From positions 130,669 through 194,668 of the forward strand of contig NZ_LT615228.1 in NCBI RefSeq assembly GCF_900096765.1: DNA of 64,000 nt, read 5' to 3'. The position numbers and the translations under genes were made by a program. Below the pieces are notes generated by a model. The model was not told the DNA's origin. It saw only the letters and a program-made list of their open reading frames with translations, and did no database searches. This document shows positions 1-64,000 of the stretch, one piece after another; within the stretch, counting starts at the first letter, position 1; every line of letters starts with the position of its first letter. Origin of the DNA: Polynucleobacter necessarius (lineage in GTDB: Bacteria > Pseudomonadota > Gammaproteobacteria > Burkholderiales > Burkholderiaceae).

Positions 1-1
1 C

Positions 2-235
2 GACATGGCAACTTGGTATGGATTAGTTGCGCCTGCAAACTTGCCCTTAGATATTCGCAATCGATTGAATAAAGAATTACAAAGTATTTTGGCTGATCCT
101 AAGTTCAAAGATAAACTCATTGCGCAAGGCGCAGATCCTATGCCAGGAACACCAGAACAATTTTCTCAATTCATTAAAGCGGAAATTGAGAAATGGCGTA
201 AGCTCATTGCGCAATCCCAAATTACAGTCGATTAA
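2..235 (+). CDS. Bug/TctC-family tripartite tricarboxylate transporter substrate-binding protein, C-terminal end
   Basis: Only the last 77 residues are present; the gene runs in from before the window. The piece matches the C-terminal lobe of periplasmic Bug (TctC) receptors: a WYGLVAPANLP segment followed by a helix with NRLNKELQSIL, then a G-x-P-M-P-G-T-P-E-Q-F turn and a final E-I-E-K-W-R-K-L-I helix. Such proteins bind small carboxylates in the periplasm and are abundant in Burkholderiales. The ligand cannot be read from this fragment. The next gene starts 35 bases downstream on the same strand, so it may share a transcript with the thiolase/DUF35 pair. Confidence 0.8.
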   Translation, partial: DMATWYGLVAPANLPLDIRNRLNKELQSILADPKFKDKLIAQGADPMPGTPEQFSQFIKAEIEKWRKLIAQSQITVD

Positions 236-270
236 TTATTAGTAGTGCAATATTTCAAAAGGGAATATTT

Positions 271-1443
271 ATGTCATTTGGCTCTAACGCTTGCATTGCT
301 GGAATATATGAGCACCCCTTAAGAGTGGCGCCTAACCATACCGTTGCTCAGTTGCATGCAGAGGTCGCGCGTGGCGCCTTGTTGGATGCTGGCCTGACTT
401 TGGATGATGTTGATGCTTACTTTTGTGCAGGCGATGCTCCTGGCATGGGCCCTGTATCGATGGCTGATTACTTGGGTTTAAAAAAGTTGAAGTATTTAGA
501 TTCAACAGATACTGGCGGATCATCCTATTTGACTCATGTGAATCACGCAGCGCGCGCAATTGCTGCTGGGCAGTGCAAAGTGGCTTTAATTACTTTGGCA
601 GGTCGTCCAAAATCTGAAGGCTCTAGTGGTACGCAAGTGCGTAGTCAATATGCCAGTGCTCCTGACTTTGCTTTTGAAAAACCGTACTCACCAGCACCAC
701 TCAATACCTATGCCATGTGCGCGATGCGCCATATGTACGAATTTGGAACAACTAGTGAACAGTTGGCATGGATCAAGGTGGCCGCCTCTCACCATGCCCA
801 GCACAATCCTAATGCTGCACTCAAAGAGGTATTAACGGTTGAGGATGTATTGAACTCCCCAATGATTGCCGATCCCTTGCATCGTGCAGATTGCTGTGTG
901 GTTACTGATAGCGGTGGTGCACTGGTGGTGGTACACCCAGATATTGCGAAGACTTTAAAAAAACCAGTGGTCACCATGATGGGTGCTGGCGAAACGACCA
1001 AAGGTCAAATGGGCGGTAAGGTTGATTTGACCTATTCTGGTTTAGCTTGGGCTGCGCCATTAGCATTTAAAGAGGCTAAGCTCACCCCTGAACAAATTCG
1101 TTATGCCTCTATCTACGATAGCTTCACTATCACCGTCCTAATTCAGCTTGAGGATCTAGGCTTTTGTAAAAAAGGTGAGGGTGGTAAGTTTGTAGAGGGT
1201 GGCCAACTCATTTCAGGTAAAGGCAAACTTGCCTTTAACACCGACGGTGGTGGTTTATGCAACAACCATCCTGCCAATCGCGGCGGTATGACGAAGGTTA
1301 TCGAAGCAGTGAGACAGTTACGTGGTCAAGCGCATCCAGCAGTGCAGGTGCCTAATCTGGAGTTTGCGCTTGCCTCAGGTATCGGTGGTGCACTGGGAAC
1401 AAGACATGGCGCAGCCGTATTAATTTTGGGGAGATTGCAATGA
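271..1443 (+). CDS. SCP-x-type thiolase family protein lacking the classical nucleophilic Cys
   Basis: A thiolase-fold protein of 390 residues, the usual length. The segment where biosynthetic thiolases carry the acyl-accepting Cys reads DSTDTGGSSYLTHV (about residues 77-90) and has no Cys. The C-terminal loop reads GIGGALGTRHG, also without the usual Cys. The NNHPANRGGM segment, which supplies the conserved His, is kept near residue 336. The gene overlaps the next one by 4 bases (ATGA), and that gene is a DUF35 protein. In known thiolase-DUF35 pairs, such as the Ltp2 steroid side-chain aldolase, Cys-less members cleave C-C bonds as retro-aldolases or channel acyl-CoA. Function here is therefore acyl-CoA related but unassigned. 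The start follows a GGGAATATTT stretch. Confidence 0.8.
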   Translation: MSFGSNACIAGIYEHPLRVAPNHTVAQLHAEVARGALLDAGLTLDDVDAYFCAGDAPGMGPVSMADYLGLKKLKYLDSTDTGGSSYLTHVNHAARAIAAGQCKVALITLAGRPKSEGSSGTQVRSQYASAPDFAFEKPYSPAPLNTYAMCAMRHMYEFGTTSEQLAWIKVAASHHAQHNPNAALKEVLTVEDVLNSPMIADPLHRADCCVVTDSGGALVVVHPDIAKTLKKPVVTMMGAGETTKGQMGGKVDLTYSGLAWAAPLAFKEAKLTPEQIRYASIYDSFTITVLIQLEDLGFCKKGEGGKFVEGGQLISGKGKLAFNTDGGGLCNNHPANRGGMTKVIEAVRQLRGQAHPAVQVPNLEFALASGIGGALGTRHGAAVLILGRLQ

Positions 1444-1850
1444 GTCAAACGAATAAAGAGAATGCAGAGCATCGTCTGCCAAGCCCAATCAGCAATCCAG
1501 AAAATAAAGCTTTCTGGGAGGCTGCTCAGAATAATCATCTAGTGCTTAAGAAATGCTATTCTTGTAAAGAAGTGCATTACTACCCACGAACTATCTGTCC
1601 GCATTGTGGAAGTGAGGATACTACTTGGGTTAAATCTGAAGGTGTAGGAGAAATCTATTCTTATACGGTGATGCGCCGCGGCGTAGAAGTGCCGTTTGCC
1701 ATGGCTTATGTTCGTTTACAAGAGGGCATCTCGCTACTTACCCATTTGGCGAACTGCAATTTTGATTCGATTCGGGTAGGGCAAAAGGTGAAGGTAGTCT
1801 TTCAAGAAACCCAAGATGGGCAAAAGACCCATCTTTTTGAACCTATTTAA
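1440..1850 (+). CDS. DUF35 / Zn-ribbon OB-fold protein, partner of the preceding thiolase
   Basis: The 136-residue protein has the two DUF35 parts. An N-terminal helix with a rubredoxin-like zinc ribbon (C39-x2-C42 and C53-x2-C56) is followed by an OB-fold with the SEGVGEIYSYTVM strand at about residues 66-78. DUF35 proteins bind acyl-CoA and form obligate complexes with thiolase-fold partners. The ATGA overlap with the thiolase gene supports translational coupling and a heteromeric complex. The length is normal for the family. No operon continues downstream, because the next gene converges from the opposite strand after 8 bases. Confidence 0.85.
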   Translation: MSQTNKENAEHRLPSPISNPENKAFWEAAQNNHLVLKKCYSCKEVHYYPRTICPHCGSEDTTWVKSEGVGEIYSYTVMRRGVEVPFAMAYVRLQEGISLLTHLANCNFDSIRVGQKVKVVFQETQDGQKTHLFEPI

Positions 1851-1858
1851 ATATTTAC

Positions 1859-2290
1859 TTAAACGAGCCTATTGAGGGCCTCGAGATAATTCTCGGGATT
1901 AAGCGGCTTGCCCTCTCTTTGAGATTCCCACATCACCTGACCTAAGCACTCCATCATCAGATGTTGTGCTTCGTGTTGAGAGCCCACTTTTTGTGTGAGT
2001 TTTTCACTGATCTCTTGTATGCCTGGTGGCTGGTTGATCGAGATTTGCTCGCTAATCGATAGATGCATAGACAAGTGCAAGAATGGATTTGTTTCGCCAC
2101 GCTCAGGTGTGTAGTCTTGCTCTAGCGCACCTTCGGGATCAGTAAGCAAAGCGTGATATTCGGGGTGCTCTTGCATCCAGTCGCCAGCCAAGGTCTCCAT
2201 GGGATCTAGGATGTGATTTTCGGTTTTTTTCTTCCAGGTGTCACAGAAAAAGCGTCGCACCTCTGCACGGGTTGGATTAAATATCGCCAC
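1859..2290 (-). CDS. DUF1841 family protein
   Basis: I chose the GTG at 2290, giving 143 residues that begin V-A-I-F-N-P-T-R-A-E-V-R-R-F-F, the typical DUF1841 N-terminus. An AAAGGAAAAG ribosome site lies just upstream, and the start overlaps the end of nth by 14 bases. An upstream ATG at 2338 would add 16 residues that do not resemble the family. The body has the usual acidic segment with HPEYH and a NPFLHLSMHLSISEQ helix, and ends near a QVMWESQREGKP segment. The family is common in Beta- and Gammaproteobacteria, has no established function, and is often found beside nth/rnfB, as here. Confidence 0.82.
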   Translation of the reverse strand: MAIFNPTRAEVRRFFCDTWKKKTENHILDPMETLAGDWMQEHPEYHALLTDPEGALEQDYTPERGETNPFLHLSMHLSISEQISINQPPGIQEISEKLTQKVGSQHEAQHLMMECLGQVMWESQREGKPLNPENYLEALNRLV

Positions 2291-2936
2291 GAACTTTTCC
2301 TTTGCCAGTTTTTTGCTTGAAGCCACACAGTGGTTCAACTATACATTGCGTACATTCTGGATTGCGAGCTTTGCATGTATATCTACCGTGTAGGATGAGC
2401 CAGTGGTGTGCATCATGAAGATATTCTTTGGGGACTCGCTTGAGCAGTTGCTCCTCCACTTTTAATACATCCTTACCGGGAGCTAGCCCAGTACGATTGG
2501 AGACGCGAAAGATGTGAGTATCAACAGCAATCGTGGGCTGTCCAAATGCAGTATTGAGGATAACGTTGGCAGTTTTTCTGCCAACACCGGGCAGCGCCTC
2601 TAACTCTTCTCTCGTTTGGGGAACTTGGCCACCATGTTTTTCAAGTAGGAAACGGCAAGTTTCCTGGATATGTTTGCCTTTGGAGTTAAAAAGTCCAATG
2701 TGTTGAATAAAGGGTCGCACACCTTCCTCGCCAAGATCGAGTAAGGCTTGGGGAGTATTGGCAACCTTGAATAGTTTGCGTGTGCCTTTATTCACTGATA
2801 CATCAGTTGCTTGCGCCGATAAAAGTACTGCAATGAGTAATTCAAAAGGGGAGCTGTATTCAAGCTCAGTTTCCGGTTTGGGATTATTGGCCTTGAGTTG
2901 CTCAAAAAAAGCACATCGCTTTTCTAGATTCATCAT
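2277..2936 (-). CDS. nth: Endonuclease III (DNA glycosylase/AP lyase)
   Basis: This base-excision repair enzyme removes oxidised pyrimidines and nicks the abasic site. The helix-hairpin-helix reads LPGVGRKTANVILN, with catalytic Lys121, and the catalytic Asp is D139 in VDTHIFRVSNR. The C-terminal [4Fe-4S] cluster ligands are C188-x6-C195-x2-C198-x5-C204. The length of 219 residues is normal. Its ATG overlaps the stop of the rnfB-like gene (ATGA), which matches the frequent rnfB-nth gene order in proteobacteria. Expression is probably by coupled translation from the upstream gene. Confidence 0.97.
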   Translation of the reverse strand: MMNLEKRCAFFEQLKANNPKPETELEYSSPFELLIAVLLSAQATDVSVNKGTRKLFKVANTPQALLDLGEEGVRPFIQHIGLFNSKGKHIQETCRFLLEKHGGQVPQTREELEALPGVGRKTANVILNTAFGQPTIAVDTHIFRVSNRTGLAPGKDVLKVEEQLLKRVPKEYLHDAHHWLILHGRYTCKARNPECTQCIVEPLCGFKQKTGKGKVRGDI

Positions 2937-3625
2937 TGTTTTTGTTGTGCCCTTGCAATTGCAGCTGCAATGATGGCGCGTTTACGCTCTTTTTCTGCCT
3001 CTTCCTCACTGGATGAGGGAGGTGCGTTGCTAAGAGCTGCTAATTTAGCGGCCGCTTTCTTGGCTAGGCGCTCATCATTATCTTTTTGCTCTCGATCTAG
3101 GCGTTGAGTGCGATCGTGATAGCGTCTTCGCGCTACATTCGCTAACTCAGAAGTCCACGCATTCCAGCCAGTTTGCTTGCCAGTGACATCAATCATAGAT
3201 ATGCAGTCAACAGGGCATGGCGGTATGCATAGATCGCAACCCGTGCACCATTCAGTCAGAACTACATGCATTTGCTTGGAGGCGCCTACGATGGCATCTA
3301 CTGGACAGGCTTGAATGCAGAGTGTGCATCCAATACATTTTTGTGGATCGATGAATGCTACTGGCCGAGGGCGCTCAAGGCCGCATGCTGGATCAATCGT
3401 GGGGTTGAGCTCAAAGGCATCTTGGGGGTAGATGGGAGTCAGGATTTTGCTGAGCCTTTTGATTCCCTCTACGCCGCCGGGCGGGCAGCGATTGGGAAGG
3501 GCTTCGCCACTAGCTAAAGCCTGTGCATATCCTCGGCAATCTGGATACCCGCATTTAGTACATTGAGTTTGCGGAAGAATATCTTCTAGGCGATCAGCAA
3601 GTTCGTTCGCCTGATGGATTTTCAT
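2933..3625 (-). CDS. rnfB: RnfB-like electron transport protein (ferredoxin with three Fe-S motifs)
   Basis: Three cysteine clusters are visible. The N-terminal Fes-type motif is C22-x2-C25-x4-C30-x16-C47, and two [4Fe-4S] ferredoxin motifs are C97/C100/C103/C107 and C127/C130/C133/C137. The N-terminal membrane helix of classical RnfB is missing: the protein starts MKIHQANELADRLEDILPQ and runs straight into the first cluster, so it should be cytoplasmic. The C-terminal 70 residues are charged and helical, rich in Lys, Arg and Ala. No other rnf subunit is present, as is usual for the stand-alone betaproteobacterial form next to nth. The electron partner is unknown. Confidence 0.85.
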   Translation of the reverse strand: MKIHQANELADRLEDILPQTQCTKCGYPDCRGYAQALASGEALPNRCPPGGVEGIKRLSKILTPIYPQDAFELNPTIDPACGLERPRPVAFIDPQKCIGCTLCIQACPVDAIVGASKQMHVVLTEWCTGCDLCIPPCPVDCISMIDVTGKQTGWNAWTSELANVARRRYHDRTQRLDREQKDNDERLAKKAAAKLAALSNAPPSSSEEEAEKERKRAIIAAAIARAQQKQ

Positions 3626-3645
3626 GAAATGGCTAGTTCCTAGTT

Positions 3646-3672
3646 AAATGAGAGACGCTAGGTCTCTCATTT
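3646..3672. terminator. Inverted repeat between phaZ and the rnfB-nth operon
   Basis: A perfect 11-bp stem (AAATGAGAGAC / GTCTCTCATTT) with a 5-base loop lies just after the PHA depolymerase stop codon, in the gap before the rnfB-like gene. The T-run is better on the plus side (TTTCTTT) than on the minus side, so it may act weakly as a terminator for the minus-strand phaZ transcript. Confidence 0.6.
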
Positions 3673-3680
3673 TCTTTGCT

Positions 3681-4973
3681 TTACTCAGCGCCTAGTTTTG
3701 GTAAGCGCGCTTTATTTTTTCTTTGGACGGGCTGGTGAGCTCGAATAAACGATTTAATTTTTGGGTAAACCTTTTCGCGCCAGCGACGTCCAGCAAATAT
3801 GCCGTAGTGACCAGCCCCCGCAACTTCATAATGATCTTTATGATCTTTTGGAATACCAACACATAGGCCATGAGCCGAGCGTGTCTGTCCACTTCCAGAG
3901 ATATCATCCAATTCACCTTCAACAGTCAAAAGGGCAGTCTCTTTAATATCCTGCGGTTTCACTAGCTTGCCAGCAACTTCCCAGGCACCATTTGGTAATG
4001 AATAGTCTTGGAATACAGTTTTGATCGTATCAAGATAGAACTTCGCATCCAAATCCAAAACCGCGTTGTATTCGTCATAGAAACGAATGTGCGCCTCGGC
4101 ATCTTGTTCATCACCCTTCACTAGATTTTGGAAGTAATCCCAGTGAGACTGCAAATGGTTTTGCGGATTCATGGCAATAAAGCCGGTGTGTTGCAAGAAT
4201 CCTGGATATACACGACGGCCGGCACCTGGATAAGTAGGCGGTACTTTATAAATCACACGGCTTTCAAACCACTCATGAGATTTTTGTTCGGCCAGGTTGT
4301 TAACGGCGGTTGGAGATTTACGTGCATCGATTGGGCCACCCATCATGATCATCGATGCAGGAGTGGCTTCACCAGCGGATGCCATTAAGGAGATAGCACC
4401 CAAGGTTGGAACGGTGGGTTGGCAAACGGAGATCACATGTAAATCTTCAGCACCGATGTGACGAATAAACTCTTGAACATAGTGAACGTAATCATCAAGA
4501 CCAAATTCACCTTCCTTTACTGGAACATTGCGCGCATCGACCCAATCAGTGATGTAGACCTTATGATCTTGTAAGAGCGTGCGGACTGTGTCGCGTAATA
4601 AAGTGGCGTGATGGCCAGATAGTGGTGCAACTACGAGCACCACCGGATCTTCTTTTAGCTTCTTAATAATAGTTTCAACATCATCTGAAAATCGCTTGAA
4701 ACGAACCAGGTTGCAGAATGGCTTGGCTACAGCAACCCTTTCGTGGATGGCAACTTCACTGCCGTGCGCCATCACTGAGTGAATACCAAATTCTGGCTTT
4801 TTATAGTCTTTGCCAAGACGATAGAGAAGTTCATAGCTAGCAGCTAAACGCTCTGGCCCAGGAACCTTGGATGCTGGATTAGAGGTATTAATAAAAGCCT
4901 CAGATGCAGCTCGAGCCCATGAGCTCATTGGTTGAAGTAAAGCCTTTTGGAATTCGTGTAACTGATAGAGCAT
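3681..4973 (-). CDS. phaZ: Intracellular polyhydroxyalkanoate depolymerase
   Basis: This enzyme mobilises stored PHB granules in the cytoplasm. The 430-residue protein has the intracellular PhaZ signature HVISVCQPTVPTLGA, in which C184 is the nucleophile; this family uses Cys rather than the Ser of lipases. The MGGPIDARKSPTAVN segment follows it, and the C-terminal VAGAGHYGIFAGRRWRE supplies the catalytic His. No signal peptide is visible, in keeping with an intracellular role. The start is preceded by a CAGGAGGTACC ribosome site. It sits alone between terminator-like hairpins, downstream of tyrB on the same strand. Confidence 0.94.
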   Translation of the reverse strand: MLYQLHEFQKALLQPMSSWARAASEAFINTSNPASKVPGPERLAASYELLYRLGKDYKKPEFGIHSVMAHGSEVAIHERVAVAKPFCNLVRFKRFSDDVETIIKKLKEDPVVLVVAPLSGHHATLLRDTVRTLLQDHKVYITDWVDARNVPVKEGEFGLDDYVHYVQEFIRHIGAEDLHVISVCQPTVPTLGAISLMASAGEATPASMIMMGGPIDARKSPTAVNNLAEQKSHEWFESRVIYKVPPTYPGAGRRVYPGFLQHTGFIAMNPQNHLQSHWDYFQNLVKGDEQDAEAHIRFYDEYNAVLDLDAKFYLDTIKTVFQDYSLPNGAWEVAGKLVKPQDIKETALLTVEGELDDISGSGQTRSAHGLCVGIPKDHKDHYEVAGAGHYGIFAGRRWREKVYPKIKSFIRAHQPVQRKNKARLPKLGAE

Positions 4974-5014
4974 TGGTACCTCCTGAAAATCTATGAAGCC
5001 GTTAATTGAGCTCT

Positions 5015-6214
5015 TTAAGCCAATACGCGGGCGATGGCTTTGGCTACCTTATCAATGTTTTTGGTATTGAGGGCAGCTACGCAAATGCGGCCAGTAGAGA
5101 GGGCATAAATGCCATCCTCTTTTTGTAAACGATCTACTTGTTCAGCAGTTAAGCCGGAGTAAGAAAACATACCGCGTTGTTTTTCAATAAAAGCAAAATC
5201 TTGCTTCACGCCAGCAGCTGCTAATTTTTCTACCAAACCATGACGCATTGCTTTGATACGATCACGCATCTGTGCCAACTCGTCTTCCCAGAGTTTGCGT
5301 AACTCAGGAGAATTCAAAACAGCAGCAGCAATGGCGGCGCCATGAGTGGGTGGGTTGGAATAGTTTGTACGAATCACGTGTTTAAGTTGTGAGAGCACAC
5401 GAGTAGATTCATCCTTGCTTTGGGTCACGATGGAGAGGGCTCCTACACGCTCACCATATAAGGAGAATGACTTCGAGAAAGAGCTTGATACAAAGAAAGA
5501 CATGCCAGACTCAGCAAAGAGGCGAACCGCGATACCATCTTGCTCAATGCCCGCAGCAAAGCCTTGGTAAGCCATATCCAGGAAGGGAATCAGACCTTTG
5601 TTCTTGCAGATATCAATCACTTGACGCCACTGCGCTTCAGTAATGTCGGCGCCAGTTGGGTTGTGACAGCAGGCGTGTAATAGAACAGTGGTGTTCTTTG
5701 GGAAAGACTCCAGCGATTTCACCATGCCATCAAAATCAACGCCACGTGTATTGCCGTCAAAGTAGGCGTACTCAATTACTTCAAAGCCAGCAGATTCAAA
5801 AATGCCGCGATGGTTTTCCCAGGTGGGATTGCTGATGGCACAAGGGGCATTGAGATTCAAGCGCTTAATAAAATCAGCGCCAACACGAAGGGCGCCAGTA
5901 CCGCCTAAGCATTCGGCAGTGACTACGCGACCGTCTTTAATCAGTGAAGAGTCTGCGCCGAACAATAAGTTTTGCACTGCACTGTTGTATGGGTTTGGAC
6001 CTTCAATTGGGATGTAGCTACGTGGTGCATGTTTTGCGACGATCGCTTCTTCTGCTTTGATGACTGCCTGCAGTAAAGGCACCTTGCCTTCATCTGTGTA
6101 GTAAACGCCAACACCTAAGTTCACCTTGTCTGGGCGTTGATCAGCAACGAAGGCTTCGGTGAGGCCAAAAATAGGGTCTTTAGGGGCTAATTGAACAGAG
6201 GCAAACAGGGTCAT
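5015..6214 (-). CDS. tyrB: Aromatic-amino-acid/aspartate aminotransferase (class I)
   Basis: A PLP-dependent transaminase of 399 residues. The PLP lysine is K248 in SSSFSKSFSLYGERVG. The HACCHNPTGAD segment (about 180-190) and FLDMAYQGFA are the usual cofactor-contacting motifs, and the substrate-binding Arg lies in the GMFSYSGL region near the C-terminus. The sequence is closest to the TyrB/AspC subgroup found in Burkholderiales, which handles aromatic amino acids and aspartate. It is divergently oriented from uvrB across a 169-bp gap that probably holds both promoters. Confidence 0.93.
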   Translation of the reverse strand: MTLFASVQLAPKDPIFGLTEAFVADQRPDKVNLGVGVYYTDEGKVPLLQAVIKAEEAIVAKHAPRSYIPIEGPNPYNSAVQNLLFGADSSLIKDGRVVTAECLGGTGALRVGADFIKRLNLNAPCAISNPTWENHRGIFESAGFEVIEYAYFDGNTRGVDFDGMVKSLESFPKNTTVLLHACCHNPTGADITEAQWRQVIDICKNKGLIPFLDMAYQGFAAGIEQDGIAVRLFAESGMSFFVSSSFSKSFSLYGERVGALSIVTQSKDESTRVLSQLKHVIRTNYSNPPTHGAAIAAAVLNSPELRKLWEDELAQMRDRIKAMRHGLVEKLAAAGVKQDFAFIEKQRGMFSYSGLTAEQVDRLQKEDGIYALSTGRICVAALNTKNIDKVAKAIARVLA

Positions 6215-6359
6215 TTGGGGTCGAGGATCGTGGTTAGTAGTGAATTAAGGGTGGCTTTGTGATTAATTGACGTTAAATTGAGCTTAATTGTCTGTTTTTG
6301 AAGTTAGATCAAACTATTTCTAAATAAAAACGGCAAAATCATTGTTTGTACAAAATTCT

Positions 6360-6378
6360 CTGTGAATAAATCTCACAG
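6360..6378. promoter_or_regulatory. 19-bp inverted repeat just upstream of uvrB
   Basis: The arms CTGTGA and TCACAG are perfectly complementary and separated by 7 bases. The right arm ends 5 bases before the first possible uvrB ATG. CTGT...ACAG ends recall LexA boxes, but the E. coli type has 8 bases between CTGT and ACAG and this one has 11. The TGTGA/TCACA core also resembles a Crp/Fnr half-site pair with one base too many between arms. The regulator is unknown. A shorter TTTGTACAAA palindrome lies at 6345-6354. Confidence 0.4.
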
Positions 6379-6383
6379 TTAAA

Positions 6384-8543
6384 ATGATAGCCGAGATGCC
6401 CCCTAAGTCACTCAAAATTGCTGCAAAAGCAGAAGCAAAAGAAGTACCAAAAACGCCCATCGCTGACCCCTTGGGCGAGGTGGGGCACGACCTAGATCCA
6501 GCAAAGTTTGTGAGCTTCCCGGGCTCCCCTTATCAGCTGTATCAGCCTTTTCCGCCCGCTGGGGACCAGCCTGGGGCGATTGATGCCCTGGTGGAGGGGG
6601 TGGAGGATGGACTGACCTTTCAGACCCTTCTAGGGGTTACGGGCTCCGGGAAGACCTTCACGATGGCCAATGTGATTGCCAGAACAGGGCGCCCGGCTAT
6701 TATATTTGCCCCAAACAAGACCTTAGCAGCTCAGTTATATAGTGAATTTAGAGAGTTTTTCCCCAAAAACGCGGTTGAGTATTTTGTTAGCTACTACGAC
6801 TATTACCAGCCAGAGGCCTATGTTCCTCAGCGCGATCTCTTTATTGAGAAAGATTCTTCGATTAATGAACACATCGAGCAGATGCGCTTGTCTGCAACCA
6901 AGAGTTTGCTAGAGCGTCGTGACGTCATTATTGTTGCGACCGTTTCAGTGATTTACGGTATCGGCAATCCAGGCGACTATCACAGCATGGTGATGACATT
7001 GCGCCCGGGCGACAAAATGAGTCAGCGCGATATTTTGATGCGATTAATTGCGATGCAATACGATCGCAACGAAATGGATTTCAAGCGCGGGGTATTTCGT
7101 GTGCGTGGTGACACCATTGATATTTTCCCCGCTGAGCATAATGAATTAGCAGTTCGCGTTGAATTATTTGATGATGTAGTGGAGAGTTTGCAATTTTTTG
7201 ATCCACTTACTGGAAAGATTCGCCAAAAGATTCCACGCTTTACGGTTTACCCGAGTTCGCACTATGTCACGCCACGCGAAACGGTGCTCAAAGCAATTGA
7301 AACAATTAAAGAAGAATTACGCACCCGACTTGACGAGTTTGTTATTGTTAAAGACGGTAAGTTGGTAGAAGCGCAACGCTTGGAACAGCGCACCCGTTTC
7401 GATTTAGAAATGCTCAATGAGCTCGGTTTTTGTAAGGGAATTGAAAACTACTCCCGTCACCTCTCGGGCGCCGCTCCAGGGGAGGCCCCGCCTACCTTGG
7501 TGGATTATCTACCCAACGATGCCCTGATGTTCTTGGATGAGAGTCACGTGCTAATTGGTCAGCTGAATGCCATGTACAACGGTGACAAATCTCGTAAACA
7601 TACCTTGGTGGAATTTGGTTTCCGATTACCTTCAGCGATGGATAACCGACCACTGAAATTTACGGAATTTGAAACGAAGATGCGTCAAACCATTTTTGTT
7701 TCTGCAACACCTGCTGAATATGAGAATACACACCAAGGTCAAGTGGTAGAGCAAGTGGCTCGTCCGACAGGATTGGTTGATCCGGAAATTGAGGTATTGC
7801 CAGCCACTACCCAAGTCGATGATTTGCTCAGTCAGATTCATGAGCGAGTCAAAGCGGGTGAACGCGTTTTGGTGACAGTATTAACAAAACGCATGGCAGA
7901 GCAGTTAACCGATTTCCTCTCTGACAATGGCGTGAAAGTGCGTTACGTGCACTCTGATATTGATACTGTAGAGCGTGTTGAAATTTTGCGTGATTTACGT
8001 TTGGGCGTATTTGATGTCCTAGTGGGTATCAACTTATTACGTGAAGGTTTAGATATTCCAGAAGTCTCTTTAGTAGCGATTTTGGATGCCGATAAAGAAG
8101 GTTTCTTGCGTTCTGAGCGCTCCTTGATTCAAACGATCGGACGTGCTGCCCGTAACGTACATGGCAAAGCAATCCTCTATGCGGACCGGGTCACGGATTC
8201 CATGCGTCGTGCCATGGGTGAAACTGAGAGGCGTCGAAGCAAGCAGATTGCTTTTAATCAGCTCCATGGTATTGAGCCCAAAGGTGTCCAAAAACGCATT
8301 AAGGACATTATTGATGGGGTGTATGACATCAAAGAGAAGCGCCAGGAGATGCAGGTTGAGCAAGAGCGGGCTCGCTATGAGGATATGAGCGAGAAGGATT
8401 TGGCTAATGAAATCAAGCGTTTAGAAAAACAGATGAATGCCGAAGCCAAGAATCTAGAGTTTGAAAAGGCGGCCAGCACCCGAGATCGACTCACCAAGGT
8501 CAAGGAAATGGCCTTTGGCGCTAGGTCTAGGGACTCCGTTTGA
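6384..8543 (+). CDS. uvrB: UvrABC excinuclease subunit B
   Basis: UvrB verifies damage and loads UvrC in nucleotide excision repair. Visible motifs are Walker A GVTGSGKT (residues 84-91), the beta-hairpin region [12 protein letters not shown], the helicase segments [10 protein letters not shown] and IGRAARN, and the C-terminal UVR motif ([15 protein letters not shown] followed by [12 protein letters not shown]). The length of 719 is somewhat long because of an N-terminal tail of about 40 residues rich in Lys and Ala. An alternative ATG at 6396 has a slightly better upstream GCCGAG and would drop four residues; the sequence does not decide. The inverted repeat at 6360-6378 sits against the start. 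Confidence 0.98.
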
Positions 8544-8615
8544 GGACCACTTAATTCCTGGCCGTTAAGAGGGATTTTTGGGATAATTCCCGAGCAGTTT
8601 GCTGGGTCTTATGGT

Positions 8616-8640
8616 AAAGTTGAGCGGAATGGTCGGGTAT
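8616..8640. promoter_or_regulatory. Candidate IscR type-1 operator upstream of iscR
   Basis: The 25-base stretch begins AAAGTTGA and ends GTCGGGTAT, matching the outer parts of the known type-1 IscR site of isc promoters; the middle is degenerate. It lies about 50 bases upstream of the iscR start. An inverted repeat CGGGTA-T-TACCCG (8634-8646) overlaps its right edge. Autorepression of isc operons by [2Fe-2S]-IscR is established in E. coli, and its operation here is inferred. Confidence 0.55.
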
Positions 8641-8690
8641 TACCCGCCCGACTGTTAGCTGTCCATAACAATCCATTACCAAGGTGACAT

Positions 8691-9260
8691 ATGAGACTTA
8701 CAACCAAAGGTCGTTTTGCAGTAACCGCAATGATAGATTTAGCCCTGCGTGAAACGCATGGCCCTGTAACTTTAGCCGGCATTAGCCAAAGACAGAAGAT
8801 TTCCCTTTCTTATCTCGAGCAGCTCTTTGGCAAATTGCGTCGCTTCAATATCGTTGAGAGCACACGTGGACCAGGCGGCGGATACACCTTGGCTCGTCCT
8901 TCTACCGAAGTGAGCGTTGCTGACATCATCGTGGCGGTTGACGAGCCGCTAGATGCTACTCAGTGCGGCGGCAAGGGCAACTGTCATAGCGAGGAAGAAA
9001 GCCATGGTCGTTGTATGACTCATGATCTTTGGAGCAATCTCAATGCCAAGATGGTTGAGTACCTCAGTTCAGTCACACTGAAAGATTTAGTCCAGCAACA
9101 AGAGGGGCGCGGAATTGTGATTCAGGATATGCGCCAAAAGAAAGTCAAAGTTGAAAGTGTCAAAGCTGAAAAGACAGCGCCAGCACTTGCAGCTAAAAAA
9201 GAAGTTGCTCCTAAAGCGCCATTAGTTAATTCAGTTTTCAATTTGGCGCGGCAGAGTTAA
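8691..9260 (+). CDS. iscR: Iron-sulfur cluster regulator IscR (Rrf2 family)
   Basis: An Rrf2 winged-helix regulator that senses Fe-S status with its own [2Fe-2S] cluster. The DNA-binding part starts MRLTTKGRFAVTAMIDLAL and includes the SLSYLEQLFGKLRR recognition helix. Cluster ligands are C92, C98 and C108, with H111 as the fourth. The spacing between the second and third Cys is longer than in E. coli by four residues. It has a C-terminal tail rich in Lys and Ala. It is first in the ISC operon and is expected to repress it when clusters are plentiful. The start has a good AAGGTGA ribosome site. Confidence 0.97.
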   Translation: MRLTTKGRFAVTAMIDLALRETHGPVTLAGISQRQKISLSYLEQLFGKLRRFNIVESTRGPGGGYTLARPSTEVSVADIIVAVDEPLDATQCGGKGNCHSEEESHGRCMTHDLWSNLNAKMVEYLSSVTLKDLVQQQEGRGIVIQDMRQKKVKVESVKAEKTAPALAAKKEVAPKAPLVNSVFNLARQS

Positions 9261-9300
9261 GCGATCTAATCAGCAGCACTACATAACTACAAAATAAACC

Positions 9301-10560
9301 ATGAACGCACCACAAGACATTCCTCAACAACCGGTTCCGATGTTTAGTCCTAAACACTTTCCGGTCTACATGGACTATTCGGCTACTACGCCGATTGATC
9401 CTCGTGTGGTCGATAAGATGTTGCCTTACTTGCGCGAGCAATTTGGCAATGCCGCTTCTCGTAGTCACGCCTATGGCTGGGCTGCTGAAGAGGCTGTCGA
9501 GTGGGCGCGTTCGGAAGTGGCTCAATTGGTACATGCCGATCCAAGAGAGATTGTGTTTACTAGTGGCGCTACTGAGAGCATCAATTTAGCGCTCAAAGGC
9601 GCCGCTCATTTCTATAAAGAGCGCGGTAACCACATCATTACTGTGAAGACGGAACACAAAGCCACCTTAGATACTTGTCGCGAATTAGAGCGCGAAGGTT
9701 TTGAAGTGACTTACTTAGATGTCTTGCCTAACGGCTTAATTGATTTCGCGCAATTAGAGACTGCTATGAAGCCCGGTACGATTTTGGCTTCTGTGATGTA
9801 TGCCAATAATGAGATTGGTGTTGTGCAGAATATTCTAGCGATTGGCGAGCTATGCCGTTCTCGTGGCGTGATTTTTCATGTGGATGCCGCGCAAGCTACT
9901 GGAAAAGTAGAAATTGATTTAGAGAAGATCAAAGTTGATTTGATGAGTTTTTCAGCTCACAAGACTTATGGCCCTAAAGGCATTGGCGCTTTGTTTGTGC
10001 GTCGTAAGCCCCGTATTCGTATTGAAGCGCAGATTCATGGTGGTGGCCATGAGCGCGGTATGCGTTCCGGTGCTTTGGCGGTTCATCAAATTGTGGGTAT
10101 GGGTGAGGCTTTTCGTATTGCTCGCATTGAGATGGCGGAAGAAAATAAACGTATCCGCGCATTGCGCGATCGTTTATTGGCTGGACTGAAAGATATCGAA
10201 GAGGTTTATGTCAATGGCGATATGGATGACCGTGTACCTCATAACCTGAACATTAGTTTCAACTATGTTGAAGGGGAATCGATGATGATGGCGCTCAATG
10301 GTCTGGCGATCTCTTCTGGTTCTGCATGTACTTCTGCTTCCTTAGAGCCTTCTTATGTATTACGCGCCTTAGGTCGCAATGATGAATTGGCTCATAGCTC
10401 CATTCGTTTCACATTAGGTCGCTTTACTACCGAAGAAGAAGTGGATTTCACGATCAAATTGGTCAAAGAGAAGATTGCGAAGTTGCGTGAGTTGTCTCCA
10501 TTATGGGAAATGTACAAAGACGGAATCGACTTGAGCACGATTCAATGGGCTGCACACTAA
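9301..10560 (+). CDS. iscS: Cysteine desulfurase IscS
   Basis: This class V PLP enzyme takes sulfur from L-cysteine for Fe-S clusters and thiolation. The sequence shows [14 protein letters not shown] at the N-terminus, the PLP lysine in [16 protein letters not shown], and the mobile active-site Cys in [18 protein letters not shown]. The C-terminal region that docks IscU is complete. At 419 residues it is about 15 longer than E. coli IscS because of a short N-terminal extension. It is the only intact cysteine desulfurase in the window, since the encapsulin-linked one is interrupted. Confidence 0.98.
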
Positions 10561-10592
10561 AAGATATTGAGAAAGATTAAAGAGGAAATACC

Positions 10593-10979
10593 ATGGCATA
10601 CAGTGAAAAAGTAATCGACCACTATGAAAATCCCCGGAACGTAGGTTCATTCGAAAAGGGTGATACCAGTGTTGGTACTGGCATGGTTGGCGCGCCTGCT
10701 TGCGGCGACGTGATGAAGTTGCAAATTCGCGTCAATGATCAAGGCGTTATTGAAGATGCTAAGTTCAAGACTTATGGCTGCGGCTCTGCGATTGCCTCTT
10801 CTTCCCTCGTCACTGAGTGGGTGAAGGGCAAGACTTTGGATCAAGCGCTTGAGATTAAGAACTCATTGATCGCAGAAGAGTTGGCTTTGCCTCCAGTCAA
10901 AATTCATTGCTCTATCCTGGCTGAAGATGCCATCAAAGCAGCGGTTGCTGACTATAAAGAAAAGCATCCTGCAAAATAA
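10593..10979 (+). CDS. iscU: Fe-S cluster scaffold IscU
   Basis: The scaffold on which IscS-derived sulfur and iron are assembled. All the key residues of the family are present at the usual positions: C37 and D39 in GAPACGDVMKLQ, C63 in YGCGSAIASS, and H105-C106 in KIHCSILA. The LPPVK motif recognised by the HscA chaperone is at residues 99-103. At 128 residues it is full length. The start has an AGAGGAAATACC ribosome site. Confidence 0.98.
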   Translation: MAYSEKVIDHYENPRNVGSFEKGDTSVGTGMVGAPACGDVMKLQIRVNDQGVIEDAKFKTYGCGSAIASSSLVTEWVKGKTLDQALEIKNSLIAEELALPPVKIHCSILAEDAIKAAVADYKEKHPAK

Positions 10980-10997
10980 AAGACGGAAGCAATCAAT

Positions 10998-11321
10998 ATG
11001 GCAATAACCTTAACCGAAAAAGCTGCAAAGCACGTCAACCGCAATTTAGAAAAGCGCGGCAAGGGCTGCGGTTTGCGTTTGGGTGTGCGCACAACGGGTT
11101 GCTCTGGATTGGCTTATCAATTGGAGTATGTTGATGAGCCTGCTGCTGAGGATCAAGTATTTGAGTCTAATGGCGTAAAAGTATTTGTTGATCCTAAGAG
11201 TTTGGCCTATTTGGATGGTACCCAATTAGATTTTGTCCGCGAGGGTTTGAACGAAGGCTTCAAGTTCCAAAATCCAAACGTAAAAGACGAGTGTGGTTGT
11301 GGTGAATCCTTCCGCGTCTGA
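10998..11321 (+). CDS. iscA: A-type Fe-S carrier protein IscA
   Basis: This protein receives clusters from IscU and passes them to apo-targets. Its 107 residues carry the A-type signature cysteines: C35 in [17 protein letters not shown], and C99 and C101 in the C-terminal [11 protein letters not shown]. It lies 18 bases after iscU, and the 3' end overlaps the probable start of hscB. Confidence 0.97.
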
Positions 11322-11817
11322 CGATTACTTCAAATTTTTCGGTATACAACAGCAATTCAATATCGATTTGCCTGCATTAGATCAGGCTTATCTGGCTATT
11401 CAGAAAGAAGTTCACCCGGATCGTCATGCGCGGGGAAGTGAAACTGAGCAATGCCTTGCGATGCAAATGGCAACTTTAGCTAATACTGCGTTTCAAACAC
11501 TCAAGAATCCCATTGATCGCGGCCTCTATATTTGTCAGCTTCATGGGGTTGATGCCAAACTCGAAACCAACACTGCTATGCCAGCGGCTTTTCTAATGAA
11601 GCAAATGGAATGGCGCGAAAGTCTTGATGAGCAAGCAGAAGATTTGTCTGCCTTAGAAGCCTTGATGGAAGAGGTTGAGGAGTCAAAATCTGAAACCATG
11701 ATTGAAATTACCCAGGCTATTGATGGCGCTAAAAATTACACACGGGCAGCCGAGCTGCTTCGTGGTTTGCTCTTTATCGATAAGTTTGCAGTTGAGCTTG
11801 ACGACACCCATTGCTGA
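11302..11817 (+). CDS. hscB: Co-chaperone HscB (J-domain protein)
   Basis: A J-domain co-chaperone that delivers IscU to HscA. The HPD signature is in KEVHPDRHA, and the C-terminal three-helix bundle ([15 protein letters not shown] onward) is the IscU-binding part. Several GTG codons (11293, 11299, 11302) lie inside the end of iscA. I prefer 11302 because the protein then starts [15 protein letters not shown], close to the family, giving 171 residues and a 20-base overlap with iscA. No strong ribosome site separates the choices, and translational coupling is likely. Confidence 0.93.
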
Positions 11818-11853
11818 ATTAATCTAGGTAGCACAAGCTAAACTCTATTTCTT

Positions 11854-13719
11854 ATGGCCTTATTACAAATCTCTGAACCTGGTAAATCCCTTGCGCCGCA
11901 TCAGCGACGGATTGCTGTCGGCATTGATTTGGGAACCACTAATTCTTTGGTGGCCATTGTGAAGGATGCATTACCTAAGGTATTGCCAGATGAACAGGGT
12001 CGTGAGTTGTTGCCGTCGGTTGTGCGTTACTTGCCCAACGGGCGCACTCAAGCTGGATTTGAGGCGCTTGAGAGTGTTGTGATAGATCCAAAAAATACGA
12101 TTGTCTCGGTTAAACGTTATATGGGCCGTGGCTTAACTGATATCGAGCACATCGAGAGTGCTCCTTATGATTTTGTCGATCAACCCGGCATGCTCAAGCT
12201 CAGAACGGTTGCTGGTGACAAAAGTCCGATTGAAGTTTCTGCAGAAATTTTAGCGCGCCTGCGTCAACTTGCTGAAGACTCGGTCAATGATGAGATTGTT
12301 GGTGCCGTTATTACTGTGCCAGCTTATTTTGATGATGCTCAGCGTCAAGCAACAAAAGATGCTGCCAAGTTAGCGGGCATTGAAGTCTTGCGTTTACTCA
12401 ATGAGCCTACTGCTGCAGCGATTGCCTATGGTTTAGATAACGCCTCTGAGGGCGTCTATGCTGTCTACGATTTAGGTGGCGGTACTTTCGATATCTCTAT
12501 TTTGCGCATGAGTAGGGGCGTTTTTGAGGTGCTTTCTACTGGCGGTGACTCTGCCTTAGGCGGAGATGACTTTGATCATCGCCTGTATTGCTGGGTGATT
12601 GAGCAAGCTAAGCTGCCTCCGCTATCTGTCCATGATCACCGCACACTTTTGCAGGCCTGCAAACATGTCAAAGAACAGTTAAGCCATAACCCATTAGCGC
12701 GCGTACATGAGACGCTAGCCGATGGCACAGTAGTTAATGTCGGAATAAGTCAGGCGCAGTTTTTTGAGATTACTCAAAATTTGGTGACCAAGACTCTAAT
12801 GGCTTGCAAAAAAGCCTTGCGTGATGCTGGCCTGAAGGCTGAGGATGTTAAAGGTGTCGTCATGGTGGGTGGCTCTACTCGTATGCCAAATGTACAGCGT
12901 GCGGTGAGCGAGCTATTTGGTACGCAGCCTCTGAATAACTTAAATCCAGATCAAGTAGTTGCTCTTGGAGCCGCTATGCAAGCCGACCTATTGGCTGGCA
13001 ATCAAAGCAAGGATGATGAGTGGCTCTTATTGGACGTTATCCCACTATCTCTTGGTATTGAAACCATGGGTGGCTTGGTTGAAAAAATTATTCCTCGCAA
13101 TACACCGATTCCGGTTGCTAGGGCACAGGACTTTACCACCTTTAAAGATGGTCAAACTGCTTTAGCGATTCAGGTGGTGCAGGGTGAGCGCGAACTGGTG
13201 CAAGACTGTCGTTCTTTAGGTCGATTTGATTTGCGTGGAATTCCAGCAATGGCTGCGGGTGCAGCGCGTATTCGTGTCACTTTTCAGGTAGATGCAGATG
13301 GCTTACTCTCAGTGAGTGCTACAGAGCAAGGCTCTGGTGTGCAAGCCTCAATTGACGTCAAGCCATCCTATGGCTTGACGGATGCAGAAATTACCCGCAT
13401 GTTGCAAGACGGATTTGCATCAGCAAAAGAAGATCTTCTCTCAAGATCTTTGCGTGAAGAACAGGTTAATGCGCAACGTTTATTGGATGCCGTGCAAACT
13501 GCTTTAAATAGTGATCGCGCCTTGCTAAACGCAGAAGAACAAGCTCTCATTGATCAAGAGATGGCGACTTTGCAAAAGATACTCAATGAAGAAACAGACA
13601 GTGCGGTAGTGCGTAAAGCAGTCGATCATGCCGCTAAAGCAACCGATGAATTTGCGCAAAGGCGGATGAATAGCAGTATTCAGAAAGCGTTGTCGGGTAA
13701 GAATGTGGCAGAGATCTAA
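11854..13719 (+). CDS. hscA: Fe-S assembly chaperone HscA (Hsp70 family)
   Basis: A specialised Hsp70 that releases clusters from IscU. The nucleotide-binding domain has [12 protein letters not shown] near residue 24, the [12 protein letters not shown] phosphate loop, and [14 protein letters not shown]. The substrate domain follows, with a short helical lid. At 621 residues it matches HscA (about 620) rather than DnaK (about 640), and it lacks the acidic DnaK tail. It sits between hscB and fdx in the standard ISC order. Confidence 0.97.
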
Positions 13720-13751
13720 TCTCTTATCAAAATCTATTAATCAAAAAAATT

Positions 13752-14090
13752 ATGACTCAAATCGTTGTACTTCCCCATAGTGAATATTGCCCCGAAGGAG
13801 CAGTGGTCGAAGCTGCACCTGGCACTTCGATTTGCGAGGCTTTGCTAGAGAACGATATTCCGATTGAGCATGCTTGCGATATGGTGTGTGCATGCACTAC
13901 TTGCCATGTGATTATTAAAGAGGGGTATCAAAGTCTTAACCCACCTGATGAGAACGAAGAGGATATGCTCGATCGCGCTTGGGGTCTGAATCCTCAGTCC
14001 CGTTTATCCTGTCAGGCGATATTGGCTCGGCAAGATTTAGTAATTGAAATCCCCAAATACTCGATTAATCACGCCAAAGAGGGTCATTAA
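13752..14090 (+). CDS. fdx: ISC-type [2Fe-2S] ferredoxin
   Basis: An adrenodoxin-type ferredoxin that supplies electrons to IscU assembly. The ligands are in HACDMVCACTTCHV (C-x5-C-x2-C), with the fourth Cys in SRLSCQAIL. The ENEEDMLDRAWGLNPQSRLSC stretch, including the acidic interaction helix, is typical of ISC ferredoxins. The 112-residue length is normal. It ends the operon, and a strong terminator lies about 115 bases downstream. Confidence 0.97.
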   Translation: MTQIVVLPHSEYCPEGAVVEAAPGTSICEALLENDIPIEHACDMVCACTTCHVIIKEGYQSLNPPDENEEDMLDRAWGLNPQSRLSCQAILARQDLVIEIPKYSINHAKEGH

Positions 14091-14091
14091 T

Positions 14092-14108
14092 TGCACCAAT
14101 TTAGTGCA
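14092..14108. promoter_or_regulatory. Perfect match to the NtrC-site consensus after fdx
   Basis: The 17 bases have TGCAC and GTGCA arms with C and A next to them and five bases between, as in the enterobacterial NtrC (nitrogen regulator) consensus. It starts two bases after the fdx stop codon. I see no sigma-54 promoter nearby and no nitrogen gene downstream, so it may be a chance or relic site. The following bases up to the terminator at 14207 hold no convincing ORF and could encode a short RNA. Confidence 0.35.
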
Positions 14109-14206
14109 GTAAGCATGATAAACAAGCATATCGAAATTGAGCAAGCAAAGTTAGGGGCTAATATGAAGTCGTAGTTCATTCAGTAGTCCTCCATAAGTAT
14201 TCTTTT

Positions 14207-14235
14207 AAGCCATCCCACGGGGTGGCTTTTTCTTT
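14207..14235 (+). terminator. Rho-independent terminator of the ISC operon region
   Basis: A 9-bp stem (AAGCCATCC with GGGTGGCTT, one G-U pair) and a 4-base loop are followed by TTTCTTTT. It separates the isc operon from the ArsR-type regulator gene. Confidence 0.85.
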
Positions 14236-14249
14236 TGGTGTTTGATTTC

Positions 14250-14281
14250 TTGTTAATAGTATGTTAAATTACATAATGTAA
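14250..14281 (+). promoter_or_regulatory. Promoter with overlapping palindromic operator for the ArsR/BigR-type gene
   Basis: A TTGTTA -35-like hexamer (14250-14255) and a CATAAT -10-like hexamer (14272-14277) are 16 bases apart. A perfect inverted repeat TTACAT-A-ATGTAA (14269-14281) covers the -10 element, the expected place for a repressor to exclude polymerase. The first possible ATG is at 14291 and has no ribosome site, so the message would have a very short leader. Autorepression by the adjacent gene product is inferred. Confidence 0.55.
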
Positions 14282-14290
14282 ATATACATA

Positions 14291-14614
14291 ATGATTATGA
14301 CCACTAAAGAGCAAAAAATTGACCTTAAGAGAATGCGCAGCTCAGCAGATGCGGCATGCCGCCTGATGAAGGTGCTCAATCATCGCGATCGATTAATGCT
14401 TCTTTGTGAAATTAGTCAAGGAGAAAAGTGTGTTGGTGAATTGGAAGAAATTCTCGACATTCATCAGCCCATGTTGTCGCAACATTTAACAAGCCTAAGG
14501 GTATCAAAGCTTGTAAAAACTCGCAGGGAAGGTAAGCAGATTTACTACTCGCTGGGAAGCGAATCTGCATTAGCGGTCATCGAAGTTTTATATCAGCAGT
14601 TTTGTAAGAAATAA
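14291..14614 (+). CDS. ArsR-family thiol-sensing transcriptional repressor (BigR/SqrR/YgaV-like)
   Basis: A compact winged-helix repressor (107 residues from the first ATG, 105 from the third codon). The recognition helix is QPMLSQHLTSLRVSKLV and the wing is TRREGKQIYYSL. Cysteines are C23, C39, C47 and C105. The C47 (GEKCVGEL) and near-terminal C105 pair matches the two cysteines that form a disulfide or polysulfide bridge in BigR and SqrR, the sulfide-responsive ArsR proteins. The metal-binding ELCVCDL motif of arsenic or cadmium sensors is absent. It probably controls itself and the two genes behind it in response to reactive sulfur or oxidants; the signal is inferred. Confidence 0.82.
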   Translation: MIMTTKEQKIDLKRMRSSADAACRLMKVLNHRDRLMLLCEISQGEKCVGELEEILDIHQPMLSQHLTSLRVSKLVKTRREGKQIYYSLGSESALAVIEVLYQQFCKK

Positions 14615-14630
14615 TCAAAAGGGGAAGTAT

Positions 14631-14849
14631 ATGAAATGCAATGTTGGTGGTATCGATCGAATTTTACGAATCGTTGTGGGCTTGGTTTTGGTGGGTCTAG
14701 CAGCCAGTAATGTAGTCGGTGCGTGGGGATGGATAGGGATAGTTCCGCTTGCAACTGGGTTATTTAGATTTTGCCCCCTATATCCAATCCTTGGATATAG
14801 TTCGTGTGGAACTGGCTCAAACTATGGCGGCGGCGGATGCTGCAAATAA
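14631..14849 (+). CDS. DUF2892 (YgaP-type transmembrane) small membrane protein
   Basis: A 72-residue inner-membrane protein. It starts MKCNVGGIDRILRIVVGL, the typical DUF2892 opening, then has two hydrophobic helices (about residues 12-30 and 32-48). The helix-end motif RFCPLYPILGYSSCG is kept, and the protein ends in a Gly/Cys-rich GGGGCCK tail. In YgaP the same membrane unit is fused to a rhodanese, which ties the family to sulfane-sulfur handling. Its place 16 bases behind a BigR-like regulator agrees with that. The start has an AAGGGGAAG ribosome site. The biochemical role is unknown. Confidence 0.85.
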   Translation: MKCNVGGIDRILRIVVGLVLVGLAASNVVGAWGWIGIVPLATGLFRFCPLYPILGYSSCGTGSNYGGGGCCK

Positions 14850-14861
14850 ATGGAGTATTAA

Positions 14862-15203
14862 ATGCCAAAAGACTACAAACAAATTACCAAGGATATCTCT
14901 ACCTCACTTGCTAAGCTTAGAGCTGAAGCTCCGGAAATGATGAAGGGATTCGGAGATTTGGCAGCTGCAGCAACCAAAGATGGGGTATTGGATAAAAAGA
15001 CCAAAGAGCTGATTGCGCTTGCATTAGGTGTGGCAGCACGTTGTGACGGCTGTCTTGGATTCCATACTCAAGCCTTAGCTAGATTGGGCGCAAGCAGGCA
15101 AGAAGTAATTGAAACTTTGGGCATGGCGACATACATGGGCGGAGGGCCATCATTAATGTATGCAGCCGATGCATTAAGTGCGTTTGAGCAAGCGCAAATT
15201 TAA
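14862..15203 (+). CDS. Carboxymuconolactone decarboxylase / AhpD-like protein
   Basis: A single CMD domain of 113 residues. It has the AhpD-type redox motif C61-x2-C64-x3-H68 (CDGCLGFHTQALARLGAS), so it is more likely a thiol peroxidase or redox protein than a decarboxylase. The helix TKELIALALGVAARC before the motif and the MATYMGGGPSLMYAADAL segment after it are typical of AhpD-like proteins. It is last in the three-gene unit under the ArsR-type regulator, and a strong hairpin follows. A role in peroxide or sulfane-sulfur stress is inferred from context. Confidence 0.87.
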   Translation: MPKDYKQITKDISTSLAKLRAEAPEMMKGFGDLAAAATKDGVLDKKTKELIALALGVAARCDGCLGFHTQALARLGASRQEVIETLGMATYMGGGPSLMYAADALSAFEQAQI

Positions 15204-15223
15204 ATAAAAGCGTATAACAAAAT

Positions 15224-15250
15224 AAAAAGCCTCGCACTGCGAGGCTTTTT
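15224..15250. terminator. Bidirectional terminator between the ahpD-like gene and cysN
   Basis: A perfect 12-bp stem (AAAAAGCCTCGC / GCGAGGCTTTTT) has a 3-base loop and an A-run on one side with a T-run on the other. It is placed between two convergent genes and can stop both. Confidence 0.9.
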
Positions 15251-15275
15251 GCTAAGTGGGATAATAAAATATACT

Positions 15276-16622
15276 TTATTGCGCAACAGCCTCACGAATC
15301 ATGCCTGCGGCAACAGTATGGTTAGTCGCTTCATCAATCAAAATAAATGCGCCAGTACGTTGGGATTGATCAAATAGATCGGCAACGATAGGCTTTTGCA
15401 AGATGAAGTCTACACGTCCAATTTCATTAGTAGATAGTGCATGCACATCACTGGCGTGTGAGAGGGTTTGCACATCTAATACTTGTTGAATGTTCTTCAC
15501 CTTTGCGCCAACAGTATTGCTGGTGTGGCGCAGAGCATATTTGCGGGTCAATGAGAGTGGTTCGCTATCTAGCCAGCACAAATCAGCAGAAAGCTGTTTG
15601 CTTAACACTGGTGGCTTACTATCTTCTGCACTAATAAACAGTGAGCCACGCGAGATATCAATATCTTCTGCTAACTGAATAGCAACAGCTTGACCAGTTT
15701 GGGCAGAGTCAACGGCATTGCTACCATTGGTTTGTTTGTTGCTTGAGCGGTTGCCTAAATAGATCTTAGAAACTGTCGCTTCAGAGCCACCTGGTAGAAC
15801 CTTAATCTTTTGACCTTTGCGAATACTGCCAGACTCAATCTCACCAAGGTAGCCACGGAAGTCATCAGAAGCGCTGCCATCTTGGCGTGCCACATACTGA
15901 ACAGGGAAGCGCAGAGCGAGTTTTTCGGACTCTGGGCTGGTATCTAAGCTTTCCAACCACTCAAGGAGGGTGGGGCCCATATACCAAGGAGTATTTTTGC
16001 TGTTGGTAACAACGTTGGCGCCTAACAAAGCAGAGATGGGAATTAAGGTTGGCTTTGGTAAACCAATCTTTTGAGCTAAATCTTCGATAGAGGATTTGAT
16101 GGTGTTGTAAACCTTCTCATCAAACTCAAATAAGTCTATCTTGTTGATAGCAAACACAACATGACGTAATCCCAATAAATGAACAATTGCAGCATGGCGC
16201 TTGGTCTGTGCCAGTAAAGTTGCTGGAGTGGTGCTGAGATCAACCCGGGTGGCATCGACGAGGATGACTGCTACGTCAGACTGTGAGGCGCCAGTAACGA
16301 GGTTGCGGGTGTACTGCTCATGACCTGGCGCATCAGCAACGATGAATTTACGCTTAGGTGTTGAGAAGTAGCGATAGGCTACATCAATGGTGATGCCTTG
16401 CTCACGCTCAGCCTCAAGACCGTCAGTCAGGAGGGCTAAGTCCACGCCAGCATCGGAAGAGGTGACGCGAGCATGTTTTGTTTTAGAGAGAGACTCTAAT
16501 TGATCGACCAAAATCGATTTGGTGTCATACAGTAAACGCCCGATGAGCGTGCTCTTGCCGTCATCTACGCTACCAGCAGTAATGAATCGAACAACGTTTT
16601 GGTGATTTTGATTGGTAGTCAT
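15276..16622 (-). CDS. cysN: Sulfate adenylyltransferase subunit 1 (GTPase)
   Basis: The regulatory GTPase of ATP sulfurylase, which activates sulfate to APS with CysD. EF-Tu-like motifs are the P-loop GSVDDGKST (17-25), DAPGHEQYTRN and NKIDL. Two beta-barrel domains follow. At 448 residues there is no fused APS kinase domain, which is normal for this group. It overlaps cysD by one base. The reading frame looks intact although its pathway partners cysH and cysB are broken. Confidence 0.96.
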   Translation of the reverse strand: MTTNQNHQNVVRFITAGSVDDGKSTLIGRLLYDTKSILVDQLESLSKTKHARVTSSDAGVDLALLTDGLEAEREQGITIDVAYRYFSTPKRKFIVADAPGHEQYTRNLVTGASQSDVAVILVDATRVDLSTTPATLLAQTKRHAAIVHLLGLRHVVFAINKIDLFEFDEKVYNTIKSSIEDLAQKIGLPKPTLIPISALLGANVVTNSKNTPWYMGPTLLEWLESLDTSPESEKLALRFPVQYVARQDGSASDDFRGYLGEIESGSIRKGQKIKVLPGGSEATVSKIYLGNRSSNKQTNGSNAVDSAQTGQAVAIQLAEDIDISRGSLFISAEDSKPPVLSKQLSADLCWLDSEPLSLTRKYALRHTSNTVGAKVKNIQQVLDVQTLSHASDVHALSTNEIGRVDFILQKPIVADLFDQSQRTGAFILIDEATNHTVAAGMIREAVAQ

Positions 16623-17545
16623 CAGAAGTAACCTTCTTTCTTACGGCGCTCCATCGAGGCCTCATTGGTTTGGTCATCCATGCGAGTTGCGCCACGCTCA
16701 GTGATTTCGGTAATCGCGGTCTCAGCAATGATGTCCAGGGGGTTAGCTGCAGTGCTCAATACGGGGCAGGTACAGCTGATATCGCCCACGGTACGAAAGC
16801 GCACATCCAGAATTTCACTTACATCACCAGCTGCCTTAGGGGTGACGTCGGTCACAGGTACCAAGAGATTATTCTTCTTCACCACTTCACGTTTGTGGGT
16901 GTAGTAAATGCTTGGCAGGGCTAAATTTTCACGGGCAATGTATTGCCAGATATCGAGCTCGGTCCAGTTGGAGATCGGGAACACGCGCATATTTTCACCT
17001 TTGGCGATGCGTGCGTTATAGAGATTCCATAACTCTGGGCGTTGTGCCTTAGGATCCCATTGGCCAAACTCATCACGGAAAGAGAAAATGCGCTCTTTAG
17101 CGCGCGCCTTTTCTTCGTCGCGGCGTGCGCCACCCATTAGGGCGTCAAACTCATATTCAGCGATAGTTTCAAGTAGGGTGACAGCTTGTGCAGCATTACG
17201 AGAATCTGTTTCTTTGCGCAAACGCACCGTGCCTTTTTTGATGGAGTCTTCAACATGACCAACAATCAGTTTTACGCCGGTATTTTTCACGACCTCATCA
17301 CGATACTGAATCACTTCTGGGTAGTTATGACCAGTATCAATGTGCAAGATTGGGAATGGTAGTTTTACAGGGCGATCGCCAAACTGGAACGCTTTACGAG
17401 CGAGGTGAAACATCACGATAGAGTCTTTGCCGCCCGAGAAGAGCATAGCTGGATTAGAGCACTGTGCTACCACTTCGCGAATGATGTAGATAGATTCGGC
17501 TTCTAGCCAATCTAAGTGATCATCGAGTAATTTTTGTTCTTGCAT
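16622..17545 (-). CDS. cysD: Sulfate adenylyltransferase subunit 2
   Basis: The catalytic subunit of ATP sulfurylase, forming APS from ATP and sulfate. The PP-loop SGGKDS is at residues 37-42, followed by HIDTGHNYPEVIQYRD, GARRDEEKARAKERIFSFRDEFGQWD with the conserved basic segment, and the C-terminal MERRKKEGYF motif. Its 307 residues are full length. It is translated directly into cysN. The frame is intact, but its product APS can no longer be reduced if the neighbouring cysH is dead. Confidence 0.97.
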   Translation of the reverse strand: MQEQKLLDDHLDWLEAESIYIIREVVAQCSNPAMLFSGGKDSIVMFHLARKAFQFGDRPVKLPFPILHIDTGHNYPEVIQYRDEVVKNTGVKLIVGHVEDSIKKGTVRLRKETDSRNAAQAVTLLETIAEYEFDALMGGARRDEEKARAKERIFSFRDEFGQWDPKAQRPELWNLYNARIAKGENMRVFPISNWTELDIWQYIARENLALPSIYYTHKREVVKKNNLLVPVTDVTPKAAGDVSEILDVRFRTVGDISCTCPVLSTAANPLDIIAETAITEITERGATRMDDQTNEASMERRKKEGYF

Positions 17546-17592
17546 TCTGTAAGTCGCTTATAATTTCTACTAAGTTTGAATAATGAATTTGA

Positions 17593-18348
17593 TTATTGAT
17601 TAACGTGCAATCCACACTCTTTGCTATCGCTTTGTAACCACCACCAGCGACCAGCACGAATATCCTCACCCTTCTTGACCTGACGGGTGCAAGGCTCACA
17701 GCCAATGCTGGGGTAGCCTTTCAGGTGCAGGGGATGGATTGGAACGTTCTCTTGTTTAATGTAAGCCCAAATGTCTTCTTCAGACCAATCAAACAAGGGA
17801 TTGAATTTAGCGATGCCCCGAGCGTCATCTAATTCTTCAAAATTTAGTTCAGTGCGAGTGGTGGATTGCTCACGTCGCTGACCAGTAATCCACGCATCAG
17901 CACCAATTAATGCTGCATTCAGAGGTTTGATCTTACGTGCGCCACAGCAAGCTTTCTTGGGTTCTTCGCCTTCATAAAAGCCATTCATGCCGTATTGATC
18001 AATGAAGGCTTGTACATCCGCTTCTTGCGGATAGACTTTCTCGATCGAAACACCATAACGATCTTCAGTAGTCTTGACCATATCAACGGTTTCTTGATGA
18101 AGACGACCAGTAGCTAAGGTGAATAATTTAACCTAGGCATTGGCTTTTTTGATGGCATCGGTGACCACCATATCTTCTGCGGCCAAACTCGTTGCAAAGC
18201 GCACGTCTGAAAAGCGTCTCGTAATTTCAGCGAGGCGCTCAACTAAAACGGCTGTTTTTTTGACGAGCTCCTCTGGGGTGAGTGTGCTTGCTGGGATAGA
18301 CCAAAAAGTGGGTTTTTCGAGGGTAGAAGTTGGTATTTGCTGTGTTAT
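17593..18348 (-). pseudogene. cysH: cysH, [4Fe-4S] adenylyl-sulfate (APS/PAPS) reductase, disrupted
   Basis: The frame read from 18348 gives a complete CysH of about 251 codons, with two lesions. The first codon after a well-placed CGGAG ribosome site is ATA instead of ATG, and there is no other in-frame start for about 50 codons. Codon 72 (18133-18135) is TAG, between AEDMVVTDAIKKANA and VKLFTLATGRLHQET, both normal CysH sequence. The part after the stop still has the cluster motifs KACCGARK and GCEPC and the catalytic ECGLH. A product starting at the internal ATG 18081 would have only 162 residues and lack the nucleotide-binding N-terminal third. Both changes are single transitions if the parents were ATG and CAG. 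Confidence 0.92.
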
Positions 18349-18413
18349 TTAAGTACTCCGAGAGGTATGCTAAAAGGTGCTTCCTGCTCAGACACAGCAG
18401 TTTATTGGCTATT

Positions 18414-18438
18414 CTTATTACTTACAAATATATATAAG
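18414..18438. promoter_or_regulatory. AT-rich element with CTTAT/ATAAG ends between cysB and cysH
   Basis: In the 150-bp gap left between cysB and cysH, a CTTAT...ATAAG arrangement with inner CTTA/TAAG copies resembles the ends of the perfect palindrome upstream of cysT (22316-22338). Both sit where CysB, the LysR-type activator of sulfur genes, would be expected to bind. The rest of the gap holds no gene. Relatives carry cysI and a small DUF934 gene at this place. Confidence 0.35.
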
Positions 18439-18498
18439 TCATCTTTTTATACTTAAAAGTAATGGAAATGAGGAATGTTGGAGGCCTAAAACCTTTTT

Positions 18499-19450
18499 TT
18501 AGTCTAAATCGATGTCGGTTTCTGGTTTAAGGGCTGCCTTGACCTTGGCTTCATCTAATTTGGGCGAGCATAGCTCAATGAATTCATAGGCAAAACCACG
18601 TAAAAAGTAGCCTTTTCGTAATGCAATGCGGGTCGTGTTGTTCTCAAAAAGATTGCCAACATCGAGCAGACTCAGTTTGGTATCACGGTCTGATTGGTAG
18701 GCCATCGAAGCGATGATGCCGATTCCTAATCCAAGTTCAACATATGTTTTGATCACGTCAGCATCCAGAGCTGACATGACGATATCTGGCGTAATGCCTG
18801 CTTTAGCAAAAGTTTCGTCAACCGATTTTCTTCCAGTAAATCCTTCGTGGTAAGTGACGATTGGATATTCAGCAATATCTTCGAGCGTCAGATTTTTCTT
18901 GTTCTCGAGGGCATGACCTTTTGGAACTACTACGGTGTGATGCCAAGAGTAATAGGGGAAGGTGACCAATTCAGGAATTCCTTCCAATGCCTCAGTAGCG
19001 ATACCAATATCTGCACGACCCTCAAGCAATAGCTCTACGATTTCTTGAGGACTACCTTGATGAAGGGCCAGATGTACATTCGGAAACTTTTTCTTAAATT
19101 GACTCACCACATTAGGTAGTACATAACGCGCTTGCGTATGAGTAGTGGCAATAGTGAGTTGACCTTTATCTGCTTGGCTAAATTGAGCACCGAGTTGCTT
19201 AATATTTTTGGTGTCAAGCAAGATGCGCTCAACAATCGTGAGGAGCTCTTTTCCAGGCTCGGTAAGGCCGAGAAGGCGTTTTCCTTTACGAACAAAGACG
19301 AACAAAGAGCTCGACCCCGAGTTCATCTTCCAAATCTAGGATGTGTTTACTAACCCCAGACTGGGAAGTGGCTAGAGCATTACCCACTTCAGTCAAATTG
19401 AAGTTGCGGCGAACGGTCTCACGAATAATACGAAGTTGTTGAAAATTCAT
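18499..19450 (-). pseudogene. cysB: cysB, LysR-type regulator of sulfur assimilation, frameshifted by a 10-bp tandem duplication
   Basis: Translation from 19450 gives a normal CysB start (MNFQQLRIIRETVRRNFNL), with the helix-turn-helix ALATSQSGVSKHI and then GVELFVR. It is then thrown out of frame and stops after three more codons. The cause is visible: ACGAACAAAG stands twice in tandem (19289-19298 and 19299-19308). Removing one copy restores ELFVRKGKRLLGLTEPG and a 313-residue protein, the normal CysB length. The rest of the effector domain (TIATTHTQARYVLP onward) is undamaged, suggesting a recent event. A product beginning inside the gene would lack the DNA-binding helix. Confidence 0.94.
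19289..19308. repeat. 10-bp tandem duplication inside cysB
   Basis: Two adjacent identical copies of ACGAACAAAG. The second copy is the inserted material that shifts the cysB frame by one base. A replication-slippage event is the simplest origin. Confidence 0.95.
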
Positions 19451-19465
19451 AGTGACTCTATTGCC

Positions 19466-20557
19466 TTAATTCTTTGTAGGTTTTTCGAACACGCGCAGTT
19501 GGGAGGGAATGATTCTAACTTGCTGCCCTTCGGTGAGTCCGAGTTTAGCCACTTCTAATTTGGGCAGCTCTACTCCATAAAACTGCTGAGCGTATTCACC
19601 GCTATCAGTAGATAGTGCAGAGAGCTCAATTCGTGAGTTCAAGCCAAATGAAAGAATGCGATCAATTTTGGCTGGCACGCCATCTGATCTGCCATTATCA
19701 ACAACGATATCAAGTTCATGAGGCCGCGCAAAAGCCAATACTGGCGCTCCCTGTGAAATACTGTTGGCATGATTGTGCTCAAGTTTGTCATTACCCACCT
19801 GTATACCTTCACCTTCAACACGTCCATGAAATAAGTTCACATTGCCCAAGAAGCCATAGACAAATGGCGTTGCCGGTCTTTCATAGACCTCATCAGGGCT
19901 GCCAATTTGTTCGACATTGCCTTGATTCATGAGAACTACTCGATCCGCCACTTCCAACGCTTCTTCTTGATCGTGGGTGACGAAAATAGAGGTGATATGC
20001 AGCTCATCATGCAGTTGGCGCAACCAGCGACGTAATTCTTTGCGAACTTTTGCATCTAATGCGCCAAAAGGCTCATCCAATAAAAGGACCTTAGGTTGTA
20101 CAGCGAGCGCTCTTGCTAGAGCAATACGCTGGCGTTGTCCACCAGAGAGTTGTGCGGGGAAGCGATCATGCAGCCAATCGAGCTGAACCAATTTCAGTAA
20201 CTCATGTACTTTGTCAGCGATTTCTTCTTTACTTGGACGCTCTTTACGACTTTTTACTTGCAACCCGAATGCAACATTATCAAAAACAGTCATGTGCTTG
20301 AATAGCGCGTAATGCTGGAAAACAAAGCCTACTTGACGATCGCGAACTGGGGTTGCTGATGTATCAATTCCATCCAAAATAATATTGCCGCTATCTGGTG
20401 TTTCCAGGCCGGCAATAATACGTAATAGGGTTGTCTTACCACAACCAGATGGGCCTAAAAGGGCAACCAATTCACCAGAAGGGAAATCCAAAGAAACATT
20501 GTTGAGCGCAACAAAGTTTCCAAATATTTTGTTGATATTTCTGACTTCAATACTCAT
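19466..20557 (-). CDS. cysA: Sulfate/thiosulfate ABC transporter, ATP-binding subunit
   Basis: The ATPase of the sulfate importer, acting at the inner face of the membrane with CysT and CysW. Walker [10 protein letters not shown] (residues 33-41), signature [15 protein letters not shown], and Walker B with DEPFGALD are all present. The C-terminal TOBE-like extension is complete in the 363 residues. The start overlaps the end of cysW by 4 bases. The frame is intact, although the binding protein sbp upstream is deleted internally, so the ATPase may have no functional importer to energise. Confidence 0.96.
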
Positions 20558-21426
20558 AACGGTCCTTCGATTGCGGGCGGGGCATTTGTTTCGGATTTAA
20601 GGCGCCATTCAACATAAGTTTTGGCGGCTAAAGTAAGTAGGGCTAATAGTGCGAGTAAAGAGGCCACTGCAAATGCAGCGACATAGTTGTATTCGTTGTA
20701 GAGAATTTCTACTTGTAATGGAATAGTGTTGGTATAGCCGCGGATATGTCCGGATACCACCGATACCGCTCCAAATTCACCCATGGCGCGAGCATTACAA
20801 AGAATGACGCCATATAAGAGGCCCCATTTAATGTTGGGAAGGGTTACATACCAAAAAGTTTGCCAACCATTTGCACCCAATACCGTTGCTGCCTCTTCTT
20901 CTTCCCGACCTTGAGCTTCCATCAACGGAATCAGTTCACGTGCTACAAATGGAAAGGTTACAAAGATCGTTGCGAGGATAATTCCGGGAACCGCAAAGAT
21001 AATCTTGATGTCATGCTCTGATAGCCAGCCACCAAACCAGCCTTGCGCTCCAAAGACGAGCACAAAGATTAGGCCTGCAATCACGGGTGACACTGAGAAT
21101 GGAATATCAATCAGGGTAATGAGGAGATGTTTTCCTCTGAAATCAAATTTAGCGATTGCCCATGAAGCTGCTACCCCAAATACAAGATTTAAAGGAACCG
21201 CAATTCCTGCCGCTAGCAAAGTCAATTTAATGGCAGACCAGGTATCTGCCTCAGTCAGTGCGTTGAAGTAATAGACCCATCCTTTATGTAAGGCCTCTGC
21301 GAATACTGAGAATAGCGGCAGCAATAAGAAGATGCCAAAAAAACTCAAGGACAGAAATAAAACAAGCGATTTAACGATTGCGGAATCACGGGTAGCGCTA
21401 CTGCGCTCAAAGCGGGTTATGCTCAT
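20554..21426 (-). CDS. cysW: Sulfate ABC transporter permease CysW
   Basis: One of two membrane subunits of the sulfate importer; 290 residues from the ATG at 21426, which overlaps the cysT stop in a TAATG arrangement. A longer in-frame start at 21459 adds residues ([11 protein letters not shown]) that do not fit the family. About six membrane segments are visible. The EAA loop that contacts CysA reads [21 protein letters not shown], with the conserved Gly. Confidence 0.95.
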
Positions 21427-22262
21427 TAGCGAGTCCTCCCGGTTCTTTTTGCAGTCCAAGCCTGCAAACCATTGATTGCCAGAAGCAAAATCATAGAAAT
21501 CGCAAGCATTACCGAAGCAATCGCTGTGGCACCAGCATAGTCATACTGTTCTAGTTTGGTAATGATCATCAGCGGCGTGATTTCAGAAACCATGGGAATG
21601 TTTCCGGCAATAAAAATTACCGAGCCATATTCTCCGACTGCACGGGCAAACGCCAGGGCAAATCCAGTTAATAGTGCAGGAGTCAGAATCGGTAAAACGA
21701 CTCTCGTAAAGGTTTGCCAGCGACTGGCCCCTAGGCTTGCTGAGGCCTCTTCCAGCTCAATCTCAATTTCTTCAAGAATTGGCTGAGCTGTTCTCACTAC
21801 AAATGGAACCCCAATAAATATCAATGCGACCAATACACCCCATGGAGTAAAGGCTATCTTGATGCCAAGCGGTTCGATGTACTGCCCGATCCAACCATTT
21901 TTTGAATAAAGGGCTGCTAGCGCAATACCAGTTACAGCGGTGGGCAGTGCAAAAGGGAGATCCACGAGGGCATCCACTAAATTTTTGCCAATAAAGGTAT
22001 AGCGAACTAAGGACCAGGCAAGCAACAGCCCAAAAATAGAATTAATAAATCCAGCCAGTAAAGCCATACCAAAGCTCAGGCGATAAGAGGCCGTCACTCT
22101 AGGGGCGGTCACTTCGTTAATAAATTCGCTAAAAGTAAGGCTCGTTGTCTTAAAAATCACTGCAGACAGTGGAATTAAGACAATGATGGATAGATAGGTG
22201 ATGGTGTAGCCAAGCGATAAGCCAAAACCGGGGAAGATGCTATTTTTCTTTACTGAAGACAT
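21426..22262 (-). CDS. cysT: Sulfate ABC transporter permease CysT (CysU)
   Basis: The second permease subunit, 278 residues with about six membrane helices. The EAA loop is [19 protein letters not shown], and [14 protein letters not shown] is a typical conserved membrane segment. It is the first gene after the terminator at 22355-22386, so a promoter lies between. The perfect palindrome at 22316-22338 is the obvious control element there. The frame is intact. Confidence 0.95.
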
Positions 22263-22315
22263 CCCGAGAGTCTAGGGTTTAGACCTATAAAAGGGAAACA
22301 AGAAAAGATCATTAA

Positions 22316-22338
22316 CTTATATGCAAATTGCATATAAG
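22316..22338. promoter_or_regulatory. 23-bp perfect palindrome upstream of cysT
   Basis: The arms CTTATATGCAA and TTGCATATAAG flank a single central A without mismatch. It lies 54 bases before the cysT ATG and immediately upstream of the terminator that ends sbp. A dyad with T-rich and A-rich ends is typical of LysR-type sites, so CysB is the first candidate; this is inference. Confidence 0.5.
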
Positions 22339-22354
22339 AGCTCACATCCATAAA

Positions 22355-22386
22355 AAACAGCCCAGAGGGTAATGTCTGGGCTGTTT
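22355..22386 (-). terminator. Rho-independent terminator after sbp
   Basis: A perfect 12-bp stem (AAACAGCCCAGA / TCTGGGCTGTTT) with an 8-base loop continues on the minus strand into TTTTTT. It separates sbp from the cysT-cysW-cysA operon. Confidence 0.88.
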
Positions 22387-22416
22387 AGGTTTAATTCATC
22401 ACACTACTTTTGAAGC

Positions 22417-22950
22417 TTATTTGACAATTATTTCGTCAAAAACACCGCCATCGTTAAAGTGGGTTTTTTGGGCTTTCTGCCAGCCACCAGAAGTTTTAGG
22501 GTTTGGTGTGATGACTTCGATACCTGGTTTGGCGAGGTCATTCCAATCCTTAATGCCTTTTGGATTGCCTTTGCGAACCAAGAAGACGATTGTCGATGTG
22601 TATGGTGAAGAGTTATCTTTGAATTTCTTTTGCCAATCTTTAGCAACTAAGCCTTTTTCCGCCAAGATATCAATATCGTAAGCGAGGGCAAGTGTTACCA
22701 CGTCAGCATCTAAACCATCAAGTACGGCGCGGGCTTGTTTGCTTGAGCCCCCATGAGATTGTTTGATAGAAATATCTTGGCCAGATGTTTTTTTCCAATC
22801 GGCAGTAAACACCTTGTCGTAATCTTGATAAAGCTCACGAGTGGGATCGTAAGAGACGTTCAAGATCGTTTGCTGAGCATAGGCTGAAGAAATTAGTCCA
22901 ACCCCTAAAAACAGTATTGCTGCGAATTTTGATAAACTAATGCGTTTCAT
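22417..22950 (-). pseudogene. sbp: sbp, periplasmic sulfate-binding protein with a large internal deletion
   Basis: The protein begins with a signal peptide ([25 protein letters not shown]) and the normal first lobe through [11 protein letters not shown]. It then jumps directly to [21 protein letters not shown], which is the C-terminal end of the family. About 150 residues of the usual 330 are missing, including most of the second lobe. The join is in frame at about 22483, at a GGTGGC that could have been shared by both parent ends. The remaining 177-residue product cannot close around sulfate. I chose the ATG at 22950 because AAAGGAATTGG is an ideal ribosome site for it. Confidence 0.9.
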
Positions 22951-22993
22951 TCCAATTCCTTTCATTTGATGAAAAGAATTTAGAGAAAAACCC

Positions 22994-23636
22994 TTAGGCT
23001 GAGAAGCAAGAAAAAGTGGATTGGTTATCGTTAAATTGAATTAGAGAAGAATTGTCTTTTAAAACAATACGTTGGCTTTCTTCCTGAGACTCTAGAACAG
23101 AGTGTTTAAAGTGGTTAAATAGTTTAAGGCCATCGGGCCATGGACCAAAACCAGAGGCGGTATTGATATGGCCTGCGTCTTTGAGTGTAAAGGTGCAACT
23201 GCCCCAGCAGTTCCCCCAAAGTTGTGCTTTAGAAGCCTGCATCCAGGGATCGTTATCGCTTGCAATGAGAAGGCTGGGAACAGGAAGCCTATTCGCTGGA
23301 ATTTGAGCGCGAATACTTTCTGACGCGCCAATTCCATGCCAGCGTTTTACGCCAGATTGATCAAAACGCTCTGGATCTGCCGGTGCTACAAGCATGAGGC
23401 CAGCAACCTTTTCAGGATTTTCGATGGCAGCCAAAATACTAGCAAGGCAGCCACGCAGGGGAAACTAGATCAGTTAATGTACGGCCAATATTGGTAGCCC
23501 AGTTCGACAAAATGGGCTGCTCCCAATTCTGATAGATTCGTTTGGATCCAGGAATTTGAGCTTCTATCCAACTTTGCCAATGAGCATCCTCGCTACCGCG
23601 ATAACCAGGAATGATGAGGGTATGAGTATTTGTCAT
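22994..23636 (-). pseudogene. RBBP9/YdeN-type serine hydrolase, frameshifted
   Basis: The first 63 codons from 23636 give a normal start for this alpha/beta-hydrolase family (TLIIPGYRGSEDAHWQSW), ending at SPAWL. The frame then runs into TAG. The family sequence resumes in another frame at CLASILAAIENPEKVAGLMLVAPADP and continues to the end with the catalytic His in DAGHINTASGFGPWPDG. The missing piece is the nucleophile elbow (family consensus HSFG or similar). TGGCTG at the join (23448-23453) fits a deletion between two copies of that hexamer, inferred as 20 bases. Without the nucleophile neither fragment can be an esterase. Confidence 0.87.
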
Positions 23637-23789
23637 GGTGAATTTGGCATCACTGTAGAACTAAATACGCCAACAAGGAAACAAGAAAAAATGCTATCCA
23701 TATTCAGGAAAGCTTATCTGTAATTCTTAGTTCTCTTATTGCTAGTTAAGTCATAAATTTCATTTGTTTATTCAATATCCAAATGATTT

Positions 23790-24698
23790 ATGTCTAGTCA
23801 TCGTCCAGTATCTCATTCATTCCAACTCCCCCAGGTGGTTGCCCAACTGCGGTTATCTCGCGAGGAAACCCATAAGATTCGTCATCTTGGCAGAGTGCGG
23901 GAGCTTCCATCAAGAGAGGCCTTAGAGGAGGTACTGAAGGGTGTTTTTGCTGCTTTATTTCCCACTCATTATGGGAGATCCGATTTAACGGATGAGAGTA
24001 TCGATTACTTTGTAGGTAGTGTTTTGAGCGTAGCTTTGAACACCTTATCGGAGCAAATTCGACGCGGTTTGTATTTTTCTTCAAATAGCAATTTGGAGGA
24101 AGAGGCAACATTTGATGCGCTAGCAGAAAAGCTGACCACTCAATTTGCATCTGAACTTCCTGCAATACGGGCATTAATTGTGAGTGATATCCGTGCTGCC
24201 ATGAGTGGTGACCCGGCAGCAACCAGTGTTTCTGAAATTCTCTTGTGCTACCCCGGTGTTAGTGCAGCCATTCATTACCGCATTGCTCACGCCTTATATG
24301 AGTTAGGGACGCCTTTATTGGCGCGGTTTATCTCTGAGATTGCGCATTCAAAAACAGGCGTCGACATTCACCCGGGCGCCAAGATTGGGGAAGGTTTCTT
24401 TATCGATCACGGAACTGGCGTAGTCATTGGTCAAACAGCCATCTTGGGCAAGAACGTCAGGCTTTATCAAGCAGTGACTTTGGGGGCGAAGCGCTTTCCT
24501 GAAGACGATGAAGGCAATCTTATTAAGGGCGCAGATCGACACCCCATTTTGGAAGACGATGTGGTGATTTATGCGGGTGCAACGGTGCTTGGTCGCATCA
24601 CGATTGGCGCTAGATCAACGATTGGCGGGAATGTCTGGCTAACCAGGAGTGTTCCGCCTGATAGCAATATTTCACAAGCGCAAACACTGGGTCACTAG
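23790..24698 (+). CDS. cysE: Serine O-acetyltransferase, first gene of the encapsulin operon
   Basis: This enzyme makes O-acetylserine, the acceptor for cysteine synthesis. The 302-residue protein has a long helical N-terminal domain and a left-handed hexapeptide beta-helix. Visible active-site parts are DIHPGAKIGEGFFIDHGTGVVIG and the VTLGAKRFPEDDEGN loop, with IGGNVWLTRSVPP near the end. This long form is the one found with family 2A encapsulins. It starts 50 bases upstream of the encapsulin gene on the same strand. The frame is intact, but the neighbouring cysK is broken, so the fate of O-acetylserine is open. Confidence 0.93.
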   Translation: MSSHRPVSHSFQLPQVVAQLRLSREETHKIRHLGRVRELPSREALEEVLKGVFAALFPTHYGRSDLTDESIDYFVGSVLSVALNTLSEQIRRGLYFSSNSNLEEEATFDALAEKLTTQFASELPAIRALIVSDIRAAMSGDPAATSVSEILLCYPGVSAAIHYRIAHALYELGTPLLARFISEIAHSKTGVDIHPGAKIGEGFFIDHGTGVVIGQTAILGKNVRLYQAVTLGAKRFPEDDEGNLIKGADRHPILEDDVVIYAGATVLGRITIGARSTIGGNVWLTRSVPPDSNISQAQTLGH

Positions 24699-24748
24699 AC
24701 CTCATCAATTTATTTCAATGTTTTTAATCAACCACTAAAGGAGTAGTT

Positions 24749-25669
24749 ATGGCAGAAGTTATTCAAAGTCCAACCGCATTAGGCGATTTAGCAGCACGGC
24801 AATTAGCCAATGCAACCAAGACGGTACCCCAGTTATCCACTATTTCTCCTCGTTGGTTAACTCAGCTTTTAGGTTGGGTTCCGGTTGAGGCTGGCATCTA
24901 TCGCCTCAATAAAGTGATTAATCCATCCGAAGTATTAACGGACTGTTCTAGTCGCGATAACGAGCGCGTATTGCCGCAAACTTTTGTGGATTATGATGCA
25001 AACCCACGCGAGTATTTCCTGAGCGCTGTTAATACTGTGTTGGATGTACATACTCGTATTTCTGATTTGTATAGCAGTCCATACAACCAAATCAGCGAGC
25101 AGTTACGCTTGACGATTGAGACCGTTAAAGAGCGCCAAGAGGGTGAGCTCATTAACAATGCTGAGTATGGCTTGCTAGCTAGCGTAGCGCCTGATCAGCG
25201 TATCAAAACCCGAACTGGTGCACCAACACCAGATGACTTGGATGAGTTGCTTACCAAGGTTTGGAAAGAGCCTGGATTCTTCTTGGCTCACCCAAAAACG
25301 ATTGCAGCATTTGGTCGTGAGTGCACCCGCCGTGGTGTTCCCCCTCCAACAGTAGGCTTGTTTGGCAGTCAATTCTTGACATGGCGTGGTGTTCCATTGA
25401 TTCCTTCGGACAAGGTCAAAATTCAAGATGGTAAATCTTCTATTTTGTTAATCCGTACTGGAGAGAAGAAGCAGGGTGTAGTGGGCCTATATCAACCAAA
25501 TTTGCCGGGTGAGCAAAGCCCAGGCCTATCTGTGCGCTTTATGGGTATTAACAATAAGGCAATTGCCTCTTATTTGGTTTCCTTGTATTGCTCTTTGGCA
25601 GTCTTGACTGATGATGCTCTCGCAGTTCTTGATGGTGTTGAGGTTGGTAAATATCATGAGTACAAGTAA
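24749..25669 (+). CDS. Family 2A encapsulin shell protein (SrpI-like nanocompartment)
   Basis: An HK97-fold shell protein that self-assembles into a protein nanocompartment for sulfur metabolism. The 306 residues match the SrpI type: LAARQLANATKTVPQLSTI at the N-terminus, then LGWVPVEAGIYRLNKV, YLSPYNQ-like DLYSSPYNQISEQLRLTIE, the TRTGAPTPDDLDELLTKVW segment, and the C-terminal MGINNKAIASYLVSLYCSLA. No internal cyclic-nucleotide domain is present, which distinguishes family 2A from 2B. A strong AAGGAG site precedes the ATG. Its 3' end overlaps the cargo desulfurase start by 14 bases. Old annotations may read 'srpI' or 'major membrane protein I'. The frame is intact. Confidence 0.93.
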   Translation: MAEVIQSPTALGDLAARQLANATKTVPQLSTISPRWLTQLLGWVPVEAGIYRLNKVINPSEVLTDCSSRDNERVLPQTFVDYDANPREYFLSAVNTVLDVHTRISDLYSSPYNQISEQLRLTIETVKERQEGELINNAEYGLLASVAPDQRIKTRTGAPTPDDLDELLTKVWKEPGFFLAHPKTIAAFGRECTRRGVPPPTVGLFGSQFLTWRGVPLIPSDKVKIQDGKSSILLIRTGEKKQGVVGLYQPNLPGEQSPGLSVRFMGINNKAIASYLVSLYCSLAVLTDDALAVLDGVEVGKYHEYK

Positions 25670-27422
25670 CCCAGTTCATCCAGGCTTGCTAGACCCCAAG
25701 GTATTGGCTGACTTGGCTAATCAAAATTTCTCCGATTACCAGCCACAGTCAAATAGCTTTGGGGATCCGCGCGGAAATCTCCCGAGTGGCGTAACTAGTC
25801 ACTCTTTTCAACCCAATGCATCTTCGGATCTGGCGGCGATTGCCCAGCAAGTGCTCGCCTCTTTGCAGCATAAGCCTGGAGGCGAGTTACCTGATCACAA
25901 TCCCAGTTCATTGAGTTTGGGTGATCCACGCGGTAATTTGCCCACTGGGGTAGCAAGTCATTCTTTTCGCCCTCCAAGCTCATTAGATGTGTTGGCTGTT
26001 CCGCAGCAAGCTTTAGGTGGTCCAGCGCAGCAAGCTGGTCATGATGAGCTAACAAAAAAACCGAGCTCACTCTCTTTGGGTAGAAGTTTTGGCGCTGAGC
26101 AATTTATTCCTAACTCGCTATTGGGCGACTTGGTCAATCCCAGCAATGAATTATTTGTGAACCAGATAATTCTGGACGATATTTCAGTGCCCAAGTCTCA
26201 AAATACGGCACTTGATCCATTACTAGTTCGTAAGGATTTTCCAATCCTATCTGAACGCGTAAATGGACGTCAGCTGGTTTGGTTTGACAATGCTGCGACC
26301 ACTCAAAAGCCGCAATCAGTTATTGATCGTATTAGCTATTTCTATGAGCATGAGAATTCTAATATTCATCGTGCCGCTCATGAATTAGCTGCTCGTGCTA
26401 CCGATGCCTATGAGGGTGCCCGTGAAAAGGTACGCGCATTCATTAATGCCAAATCAGTAAATGAGATTATTTTTGTTCGCGGCACTACTGAGGCAATTAA
26501 CTTAGTATCCCAGAGTTGGGGGCGACAAAACCTTAAAGAGGGCGATGAGATTATTCTGAGCAATCTTGAGCATCATGCCAATATCGTTCCTTGGCAATTA
26601 CTCGCCAAAGAAAAAGGTTTGCGTATTCGGGTGATTCCGGTAAATGACGATGGCGAACTGCTCTTGGATGAGTATCAAAAGCTATTCAATAGTCGTACTA
26701 AGCTCGTGAGCTTTACCCATGTTTCAAACGCATTGGGTACGATCACTCCAGCAAAGAAGATTATTGAAATTGCACACTCGGCAGGCGTCAAGGTATTGCT
26801 TGATGGTGCTCAATCTATTTCGCATATGAAAGTGGATCTACAAGACCTTAATCCAGATTGGTTTGTATTTTCTGGCCATAAGGTTTTTGGACCAACGGGT
26901 ATCGGTGCTCTCTACAGCAAGGAAGATTTGCTTAATGCAACTCAGCCTTGACAGGGTGGTGGAAATATGATTCAGGATGTGACGTTTGAGCATACCAAGT
27001 TTCATGATGCACCTAGTCGTTTTGAGGCGGGAACAGGCAATATTGCTGATGCAGTAGGCCTGGGAGCGGCAATCGATTACGTCAATTCTGTTGGCATTGA
27101 ATTGATTGATCAATATGAGCACCAACTCCTGCTATATGCAACTCGCTTATTAAAAGAGGTTCCAGGTATTCGGTTGATTGGTACGGCCAAAGATAAAGCT
27201 AGCGTTTTATCGTTTGTTATTCCAGGAATTAAGACTGAAGATATTGGAGCAGCTTTAAATAAAGAGGGAATTGCAGTGCGTTCTGGTCATCATTGCGCTC
27301 AACCTATTTTGCGTCGTATGGGTGTAGAGACAACCGTTCGGCCTTCATTGGCTTTTTACAATACCTGCCAGGAAGTAGATCATATGATTGCGGTGCTTCA
27401 TCGTATTCGCAGTCAGCACTAA
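25656..27422 (+). pseudogene. Encapsulated SufS-type cysteine desulfurase (encapsulin cargo), interrupted by TGA
   Basis: Read through one TGA, this is a 588-residue SufS-like desulfurase with an N-terminal extension of about 185 residues, the hallmark of family 2A encapsulin cargo. The extension is low in predicted structure, rich in Ser, Pro, Gln and Gly, and carries SFGDPRGNLPSGVTSHSF (35-52) and SLGDPRGNLPTGVASHSF (87-104), plus a degenerate third copy near 139. The catalytic domain has DNAATTQKPQ and the PLP lysine K409 in FSGHKVFGPTG. Codon 432 is TGA between LNATQP and QGGGNMIQDV, where the family has Trp. The catalytic Cys (about C547, SGHHCAQP) lies beyond the stop, so a terminated product is inactive but keeps the loading signals. 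TGA is an ordinary stop elsewhere in the window. Confidence 0.93.
25757..25967 (+). repeat. Repeated cargo-loading motif in the desulfurase N-terminal extension
   Basis: Two near-identical 18-residue units (residues 35-52 and 87-104) share F/LGDPRGNLP-S/T-G-V-x-S-H-S-F. The DNA of the units is also similar (GATCCGCGCGGAAATCT and GATCCACGCGGTAATTT), consistent with duplication. A third, degenerate unit (SLSLGRSFG) follows near residue 139. Short conserved motifs in this region direct cargo into family 2A shells. Confidence 0.75.
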
Positions 27423-27442
27423 ATCAATGTAGTTGTAGCAAT

Positions 27443-27473
27443 AAAAAAGGCCACGCAATGTGGCCTTTTTTTT
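27443..27473. terminator. Terminator of the cysE-encapsulin-desulfurase operon
   Basis: A perfect 12-bp stem (AAAAAAGGCCAC / GTGGCCTTTTTT) with a 5-base loop has an A-run on one side and a T-run on the other, so it can serve both the encapsulin operon and the small minus-strand gene behind it. Confidence 0.92.
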
Positions 27474-27492
27474 AATCAAATCATTGAAGTAT

Positions 27493-27657
27493 TTATGCGA
27501 AAGATTCTTCGAACTCTGCATATTTAATGGTACTCATCAAGAAGAGGATGCGACGTTGAAAGCTTTTGCGTTCCTCAACTTGCTCATGCGAAAGTTGATC
27601 ATGTTCTCGCAGTAACTTGGTGATTACTGGGTTATAGAGCTCTCGAACAGGTGACAT
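27493..27657 (-). CDS. Small uncharacterised protein (54 residues)
   Basis: The ATG at 27657 has a good TTAGGAACC ribosome site 5 bases upstream, and the frame runs to a TAA just before the shared terminator. The protein starts MSPVRELYNPVITKLLREHDQ and continues as one amphipathic, charged helix (SHEQVEERKSFQRRILFL), ending in an acidic EFEESFA tail. There are no cysteines, no signal peptide and no membrane segment. I do not recognise a family. It is convergent with the encapsulin operon and divergent from the next membrane protein gene. Confidence 0.6.
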   Translation of the reverse strand: MSPVRELYNPVITKLLREHDQLSHEQVEERKSFQRRILFLMSTIKYAEFEESFA

Positions 27658-27742
27658 GAAGGTTCCTAACAATCCTTTGTTTTTCTTGCTTCTCTAATTG
27701 GCCCAGGATTTTTAAGATAGAGCTACTTATTAGGGGGAATAT

Positions 27743-28015
27743 ATGGCAAATCAGGGGAGTAAGCACGCGAAGGAGCAGCGCTTTTATGGGTCCTTGCTTG
27801 GCGCTTTGACAGGGGTGGCTTTAATTGGCCTCGCAGTTCATTTAGGCGCTATAAATGATTTCTTGGCTTCTTTATGGATTAATGGCGGGGATGTATGGGA
27901 TTACTTTCGAGGCATTTCGATAGCTGGTAGTTTTATCGCAGGAGTTTGGTTGATTGGTAGGCACATCAGCAGGGAGGGTGTCGCTGAGCACTTTTATGAG
28001 CATACCCCTTACTAA
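27743..28015 (+). CDS. Small two-helix membrane protein of unknown function
   Basis: A 90-residue protein with a basic cytoplasmic start (MANQGSKHAKEQRFYGS), a first membrane helix at about residues 18-40 and a second at about 57-75, ending in a His/Glu-rich tail (REGVAEHFYEHTPY). A GGGGGAATAT ribosome site precedes the ATG. No family is recognised. It lies alone between the small minus-strand gene and a convergent TauE/SafE permease. Confidence 0.72.
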   Translation: MANQGSKHAKEQRFYGSLLGALTGVALIGLAVHLGAINDFLASLWINGGDVWDYFRGISIAGSFIAGVWLIGRHISREGVAEHFYEHTPY

Positions 28016-28019
28016 GAAG

Positions 28020-28817
28020 TTATGCCAAAACGAGTTTAATTCCAACTAATAGCAAAGTAATTGCCAAGGCAGTGCGAGTCAATTTTTCGGGGAGGGTGCT
28101 AGAAAGTTTGGCACCCAGCCAAATAGCCGGAACGGAGCCTACTAACAGGCCAAATAAGAGTGTGAAATCCACATTGCCTAACCACCAATGTCCAAAGCCT
28201 GCCAGAGCGGTTAGCGGAACTGCATAAGCAATATCCGTCCCTGCAACTTCAGCGGTCTTTAAGTGTGGGTAGAGCATCAATATGAGAGTTGCTCCAATCG
28301 CACCTGCTCCAATCGAAGAAATAGTGACAAGTAAACCAATTGCACCACCAATCAGTACGGTCGCAACAATCTTAAGGCCGACTCCATGAGGCATCTTCTT
28401 GGGGTTTTTCTTTACCCACTCCAGAATTCTGGCTCTAACAGTTAGCGAAAGTGCAGTAAGAAGAACGGAGACGCCAATCGAGAAAGTAATCAGGTGTACC
28501 CAGTCTTTTGATATTGGCCCGAGCTGCTTGAGAACCAAAATAGATGCGGTTGCTGTTGTTAGACTACCGGCACATAAAAGACCAACAATATCCCATTTCA
28601 CATTGCCATGAAGACGATGGGCTGCTGTGCCAATACCTTTGGTAATCGCAGCAAATGCTAAGTCAGTGCCTACGGCTGTAGTTGGTGCAACACCAAAGAT
28701 TAGCGTCAGAATTGGCGTCATCAAAGAGCCCCCACCAACACCGGTAAGACCAACTAATAAACCGACTAGGGCACCAGAAAAAACGTAGTGCAGGGACCCC
28801 TGCAAAGCGTCAAGCAT
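28020..28817 (-). CDS. TauE/SafE (TSUP) family permease
   Basis: A 265-residue membrane protein with about eight hydrophobic segments in two repeats. The repeats carry the TSUP signature: GLTGVGGGSLMTPILTLIFG in the first half and ISSIGAGAIGATLILMLYPH in the second, with TDIAYAVPLTALAG. Members export sulfite, sulfoacetate or other organosulfur anions; the substrate here is not shown. It lies 8 bases downstream of the ferredoxin-NADP reductase gene on the same strand, so the two are probably co-transcribed. Given the loss of sulfate reduction nearby, a sulfur role would be of interest but is unproven. Confidence 0.85.
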   Translation of the reverse strand: MLDALQGSLHYVFSGALVGLLVGLTGVGGGSLMTPILTLIFGVAPTTAVGTDLAFAAITKGIGTAAHRLHGNVKWDIVGLLCAGSLTTATASILVLKQLGPISKDWVHLITFSIGVSVLLTALSLTVRARILEWVKKNPKKMPHGVGLKIVATVLIGGAIGLLVTISSIGAGAIGATLILMLYPHLKTAEVAGTDIAYAVPLTALAGFGHWWLGNVDFTLLFGLLVGSVPAIWLGAKLSSTLPEKLTRTALAITLLLVGIKLVLA

Positions 28818-28825
28818 TCCCTAAT

Positions 28826-29602
28826 TTACTTCTCAACGAACGCGCGTTCGAATACGTAATCACCCATTTGGCCTAAGCTTGGAGAGACTTTGAAGCCTTC
28901 GGCATCAAGCATCTCTGATGTTTCCTTAAGCATAGAAGGGCTGCCGCAAATCATGGCGCGATCTACTGCTGGATCCAATGGTGGCAAGCCGATGTCCTTA
29001 AAGAGTTGGCCCGATTCAATTGCAGTCGTGAGTCGACCAGTGTGTTTGAAAGCCTCGCGAGTGACTGTTGGATAGTAGATTAATTTTTCGCGAATGAGCT
29101 CGCCAAGGTATTCATCTTGAGTGAGTTCATTCTTAATGTAGTCAGCATAAGCCAGTTCGCTCACTAGACGGACGCCATGAATCAATACAACCTTTTCAAA
29201 TTTCTCATAAGTTTCAGGATCGCGAATGATGCTCATGAATGGCGCTAAGCCAGTACCAGTACTAAATAGGTAGAGATGTTTGCCAGGATTTAAATCATCT
29301 AGCACCAATGTGCCAACAGATTTTTCGCTGACCAAAATGGGGTCGCCCACTTGAATTTTTTGTAGGCGTGATGTGAGCGGACCATCTTGCACTTTAATGC
29401 TCAAAAACTCTAAATGTTCTTCATAGTTTGGACTCGCAACGCTATAAGCACGCACGAGAGGCTTGCCTTCTACCTCAAGTCCAATCATCAAAAAATGGCC
29501 GCTACGAAAACGCAGGCCTTTATTGCGAGTGGTGGTAAAGCTAAAGAGGGTGTCGTTCCAGTGGTGAACGGTTAATACGGTTTCGGTGTGATAAGCGGCC
29601 AT
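28826..29602 (-). CDS. fpr: Ferredoxin-NADP(+) reductase
   Basis: A flavoprotein that exchanges electrons between NADPH and ferredoxin or flavodoxin. The FAD motif RAYSVASPNYEEHLEF (residues 53-68) and the NADP-binding GTGLAPFMSIIRDPE are visible, along with CGSPSMLKE and the C-terminal GDYVFERAFVEK, in which the terminal aromatic and Lys are typical of the bacterial class. The 258-residue length is normal. It can feed the ISC ferredoxin. Confidence 0.95.
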   Translation of the reverse strand: MAAYHTETVLTVHHWNDTLFSFTTTRNKGLRFRSGHFLMIGLEVEGKPLVRAYSVASPNYEEHLEFLSIKVQDGPLTSRLQKIQVGDPILVSEKSVGTLVLDDLNPGKHLYLFSTGTGLAPFMSIIRDPETYEKFEKVVLIHGVRLVSELAYADYIKNELTQDEYLGELIREKLIYYPTVTREAFKHTGRLTTAIESGQLFKDIGLPPLDPAVDRAMICGSPSMLKETSEMLDAEGFKVSPSLGQMGDYVFERAFVEK

Positions 29603-29751
29603 AAAAAGCTTAGTAAATTTTGCAAATCATTGATTATCCTCAAAAATTGACCCTTTTTTGAGGGATTGAAGGATTAACTTTTCATATCAAATGCACTTTT
29701 AGTAATAAGGACGTGTTTTTCGAGTTTAAGGCCTTCACCCGCTATGATTGA

Positions 29752-30237
29752 ATGATGACTAGAGCCCAATACTTATATCTATCCCTCCTGAGCTTTGGAT
29801 TGGTTGCCTATGCTGTGGAGTTGCAGCAAGTTGGTTTCCAGGGGGTGAGCTTCTTACCTTGCCCGCTATGTATTTTGCAAAGAGTGGGTTACTTGGGGGT
29901 CGCCATTTTTTGCTTCTTGGCGGTAGGTATCCCGCCTTTGCGTAAATTCTTTCATGGGCTTGCGGTGATATCGGCTGCGTACGGCTTTTCTATTGCTGCT
30001 CGCCAAGTTTGGCTGTTATCTCATCCGGAGAGTTCTTGTGGCATTGATCCTTTAGAGACTTGGATCAATCAATTTCAGCTTGCTCAGGGCTTGCCTTGGT
30101 TGTTCAAGGCAGATGGCCTATGTTCAGCGCAATTACCAGCCATCTTTGGTCTGCAAGTTCCAGAATGGTCTTTATTCTGGTTTGGCGTACTTTTATTGGT
30201 GTTGATAATTACCTTCTTTAGAAAAATCCGTGCTTAG
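29752..30237 (+). CDS. dsbB: Disulfide bond formation protein DsbB
   Basis: An inner-membrane protein that reoxidises DsbA with quinone. It has four membrane helices. The first periplasmic loop has the CPLC pair (FLPCPLCILQRVGYLG), and the second loop has the interacting pair in SSCGIDPLETW and ADGLCSAQLP. The conserved Gln-Arg (QR) after the first pair contacts quinone. Its 161 residues are full length. Start is at the first of two adjacent ATG codons. It is divergent from fpr. Confidence 0.93.
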   Translation: MMTRAQYLYLSLLSFGLVAYAVELQQVGFQGVSFLPCPLCILQRVGYLGVAIFCFLAVGIPPLRKFFHGLAVISAAYGFSIAARQVWLLSHPESSCGIDPLETWINQFQLAQGLPWLFKADGLCSAQLPAIFGLQVPEWSLFWFGVLLLVLIITFFRKIRA

Positions 30238-30319
30238 CTAATAACAAAGCCTTCTTTTACAAAACGGGCTATAACCCATAAGATTACTTACTAAACTATT
30301 TTTGTATTAAGGAAAGCTG

Positions 30320-31274
30320 ATGACTTACTTTACCGATAACTCCCAAACGATTGGCAAGACGCCTTTAGTTCGTCTTAATCGTGTAACTGATGGGGCTAAA
30401 GCCACTGTGCTTGCTAAGATTGAAGGCCGTAACCCAGCCTATTCAGTAAAGTGCCGTATTGGTGTGGCAATGATCAATGACGCCCAAGAAAAAGGCTTGC
30501 TTGGCCCCGGTAAAGAGCTGGTTGAGCCAACCTCTGGCAATACTGGTATTGCATTGGCTTTCGTAGCAGCAGCACGTGGCATCCCGCTGACATTGACCAT
30601 GCCTGAAACGATGAGTATTGAGCGTCGCAAGTTACTGACTGCTTTGGGTGCCAAGATTGTTTTGACTGAAGGCCCTAAGGGTATGAATGGCGCGGTTGCT
30701 AAAGCAAAAGAAATTGCCGAATCAGACCCCAATAAGTATGTATTGCTTCAGCAATTTAGCAATCCTTCAAATCCAGCAATTCATGAGAAGACTACCGGCC
30801 CAGAAATTTGGGAAGACACGGATGGCAATATTGATGTGTTTGTTGCTGGTGTTGGTACGGGTGGCACTATTTCTGGTGTAGGGCGTTACATTAAACACGC
30901 CAAGAATAAGAATATTGAAGTCGTAGCCATTGAGCCGACCACTAGCCCAGTGATCACCCAAAAACTTAATGGCGAAGAAATTAAACCTGCGCCACACAAG
31001 ATTCAAGGAATTGGTGCTGGATTTATCCGTTGTAGATAAGGTTGAGCAAGTCAGCAATGAAGAGGCCATTGAATTTGCCCGTCGTATTGCCAAGGAAGAG
31101 GGTATTTTGGTGGGCATCTCTTGTGGTGCCGCAGCTGCAGTAGCCGTGCGCTTGGCTAAGAAGCCCGAATATGCTGGTGAGACTATTGTGGTTGTGCTGC
31201 CGGATGCTGCTGAGCGTTATTTGAGCTCTGCATTATTTGAAGGTGTATTTGATGAGAAGGGTCTTCCTGCCTAA
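30320..31274 (+). pseudogene. cysK: cysK, O-acetylserine sulfhydrylase (cysteine synthase), frameshifted by a small deletion
   Basis: The first 235 residues are normal cysteine synthase: [13 protein letters not shown], the substrate loop [13 protein letters not shown], and [15 protein letters not shown], which binds the PLP phosphate. After [12 protein letters not shown] the frame reaches TAA. The family sequence picks up at [19 protein letters not shown] in another frame and continues to the usual C-terminus. The missing residues are the short P-E-N-like link. CTGGATTTATCC at the join (31017-31028) fits both sides, so a deletion between two copies of GGATTTATCC, inferred as 20 bases, explains the lesion. 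The PLP-binding Lys position (normally [10 protein letters not shown]) is intact. A 239-residue product would lack the C-terminal quarter. Confidence 0.93.
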
Positions 31275-31302
31275 GTAAAAGGGCTATCAATAATTTAAGT
31301 GC

Positions 31303-31335
31303 TTGGGCAGCCTCAATGGTTGCCCAATTTGTTTT
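31303..31335 (+). terminator. Terminator after cysK
   Basis: A 10-bp stem (TTGGGCAGCC / GGTTGCCCAA with one G-T pair) and a 5-base loop are followed by TTTGTTTT. Confidence 0.82.
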
Positions 31336-31364
31336 ATAAGACGTAAAGGTCTATAAATGAGCCT

Positions 31365-33065
31365 ATGAATACATCTCTACGAAAATCCCTCGGCTTTTTA
31401 TTTCTCACTTTTTCATTAATGCATGCTAGTGTTGCTTTGGCGGACACTAAAACCGTCTATTTCAATGGCGATATTCTCACCATGGAAGGGGATTCCCCGC
31501 GATATGTAGAGGCTGTTGTTGTTGAAGGCAGCAAAATTATCTATGCAGGTGATGTAAAGGGAGCCTTTAATTTGGCGGGTGCTGATGCCACCCCTTATGA
31601 TCTAAAAGGTCAAACCCTGCTACCTGGATTTATAGATACTTGGGGACATTTTTCTCTAATTGCTCAAGATTCTCTCTGGGTTAATTTGGCTTATTTCTCC
31701 AAGAATCCTCCCCAAACAAGAGCGCAGCTAATTCAGAAGTTAAAGACCGAAGCTAACGTCTTTAATGGTTGGGTGATTGGTACAGGCTACGCTGAGGCTT
31801 TGCTATCTGATGGACCATTGACTCTTGCTGATTTAGATGCGGCCTTTCCTAAGCAAGCAGTCTTGATTGAAAATATTTCCACCCTAACTGGTATAGTGAA
31901 TTCTGCTGGTCTTAAAAAGCTAGGCATTACTAAACAGACTAAAGCAGTCTCTGGATTTATTCCGGTTGATCCTAAGACTGGTCAATTAACTGGTGAACTC
32001 ATTGGTATGCCTTATTTAGATGCGGTAGCAAAGGCGGTAGGTAAGTATTCTCAGGATTTAACTTTCGAGACTTATCGTAAGGCCGAGAAGACCTACGTAT
32101 CGAATGGCTTTACTACTGCGCAAAGCTATGAAGCTAGTATTGCTGATATGCGCGATATGCGATTGGCTGTGGATCGGAAAATTGTCGGGATTGATTTAAT
32201 TGCCCTGCCGACATTTGATACGGTTGAACAAATGCTTGTAAGCAATCCCAATTTCCAGTTTGGTGCATATAGCCTAGGCGATCACGGCTTTATGTTTGCG
32301 GGAATTCAAGTTCCAACTGATGGTGCCCCTCAGTTACGTTTGGCATATTTCTCCAAATCCTATCTCGATACAACTGGCTTTCTAAAGGATTGGCGCGGCT
32401 TTGCCTATTACCCTCAGTCTCTAATTGATCGGTATGCCAAGTTGGCTTATGAAAAGAACATCCAGTATTTTGGTTATAGCAATGGCGATGCGGGAATAGA
32501 TATGACTTTAGCTGCTATCTCTAAGGCAATTGCAGAAACGGGCGTAACAGAAGATCGTCGCACGGTAATTGCCCATTCTTTCTTTGTGCGTGATGATCAG
32601 TTAGATGATTACAGGAAGAAAAATATTATGGCAGTCATGATGCCTAACGGAACCTGGATGTATGGAGATACTTATCTCAATACATTAGGAGTCGAGAGAG
32701 CTAGTAATCTCAGCCCTCTTAAGAGTGCTAGTACAAAAGGCGTCAAGATTGCCATTCACAACGACACTCCCTCATCAGGGCCTAATGTCTTATTTTCTAT
32801 CTGGAGCGCAGTCAATCGTAAAACTGTTGGCGGCAAAATACTCGGACCTGATCAATCCATTGGCCCATATCTTGCGCTTCAGGGCTTCACAATCAATGCG
32901 GCGTATCAATACAAAGAAGAGGCAAGCAAGGGATCAATTACTGCTGGCAAGTTAGCTGATTTAGTGATGCTTGATCAGAACCCGCTTAAAGTGAATCCCA
33001 ATGATCTAAAAAATATTCGGGTTACAAGGACCATTAAGCGTGGCGTAGAGGTTTATAGCGATTAA
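31365..33065 (+). CDS. Secreted YtcJ-like amidohydrolase family protein with altered metal-site motifs
   Basis: A 566-residue protein with a signal peptide (cleavage likely after ASVALA, residue 26), then the YtcJ-type amidohydrolase layout: small beta domain, TIM barrel and a C-terminal GKLADLVMLDQNPLKV strand. The first metal motif, usually D-S-H-x-H, reads D91-T-W93-G-H95, and the later HANGD-like motif reads YSNGDAGID, so two expected His ligands are replaced. HSFFVRDDQLDDY and HNDTPSSGPNVLFSIW are closer to the family. It may be a divergent or inactive member. Substrate is unknown, and the signal peptide suggests a periplasmic location. Confidence 0.8.
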   Translation: MNTSLRKSLGFLFLTFSLMHASVALADTKTVYFNGDILTMEGDSPRYVEAVVVEGSKIIYAGDVKGAFNLAGADATPYDLKGQTLLPGFIDTWGHFSLIAQDSLWVNLAYFSKNPPQTRAQLIQKLKTEANVFNGWVIGTGYAEALLSDGPLTLADLDAAFPKQAVLIENISTLTGIVNSAGLKKLGITKQTKAVSGFIPVDPKTGQLTGELIGMPYLDAVAKAVGKYSQDLTFETYRKAEKTYVSNGFTTAQSYEASIADMRDMRLAVDRKIVGIDLIALPTFDTVEQMLVSNPNFQFGAYSLGDHGFMFAGIQVPTDGAPQLRLAYFSKSYLDTTGFLKDWRGFAYYPQSLIDRYAKLAYEKNIQYFGYSNGDAGIDMTLAAISKAIAETGVTEDRRTVIAHSFFVRDDQLDDYRKKNIMAVMMPNGTWMYGDTYLNTLGVERASNLSPLKSASTKGVKIAIHNDTPSSGPNVLFSIWSAVNRKTVGGKILGPDQSIGPYLALQGFTINAAYQYKEEASKGSITAGKLADLVMLDQNPLKVNPNDLKNIRVTRTIKRGVEVYSD

Positions 33066-33082
33066 CTATTCTTTAAGTCATG

Positions 33083-33118
33083 TAATAACTAAGGGGGCTA
33101 CTGCCCCCTTAGTTATTA
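33083..33118. terminator. Perfect bidirectional hairpin between the amidohydrolase gene and lysS
   Basis: A 16-bp perfect stem (TAATAACTAAGGGGGC / GCCCCCTTAGTTATTA) with a TACT loop lies between convergent genes. It lacks a long T-run, so it may act as a transcript-end stabiliser as much as a terminator. Confidence 0.8.
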
Positions 33119-33140
33119 CTCTTGTGATGCGACTTAAAAA

Positions 33141-34688
33141 TTAGCCTTCTTCCTCGCGGCGCAGGTGCGGGAAGAGGATCACATCACGAATATTGGGTGC
33201 ATCAGTAAGCAGCATGACTAAGCGATCGATACCAATACCGCAACCACCAGTTGGAGGCATGCCGTATTCAAGGGCGCGAATGAAGTCATGATCAAAATAC
33301 ATTGCCTCTTCATCGCCCGCTTCTTTTTGCTCTACTTGCTTGCGGAAGCGATTTGCTTGGTCTTCAGCATCATTGAGCTCTGAGAAGCCGTTGGCAATTT
33401 CACGACCGGTAATGAATAATTCAAAACGCTCAGTAATGCCCGGACGTGTATCAGACTCTCTAGCTAGCGGGCTGACTTCAATTGGGTAGTCGATGATGTA
33501 AGTTGGCTCCCAGAGGTGCTCTTCAGCAACCAATTCAAACAGTGCTAATTGCAAGGCGCCAATACCCGCGTTCTTCAGGGTAGGGGAGTCAGGATTCTCG
33601 CCACCTTTTTTCAACTCAGCACGAATGAAGGTTGCATCATCTAATTGAGCAGCGTCATAGTTTTTGCCAGACTGACCGCAATACTTGAGGATGGCTTCAT
33701 TAATCGTGAGGCGTTGGAATGGTTTACTTAAATCGAGTTCACGACCTTGGTGGGTCAATACTGCAGTGCCTTGCGCATCAATTGCGGCGGCACGAATGAG
33801 GCCTTCTGTGAAATCCATTAACCAACGGTAGTCGGTATACGCCGCATAGAACTCCATCATCGTAAATTCTGGATTGTGGCGTGGGCTCACACCTTCATTA
33901 CGGAAGTTGCGATTGATTTCAAATACACGCTCAAAGCCACCAACCACTAAACGCTTGAGGTAAAGCTCAGGCGCAATACGCAAGAACATTTGCATGTCTA
34001 ATGCGTTGTGATGAGTGATGAAGGGCTTGGCTGCTGCGCCACCAGGGATAGGGTGGAGCATCGGAGTTTCCACTTCCATGAAGTCTGCATCAAGCATATG
34101 GCGACGCAAAGAAGCGATAGCCTTACTGCGTGCTTTAAAAGTATTGCGACTCTCTGGATTGACGATTAAATCAACATAGCGCTGACGATATTTGGTCTCT
34201 AAATCTGAAAGACCATGAAACTTATCCGGGAGCGGGCGTAAAGATTTGCTCAGTAAACGCAAATTGCTGCACTCTACAGATAACTCACCTTTATTGGTCT
34301 TAAAGAGATTGCCTTCAGCGGAAATAAAGTCGCCCATATCCCAATGCTTAAAGGCACCATGGGTATCTACTCCAGTGAGCTCATCATTGATATAGAACTG
34401 AATTTGTCCGCTGCGATCTTGGATGGTGGCAAAACTTGCCTTACCCATCACGCGCTTGAGGATCATGCGGCCAGCAACTTTGACATGAATCTTCTTTTCT
34501 GCCAACTCTTCTTTAGTCAAGCTGTCATAGTGCGCATGCAGATCAGTTGCTAAGTGGGTAGGAACAAAATCATTGGGAAAGGCTACTCCGCTTTCACGTA
34601 GCTTAGCTAGCTTCTCGCGCCGCTCGGCAATGATGTGATTCTCATCGACTACTTCAGTGGCTGGTGTGGGGTTGGTTTTATCGTTCAT
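33141..34688 (-). CDS. lysS: Lysyl-tRNA synthetase, class II
   Basis: Charges tRNA-Lys. The OB-fold anticodon-binding domain is at about residues 60-190 ([21 protein letters not shown]). The class II motifs follow: motif 1 around [25 protein letters not shown], motif 2 in [20 protein letters not shown], and motif 3 in [21 protein letters not shown]. At 515 residues it is full length. It lies 37 bases downstream of prfB on the same strand, the common prfB-lysS order. Confidence 0.98.
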
Positions 34689-34725
34689 ATTTTTAACTAG
34701 CAGTGATATTGCACAATGAGAGTGG

Positions 34726-35833
34726 TTAAACGCCTTGCTTCAGACTGGCTTCAATGAAAGCATCAAGATCTCCATCTAATACTTTTTGGGTATTAGAAAT
34801 CTCAACGTTAGTGCGTAAGTCTTTAATGCGGCTTTGATCTAAGACATAAGAGCGAATTTGATGACCCCAACCTACATCCGTCTTACTCGCTTCTAACTTA
34901 TCCTGCTCAGCGCGGCGCTTTTGCATTTCATGTTCATAAAGGCGGGACTTAAGCATGCTCATAGCCTCAGCGCGGTTGCGGTGTTGACTGCGATCGTTCT
35001 GACACTGCACCACAATTCCGGTTGGGACGTGGGTTAAACGCACTGCTGAGTCAGTTTTGTTAATGTGCTGGCCGCCGGCACCAGAGGCACGGTAGGTATC
35101 AGTACGAATATCCGCTGGATTGACTTCAATCTCAATCGAATCATCGATTTCTGGATATACGTAGATTGAAGCAAATGAGGTGTGGCGTCCATTTGAAGAA
35201 TCAAAAGGAGACTTACGCACTAAGCGGTGTACACCAGTTTCGGAGCGAAGGTGCCCATAGGCATATTCGCCGTCTACTTTAATGGTGGCGCTCTTGATAC
35301 CGGCGACATCACCATCAGACTCTTCTAGAATTTCAGTTTTATATCCTTTGCGTTCGCAATACTTGAGGTATTGACGATAGAGCATGCTGGCCCAGTCACA
35401 CGCTTCTGTACCACCTGCGCCTGCTTGAATATCGATAAAGCAATTACAAGAGTCCATCTCGTTATGGAACATCCGACGAAATTCCAGATCGTTGATGATC
35501 TTGCTGTAGGTTTCCACGTCTTGCTCAATGGCAGCAATCGTCTCAAAATCACTTTCTTCTTTAGCCATTTCGAATAATTCGATGGCGCTGGTGATGTTGG
35601 TATTTAAATCAGTGAGGGTTGCAACAACACCATCGAGTAATTTTTTTTCTTTGCCCAGCGCTTGTGCTTTCTTTTGGTCGTCCCAAATGGTGGGATCTTC
35701 CAGAATTGAGTTAACTTCAGTAAGGCGACGTGACTTTACCTCGAAGTCAAAGATACCCCCGAAGAGCTTGCTCACGAGTGAGCAGATCGGACAAGGTATT
35801 CGAAATAGTATTGAGGAGTTGTTCAGCTTCCAT
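34726..35833 (-). CDS. prfB: Peptide chain release factor 2, with programmed +1 frameshift
   Basis: RF2 ends translation at UGA and UAA. The main frame (ending at 34726) has the GGQ peptidyl-hydrolysis motif in [15 protein letters not shown] and the stop-recognition SPF motif in VRKSPFDSS. The true start is the ATG at 35833. Translation reaches an in-frame TGA in CTT-TGA-C (TGA at 35747-35749), preceded by a GGGGGT Shine-Dalgarno-like stretch, and must slip +1 to continue with [12 protein letters not shown]. This is the classical autoregulatory frameshift, with RF2 shortage favouring read-through. The joined product has about 368 residues, the normal length. Confidence 0.96.
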
Positions 35834-35867
35834 CCCCTAATTATAAGGGGGTTATTGTTTGCGACCC

Positions 35868-37631
35868 TCAGGCAAGTGTTGTCTCGTCGTGCGCTTCGAT
35901 CATGAGTTGAACGCGGGCTTGCCCCTGATAACGGTCAGTTACTAGGCGGTAGGCTAGTTTGGCCGTGGCCGGCAAGGTTTGGGTGCGGTTAAACCAAACG
36001 GCTGTTAGTGGTTTTTGGGTGAGCTGGTTATAAGAGGTATCGCCCCCTAATGGGCGAACCATCAGCCTAAGATGCTTCTCCTTCATAAGGCTTTGCTGCG
36101 TGATTTCGAATTCGCCATAGAACACGGGCTGAGGAAATCCTTGTCCCCAGATTTCTTCGGCAAGTAAGTCACCAATTTCAGGGGTGAACTCGGAAGGCGC
36201 GAGAGCGCCATCATGTGCGTGGCGACGCTCTAGTAACTCATCGGTGAGTAGGCTGTTTGCAACCTCCTGAAAGCAAGCATCAAATTTTTCAAAATCATTC
36301 TTGCGAATCGTCAGGCCCGCCGCCATAGCATGACCCCCAAATTTGAGTATCAATCCAGGCTCACGTTTGGAAACAATATCTAAGGCATCTCGTAAATGAA
36401 ATCCCGAAAGCGATCTGCCTGAACCACACAGCTCTTCTCCAGTATTGCCATCTGGTGCAAAGACGATCGCAGGGCGATTAAAGCGCTCCTTTAAACGGGA
36501 AGCCACAATGCCAACAACGCCTTGATGCCACTCTGGATTCCACAAGCAAATGCTAGAGCGTTGCGCCATCGTTCCATCTAGTTGATCCTCAGAGAGATGC
36601 GCTAGGGCAGTCTCTTGCATACCGGTTTCAATGACACGGCGCTCACGATTAATGCGATCTAGTTCTTGAGCAAGGGTCATTGCCTCATCTGAATTGTCAG
36701 TTAAGAGTAAGCGAATACCTAGCGTCATATCTGCAAGGCGCCCTGCGGCATTGAGCCGAGGACCGATAGCAAATCCAAGATCAAAGGTATTGGCTTTGCG
36801 TGGATCGCGGGCTGCCGCTTGAAATAATGCTTGGATACCAGGCTGAGATATACCTGCGCGGATGCGTTTTAAGCCATTCGAAACAAGTACGCGATTATTG
36901 CGATCCAGTTGCGCAACGTCTGCAACAGTCCCTAATGCAACTAAGTCTAATAAATTCTCAACTTTGGGTTGGGTCTCATTCGTATATTTACCGCGCTGAC
37001 GTAATTCAGCGCGAAGTGCCACTAACAAGTAGAACATCACACCAACACCAGCGAGCGCCTTGCTAGGAAAAGTACACCCTGGTTGATTTGGGTTCACGAT
37101 CGCCGTGGCTTTAGGAAGTCGATCGCCTGGTAAATGGTGATCAGTGACGATCACTTCCATGCCAAGTTCGCGGGCGCGCTCTACACCAGCCTCGCTAGCA
37201 ATACCGTTATCTACCGTAATGAGGTATTTTGGTTTTGGTGTTTGTTGTGCCGCAAGCTCAACCACCTCAGGGGTTAGGCCATATCCCATGGTAAAGCGAT
37301 TGGGAACCAAAAACTGTATGGGTGTGTCGGGTCCACCCAACATCCGTAAACCTCGCAGACCTACCGCACAAGCTGTGGCTCCGTCGCAGTCATAGTCTGC
37401 AACGATCAGCATTGACTCTTTCTTCTCCAAAATATCGGCGAGCAATGTTGCTGTGCTCAAACAGTTTTTGAGTTTGGGAGGGGGGATGAGGTTTTTCAGT
37501 TCAAGAGATAGCTCTTCTGGGGACTCCAGTCCACGTGCTGCATATAACCTAGCCAGCAGTGGGTGGAGACCACTTTGTTCCAACCAGGTAGCGGTTCGCT
37601 CTGAGAAAGGGCGTCGTGTAAACACGCTCAT
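35868..37631 (-). CDS. recJ: Single-stranded-DNA-specific exonuclease RecJ
   Basis: A 5'-3' exonuclease in recombination and mismatch repair. DHH-family motifs are [27 protein letters not shown] VDNGIA, and [12 protein letters not shown]; the DHHA1 part has [12 protein letters not shown], and a C-terminal OB domain follows. I chose the ATG at 37631 (587 residues), which overlaps the upstream stop as ATGA, over an upstream ATG at 37685 that adds residues foreign to the family. Confidence 0.96.
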
Positions 37632-38588
37632 GACTGAATAATCTCTTTCCAAGTCAGTGCTTCTGCCTTTTTCCAAAAACGCCAAGTTTTTTTGATTAGA
37701 TTCTTAGCGGTAAACAAGCGCTCACGTTTTTTGCCCTTTGGAAAATCAATGATGAGTAATTCATGTAATTGATCATTACTTAAGGCTTCGCACAGGGTGG
37801 GCCAAATCAATTCTGCTTGATCAAGCCAAGCAAATGCCCCATGTAACTGATTTGGATTGATATCCTGTTGATAAGGAATATTTAAAAGTTTGGATAGTCC
37901 AGCCAGCAAAGGGTGAGACCCATAAATCTGCTTGATACTTTCAAATTCTGATGGCGCTTGCACGCTACTCAATTTTCCGATGCCGCTAATCCATAAGGAA
38001 TTAATGCTAGGCAAACTACGTTGTTCCCGCTCTTCATTCACGGGATCAATATGCCAGAGCATCTGGATTTCATTTTGTAATTTACGCCAGCGTTTTGCGA
38101 TTCCTTCTTCATGAAAGTCGCGCGGCATCCACCAGTCAATATTGCGCCCTAAGGATTGATCGACGCTATAACTGGTCAGACTTGCAAAAGGACCCGCCGG
38201 AATAAACCAGTAATACCGATTTTGAAACAGCATTGGATGCCCGAAGTCTTCCTCAATACAAGGGAGTGCAGCTTTGAGGAGTTGGCCAGATTCAGATTCT
38301 GTGAGATCGATCTGATTTTGGCCCATCAATATGAGGTGGTCACGGGTAGCATGTAGATAAACGGGCTGCAGGCAAGCAATGATCTGATGGGGATCTACTT
38401 CTAAAGACGATTGCCCTAGCAATAGCACTGGGGCAACGGGAACTAGGTCCCCTAGCAAAAAAACGTTCGTGCGGTAGACCTTGCGGGGGTTGATCGCCAA
38501 TCAGTTGATCGTCCAGGGCATCTTCCCCTGAAAGCATCAGAGTAAAGCGGCTTGTAGAGTCCTTGGAGGGGGTGCCATTTTTCATCAT
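37628..38588 (-). pseudogene. RpfE-like regulatory/phosphoglycerate-mutase-like protein, frameshifted in a 7-base homopolymer
   Basis: A start at the paired ATGATG (38588/38585), with an AGGGGG ribosome site, gives about 42 codons ending GLPHERFF. The frame then goes astray. The other frame continues LLGDLVPVAPVLLLGQSS and runs 260 more residues to the end. The switch falls in a run of seven A on the plus strand (38457-38463); six would join the frames as HERFLLGDLVPVAP and give about 319 residues. The body resembles the RpfE-type proteins found upstream of recJ in Betaproteobacteria, which are related to phosphoglycerate mutases. It ends by overlapping recJ (ATGA). A real pseudogene, a phase-variable tract or a base-calling error are all possible. 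Confidence 0.7.
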
Positions 38589-38655
38589 CCCCCTAATTTT
38601 AGGTGGCATTTGACTATTCCATCGGTTTGTCCCAGCAATTGTCTAAACTGTCGTT

Positions 38656-39918
38656 ATGTTGAGACTTCCTATAGAGCTAGAAATTGGCTTGCGATACACC
38701 CGTTCCAAGCGCCGCAAGGCGGTGGGTAAGCGCGACGGTTTCCTTTCATTTATCTCCGGAATATCTACCGCCGGCATTGCTTTGGGAGTTGCTTCTCTGA
38801 TTGTGGTGTTATCGGTCATGAATGGTTTCCAAAAGGAAGTACGCGATCGCATGCTGTCTGTGCTCTCCCATGTAGAAATCACATCCCCTGATGGCTTACC
38901 TAATTGGCAACCGCTTGCTTTACAGGTTGCGGCGCAGCCACATGTAGTTGGTGTTGCGCCCATCGTCAGTTCCCAAGGATTACTCGCTCGTGACAATGTC
39001 ATGCGAGGCGTTTCTATTCGCGGCATTTTGCCAAGCGAAGAGGGCAAGGTATCCGATCTTCCAAAGCAATTTATCGCTGGAAGCATCAATGATCTTCAGC
39101 CTGGAAGTTTTGGGGTTGCCTTGGGTGCACAGCTTGCAGCTATCGTTGGCGCTCATGTCGGTGATCGCATTAATTTGATAGTTCCTGAAAGTGATTTAAC
39201 GCCTGCTGGTGCAATGCCCCGCATGCGTACCTTGCAAGTGGTGGGTATTGTTGATAGCGGTCATTATGAATATGATAGTTCGCTAGCCATCATGCATTGG
39301 AAAGACGCTGCAGCTTTGTTGCGCCTTTATGATCCTTCTGGCCTGCGTGTCAAAGTAGATGATATGCAACGTGCTCCTGAGGTTGCGAATGAGTTGGCAG
39401 CCGTTGTGCCACAGGCTTTATGGGTTAGTGATTGGTCCCGATCAAACCGCAATTGGTTTGCTGCGGTTCAAACCGAAAAGAAGATGATGTTCATCATCCT
39501 TACTTTAATTATTGCAGTGGCAGCATTCAATTTAGTCTCAACTCTCGTGATGACGGTGAATGAAAAGCAAGCGGATATTGCTATTTTGAGAACAATGGGG
39601 GCGAGCCCGGGATTGATTCAACGCATTTTCTTAGTGCAGGGTCTTGCTATTGGGTTGCTGGGTTCGCTCGCTGGTGTTGGACTGGGTTTATTAATCGCCT
39701 TAAACATTGATGTCATCGTTCCTACGATTGAAGCTATATTTCGAGTCAGATTCTTGCCTCGTGAGGTGTATTTCATTAGCGAATTGCCGTCTGACGTTCG
39801 CTTGGGTGATGTTATGACCGTGGGTCTGATGGCATTTGGCTTATCAGTGCTTGCCACTTCATATCCAAGTCGTCGTGCAGCGAAGGTTCAGCCTGCGGAG
39901 GCTTTGCGCTATGAGTAA
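38656..39918 (+). CDS. lolC: Lipoprotein-releasing ABC transporter permease LolC/LolE
   Basis: The inner-membrane part of the complex that extracts outer-membrane lipoproteins and hands them to LolA. The 420-residue protein has the MacB/FtsX layout: one membrane helix near residues 25-50 ([21 protein letters not shown]), a large periplasmic domain, and three membrane helices at the C-terminal end (about 270-300, 315-345 and 380-400). The last residues [16 protein letters not shown] are typical. Beta-proteobacteria usually have one hybrid LolC/E protein. It overlaps lolD by 8 bases. Confidence 0.95.
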
Positions 39919-40609
39919 TCAAAGTACCAATCACGTATTAGTTGCTAGAGGTCTAGCTAAGACTTATGGCCAGGGCTCAACAGCAGTTGAAGTCCTCAAA
40001 GCAGTTGATTTAGATGTTGCTCCATCCGAGAAGTTGGCGATCGTCGGCTCTTCAGGCTCAGGTAAGAGCACCTTGCTGCATCTTTTAGGTGGCTTGGATA
40101 CCCCAACTGCTGGTTCAGTTGATTTAGCAGGATTAAGACTCAATCAATTGCCTGTTACTAAGCTTGACCGTTTGCGCAATGAGAGTCTTGGCTTCATCTA
40201 TCAGTTTCATCATCTCTTGGATGAATTTAGCGCTGTGGAAAACGTGGCCTTACTGTTGCGTATTCGTGGTTTAGGTAATGATGAATCCATGGAGCGCGCA
40301 AGCAAGATGCTCAAAGCAGTTGGTCTTGCAAAGCGCGAATTACATACCCCAGCGGAGTTATCGGGAGGGGAGCGTCAGCGTGTTGCTGTTGCTAGGGCTT
40401 TGGTAGGTAACCCAGCATGCGTACTAGCAGATGAGCCTACCGGCAATCTCGATACTGAGACAGCTGATAGTGTTTTTGATCTCATGCTAGATATTGCTCG
40501 TGAACAAGGTACGGCCTTTGTGATCGTGACTCATGACCCGGTGCGCGCTAAACGTTGTGATCGCATTTTGCACTTAGAGCGCGGAGTATTAAAGACCTTT
40601 TCACAGTGA
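39911..40609 (+). CDS. lolD: Lipoprotein-releasing ABC transporter ATPase LolD
   Basis: The ATPase of the Lol complex, 232 residues from the ATG at 39911. Walker A is GSSGSGKST, the signature is [15 protein letters not shown], and Walker B leads into [13 protein letters not shown]. The LolD-type motif [18 protein letters not shown], in the Q-loop region that contacts LolC/E, is clear. A longer upstream frame is an artefact of reading into lolC. Confidence 0.97.
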
Positions 40610-41466
40610 CTATGAGGAATCAGAGTCCGATGTGGATGGATACTCACTGTCACTTGGATGCGCCCGAGTTCTCCAGCTCGCTGCTATCTATCATTTCGGC
40701 TGCAAAAGAAAAAAATGTGCAAGCTATCTTGCTGCCCGCAGTAAAAGTAGCAGATATTTTGCATGTCAAAGATCTTGCTAGCGAATATGGCAATCAGATT
40801 CCTGGTCTGGTTTATACCCTCGGCATTCATCCCTTGTATACCAATCAAGCCCAAGAGTCAGATATTGACCTTTTAGATAAAAAGATTGAAGCCTCTTTAA
40901 ATGACCTTCGTTTTGTTGGCGTTGGAGAAATTGGCCTGGATTACTTTGTTGAAGGTTTGGATCTGCGTCGGCAAGAATATTATTTTCATGCGCAATTAGA
41001 TTTGGCACAAAAATATCAGTTGCCAGTTGTTTTGCATGTACGTCGTTCACAAGATGCGATTCTCAAGGCATTACGGCAACGCAATATCCCAGGTGGAATA
41101 GCCCACGCCTTTAATGGCAGCTTCCAGCAGGCAGAGCAGTTTATTGACTTAGGATTTAAGTTGGGATTTGGTGGGGCTGCAACGTATGGGCGGGCTTTGC
41201 AAATTCGTCGACTGCTAAAAGATCTTCCGCTGGACAGTATTGTTACTGAAACAGATGCGCCTGATATTCCACCTGCTTGGTTGCGGGAGGAGGGCATTGC
41301 ATTGAATGAGCCATCTTTTTTGCCCCGTATAGCTGAGCAGTTAGCCCAAATTCGTGGAATTAGTCGCTCTGACTTTGCATCAGCAGTTTGGCAAAATGCG
41401 ATGCAAGCTTTGCCTCGCTGGCAATCGCTCTGTGCTAGCGATATAACCCCAAGCCAAAACTCCTAA
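40606..41466 (+). CDS. tatD: TatD-family metal-dependent deoxyribonuclease
   Basis: A TIM-barrel hydrolase of the TatD/YcfH group. The motifs are [12 protein letters not shown] at the start, [19 protein letters not shown], and the C-terminal [10 protein letters not shown] metal site. Start choice is open: GTG at 40606 overlaps the lolD stop, while ATG at 40612 or 40630 would remove 2 or 8 residues; the AGGAATC at about 40615 would serve the last one. It lies between lolD and comEC, a usual neighbour in Burkholderiales. Confidence 0.9.
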
Positions 41467-41470
41467 ATCA

Positions 41471-43954
41471 TTGCGCATAGCAATTGCGGCTTTTATCGCC
41501 GGGGGATCGCTCCTGTTCTTTTTGCCGCAGTTGCCAATCAATTGGATGTGGGTGAGTGGTTGTATCGGTGCAATATGCTTAACCCTCCTAATCCATCTAT
41601 CTCCAGGCACCCTAGTTAAGCAAGTCTTGGTAGGCATTTTCTTATTTAATCTGGGTTTTGCTTGGAATGCAGCTTATACCGAACGCCGTCTTGCAAATCT
41701 ATTGGCCCCAGAATTGGAGGGTAAGCCATTAACTATTATTGGTAGAGTGGCTGCTCTTCCTCAGGGTAGCTCTTTTGGCGCTAAGTTTGCATTTGAGCTT
41801 GATGAAGTTTTTTTAGGCAAAGAGAAATTAGCTCAGTTTCCAAGAAAAATCTATTTAAGTTGGCAACCTGCATGGCGAAATACGCAAGAAATTCCCGAGA
41901 TTGTTCCGGGTCAGCGATGGAAATTCAAAACCAAATTAAAGCGGCCATACGGATCTCTCAATCCGCATACTTTTGATTTTGAACGCTGGTCCTTTCATCA
42001 AAACTATGGTGCGAGCGGTTCTGTTCAAGCTGGAGAGTTATTGAATCCTGGGGATATTGGTTTTACTGAGTTTGAACTGCGCATGGAATTAGCCCGATGG
42101 TCGCTTCGCCGAAAAATCAAATCGCTGTTACCTGAGAATGCTCGTTATGTTGGTGTGATGATTGCTTTGGTCATGGGCGATCAAAATGCCATTGATCAAG
42201 AGGATTGGCGCGTTTTTAACGCAACTGGAATAGGGCATCTCATTTCCATATCGGGTTTGCATGTCACGATGTTAGCTGGTGTTGGCGCAATGCTTGCGGC
42301 AGGTTTTTGGCGACGTCGTCACTGGCCTATTCTGATTCCTGTTAGTAAGTTTGCTGCAGCCGCTGGGTTTTTGACTGCGTTTATTTATGCATGGTTAGCG
42401 GGATTTCAGATTCCAGCCCAAAGAACTATGTATATGGTTGGAGTCGTTGCATTTGCGCTGTGGACTGGCCGAAATCCAAGATCATTTGATATTTGGTGGT
42501 GGGCTTTGGCATTTGTTTTGATTATTGATCCAATGGCGCCGTATACCCCGGGCTTTTGGCTTTCCTTTGGGGCGGTTGCTGCCATTCTGTATGCAATGGG
42601 GGATTCTGCTGGGCTACTAGGAATCCCCACCGGCAAGGAGTTGGATGTTGATTGGTGTCAGAGGATTAAGCAGGCTCTACGTGAAGCGTGTCGTGTTCAA
42701 GCGGTTGTCACTATTTCGCTATTGCCTTTTACTTTATTTTGGTTTTATCAAACATCTGTTGTGTCACCACTAGCAAATGCATTGGCAATTCCATTGGTAA
42801 GTTATGTCGTTACCCCACTTGCCATTGCAGGTGCTTTACTACCGGATTTTATTGGGCGCTTGTTGCTGACTCTTGCTCATGACTCAATGCAATATCTAGC
42901 CCTTGTCTTGGAATGGATGGCTGGTTGGAGTTGGGCGGTGATATGGTCTAGCCAGCCTGCTTGGTGGGTGATAGTAATTTCATGTATCGGCATTGTCTAT
43001 TCCATTCGACCCGGGGTAATGCTGGATGATTGGTTCAAAAGACTGATTGCATTATTTCCCTTGGCGATCATGTTCATGCCAGCGTTTGGTTCAACAGCCA
43101 AGTCACTTAACTCAGGTGAGTTTAGGGCGACTATTTTGGATATTGGGCAAGGTACAGCGGTGTTAATTGAGACAGCGCATAAGAAATTGCTTTATGACAC
43201 TGGTCCCATCCAAGGAAAAAAAGATGATGCAGGTAAACGCATCATTCTTCCTTATTTGCAAGGTAGAGGAATTGATCACATTGATCGAATGGTAATTAGC
43301 CATAGTGATAGCGATCATGTTGGCGGAGCTGTATCTTTGATACAGAATCTCCAATTTGATTCTATGATGGGGTCTTTGCCTACTCACAATTTTCTGTTAG
43401 AGAATTTACGAGCAAGAAAAATTCCAAGCATACCTTGTCGCTATGGGCAGAGCTGGAGCTGGGATGGAGTAGATTTCTTTGTCTGGCATCCACATGAAGA
43501 AACGTTATTTCAATCTGAATACCCGATGAAGCCAAATGAAATGAGTTGTGTGCTGGAGGTGCGGAATCAGCAGTCATCTCTATGGCTTACTGGTGATGTT
43601 GAAAGACTGGGGGAGGAAGAAATCATCGGCCGCCTTGATCAAGATGCTCTTCATGAAATCAGAGATAGAGAATTAATTTTGATGGCGCCACACCATGGCA
43701 GTAAGACTTCCTCATCTCAAGAGTTGTTATTTAGATTGAGCCCTAATTTTGCATTTGCGCAAAACGGATATCGCAATCGTTACGGACATCCGCATCCATC
43801 GGTAACTTCTCGGTATGAGAGCTTACATATCCCTTTTTATCAAACCCCTAAAACAGGTGCACAAATATGGACATTTAGAGCAAATGAAAAATCATCGACT
43901 CAATTTTGGCGACATGATATAAAACGTATATGGCACCGAAGTGCTGATTACTAA
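41471..43954 (+). CDS. comEC: DNA uptake channel protein ComEC/Rec2
   Basis: The inner-membrane channel for transforming DNA. The 827 residues have the three expected parts. An N-terminal DUF4131 region with two membrane helices comes first. The competence domain with many helices follows (VMGDQNAIDQEDWRVFNATGIGHLISISGLHVTML around residues 235-270). Last is a C-terminal metallo-beta-lactamase domain (LDIGQGTAVLIETAHKKLLYDTG, then HSDSDHVGG and MAPHHGSKTSSS). The start is TTG at 41471. All domains are intact, so natural competence is possible if the other genes are present. Confidence 0.93.
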   Translation: MRIAIAAFIAGGSLLFFLPQLPINWMWVSGCIGAICLTLLIHLSPGTLVKQVLVGIFLFNLGFAWNAAYTERRLANLLAPELEGKPLTIIGRVAALPQGSSFGAKFAFELDEVFLGKEKLAQFPRKIYLSWQPAWRNTQEIPEIVPGQRWKFKTKLKRPYGSLNPHTFDFERWSFHQNYGASGSVQAGELLNPGDIGFTEFELRMELARWSLRRKIKSLLPENARYVGVMIALVMGDQNAIDQEDWRVFNATGIGHLISISGLHVTMLAGVGAMLAAGFWRRRHWPILIPVSKFAAAAGFLTAFIYAWLAGFQIPAQRTMYMVGVVAFALWTGRNPRSFDIWWWALAFVLIIDPMAPYTPGFWLSFGAVAAILYAMGDSAGLLGIPTGKELDVDWCQRIKQALREACRVQAVVTISLLPFTLFWFYQTSVVSPLANALAIPLVSYVVTPLAIAGALLPDFIGRLLLTLAHDSMQYLALVLEWMAGWSWAVIWSSQPAWWVIVISCIGIVYSIRPGVMLDDWFKRLIALFPLAIMFMPAFGSTAKSLNSGEFRATILDIGQGTAVLIETAHKKLLYDTGPIQGKKDDAGKRIILPYLQGRGIDHIDRMVISHSDSDHVGGAVSLIQNLQFDSMMGSLPTHNFLLENLRARKIPSIPCRYGQSWSWDGVDFFVWHPHEETLFQSEYPMKPNEMSCVLEVRNQQSSLWLTGDVERLGEEEIIGRLDQDALHEIRDRELILMAPHHGSKTSSSQELLFRLSPNFAFAQNGYRNRYGHPHPSVTSRYESLHIPFYQTPKTGAQIWTFRANEKSSTQFWRHDIKRIWHRSADY

Positions 43955-43994
43955 TTCATCAATCTAATGATGTTGGTAACGAGAGGATTTGAAA

Positions 43995-44366
43995 ATGAAT
44001 AAGTTATTAACCCTTACTGCATTAACTACGGCAGTTCTTGTGGGTTGTGCGGGTGCTGATGTCCGGCCGATCGTAGATATGAAAGGCGTGAATGAGTCTG
44101 CGTATGAAAAAGATTTGCAGGAATGTCAGGCATACGCAAAAGATCAATCGGGCATGGGTTCAACAGCAGCTAAAGGTGCTGGGGCTGGTGCAGTAGTTGG
44201 CGGTCTTTTGGGGCTGGTCACCGGTGGAAATGCATCTGGTATTGCTCAGGCGGCTGGTGCGGGCGCTGTTATTGGCGGAGCAGGCGGCGCTTTTTCGGGA
44301 AATCAGTCCCAAGAGGCTGTAGTGAAGAGATGTTTGAGTGGCAGGGGTTACAGGGTTTTAAATTAA
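43995..44366 (+). CDS. Glycine-zipper lipoprotein
   Basis: A small secreted lipoprotein of 123 residues. The signal peptide ends at a lipobox VLVGC (Cys at about residue 18), followed by GAGAGAVVGGLLGLVTGG and AAGAGAVIGGAGGAFSG, two glycine-zipper stretches that insert in or lie on membranes. The C-terminal part has two Cys (ECQAYAKD and KRCLSGRGY), which may pair. It resembles SlyB/OmpA-like glycine-zipper families. The ATG at 43995 is preceded by GAGAGG. Function is probably in the envelope, and the precise role is unknown. Confidence 0.85.
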   Translation: MNKLLTLTALTTAVLVGCAGADVRPIVDMKGVNESAYEKDLQECQAYAKDQSGMGSTAAKGAGAGAVVGGLLGLVTGGNASGIAQAAGAGAVIGGAGGAFSGNQSQEAVVKRCLSGRGYRVLN

Positions 44367-44428
44367 CCCCCCAAGCAAGATGCGGGCAAAGACTAGGTGA
44401 TCAAACTTTTTTTGATTGCCTAAAAAGC

Positions 44429-44454
44429 AAAAAGCCCTTAAAAATTGAGGGCTT
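44429..44454 (-). terminator. Terminator of tRNA-fMet
   Basis: On the minus strand a 10-bp stem (AAGCCCTCAA / TTAAGGGCTT with one wobble pair) is followed by TTTTT just downstream of the tRNA 3' end. Confidence 0.85.
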
Positions 44455-44467
44455 AGAACAGAATTAC

Positions 44468-44544
<77 letters not shown>

Positions 44545-44708
44545 TCTCTGTCTCTGTCTGAATTCCGAAATTCTACCATTTTTTGGGGCTCTCTGTCGAG
44601 GTTTTCCTGCAAATAACGCTTAAATAGGCGGTTTTTTGCCATTTGACTGGCATTTATAGGGAGTAATATATTGCCTATTGCCACGCAATAACCCGCTAGG
44701 ATCGATAT

Positions 44709-46655
44709 ATGTCTGTCAGTAATCCGGAGTTTTCTGAATCATCACTCTTAAGGCCGGTGGAGATTTCTCGCGAAGGTCATTCCCATAAAAAAAAGGGGGC
44801 TTCAATTGCGCTCATGTTTGCTGCCATTGGTGTGGTCTTTGGTGATATTGGCACCAGCCCACTGTATGCCCTTAAAGAATGTTTTAGCCCTGATCATGGC
44901 ATTCCATTTTCTGCGGATGCTGTATATGGCGTTATCTCCATGGTGTTCTGGGCTTTTGCGATTGTAGTGTCGCTGAAATACGTATTGTTTGTGATGAGAG
45001 CAAACAATCATGGTGAGGGTGGTATTTTGGCTCTGATGGCACTTGCCTTGAGAACAGCGCCCACTGGTTCCAAGAGATCTTTATTAATCATCATGGCTGG
45101 CGTCTTTGGCGCATGCATGTTTTATGGTGATGCAATTATTACCCCGGCCATTTCGGTTCTTTCAGCGGTCGAGGGGTTAGAGGTAATCTCCCCAGATCTG
45201 ACTCGTTATGTGATGCCGATCACAATTTTGATATTGGTTATCTTGTTTTTCATTCAAAAAACAGGAACTGATGTTGTGGGTAAGTTGTTTGGGCCCATCA
45301 TGGTGATTTGGTTTGTTGTTATTGGTTTAATGGGTTTGCATCAGGTGGTTCAGAACCCAGCTATTTTTGGTGCGGTTAATCCCATGCACGCTATTCGTTT
45401 TATGGATGAGCATGCCCTACAAGGCTTTATTGTTCTAGGTGCCGTATTTTTAGTATTGACAGGAGCCGAAGCCTTATATGCTGATATGGGCCACTTTGGA
45501 ATTAAACCAATTCGTATGGGTTGGTTTTTTATCGTGATGCCATGCTTGCTGTTGAATTATTTTGGCCAGGGTGCCATGTTCTTGAATAATCCAGAAACGA
45601 TTAATAATCCCTTTTTCTTGATGGTTCCCGAGGGCTTCGTCTTTCCCTTGGTTATATTGGCTACTGCTGCCACAGTGATTGCTTCTCAGGCTGTCATTTC
45701 TGGTGCGTTCTCAATGACCAGTCAGGCCATCTTGCTCGGTTTTGTGCCACGTATGAAAGTGCGCCATACCTCTGATCGTGAGATTGGTCAGATTTATATG
45801 CCTTTCGTTAATTGGATGCTGTTGATTTTGGTAGTTGCTGTGGTGTTGGCGTTTAAGAAATCAGAAAACTTGGCCGCTGCATACGGCATTGCTGTAACTA
45901 CCACGATGATTGTGACTACTTTCTTGGCTGCCATTGTGATGCGGGTTGTTTGGCATTGGAGTCGTTTGCTGGTGACCTTGTTGATTGGTGCTTTTTTGGC
46001 TGTTGACCTCGCCTTTTTGACCGCTAATCTTTTGAAAATCATGGAGGGCGGTTGGTTTCCTTTGCTGCTTGGCTCTGCCTGCTTTTTATTGCTCATGACT
46101 TGGTATCAGGGTCGCAAATTGCTGCGTCAAAACGCCGTCAATAATGGTATTGAACTCAAGGGCTTTATTGAAGCTTTAATGCAGCACCCACCTCATCGCG
46201 TAGAAGGTACGGCCATATTTTTAACTGCCCACGTCGATTATGTGCCGGTTTCTTTTTTTCATAACCTCAAGCACAACCATGTGCTGCATGAGAGAGTCTT
46301 TTTCCTCAAGGTCAGCATTTGGGATGTTCCTTATGTAAAGGATGAAGAGCGCATTACTTTCCGTGATCTCGGAAATGGCGTTTATGTGGTGCGTGCCGTA
46401 TACGGCTTTAATGAAACGCCAGACATGGGTCAGATCATCGAACTATTACAGAAGGCGTCTGATTTGAAGTTTGACATGATGAACACTTCTTTCTTCCTTT
46501 CTCGAGACACGATTATTTCAACCGAGATTCCAGGGATGGCTATGTGGCGTGAGCGCATATTCTGTTGGATGTATCAAAATGCTGGTCGTCAATCTGACTT
46601 CTTCAAAATTCCAGCCAATCGATTAGTGGAATTAGGTGCGAAAGTCGAGATTTGA
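44709..46655 (+). CDS. kup: KUP-type potassium uptake protein
   Basis: A K+/H+ symporter of the inner membrane, 648 residues with about 12 membrane helices. The KUP motifs include [19 protein letters not shown] at the first helix, [26 protein letters not shown], and [15 protein letters not shown]. The C-terminal cytoplasmic domain is intact ([20 protein letters not shown]). A TTGA overlap couples it to the next gene. Confidence 0.96.
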
Positions 46656-47161
46656 GAAAAGAACTTTGTCTTCGTGCGAAAATATTCGCAGGAATATTTT
46701 TATTGCTCAGTGCTTTCAGTGGGATTGTTTCGGCAACTCCTGCTGAGCAGGCTGAGTTAGATCAATTAAACAAAATTGAACAAGAGTTAGAGCTTCAGCG
46801 GGACTGGGCCAAGTATCGCTGGAATAAGGCGTTAACTGACTGCTACCAAAATTATTGGGTCAATAATTGTTTAAGTAATGCGAGAACTCAGTATCGTAAA
46901 GAAATTGATCCGATTACCGAGCAAGAACGCGCATTGCATGAAGTTCAGCGTGGCTTGCGAAAAAGTCTAAAAGATCAGGAGGATGTTAAGCGTGCGGCTG
47001 AGCGTGCATCACCTGAAAAAGCGGCTGAGCGTGCTAAAAATCAAAGTGACTTTGAAGAAAAGCAAAAAGCAGCAGCTGCTAGAGCGGCAGACCTGGAGCA
47101 GCGTCGCAAGGACGCGCCTAAGCGTGCTCAAGAAAATAAAGCTGGCACTCAGCTTGATTAA
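46652..47161 (+). CDS. Secreted coiled-coil protein of unknown function
   Basis: The TTG start overlaps the kup stop. The 169 residues have a signal peptide (cleavage likely after GIVSA, about residue 28). Then come an [21 protein letters not shown] helix, a region with two Cys ([16 protein letters not shown]), and a long Lys/Ala/Glu-rich coiled coil that ends [13 protein letters not shown] do not recognise a named family, although similar proteins occur next to radA in relatives. It is probably periplasmic. It ends 31 bases before radA. Confidence 0.75.
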
Positions 47162-47192
47162 TATACTCAATAATTTAATACTGAGATAGCTC

Positions 47193-48557
47193 TTGGCTAA
47201 AGTTAAAACGGTTTATATCTGCCAGTCCTGTGGCGGAACATCTGCTAAGTGGCAAGGGCAGTGCCCATCTTGTCAAGCCTGGAATACGATGGAAGAGGGT
47301 CTTCCAGAGACTATCTCCAACTCTCGTTTTCAGGGTCTGGCGCAATCTTTACCAAGACAAAAATTATCTGCGATTAGCGCCGAAGATTTGCCGCGCTTTA
47401 GTACGGGTGTTGAAGAGTTTGATCGCGTATTGGGTGGCGGTCTTGTTCCTGGTGGAGTAGTTTTGCTTGGTGGCGATCCGGGTATTGGTAAATCTACATT
47501 ACTTCTACAAGCGCTTGCAGAGATGAGTACTGCCGGCATGAATGTTCTTTATAGCAGCGGCGAAGAATCTGCGGCACAAATTGCTCTGCGTGCTAAACGT
47601 ATTGCGCTAGATGCGCCTCAGCTTGAAGTTCTAGCTGAAATCCAGCTGGAAAAACTGATTTCGATAATGGATACCGTTAAGCCTCAGGTTCTAGTAGTTG
47701 ATTCGATTCAAACCTTGTACTCTGAGGTGTTAAGTTCTGCACCCGGATCAGTTGCCCAGGTGCGAGAGTGTGCGGCGCAGTTAACCCGTGCTGCCAAAGC
47801 CAGCGGTATTTGCGTATTGATGGTGGGTCATGTGACCAAAGATGGTCATTTGGCTGGGCCGCGCGTTTTAGAACATATTGTTGATACGGTTCTCTATTTT
47901 GAGGGGGATACCCACTCCTCTTTCCGTTTGGTGCGTTCCATTAAGAATCGTTTTGGAGCTGTCAATGAATTGGGCGTATTTGCGATGACCGAAAAAGGTC
48001 TTCGAGGAGTCACCAATCCATCGGCTATCTTTTTATCTCAGCACGAGCAGATGGTTCCGGGCGCGTGCGTGCTCGTGACTCAAGAGGGAAGCAGGCCATT
48101 ATTGGTTGAGATTCAGGCTCTGGTGGATACTGCGCATGTTCCCAATCCACGGCGCCTCGCTGTTGGCTTAGAGCAGGCTCGCTTAGCAATGCTTTTAGCG
48201 GTTCTACACCGCCATGCTGGAGTCGCTTGTTTTGATCAAGATGTGTTTTTAAATGCGGTTGGTGGCGTCAAGATCTCCGAGCCAGCCGCTGACCTTGCCG
48301 TACTATTAGCGATTCAGTCATCGATTCGTAATCGTGCATTACCAAAAGAATTGATTGTGTTTGGTGAGGTTGGCTTAGCTGGTGAGATTCGTCCATGCCC
48401 AAGAGGCCAGGAGCGCTTAAAGGAGGCTGCCAAGTTGGGATTTACTGTAGCTATTATTCCAAAAGCCAATGCGCCTAAGACAAAAATCCCAGGACTCAAA
48501 GTCATCTCCGTTGAGCGCATCGATCAAGCAATCGCTGCAGCGGCAGAGTTGAGCTAA
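47193..48557 (+). CDS. radA: DNA repair protein RadA (Sms)
   Basis: A recombination ATPase that promotes branch migration. The zinc finger is CQSCGGTSAKWQGQCPSC, Walker A is GDPGIGKST, the RadA-specific motif is KNRFG, and the C-terminal Lon-like domain contains GEVGLAGEIRPCPRGQERL. The TTG start gives MAKVKTVYICQSCG, typical of the family. The length of 454 is normal. It is convergent with prmB, with only 5 bases between. Confidence 0.97.
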   Translation: MAKVKTVYICQSCGGTSAKWQGQCPSCQAWNTMEEGLPETISNSRFQGLAQSLPRQKLSAISAEDLPRFSTGVEEFDRVLGGGLVPGGVVLLGGDPGIGKSTLLLQALAEMSTAGMNVLYSSGEESAAQIALRAKRIALDAPQLEVLAEIQLEKLISIMDTVKPQVLVVDSIQTLYSEVLSSAPGSVAQVRECAAQLTRAAKASGICVLMVGHVTKDGHLAGPRVLEHIVDTVLYFEGDTHSSFRLVRSIKNRFGAVNELGVFAMTEKGLRGVTNPSAIFLSQHEQMVPGACVLVTQEGSRPLLVEIQALVDTAHVPNPRRLAVGLEQARLAMLLAVLHRHAGVACFDQDVFLNAVGGVKISEPAADLAVLLAIQSSIRNRALPKELIVFGEVGLAGEIRPCPRGQERLKEAAKLGFTVAIIPKANAPKTKIPGLKVISVERIDQAIAAAAELS

Positions 48558-48562
48558 ATTTT

Positions 48563-49459
48563 TTATCTCAAGTCTTCTGCTTGTATCAGCAGCACTTGCT
48601 CTTCCCCTGCGGATACTTCCATCCAGATTGCCGGTATTTGTGGAAACGCTTTTTTAAAGTTTTCGTACTCGTTGCCGATTTCTAATAATAGAGCACCACG
48701 TTCAGAGAGGTAATCTGGAGCATGGGCAATGATTTTGCGGATTATGTCCATGCCATCATCACCTCCCGCCAAAGCTAGAATAGGTTCGGCATGATATTCC
48801 GGTGACAGCGAGCTCATGGAGTGAGCGTTAACGTAGGGTGGATTGCAAATAATGAGGTCAAATAGATTTTCTTCATTGGGCTCTGGTAATGCCTCCCATA
48901 GATCACCATCAAGCAATTCTACTTGAGAGCTTAGTCCATGACGATCAACGTTACGAGCTGCAACTGCCAGCGCAGGCATGCTGATGTCGCATGCGCTCAC
49001 GTGAATATCGGGGCATGACAGTGCGAGTAAGATTGCTAATGAGCCATTGCCTGTACATAAGTCGAGGGCTTTGCCATCAGCAGGTAGCCAAGGTTCTAAT
49101 GAACCATCAACAATTAATTCAGCAATCCATGAACGCGGAACAATGCTTTGCTCGCTACAGAAAAATGGCACACCCATTAACCATGCTTCGCCCAAAATGT
49201 AGGCGAGTGGTTTACGAGAGCTTATTCTGGTTTGCGCTATGGCTATAGCTTGTTGATGCTGGTGATCGGATATTGAATCTTCCAAATGGTCGAGTGTTTC
49301 GGCGGGACTGAGATCGAGTTGCTTACTGACAATCCACAAAGCTTCGCTGTGCGCATCAATTGCGCCATGCCCATAATATAAATCGGCTGCATCTAGTTTT
49401 TGTGCAACTTCATCGATGCACTGATTGACGGTAAAGGCTTGAGAAGGCTCAGGGTCCAT
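48563..49459 (-). CDS. prmB: 50S ribosomal protein L3 N5-glutamine methyltransferase
   Basis: A SAM-dependent methyltransferase that modifies a glutamine of ribosomal protein L3. The catalytic NPPY is in IICNPPYVNAHSM, and SAM motif I is LDLCTGNGSLAILLAL. The N-terminal helical domain has the PrmB-type YYGHGAIDAHSEALWIV segment, which separates it from PrmC. The 298 residues are full length. Confidence 0.92.
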   Translation of the reverse strand: MDPEPSQAFTVNQCIDEVAQKLDAADLYYGHGAIDAHSEALWIVSKQLDLSPAETLDHLEDSISDHQHQQAIAIAQTRISSRKPLAYILGEAWLMGVPFFCSEQSIVPRSWIAELIVDGSLEPWLPADGKALDLCTGNGSLAILLALSCPDIHVSACDISMPALAVAARNVDRHGLSSQVELLDGDLWEALPEPNEENLFDLIICNPPYVNAHSMSSLSPEYHAEPILALAGGDDGMDIIRKIIAHAPDYLSERGALLLEIGNEYENFKKAFPQIPAIWMEVSAGEEQVLLIQAEDLR

Positions 49460-49500
49460 GATGGATTGGGTATGGTTTGATGAAATCGGTGGGCAGAATC

Positions 49501-50652
49501 TTAAGCAATCAATTGCTCAAGTGTATTGCGATAAATGTTTTTGAGTGGCTCAACGTCGTCAACGATCACGCACTCATCAATTTTGTGACTAGTAGCATTC
49601 AATGGCCCGAATTCCACAACTTCTTTGCAGATTTTGGCAATAAAGCGACCATCACTAGTGCCGCCAGTAGTCGATAGTTCTGTATCTATTTGTGTTTCAG
49701 CCTTGATCGATTGGCGCAGAGCACCTGCTAAGTCACCATCGCCAGTGATAAAGGGGTTGCCACCTAAAACCCAATCAATCTCAAAATCTAAACCAGCATT
49801 TTTCAAAATGGTTTCAAGACGCTCGCGCAATTGCTCTGGCTTGCTCTCTGTGGAGAAGCGAAAATTAAAGTCAATCGTGAGTTCGCCAGGAATCACATTG
49901 TTGGCACCAGTACCAGCATGAATATTCGAGATTTGAAAGCTAGTGGGCTGGAAGTATTGATTGCCTTTATCCCATTCTGTCTGTACCAAGGAAGCAATTG
50001 CGGGTGCAGATAAATGAATCGGATTTTTGCCCAGATGTGGATAGGCAATATGCGCCTGAATTCCTTTGATTCTGAGTTTTCCGGATAAAGATCCACGACG
50101 ACCATTTTTGATCATGTCACCTAAGCGATCGACGGAAGTAGGTTCGCCAATGACGCAGTAATCCAAGCGCTGACCATGCTTTTGAAGGCGCTCACACATG
50201 ATTAAGGTACCATCGTTCGCTGGACCTTCCTCATCGCTAGTGATTAAAAAAGCAATAGAGCCTTGATGATCTGGATGGCTGGCGATGAATTCTTCGGTGG
50301 CTACTACGAAGCCTGCTAATGAGGTCTTCATATCTGCAGCGCCGCGGCCATAAAGCATGCCATCACGAATCGTCGGTGTGAATGGATTGCTTGTCCACTT
50401 TTCTAGAGGGCCAGTTGGCACTACATCAGTGTGACCGGCGAACATGAGTACTTTGCCTTGGTCACCTGCAGAACCTTTTTTAATGGCCCAGAGATTGGTT
50501 ACCTGAAAATTCTCAGGCCCACTAATAACACTCTCAGTATGAAAACCAATTGCCTGAAGCCTTTTTGCAATCAGATCTTGGCAGCCACCATCAGCCGGAG
50601 TAACGGAATGACAGGCTATGAGAGCTTTAGTTAGCTCAAGGGTGGCACTCAT
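49501..50652 (-). CDS. dapE: Succinyl-diaminopimelate desuccinylase
   Basis: A zinc hydrolase in lysine and diaminopimelate synthesis. The M20 motifs are [16 protein letters not shown] (first metal His), [14 protein letters not shown] (bridging Asp), [13 protein letters not shown] (catalytic Glu and metal Glu), and [12 protein letters not shown]. The C-terminal [13 protein letters not shown] supplies the last His ligand. At 383 residues it is full length. The start is 15 bases downstream of dapD on the same strand. Confidence 0.96.
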
Positions 50653-50667
50653 GATTTATGTTTTGTC

Positions 50668-51495
50668 TTAGTCGCGCAGCAGTTCGTTGATGGCAGTTTT
50701 TGCTCTAGTTTGAGCATCTACTTTTTTCACAATGATTGCAGCATACAAACTGTATTTACCGCACGCAGATGGAAGCGAGCCTGGAACTACCACTGAGCCA
50801 GCTGGAACTCGGCCGTAATGTACTTCACCAGTTTCACGATCGTAAATTTTGGTACTTTGACCGATGTATACGCCCATAGATAAAACAGCGTTTTCTTCAA
50901 TCACTACGCCCTCCACAACCTCAGAACGGGCGCCAATGAAACAGTTATCTTCAATGATTACTGGACCAGCTTGAATTGGCTCGAGAACCCCGCCAATACC
51001 TACGCCGCCAGAAAGGTGAACATTTTTACCAATTTGTGCGCAAGAACCCACGGTTGCCCAAGTATCAACCATGGTGCCTTCACCTACATAGGCACCAATA
51101 TTGACGTAGGAAGGCATTAAAACAGCGTTTTTGCCGATAAATGAGCCGCGGCGAGCTACAGCAGGGGGAACCACACGGAATCCACCTGCTGCAAAGTCAG
51201 CTGCGGTGTAATTCTCAAACTTACTTGGAACCTTGTCGTAGAACTGGGTATAGCCCCCAGCGCTCATTGGCTGGTTGTCCTCAAGGCGGAAAGAAAGCAA
51301 AACAGCCTTCTTAACCCATTGATTTACTTCCCACTTGCCAACGCTCTGGCGCTCTGCAACTCGAATAGTGCCAGCATTTAAGCCTTCTAAGACTGCATTT
51401 ACAGCGTTTCTGATATCCCCAGGGACACTGTTTGGTGAGAGGTCTGCGCGGTTTTCCCAGGCTTGTTCAATGATGCTTTGTGGTGATTGGCTCAT
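50668..51495 (-). CDS. dapD: Tetrahydrodipicolinate N-succinyltransferase
   Basis: Transfers succinyl from succinyl-CoA in the diaminopimelate pathway. The N-terminal helical domain precedes a left-handed beta-helix with hexapeptide repeats ([36 protein letters not shown], and [21 protein letters not shown]). The C-terminal region with VVPGSLPS is typical. The length of 275 is normal. It makes the substrate chain that dapE continues. Confidence 0.97.
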
Positions 51496-51654
51496 GCTTT
51501 TATGTTAACTATAAGATTGTTAAGGGATTTTGTCCCTGAAGGTAGATTTATCATTGTATCGATGGGGCAAAAACGCGTCTAAGGAGCCCCAAGCTTGCTA
51601 TCATCTTCCCACTTTAGCTGTAAATTTTTTACCTTCTTATTTGAACCCTTTTTT

Positions 51655-51684
51655 CCCTGCAAAGTACGTCCCTGCAAAGTACGC
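51655..51684 (+). repeat. 15-bp tandem duplication just before smc
   Basis: CCCTGCAAAGTACG followed by T or C stands twice in tandem (51655-51669 and 51670-51684), ending one base before the smc GTG. The copies differ in the last base only. Confidence 0.9.
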
Positions 51685-51685
51685 C

Positions 51686-54600
51686 GTGCAACTGAAATCC
51701 ATCAAACTTTCCGGCTTTAAGTCGTTCGTTGACCCAACTCACTTTGAAATGCCCGGCCAATTAATTGGCGTGGTGGGACCTAACGGTTGCGGAAAGTCGA
51801 ACATTATTGACGCTGTTCGTTGGGTTTTGGGTGAATCTCGCGCTAGTGAGTTGCGTGGTGAATCCATGCAGGACGTTATTTTTAATGGTTCAGGTTTGCG
51901 CAAGCCATCTGGACGTGCCAGTGTAGAGCTCATTTTTGACAATTCAGAGGGTCGTGCACAAGGTCAGTGGAGTGCCTTTACTGAATTGGGTATTAAACGT
52001 GTTCTCACGCGTGATGGAAATTCTAGTTACTACGTCAACAATCAAGTAGTACGTCGCAAGGATATTCAAGATATTTTCTTGGGCACTGGTATGGGTCCAA
52101 GAGGTTACGCCATTATTGGTCAAGGTACGATCAATCGCATCTTAGAAGCGAAGCCTGAAGAGTTGCGGGTATTTCTGGAAGAAGCGGCTGGTGTCTCTAA
52201 ATATAAAGAGCGTCGTAAAGAGACTGCAGCACGCTTAGAAGATACTGTAGAGAACTTAACGCGCGTTGAAGATATTCTGCGTGAGCTTGACCAACAGTTA
52301 ACCCGCTTAGAAAAACAAGCTACGGTTGCTGAGCGTCATGCCGAGCTTTCAGCGCAAATGAAATCACAACAACAATTATTGTGGTTTGTGCGTCAGACTG
52401 AGGCTGGTAAAGAGCAGGAGCGTCATGCCAATGGTATTCGTGATACCCAGGTCAACCTGGAAGAGCAGACTGCAAAGCTGCGCCATGCTGAGTCAGAGCT
52501 TGAAACTATGCGTACTCAACAGTATGCTTTGCAAGACAAAGTTTCTGAAGCTCAAGGTGAGTTGTATCAAACCAATTCTGAAGTGAGCCAGGTTGAATCT
52601 CAGATTCATTATGTGCAAGAAGCGCGTCAACGTCTGCAACAACAAACTCAAGATCTGCAAGCTCAATTACAACGTTGGACGGTGCAAGAAACAGATGCTG
52701 CTCAAGCGCAACGTACTGCTGAATATGAGCTCAGCGAGGCTTCAGAAAAAGAACAAGCGTTGCTCATTGAATTGAATGGTTTGCAAGAGCAGATGCCTGC
52801 TCGCGAAGAAGATTATCAGTCTGCTACTCGCGACCTTAATCAAGCGCGTGATACACTAGCCTCTATTGACCAACGTTTGGCAAGTTTGGGTGAGCGTATT
52901 CGTGCAATGTCTGCGCAGTCAGATGAGCTCAAAGGTCGCGAGTCACGTTTGATTAATGAGCTTGATGGGATGCGAAGACCAGATGCAGAGGCATTGCAAA
53001 TGGCTAACGATCGTCATGTGATGGCGCAACGTAAAGTTGAGGAAGCTAAGCAGCGCGCAGGCGAGACTCAGCAACGCGTTCCCGCTGCTGATGAGGCCCG
53101 TAATGCTGCTCAACAAAAGATTCAGACTGCTAATCAAGATTTGGCACAAACCGAAGCAAAATTAACTGCTTTGGCTGCCTTGCAGGCAAGCGTACAAGCT
53201 CAAGGCAAGATTGGCCCATGGCTTGAAAGCAAAGGCCTAAAAGAGAGCAAACGCCTTTGGCAAGAGCTAAAGGTAGAGAGTGGTTGGGAAGCAGCGCTGG
53301 AGTCTGTGTTGCGTGAGCGTTTGGCTGCAGTAACTGCAAAGAGTGTTCAAGAAACTTTAGCTTTGGCTAATGATGCTCCGCCAAGCCGCTTAGCCATTCT
53401 ATTAACTGAAGAAATTACCCCTGCGCATACGTCAGCGCCAGCGGATTTCACTCCATTGCTCAGCCGCGTACAAAGTGCGGGCGCGGCAAGACTGACATTT
53501 GTATTGCAAGAGTGGTTAGACAATATCTATATTGCCTCTAGTCTCGAAGATGCTTTGCATCGTCGTGAAAAATTACCGGCTGGCGGTGCGTTTGTTACTC
53601 AACAAGGCTATTTAGTTAGTCGTGTTGGTGTTCAGTTGTATGCGGCTGACTCTGAGCAAGCAGGCATGTTGGCTCGCGCGCAAGAGATGGAAAGCTTGGA
53701 AAAGCAATTGCGCGCACAACAACTCATGCAAAGCGAATTGCAGGGTGAGTTAGACCAATGTGTTGCTAATTACCAAGCCGCTCATCAAGCAGCTGAGCAA
53801 GCGCGTTTGAATGCTGAGCATGCTGTTCAAGAAGCCCATGGTTTTGAAGTAGAGAGAATGCAGTTGACTCAAGCTGAAGAGCAATACAGTCAACGTGCCG
53901 CACAGATTCAGGGTGAGCTTGCCGAGTTGCGTCAGCAAAGTGAGCAACTGACTCAGACTCAAGAGCAGGCCACAAGAGAGCTGCAAGAATCAGAAGATTC
54001 CAAGCAAGGTTTGCAAGAGGCTTTGGCATTAGCTCAAGAAAAATTAGAGCTGGCTACTCAAGAGCGCGATCGCTTGCGTGAGTCATTGCGCGTTGCTGAA
54101 ATGGCAGCCCAAGAAGCAGCATTTGCGACACGCTCATTGCAGCAACGTATTGCCGATTTGCAGCGCGATCAGAGTACGGCTCGCACTCAAATCATGGAAA
54201 TTCAAGATAAGTATGATCTGGCAACTCAAGAGCTTGAGACTCTGAGTGACGAAGAAGCGCAAGATAAGTTGCAAGGTTTATTATTGGCTCGTAGTGCTAA
54301 AGAGGCTGCTCTCGCAAACGCTCGTACCGAACAAGATGCGCTGTTACATCAATTACGAGAAGCTGATGAGGCTCGTATGCAGGTTGAGCGTAGCTTGCAG
54401 CCAATGCGTGACAAGGTTGTTGATTTGCAATTACGTGAACAAGCTGCTCGTTTGAATTATGAGCAATTTGCTACTTTGTTGGCTGATGCTGAAGCTGATC
54501 TCACAGCGCTGGAAGCAAACTTTAGCCCCGACCTGAAAGTGGGCGCACTGCAAACTGAAGTTAATCGCTTGAATACTGAGATTCAGTCTTTAGGTCCAGT

Positions 54601-55207
54601 TAATATGGCTGCCTTGGATGAATTGGCTAGCTCACGTGAACGTAAGCAATTCTTAGATGCGCAATCTGCCGATTTGAATGAGGCAATGCAGACCCTGACT
54701 GATGCGATTGCGAAGATTGATGCAGAAACTCGCGATCTCTTGCAGGGCACCTTTGATCAAGTGAACGGCCACTTTGGAAAACTCTTCCCTGAGTTATTCG
54801 GCGGTGGTCATGCTGAGCTGGTAATGACTGGTGAAGAGATTTTAGATTCCGGTGTTCAGGTAATGGCTCAGCCTCCAGGCAAGAAGAACAGCAGTATCTA
54901 CTTGCTCTCGGGTGGTGAAAAGGCTTTAACTGCAATTGCATTGGTCTTTTCACTCTTCCTTTTAAATCCAGCACCATTCTGCTTACTCGATGAGGTCGAT
55001 GCACCATTAGATGATGCAAATACCTTGCGCTACGCTCAGCTAGTTGCCAAAATGTCAGATAAGACCCAGTTTTTATTTATCTCACACAACAAGATCACTA
55101 TGGAAATTGCTCATCAGTTGATTGGTGTCACCATGCAAGAGCAGGGCGTCTCCCGCATTGTTGCGGTGGATATTTCATCGGCTGTATCGATGGTGGAGGC
55201 TGCTTAA
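51686..55207 (+). CDS. smc: Chromosome segregation protein SMC
   Basis: The structural maintenance of chromosomes ATPase. I chose the GTG at 51686, giving 1173 residues that begin MQLKSIKLSGFKSFVDPT, the family N-terminus; an ATG-like upstream frame from 51530 adds 52 residues foreign to SMC. Walker A is GPNGCGKSN. Long coiled coils flank a hinge around residues 500-650. The C-terminal end has the signature LLSGGEKALTAIAL and Walker B DEVDAPLDDANT. The 15-bp duplication sits directly before the start. smc is followed by zipA with no gap. Confidence 0.96.
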   Translation: MQLKSIKLSGFKSFVDPTHFEMPGQLIGVVGPNGCGKSNIIDAVRWVLGESRASELRGESMQDVIFNGSGLRKPSGRASVELIFDNSEGRAQGQWSAFTELGIKRVLTRDGNSSYYVNNQVVRRKDIQDIFLGTGMGPRGYAIIGQGTINRILEAKPEELRVFLEEAAGVSKYKERRKETAARLEDTVENLTRVEDILRELDQQLTRLEKQATVAERHAELSAQMKSQQQLLWFVRQTEAGKEQERHANGIRDTQVNLEEQTAKLRHAESELETMRTQQYALQDKVSEAQGELYQTNSEVSQVESQIHYVQEARQRLQQQTQDLQAQLQRWTVQETDAAQAQRTAEYELSEASEKEQALLIELNGLQEQMPAREEDYQSATRDLNQARDTLASIDQRLASLGERIRAMSAQSDELKGRESRLINELDGMRRPDAEALQMANDRHVMAQRKVEEAKQRAGETQQRVPAADEARNAAQQKIQTANQDLAQTEAKLTALAALQASVQAQGKIGPWLESKGLKESKRLWQELKVESGWEAALESVLRERLAAVTAKSVQETLALANDAPPSRLAILLTEEITPAHTSAPADFTPLLSRVQSAGAARLTFVLQEWLDNIYIASSLEDALHRREKLPAGGAFVTQQGYLVSRVGVQLYAADSEQAGMLARAQEMESLEKQLRAQQLMQSELQGELDQCVANYQAAHQAAEQARLNAEHAVQEAHGFEVERMQLTQAEEQYSQRAAQIQGELAELRQQSEQLTQTQEQATRELQESEDSKQGLQEALALAQEKLELATQERDRLRESLRVAEMAAQEAAFATRSLQQRIADLQRDQSTARTQIMEIQDKYDLATQELETLSDEEAQDKLQGLLLARSAKEAALANARTEQDALLHQLREADEARMQVERSLQPMRDKVVDLQLREQAARLNYEQFATLLADAEADLTALEANFSPDLKVGALQTEVNRLNTEIQSLGPVNMAALDELASSRERKQFLDAQSADLNEAMQTLTDAIAKIDAETRDLLQGTFDQVNGHFGKLFPELFGGGHAELVMTGEEILDSGVQVMAQPPGKKNSSIYLLSGGEKALTAIALVFSLFLLNPAPFCLLDEVDAPLDDANTLRYAQLVAKMSDKTQFLFISHNKITMEIAHQLIGVTMQEQGVSRIVAVDISSAVSMVEAA

Positions 55208-56284
55208 GTGTACGTAGAACAAATCATGACGATGTTGGGTTTGTCTGATTTGCAATTTGCACTTGCTGCTATCGGTTTATTAATACTAGTGTTAGTGGCG
55301 GTAATGAATATTCGATATTCACGTGCTCGTCGCAAGGCAGTTGAGCAAAGTGAGTCCACCGCTTCGGATCGCTTTGGTCGCGAACCCAGTTTTGGTACAG
55401 GGTTTGCTGATAGCGATACGGCCGATCGCATTGAGCCAGGTTTTTCTCCTGCCGTAGTTGCAACCCCTGCCATTCCAGAAAAATTTGTGATTGACCCACG
55501 TATTGATTGCGTCATCACATTGCGTTTTGATGAAAGCATCAGCGGCACAGAAATCCTGAATGAGCTTAAAGATTGGGCTGATATTCAAGGTCAATCCGGT
55601 GCGCGTTGGATATGTGAAGGTCTTAACGCTGATGCAGACTCTGCAGAGGAATGGGAAGAGTTAAGACCTGAGGCTTCTTACTCTGAGCTGCAATTGGCCA
55701 TTCAATTAGCAAGTCGTCGTGGTGCAATTGGTGTGTTAGAGCTCTCGGATTTCTGCTCGCGTGCCCAAGCTTTAGCTGATACTTTGGGTTCGCAGATTGA
55801 TATGCTTAGCGTCAATACGATGCTCGATAGCGCGAAAGAGTTGGACGCGATGGCAGCTGAAAGCGATATTCAGCTCAGCATTAATGTTTCATTTGATGAA
55901 CCATGCCCTTGGGGAAATTTTGATGCCTTAATGCGTCAACGCGGCTTTCGCTTGGCTCGCAATGGTCGTCACTATGAATTCTGTAGCAACGGCGAATTGA
56001 TTTTTGTAAGTGCCGATTTAGATCCCAATAAGGCAGTAAGCCAGTTGACTTTGCTTTTAGAGGTTCCTTTGATTAATCAAGAAGAGCGCGCATTTGAAAG
56101 AATGTTGGCTGAGGGTGTTGAAATTGCGCATACTGGGCACGGTCGATTGGTCGATGACAACGGTATTAATCTCAGTGGAGCTGCGATTATTAGTATCCGT
56201 CAACATCTAGATACTCTTTATGCCAATCTTGAGAAATTTGGTGTTCCAGCTGGATCTTCTACAGCTAGCAGATTATTTAGCTAG
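55208..56284 (+). CDS. zipA: Cell division protein ZipA-like
   Basis: A bitopic inner-membrane protein that tethers FtsZ. The GTG start gives 358 residues. A single membrane helix (about 15-36, FALAAIGLLILVLVAVMNI) is followed by a basic stretch (RYSRARRKA), a linker, and a C-terminal ZipA domain. The recognisable domain parts are IDCVITLRFDESISGTEIL near residue 98 and the SINVSFDEPCPW strand. It begins right after the smc stop and lies before ligA, as in other Burkholderiales. Confidence 0.88.
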   Translation: MYVEQIMTMLGLSDLQFALAAIGLLILVLVAVMNIRYSRARRKAVEQSESTASDRFGREPSFGTGFADSDTADRIEPGFSPAVVATPAIPEKFVIDPRIDCVITLRFDESISGTEILNELKDWADIQGQSGARWICEGLNADADSAEEWEELRPEASYSELQLAIQLASRRGAIGVLELSDFCSRAQALADTLGSQIDMLSVNTMLDSAKELDAMAAESDIQLSINVSFDEPCPWGNFDALMRQRGFRLARNGRHYEFCSNGELIFVSADLDPNKAVSQLTLLLEVPLINQEERAFERMLAEGVEIAHTGHGRLVDDNGINLSGAAIISIRQHLDTLYANLEKFGVPAGSSTASRLFS

Positions 56285-58309
<2,025 letters not shown>

Positions 58310-58516
58310 GCTAGAGGCTACAAACTAGCTCTAGCTTCCTCTGGTTTTATTTCGTTGAGATTAGGCGCCAGAAAGAGTAGCCTCGATAAGGATTTTCTAG
58401 TCGGTTAGTTAATTGAAAACTACCCTTGGGTAGTTTTTGTATGAGTAGGATATTTCTTATAGTATTTTCAGGTGGAAATTTCAGGTGAAGGTATCTAGAC
58501 TTTCCCTATTTGTTAT

Positions 58517-59020
58517 ATGAATTTTCTTAAATACATTATTGCTCAGCCTCGAAATACTAAATACTCAGAAGATTGTGATGCAATTCTCTCCCTAGAGAAT
58601 CCTTTTGAGCGATCTATCAAAGAGGGTCACATTACTGCTAGCGGGCTGGTTATCAAAGATGGCAAGGTTCTCTTGGTATTTCACCCATATATTAGGCGCT
58701 GGATTCAGCCTGGAGGGCATGTAGACAACATGGAACCTCCCCATGAAGCGGCTATACGGGAAGTTTACGAAGAGACGGGTCTGCTTTGTGAAATCGCCTC
58801 AAAAGATCTGTGTCCAATCGATATCGATATTCACGAAATTCCTGCCAATCTTAAAAAAGGCGAGGGATCGCACATTCATATTGATCTGCTGTATCGGTTA
58901 ACTGTCTTGAAACAGGAAAAGCCTATAGAGGATATTCGCTGCGCTTGGTTTTCTTTTGAAGATATTGAAAGCGAAAGAATACGGCGAGCATTGGCTAATT
59001 TAAGCCCCCAAAGCCTCTAA
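58517..59020 (+). CDS. Nudix hydrolase
   Basis: A 167-residue Nudix-fold hydrolase. The Nudix box reads G-H-V-D-N-M-E, then seven residues, then R-E-V-Y-E-E-T-G-L, an exact match to GX5EX7REUXEEXGU. It follows the [16 protein letters not shown] strand and WIQPGGH. Substrate cannot be predicted, but pyrophosphates such as ADP-ribose or nucleotide derivatives are usual. Its last 21 bases overlap the end of glnD on the other strand. The 200 bases upstream hold no gene; a short imperfect hairpin follows ligA. Confidence 0.87.
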
Positions 59021-61606
59021 GAGCTCCGTCTCCAATTGAATCTGCAGCTTTGGATTTTTACCTAAGTTGGCCGCATCTAATAGCAGGATGTCCTCAACTC
59101 TCTCGCCAAGCGTATTAATTCTTGCGGTGTGAATAGAGACTTGATGCTTAGCTAGCACTCTGGAGATCGTATAGAGTAAGCCGGTGCGGTCGCTAGCAGA
59201 TAAGGCGAGCGTGTAATACCGGCCACGATCATCTGGCACCATGTGAACGCGTGGCTGAATAGGGAAAGTGCGTGATTGTCTAGACAATCTTCCCATGCTT
59301 GGGTTTGGTAGCGGATCTGCATTAGTTAATGCGGCAGTTAATTCAAACTCTACTAGTTGAATGATGTCTCGATAGCTACCACCATCATCGACCAAGTTGC
59401 TGCCTGATACTTGGAAGGTATCAAGTGCGTAGCCATGACGAGTAGTATGAATACGTGCATCCCAGATGGAGAAACCATGTCTTTTAAAGTAGGCACAAAT
59501 TCGAGCAAAAAGTTCTTCCTGGTCTTTAACGTAGACAGCAACTTGCAAGCCTTCGCCAATAGGGGAGAGGCGAGCACGGACAATTGGCTGTTCACTATTG
59601 ACCTTATTAAATAAATGCCGTGTTAGCCAAGCGATATCGGCTGAATCTTGTCTTAAGAAAAAAGCGACATCTAGCTGTTTCCAAAGATCCTCATAAGAAT
59701 CATCATTTATGCCGTACAGACGTAGTTTGGTTCGGGAATCCTCTTGGTGTTGTGCTAACTCAGATGAGGCATCTGGTTTTGCGCCACCTAACACTCTTAA
59801 TGTTGCCCGGTATAGGTCCTCAAGTAACTTGCCTTTCCAGGCATTCCAAACTTTGGGGCTGGTACCGCGTACATCAGCAACGGTCAGCAAGTAGAGTGCA
59901 GTGAGGTGACGTTCATCTCCAACCTTTTGAGCAAATGCCCACACTACATCTGGATCGGTAATATCTTGCTTTTGAGCCACCTGACTCATATTGAGATGCT
60001 CCGCAACGAGCCACACCAAGAGTTCTGTATCTTTTTTATCTAGTCCGTGGTCTTTGGCAAACTTACGCATGTCTGCCTTACCTAGTTGTGAATGATCACC
60101 ACCTCTTCCTTTGGCAATATCGTGAAATAGTGCGGCGATTACCAGTAACCAGGGTTTGTCAAAGTGCGCAATCAGGCTACTGCAAAATGGAAATTCATGG
60201 GTGTGCTCCACCACCATGAAGCGCCGAACATTGCGCAGGACCATCAGGATGTGTTGATCTACGGTATAGACGTGGAATAAGTCATGCTGCATTTGTCCCA
60301 CGATCTTACGAAAGGCGGGTAAGTAGCGACCCAAAACGCTGCTGCGATTCATGAGCTGGAAGGCGCGACTCACTCCTTCAGGTTGCTTCAGTATTTCAAT
60401 AAAAAGTGCTCTATTAATTGGGTTGGCACGCCACTTGGCATCCATCTTCTGGCGAGCGTTATAGAGCGCTCTAAAGATGGTGGCTGAGAGGCTCTTCACA
60501 TTAGAAGTTTGTGCGAACACTAAGAAGGTTCGCAGAATTTGTTCTGGATGCTTTTGATACAGTTGTGGATCGGTAATATCCAGTACACCCTGTCTTTCAA
60601 TGAAATGCTCATTACCTTCGCCTGGGATAGTGTGAGTTGTCCTAGACTCTTGAGGGAAGAGTAAGGCTTCTATATTTTGTAAGAGCACATCATTTAATTG
60701 GGTAACCGCTTTGGCTGCCCAGTAATAACGACGCATGATGGCTTCGCTTGCTTGGCGAGCAGAGTCGGTCTCAATACCCATAGATCTGGCCAGAGCCGCC
60801 TGCAAGTCAAAGGCGATCACATCTTGTCTGCGACCAGCGAGTAAATGCAAATTAGCTCGCAGTGTCTCTAGAAAACGTTGGTTGCGAGTTAGTTCCGTGA
60901 GTTCACGTTGGGTAACTAAACCTGCTTGGTTTAAGTCTCTGAAGGTATTCCCAAGCAATGCAGCCTTACTGACCCAGGAGATTACTTGTAGATCACGTAA
61001 TCCACCGGGGCTCTCTTTACAGTTCGGCTCTAGAGAGTAAGGGGTGTTTTGATATTTATAGTGGCGTTGAATTTGCTCTGCCAGTTTTGCCTGAAAGAAG
61101 GCCTTGGGATCCATTGCAGCTTCAAAAGCAGTTGCAAATTCTTTAAAGAGAGGCTTCTTGCCGCAGATAAGACGTGCCTCTAGTAATGAGGTACGAACAG
61201 TAATGTCTTGCTCGGATTCGGAGATACACTCAGCAACAGTTCTGACCGATGAACCAATTTCAAGGCCGGTATCCCAGCAGCTAGCTACAAATTGCTCAAC
61301 TTGTTTTGATAATGATTGGGCTTCTTTTTCATCTGCTGGCAGCAGAATCAAAATATCAATATCGGAATAGGGAAATAATTCCCCTCTACCAAAGCCACCA
61401 ACTGCGGCTAGAGTAGCTTCATTACTTAATCCACAATCCATCCATAATTGCGTGAGTAATTGATCGGTGAGTTTGCTTAGTTGCTTGGTGAACTTGCCAA
61501 CCACCTGAGTTTTTTTAAATTCTGCATAAGCCAGTTCGCGAGCAGCGCGTAGGCCAGCCGCATCAGTAATCTTATTGGCCGCCAGAGTGCTCATAGGTTT
61601 AGGCAT
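59000..61606 (-). CDS. glnD: Bifunctional uridylyltransferase/uridylyl-removing enzyme GlnD
   Basis: Senses glutamine and modifies PII proteins. The nucleotidyltransferase domain has [19 protein letters not shown]. The HD hydrolase domain is in [19 protein letters not shown]. Two C-terminal ACT domains bind glutamine ([19 protein letters not shown] and [20 protein letters not shown]). The 868 residues are full length. The start overlaps the end of map by 8 bases. Confidence 0.97.
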
Positions 61607-62447
61607 CTACTGATGATGGTCGAAACGAAAGACCTTTAACGCAATCCGGAGGAGGGTTGCTACCTGCAGACCAAGTTAACACCTCAACCCCAGTGTCCGT
61701 TACCAAGAGGGTGTGTTCCCACTGCGCTGACAAACTGCGATCTTTGGTTTTGACCGTCCATTGATCTGGCATTGTTCGAATCTCGCGACGTCCAGCGTTA
61801 ATCATCGGCTCAATCGTAAAGGTCATGCCTGCTTGTAGCTTTTCACCAGCGCCGGGACGACCATAGTGAAGGATTTGTGGATCTTGGTGAAATACTTTGC
61901 CAATACCGTGGCCACAGTATTCGCGCACAACAGAGTAACCAGCTTTTTCAGCATGCGTTTGAATGACGTAACCGATATCGCCCAGTGATGCACCTGGTTT
62001 TACTTGTGCAATTCCTAGCCACATACATTCAAAAGTAATTTGTGTCAGGCGTTTGGCCATCACTGAAACTTCTCCAACCATAAACATGCGACTGGTGTCA
62101 CCGTAGTAACCGTCCGGGGTAATGACAGTGATATCTAAGTTGACTACATCACCATTTTTGAGAACTTTTTCACCGGGAATGCCGTGGCAAATCACATCAT
62201 TGACAGATGTGCAGATGGACGCAGGAAAGGGTGGGTAGCCTGGCGGTTGGTAATTGAGTGGGGCAGGAATGGTCTTTTGTACATCCCGCATGTAATCATG
62301 ACAGATACGGTCTAGTTCACCAGTTGTTACCCCAGCGACAACATGCGGGGCAACATGATCCAAAACTTCGCTGGCTAAGCGGCCAGCTTCGCGCATCCCT
62401 TGGATGTCTCCTTGGATGTCTTTTTCTGCGGTAAATACACTGTTCAT
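61599..62447 (-). CDS. map: Methionine aminopeptidase, type I
   Basis: Removes the N-terminal Met of new proteins. The metal ligands sit in [19 protein letters not shown] (two Asp), [18 protein letters not shown] (His), TIEPMINAG (Glu) and the C-terminal [12 protein letters not shown] (Glu). The substrate His lies in [13 protein letters not shown]. At 282 residues it is slightly longer than E. coli Map owing to both ends. It is divergent from rpsB, the usual order. Confidence 0.97.
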
Positions 62448-62607
62448 TGCTTGATTATCAACGACTTGGGTCGCTTTGGCTGATCATATCTGCCTAATAT
62501 TTAGGCAGAAAATTCATTTTTTGCCTATGCCTATTAGAGTTTATTGATGGTTCTATTCGCACTCCTTTTGTGAGGAGTTTAGGTGGCTAGATCATTGATA
62601 TTTAAGC

Positions 62608-62721
62608 TATAATTTTGTTCTCAAGTCCATTTTGGTCTTGAAATCGCGAGTTGAGCCTTCCAGGGTGGCGCTTTTTAGCGCAGCTAGGACTCAGCTTTAG
62701 AACCAACCCTTAGGAGAAGTT
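62608..62721 (+). promoter_or_regulatory. rpsB promoter -10 element and untranslated leader
   Basis: A perfect TATAAT is at 62608-62613; no convincing -35 hexamer is visible at the right distance. The leader up to the rpsB ATG is about 100 bases and contains the hairpin GCGCT-TTTT-AGCGC (about 62668-62681). Ribosomal protein S2 represses its own leader in Gammaproteobacteria, and a similar role is possible here but not shown. Confidence 0.5.
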
Positions 62722-63471
62722 ATGTCAGTGACTATGCGTCAAATGCTGGAAGCCGGTTGCCATTTTGGCCACCAAACCCGCTTCTGGTCCCCAAAGATGG
62801 CCCCATTTATTTTCGGTCATCGCAACAAAATCCACATCATCAACTTGGAAAAAACATTGCCAATGTTTCAGGACGCCCTGAAATTTGCAAAGCAAGTTGC
62901 TGCGAATTGTGGCACGATTTTATTTGTTGGTACTAAGCGCCAATCACGCGAGATCATTGCTGAAGAAGCAACTCGTGCTGGTATGCCTTACATCGACAGC
63001 CGCTGGTTGGGCGGTACGCTCACCAACTTTAAAACTGTTAAAGGTTCATTGAAGCGTTTGAAGGATATGGAAGTTGCTAAAGAAGCTGGCGACTGGGAAA
63101 AGCTCTCCAAGAAAGAAGCTTTGACTAATGACCGTGATCTCGACAAATTGCAAAAAGCACTCGGTGGTATCAAGGACTTGAACGGCGTTCCTGATGCAAT
63201 TTTCGTTGTGGACGTTGGCTATCACAAGATTGCTATTACTGAAGCAAACAAATTGGGTATTCCAGTGATTGCTGTTGTGGATACCAACCATTCACCAGAA
63301 GGTGTTGATTACATCATTCCTGGTAACGATGACTCCAGCAAGGCCGTCACTCTTTACGCTCGTGGTATTGCTGATGCAATCCTTGAAGGCCGTGCAAATG
63401 CAGTGCAGGAAGTACTGACTGCTGTTAAAGAAGGTGAAGAAGAGTTTGTTGAAGAAGGGAAAGCTGAATAA
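62722..63471 (+). CDS. rpsB: 30S ribosomal protein S2
   Basis: Small-subunit protein S2, 249 residues. It begins [20 protein letters not shown], has the [20 protein letters not shown] motif, and ends in the usual acidic [12 protein letters not shown] tail. An AGGAGAAG ribosome site precedes the ATG. Its stop overlaps the tsf start by one base (TAATG), in the standard rpsB-tsf operon. Confidence 0.98.
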
Positions 63472-64000
63472 TGGCCGCTATTACCGCTGCAATGGTTGGC
63501 GAACTCCGCGCCAAGACTGATGCTCCAATGATGGAGTGCAAAAAAGCATTAACCGAGGCTGATGGTGACATGGCTCGCGCAGAAGAAATTCTGCGTGTAA
63601 AGCTAGGCAGTAAAGCTGGCAAGGCTGCCTCACGTGTTACTGCCGAAGGGATCGTAGCTGTGTCTATTGATGGCAGCAACGGCGCTTTACTCGAAGTGAA
63701 CTGTGAAACCGATTTCGTTTCTAAAAACGATGACTTCTTGGCATTTGCAAATGATTGCGTGAAGTTGGTTGCTGAAAAGAATCCGGCCGACGTCGCAGCT
63801 TTGCTCGCATTGCCTTTGAACGGTTCTACTGTTGATGAAGTGCGTAGCGCCTTGATCGGTAAGATTGGCGAAAACATCATGCCGCGTCGCTTTAAGCGTT
63901 TTGCTGGTAGCAATAAGTTGGTTTCATACCTCCACGGCACTCGTATTGGTGTAGTGGTTGAGTTTGAAGGCGATGAGACTGCCGCTAAAGACGTCGCGAT
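63471..64000 (+). CDS. tsf: Elongation factor Ts, N-terminal part
   Basis: The nucleotide exchange factor for EF-Tu, cut by the window end after about 176 residues. It starts [21 protein letters not shown], and carries the CETDFV contact motif in [17 protein letters not shown]. The frame is open to the last base. Confidence 0.96.

Follow-up and report, generated by a model that had tools for sequence, protein, structure and literature searches.

Does the locus at positions 23790 to 27473 of a 64,000-nucleotide stretch of the Polynucleobacter necessarius genome (contig NZ_LT615228.1; hereafter the window) encode a working encapsulin compartment? A preliminary description had read it as a functional family 2A encapsulin operon, comprising a serine acetyltransferase, a shell protein and a cysteine desulfurase. 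The analysis revealed that the family identification was correct and that the reading as a working operon was not supported: a stop codon interrupts the cargo gene, and breaks were also found nearby in cysH, cysB, sbp and cysK, while the shell and acetyltransferase genes are open (Table 1). We consider it probable (about 0.8) that the operon was inherited within Polynucleobacter and is now inactivated at its cargo gene, and that loss of the cargo has recurred as part of a wider decay of sulfate assimilation.

Table 1. Positions of the operon, its neighbours and the putative terminator in the window; G244 is a Polynucleobacter genome with an intact operon.
Feature	Position	Strand	Basis
cysN and cysD (sulfate adenylyltransferase), open	15276..17545	-	names from G244 orthologues
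cysH, adenylylsulfate reductase, broken by in-frame TAG	17596..18348	-	G244 orthologue: TIGR02055, 260.6 bits
CysB-family regulator, frameshifted (net +10 bp)	18502..19450	-	G244 orthologue: NF009327
cysA, cysW, cysT (sulfate transporter), open	19466..22262	-	G244 orthologues
sbp (sulfate-binding protein), internal deletion of ~0.47 kb	22417..22965	-	comparison with G244
Serine-hydrolase gene (PF06821), frameshifted, with in-frame stop	22994..23636	-	comparison
Serine O-acetyltransferase (CysE/EpsC-like), open, 302 aa	23790..24698	+	profile matches
Family 2A encapsulin shell protein, open, 306 aa	24749..25669	+	NF041162, PF19307, PDB matches
Cargo cysteine desulfurase, N-terminal part, ending at in-frame TGA (26949-26951)	25656..26951	+	NF041166 (f2_encap_cargo1), 527 bits
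Cargo cysteine desulfurase, C-terminal part, same frame past the stop	26952..27422	+	NF041166, 294 bits
Terminator-like hairpin with U run	27443..27471	+	-16.7 kcal/mol, z -5.07, 0/200 shuffles as good
TauE-like exporter (-), FAD/NAD oxidoreductase (-), DsbB (+), open	28020..30237	mixed	
cysK, frameshifted by 20-bp deletion	30317..31274	+	G244 orthologue: TIGR01139, 453.6 bits

The matches of the operon proteins to their families were far above chance. In particular, the shell protein scored 531 bits against the family 2A profile NF041162 (encap_f2a; cut-off 380) and 359.5 bits against PF19307, which was its only match at E values up to 0.001, so that the cyclic-nucleotide-binding domain that marks family 2B was absent at that threshold. 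The 2B profile was also above its cut-off (436.5 versus 400 bits), with a best stretch confined to profile positions 216-449. Against the SrpI-type and family 2A structures 8t6r, 6x8m/6x8t, 9ksl and 8wol, the shell gave 478-523 bits over nearly its whole length, the highest being PDB 8t6r (523 bits) and SrpI 6x8m (503 bits). The best matches were thus encapsulins and solved family 2A shells rather than the non-encapsulin proteins that the preliminary description had named as evidence against its identification. An HK97 fold is predicted by homology to the solved shells; a structure prediction from 17 sequences yielded a poor model (mean pLDDT of 46.3). The pore residues G196 and P198 and the cargo-side residues F264 and Y275 were identical in all 17 aligned shells, their counterparts in Synechococcus elongatus being G194, P196, F262 and Y273 (PMC8049743), and the shell dN/dS relative to G244 was 0.012. 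The acetyltransferase scored 165.2 bits against NF041874 (cut-off 150) and 172.9 bits against TIGR01172, which is under the cut-off of 210.65, and it matched Hexapep and, at 21.4 bits (cut-off 21), SATase_N.

The three genes lie on the forward strand in the order originally given. They had been described as overlapping, which holds for the shell and desulfurase genes (14 bp); the acetyltransferase and shell genes are separated by 50 bp. The single terminator proposed behind them was recovered as a hairpin with a U run, which was missing from the list of a simple terminator scan. An excess of promoters, sought with a simple scan, was not found. Judged by homology and gene order, the operon is a further member of the known family 2A type, in which a shell is paired with a cargo desulfurase.

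This assignment was compared with two published accounts of family 2A systems. The SrpI/CyD system of S. elongatus PCC 7942 is reported to carry the cargo-tail motifs LARLANEFFS and AASPYYFLDG (PMC8049743, eLife 2021). The window operon resembles that system in its shell family, its tailed desulfurase cargo, its adjacent sulfur genes and its tail motif LADLANQNFS, which is similar to LARLANEFFS; it differs in its broken cargo gene and in the acetyltransferase directly upstream of the shell. A narrow pattern for AASPYYFLDG had no match in the Polynucleobacter tails, an absence that says little because the pattern matched only 3 of 83 tails overall. Serine O-acetyltransferase and rhodanese are described as the accessory genes most enriched in cysteine desulfurase operons of family 2A (PMC8346489, Nat Commun 2021). 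The window likewise pairs the desulfurase with a serine O-acetyltransferase, and no rhodanese was present among the small number of neighbours whose families were tested. Neither Polynucleobacter nor a pseudogene is mentioned in the main text of that survey.

The desulfurase had been presented as one open frame with a long N-terminal tail. Its family and its tail were borne out; the frame is interrupted by a TGA codon, a break that had gone unmentioned. The N-terminal part contains a tail of ~190 residues, in which the LADLANQNFS motif was located by pattern, followed by a SufS-like domain. Both parts matched NF041166, each alone scoring below the full cut-off of 800 bits. Translation would halt after 431 residues, and a further 156 in-frame codons follow the stop, the first ATG of this C-terminal part being at 26967. 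The stop parts the PLP-binding lysine (SGHK, residue 409) from the catalytic cysteine (SGHHC, residue 547 of the whole desulfurase), so that no complete frame holds both in one chain. At the corresponding position, a sense codon was found in all 83 alignable loci of 85 others; of the two unaligned loci, one keeps its frame close by, whereas the other, L007 from a different family of the order, looks frameshifted, with its cargo parts also in different frames. The dN/dS of the desulfurase domain was 0.011 relative to G244 before the stop and 0.035 relative to G020, a second relative with the operon, after it; other values for the domain were not computable because synonymous sites were saturated. 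The tail gave 0.06-0.13. Both halves therefore still look conserved, which suggests that the break is very recent, that a single base is wrong, or that the product is still made somehow. We also observed, by eye and with the pattern DPRG, repeated GDPRGNLP segments in the tail; no DNA repeats of 20 bp or more were found there, and a protein self-comparison gave only the trivial match.

The lesions in four genes neighbouring the operon comprise a 10-bp insertion, two 20-bp deletions and the 0.47-kb deletion. In the case of sbp, 182 of 334 residues remain, and G244 has 466 bp more where window positions 22483-22489 run on. Sulfate activation and transport genes (cysN, cysD, cysA, cysW and cysT) are retained; elsewhere, a further cysE, IscS and additional PALP-family proteins remain intact. 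The serine-hydrolase gene also has one stop in the otherwise intact G020. The G+C content of the window is 42.5-48% in 2-kb steps. P. necessarius has been described as an endosymbiont of Euplotes with a genome of ~1.6 Mb, a G+C content of 44-46% and many pseudogenes (PMC5018217), and the decaying genomes studied here are similar to that description in their size (1.55-1.93 Mb) and their many broken genes.

The cargo gene was present in 8 of 186 genomes of the genus and was broken, by differing lesions, in three of them: the window genome (G000), G165 and G017. The three broken lineages were not joined in the tree, where G017 grouped with the intact G244 (93) and G165 with operon-free genomes (100). 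In all three, cysH, cysB, the cargo gene and cysK were broken, which amounts to 4 of 10 shared island genes versus 0 of 57 comparable genes outside (p 0.0003), whereas only 0.04 genes would be expected to be broken together under independence. The island was struck harder than the rest in each genome, with 7/18 versus 23/227 genes broken in G000 (p 0.0025), 9/15 versus 30/122 in G165 (p 0.007) and 7/11 versus 9/59 in G017 (p 0.0018), compared with 1/17 versus 0/37 in the control G020; these p values assume independent genes and come from island bounds drawn after the lesions had been seen, so they do not represent a blind test. One G000 island break, that of the oxidoreductase gene (28826-29602), stems from a start-site artefact, and its removal leaves 6/18 (p 0.011). 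The ORF cut-offs varied by comparison (110, 130 or 85 aa), and the counts differ accordingly. Against this pattern, sbp and the acetyltransferase gene are still open in G165, and in G176, cysH contains a stop and the encapsulin cargo was not found. Among the relatives in the genus, some have an intact operon, some a broken cargo gene, some a broken shell gene and some a partial deletion, all within a single conserved gene neighbourhood. We do not favour a recent horizontal acquisition of the operon by the strain, as its flanking genes are shared with G244, G020 and G214 and the shell dS is about that of lysS and prfB.

An error of sequencing or assembly behind the TGA, in an operon that works, would be compatible with the single base involved, the constraint on both cargo halves and the open shell gene, and another window gene (37631-38609) differs by single-base indels, one next to a run of A, as could arise from sequencing error. 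We nevertheless regard such an error as improbable: the genome is one contig with 99.99% completeness, two further lineages have cargo genes broken by different lesions, and 29 of 227 G244 genes were broken in G000 (13%) versus 9 of 230 in the reverse comparison (p 0.0006; further start-site artefacts may sit among both counts). Error as a general cause is not favoured because the island also contains multi-base indels and the 0.47-kb deletion, a judgement drawn from the lesions of the window, which were the ones inspected singly. It is very unlikely, in our estimate, that the desulfurase is still made by UGA read-through or by restart at ATG 26967 as a split two-chain enzyme. The frame is conserved on both sides of the stop, and this ATG sits 15 nt past it with GGTGG before it, although GGTGG coincides with glycine codons in a conserved segment and need not be a signal. 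The release factor 2 gene is open, and a search for SelB gave nothing over the cut-off. Moreover, a count of internal stops in the broken genes of a 344-kb sample gave a mixture of 16 (7 TAG, 5 TGA and 4 TAA; one is a start-site artefact), so no single codon looks reassigned; UGA reassignment and selenocysteine insertion are accordingly not favoured. We give equally little credence to a shell kept on purpose, in which a truncated tail-bearing protein or a two-chain desulfurase would serve as the cargo of a re-used rather than dying compartment.

Decay is widespread in these genomes, with 13% of genes broken in G000, 30% in G165 (37/124) and 24% in G017 (15/62), all at the 130-aa cut, compared with 1/50, 0/25 and 0/9 in the intact controls G020, G214 and G243. 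The cargo gene could therefore be a chance casualty of genome-wide random decay, with no bearing on its function, and the bounds of the island were set after the fact. We consider this unlikely, since the same four genes were hit every time and the island exceeded its surroundings in all three genomes. Because the island genes adjoin, their co-decay could stem from loss of the region or of control by CysB, without a direct functional tie.

Our preferred reading, inactivation at the cargo within a wider decay, draws on the likely mechanism of the family. In intact relatives, the acetyltransferase would feed cysteine synthesis, the shell and desulfurase would be made together from their overlapping genes, and the tail would tether the desulfurase inside a 60-subunit shell of HK97 fold. 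Cysteine would enter through the fivefold pore, and its sulfur would be removed and then kept or passed on inside. As the stop truncates the desulfurase ahead of its catalytic cysteine, the G000 operon most likely makes an empty shell or one with dead cargo. Loss of the cargo would then belong to a broader decay that affects sulfate uptake, sulfate reduction and cysteine synthesis. For loss in three lineages, the simplest cause would be life in surroundings rich in cysteine (probably a ciliate host), where sulfate is no longer assimilated.

The encapsulated desulfurase has probably been lost repeatedly, together with sulfate-to-cysteine assimilation, in reducing, probably host-associated lineages. 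The cellular role of family 2A encapsulins is, to our knowledge, still open, and the genus offers natural knock-outs of a family 2A operon. The compartment is tied to the assimilation of sulfate into cysteine by this recurrent joint loss of the cargo gene, cysH, cysB and cysK, which opens its role to testing.

The shell protein of the operon scored 531 bits against the curated family 2A encapsulin profile (cut-off of 380), and solved family 2A shells could be aligned to it across nearly its full length. The preliminary description had assigned the shell to this family, and the profile check confirmed that assignment. The overlap of the desulfurase and shell genes was also confirmed, as was the single terminator, a hairpin with a U run that closes the unit. 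Two parts of the desulfurase matched the curated profile of family 2A cargo, scoring 527 and 294 bits. The same description named a long-tailed desulfurase and overlooked a break: an in-frame TGA at 26949-26951 terminates the frame at 431 residues, and another 156 codons follow in the unchanged frame. The lysine of the SGHK motif is residue 409, and the cysteine of the SGHHC motif, residue 547, lies beyond the stop; we take their roles to be PLP binding and catalysis, respectively, as in SufS enzymes. The enzyme encoded in the window should be dead.

To place this stop, 90 loci were compared, comprising 10 from one search and 80 kept of the 486 found in another; L002 and L011 represent a single place, and further genomes are possibly duplicated in the set. 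Four loci had only one or neither of the two cargo parts, and 86, including the window, had both. The codon at the TGA site was a sense codon in 83 of the 85 other two-part loci, these 83 being the alignable ones; L009, one of the two unaligned loci, was in frame and had a longer unaligned gap. Because its two cargo parts occupy different frames (at L007 3511-3540), the copy in L007, from a genome of another family of the order (G138), may be frameshifted and is possibly one more broken copy. Since the shell and, where computable, both halves of the desulfurase domain are still conserved by substitution patterns, the break in the window appears to be young.

The sulfur-island setting proposed for the operon was also upheld, with gene names taken from the orthologues of the operon-intact genomes G244 and G214. 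The other strand carries cysN, cysD, cysH, the gene of a CysB-family regulator, cysA, cysW, cysT and a sulfate-binding protein gene, followed by a hydrolase gene, the operon, and genes for a TauE-like exporter, an oxidoreductase, DsbB and cysK. The cysN, cysD, cysA, cysW, cysT, acetyltransferase and shell genes were open, and the lesions of other genes are listed in the table. The hydrolase gene also has one stop in G020, a genome with an intact operon. An IscS desulfurase is open at 9301-10560, and iron-sulfur clusters therefore need not depend on the broken desulfurase. Behind the desulfurase, 27743-28015 encodes a 90-residue protein with no match in Pfam or NCBIfam; the window, G020, G214 and G017 carry relatives of the G244 copy (58-67%), and no relative showed up in the G243 stretch or in those of nine operon-free genomes.

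Features of the operon and lesions of island genes in the window
Feature	Position	Strand	Description
Serine acetyltransferase	23790-24698	+	Reading frame
Shell protein	24749-25669	+	Reading frame; curated family 2A profile
Cysteine desulfurase (cargo)	start 25656	+	14-bp overlap with the end of the shell gene
cysH			Stop
cysB			Frameshift from a 10-bp insertion
cysK			Frameshift from a 20-bp deletion
sbp			About 0.47 kb lost
Hydrolase			Frameshift and stop

The comparison across the genus, suggested earlier as a check, was run on 186 Polynucleobacter genomes and revealed the shell in 7, the cargo in 8 (E ≤1e-100), cysH in 81 (E ≤0.001; weak matches only in two) and the sulfate-binding protein in 19 (E ≤1e-60). 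The cargo mostly co-occurred with the sulfate-binding protein (7/8 vs 12/178, p 3e-7); among these seven genomes, the sulfate-binding protein of the window's genome (G000) is a fragment, and the G017 match, which carries a stop, is a paralogue of distant kinship (45%). This paralogue (G017:C1:384306-385130) lies near an operon remnant and contains one TAA, and a similar one was observed near cysK in G020. In G244, G020 and G214, the neighbours were identical and the acetyltransferase, shell and cargo genes were all open; in G243, the block lay beside transporter genes, with cysH at another place. Three genomes (G052, G070 and G198) contained the island without the hydrolase-acetyltransferase-shell-desulfurase block, and sbp adjoined the exporter gene. 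The cysH gene had one TAG in G176 (C1:1360899-1361633), was in two pieces in G168 and was cut by the contig end in G216; the cargo search of the 186 genomes did not find encapsulin cargo in these three.

The cargo was also broken in G165 and G017. In G165, the shell gene had three stops and the cargo gene was split over frames; cysN, cysH, cysB, cysA, cysW, cysT and cysK were broken, and sbp and the acetyltransferase gene were open. In G017, a deletion extended from inside cysW to the cargo tail, leaving residues 157-587 of the G244 frame as the cargo remnant; the acetyltransferase and shell genes were missing from the stretch, and cysH, cysB, cysA and cysK were broken. Four of 67 comparable genes (cysH, cysB, cargo and cysK) were broken in all three genomes, representing 4/10 in the island vs 0/57 outside (p 0.0003). 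In a tree of seven proteins from 13 genomes, G017 grouped with the intact G244 (93) and G165 with the operon-free G052, G183 and G073 (100), while G000 fell in neither group, its own position being weakly supported. The tree placement and the differing lesions speak for losses that would have been independent in the three genomes.

Decay was not confined to the island. With frames of at least 130 residues and a 344-kb sample of G000, 29 of 227 G244 frames with a G000 homologue were broken in G000, and 9 of 230 were broken in G244 in the reverse comparison (p 0.0006), both counts including artefacts. In G000, 7/18 island genes were broken vs 23/227 outside, or 6/18 without one artefact (p 0.011), the island bounds having been set once lesions had been seen and the edge gene lysS being included. 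The intact-operon controls showed 1/50 (G020), 0/9 (G243) and 0/25 (G214) broken genes. The gene at 37631-38609 (326 residues in G244), which had no Pfam match, was frameshifted by single-base indels, one adjoining an A run. Genome decay and size suggest host association.

Published work (PMC8049743) describes a tail that loads the cargo, a T=1 shell of HK97 fold whose fivefold pore is narrow, and a desulfurase that is more active when encapsulated. The window tail contains LADLANQNFS, compared with the LARLANEFFS given in that paper. A narrow pattern for the second published motif hit 3 of 83 tails, none of them from Polynucleobacter, which says little. Measured to the FDNAA motif, the tails of G243, G214 and G225 fell short of those in the window, G020 and G244 by approximately 50 residues; two DPRG segments were observed in the tail (window 25656-26230), also in G244 and G020. 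Pore and cargo-side residues were identical in 17/17 aligned shells. Given the published mechanism, the tail motif and these invariant residues, the intact relatives should function as the family does.

Among open-licence papers, we found none on Polynucleobacter with encapsulin, which is no proof of novelty; the matches listed for encapsulin, pseudogene and sulfur appeared to concern other subjects, those listed for sulfate and cysteine in Polynucleobacter necessarius symbionts appeared to hold nothing on this operon, and Polynucleobacter was absent among the best 12 of 95 matches of a broader three-term search. Recent work reportedly describes a family 2A encapsulin that stores elemental sulfur; the match listed for this topic was, judging by its title, about a different encapsulin. 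By kind, the operon is an ordinary family 2A operon; its interest lies in the broken cargo, apparently lost repeatedly along with sulfate assimilation.
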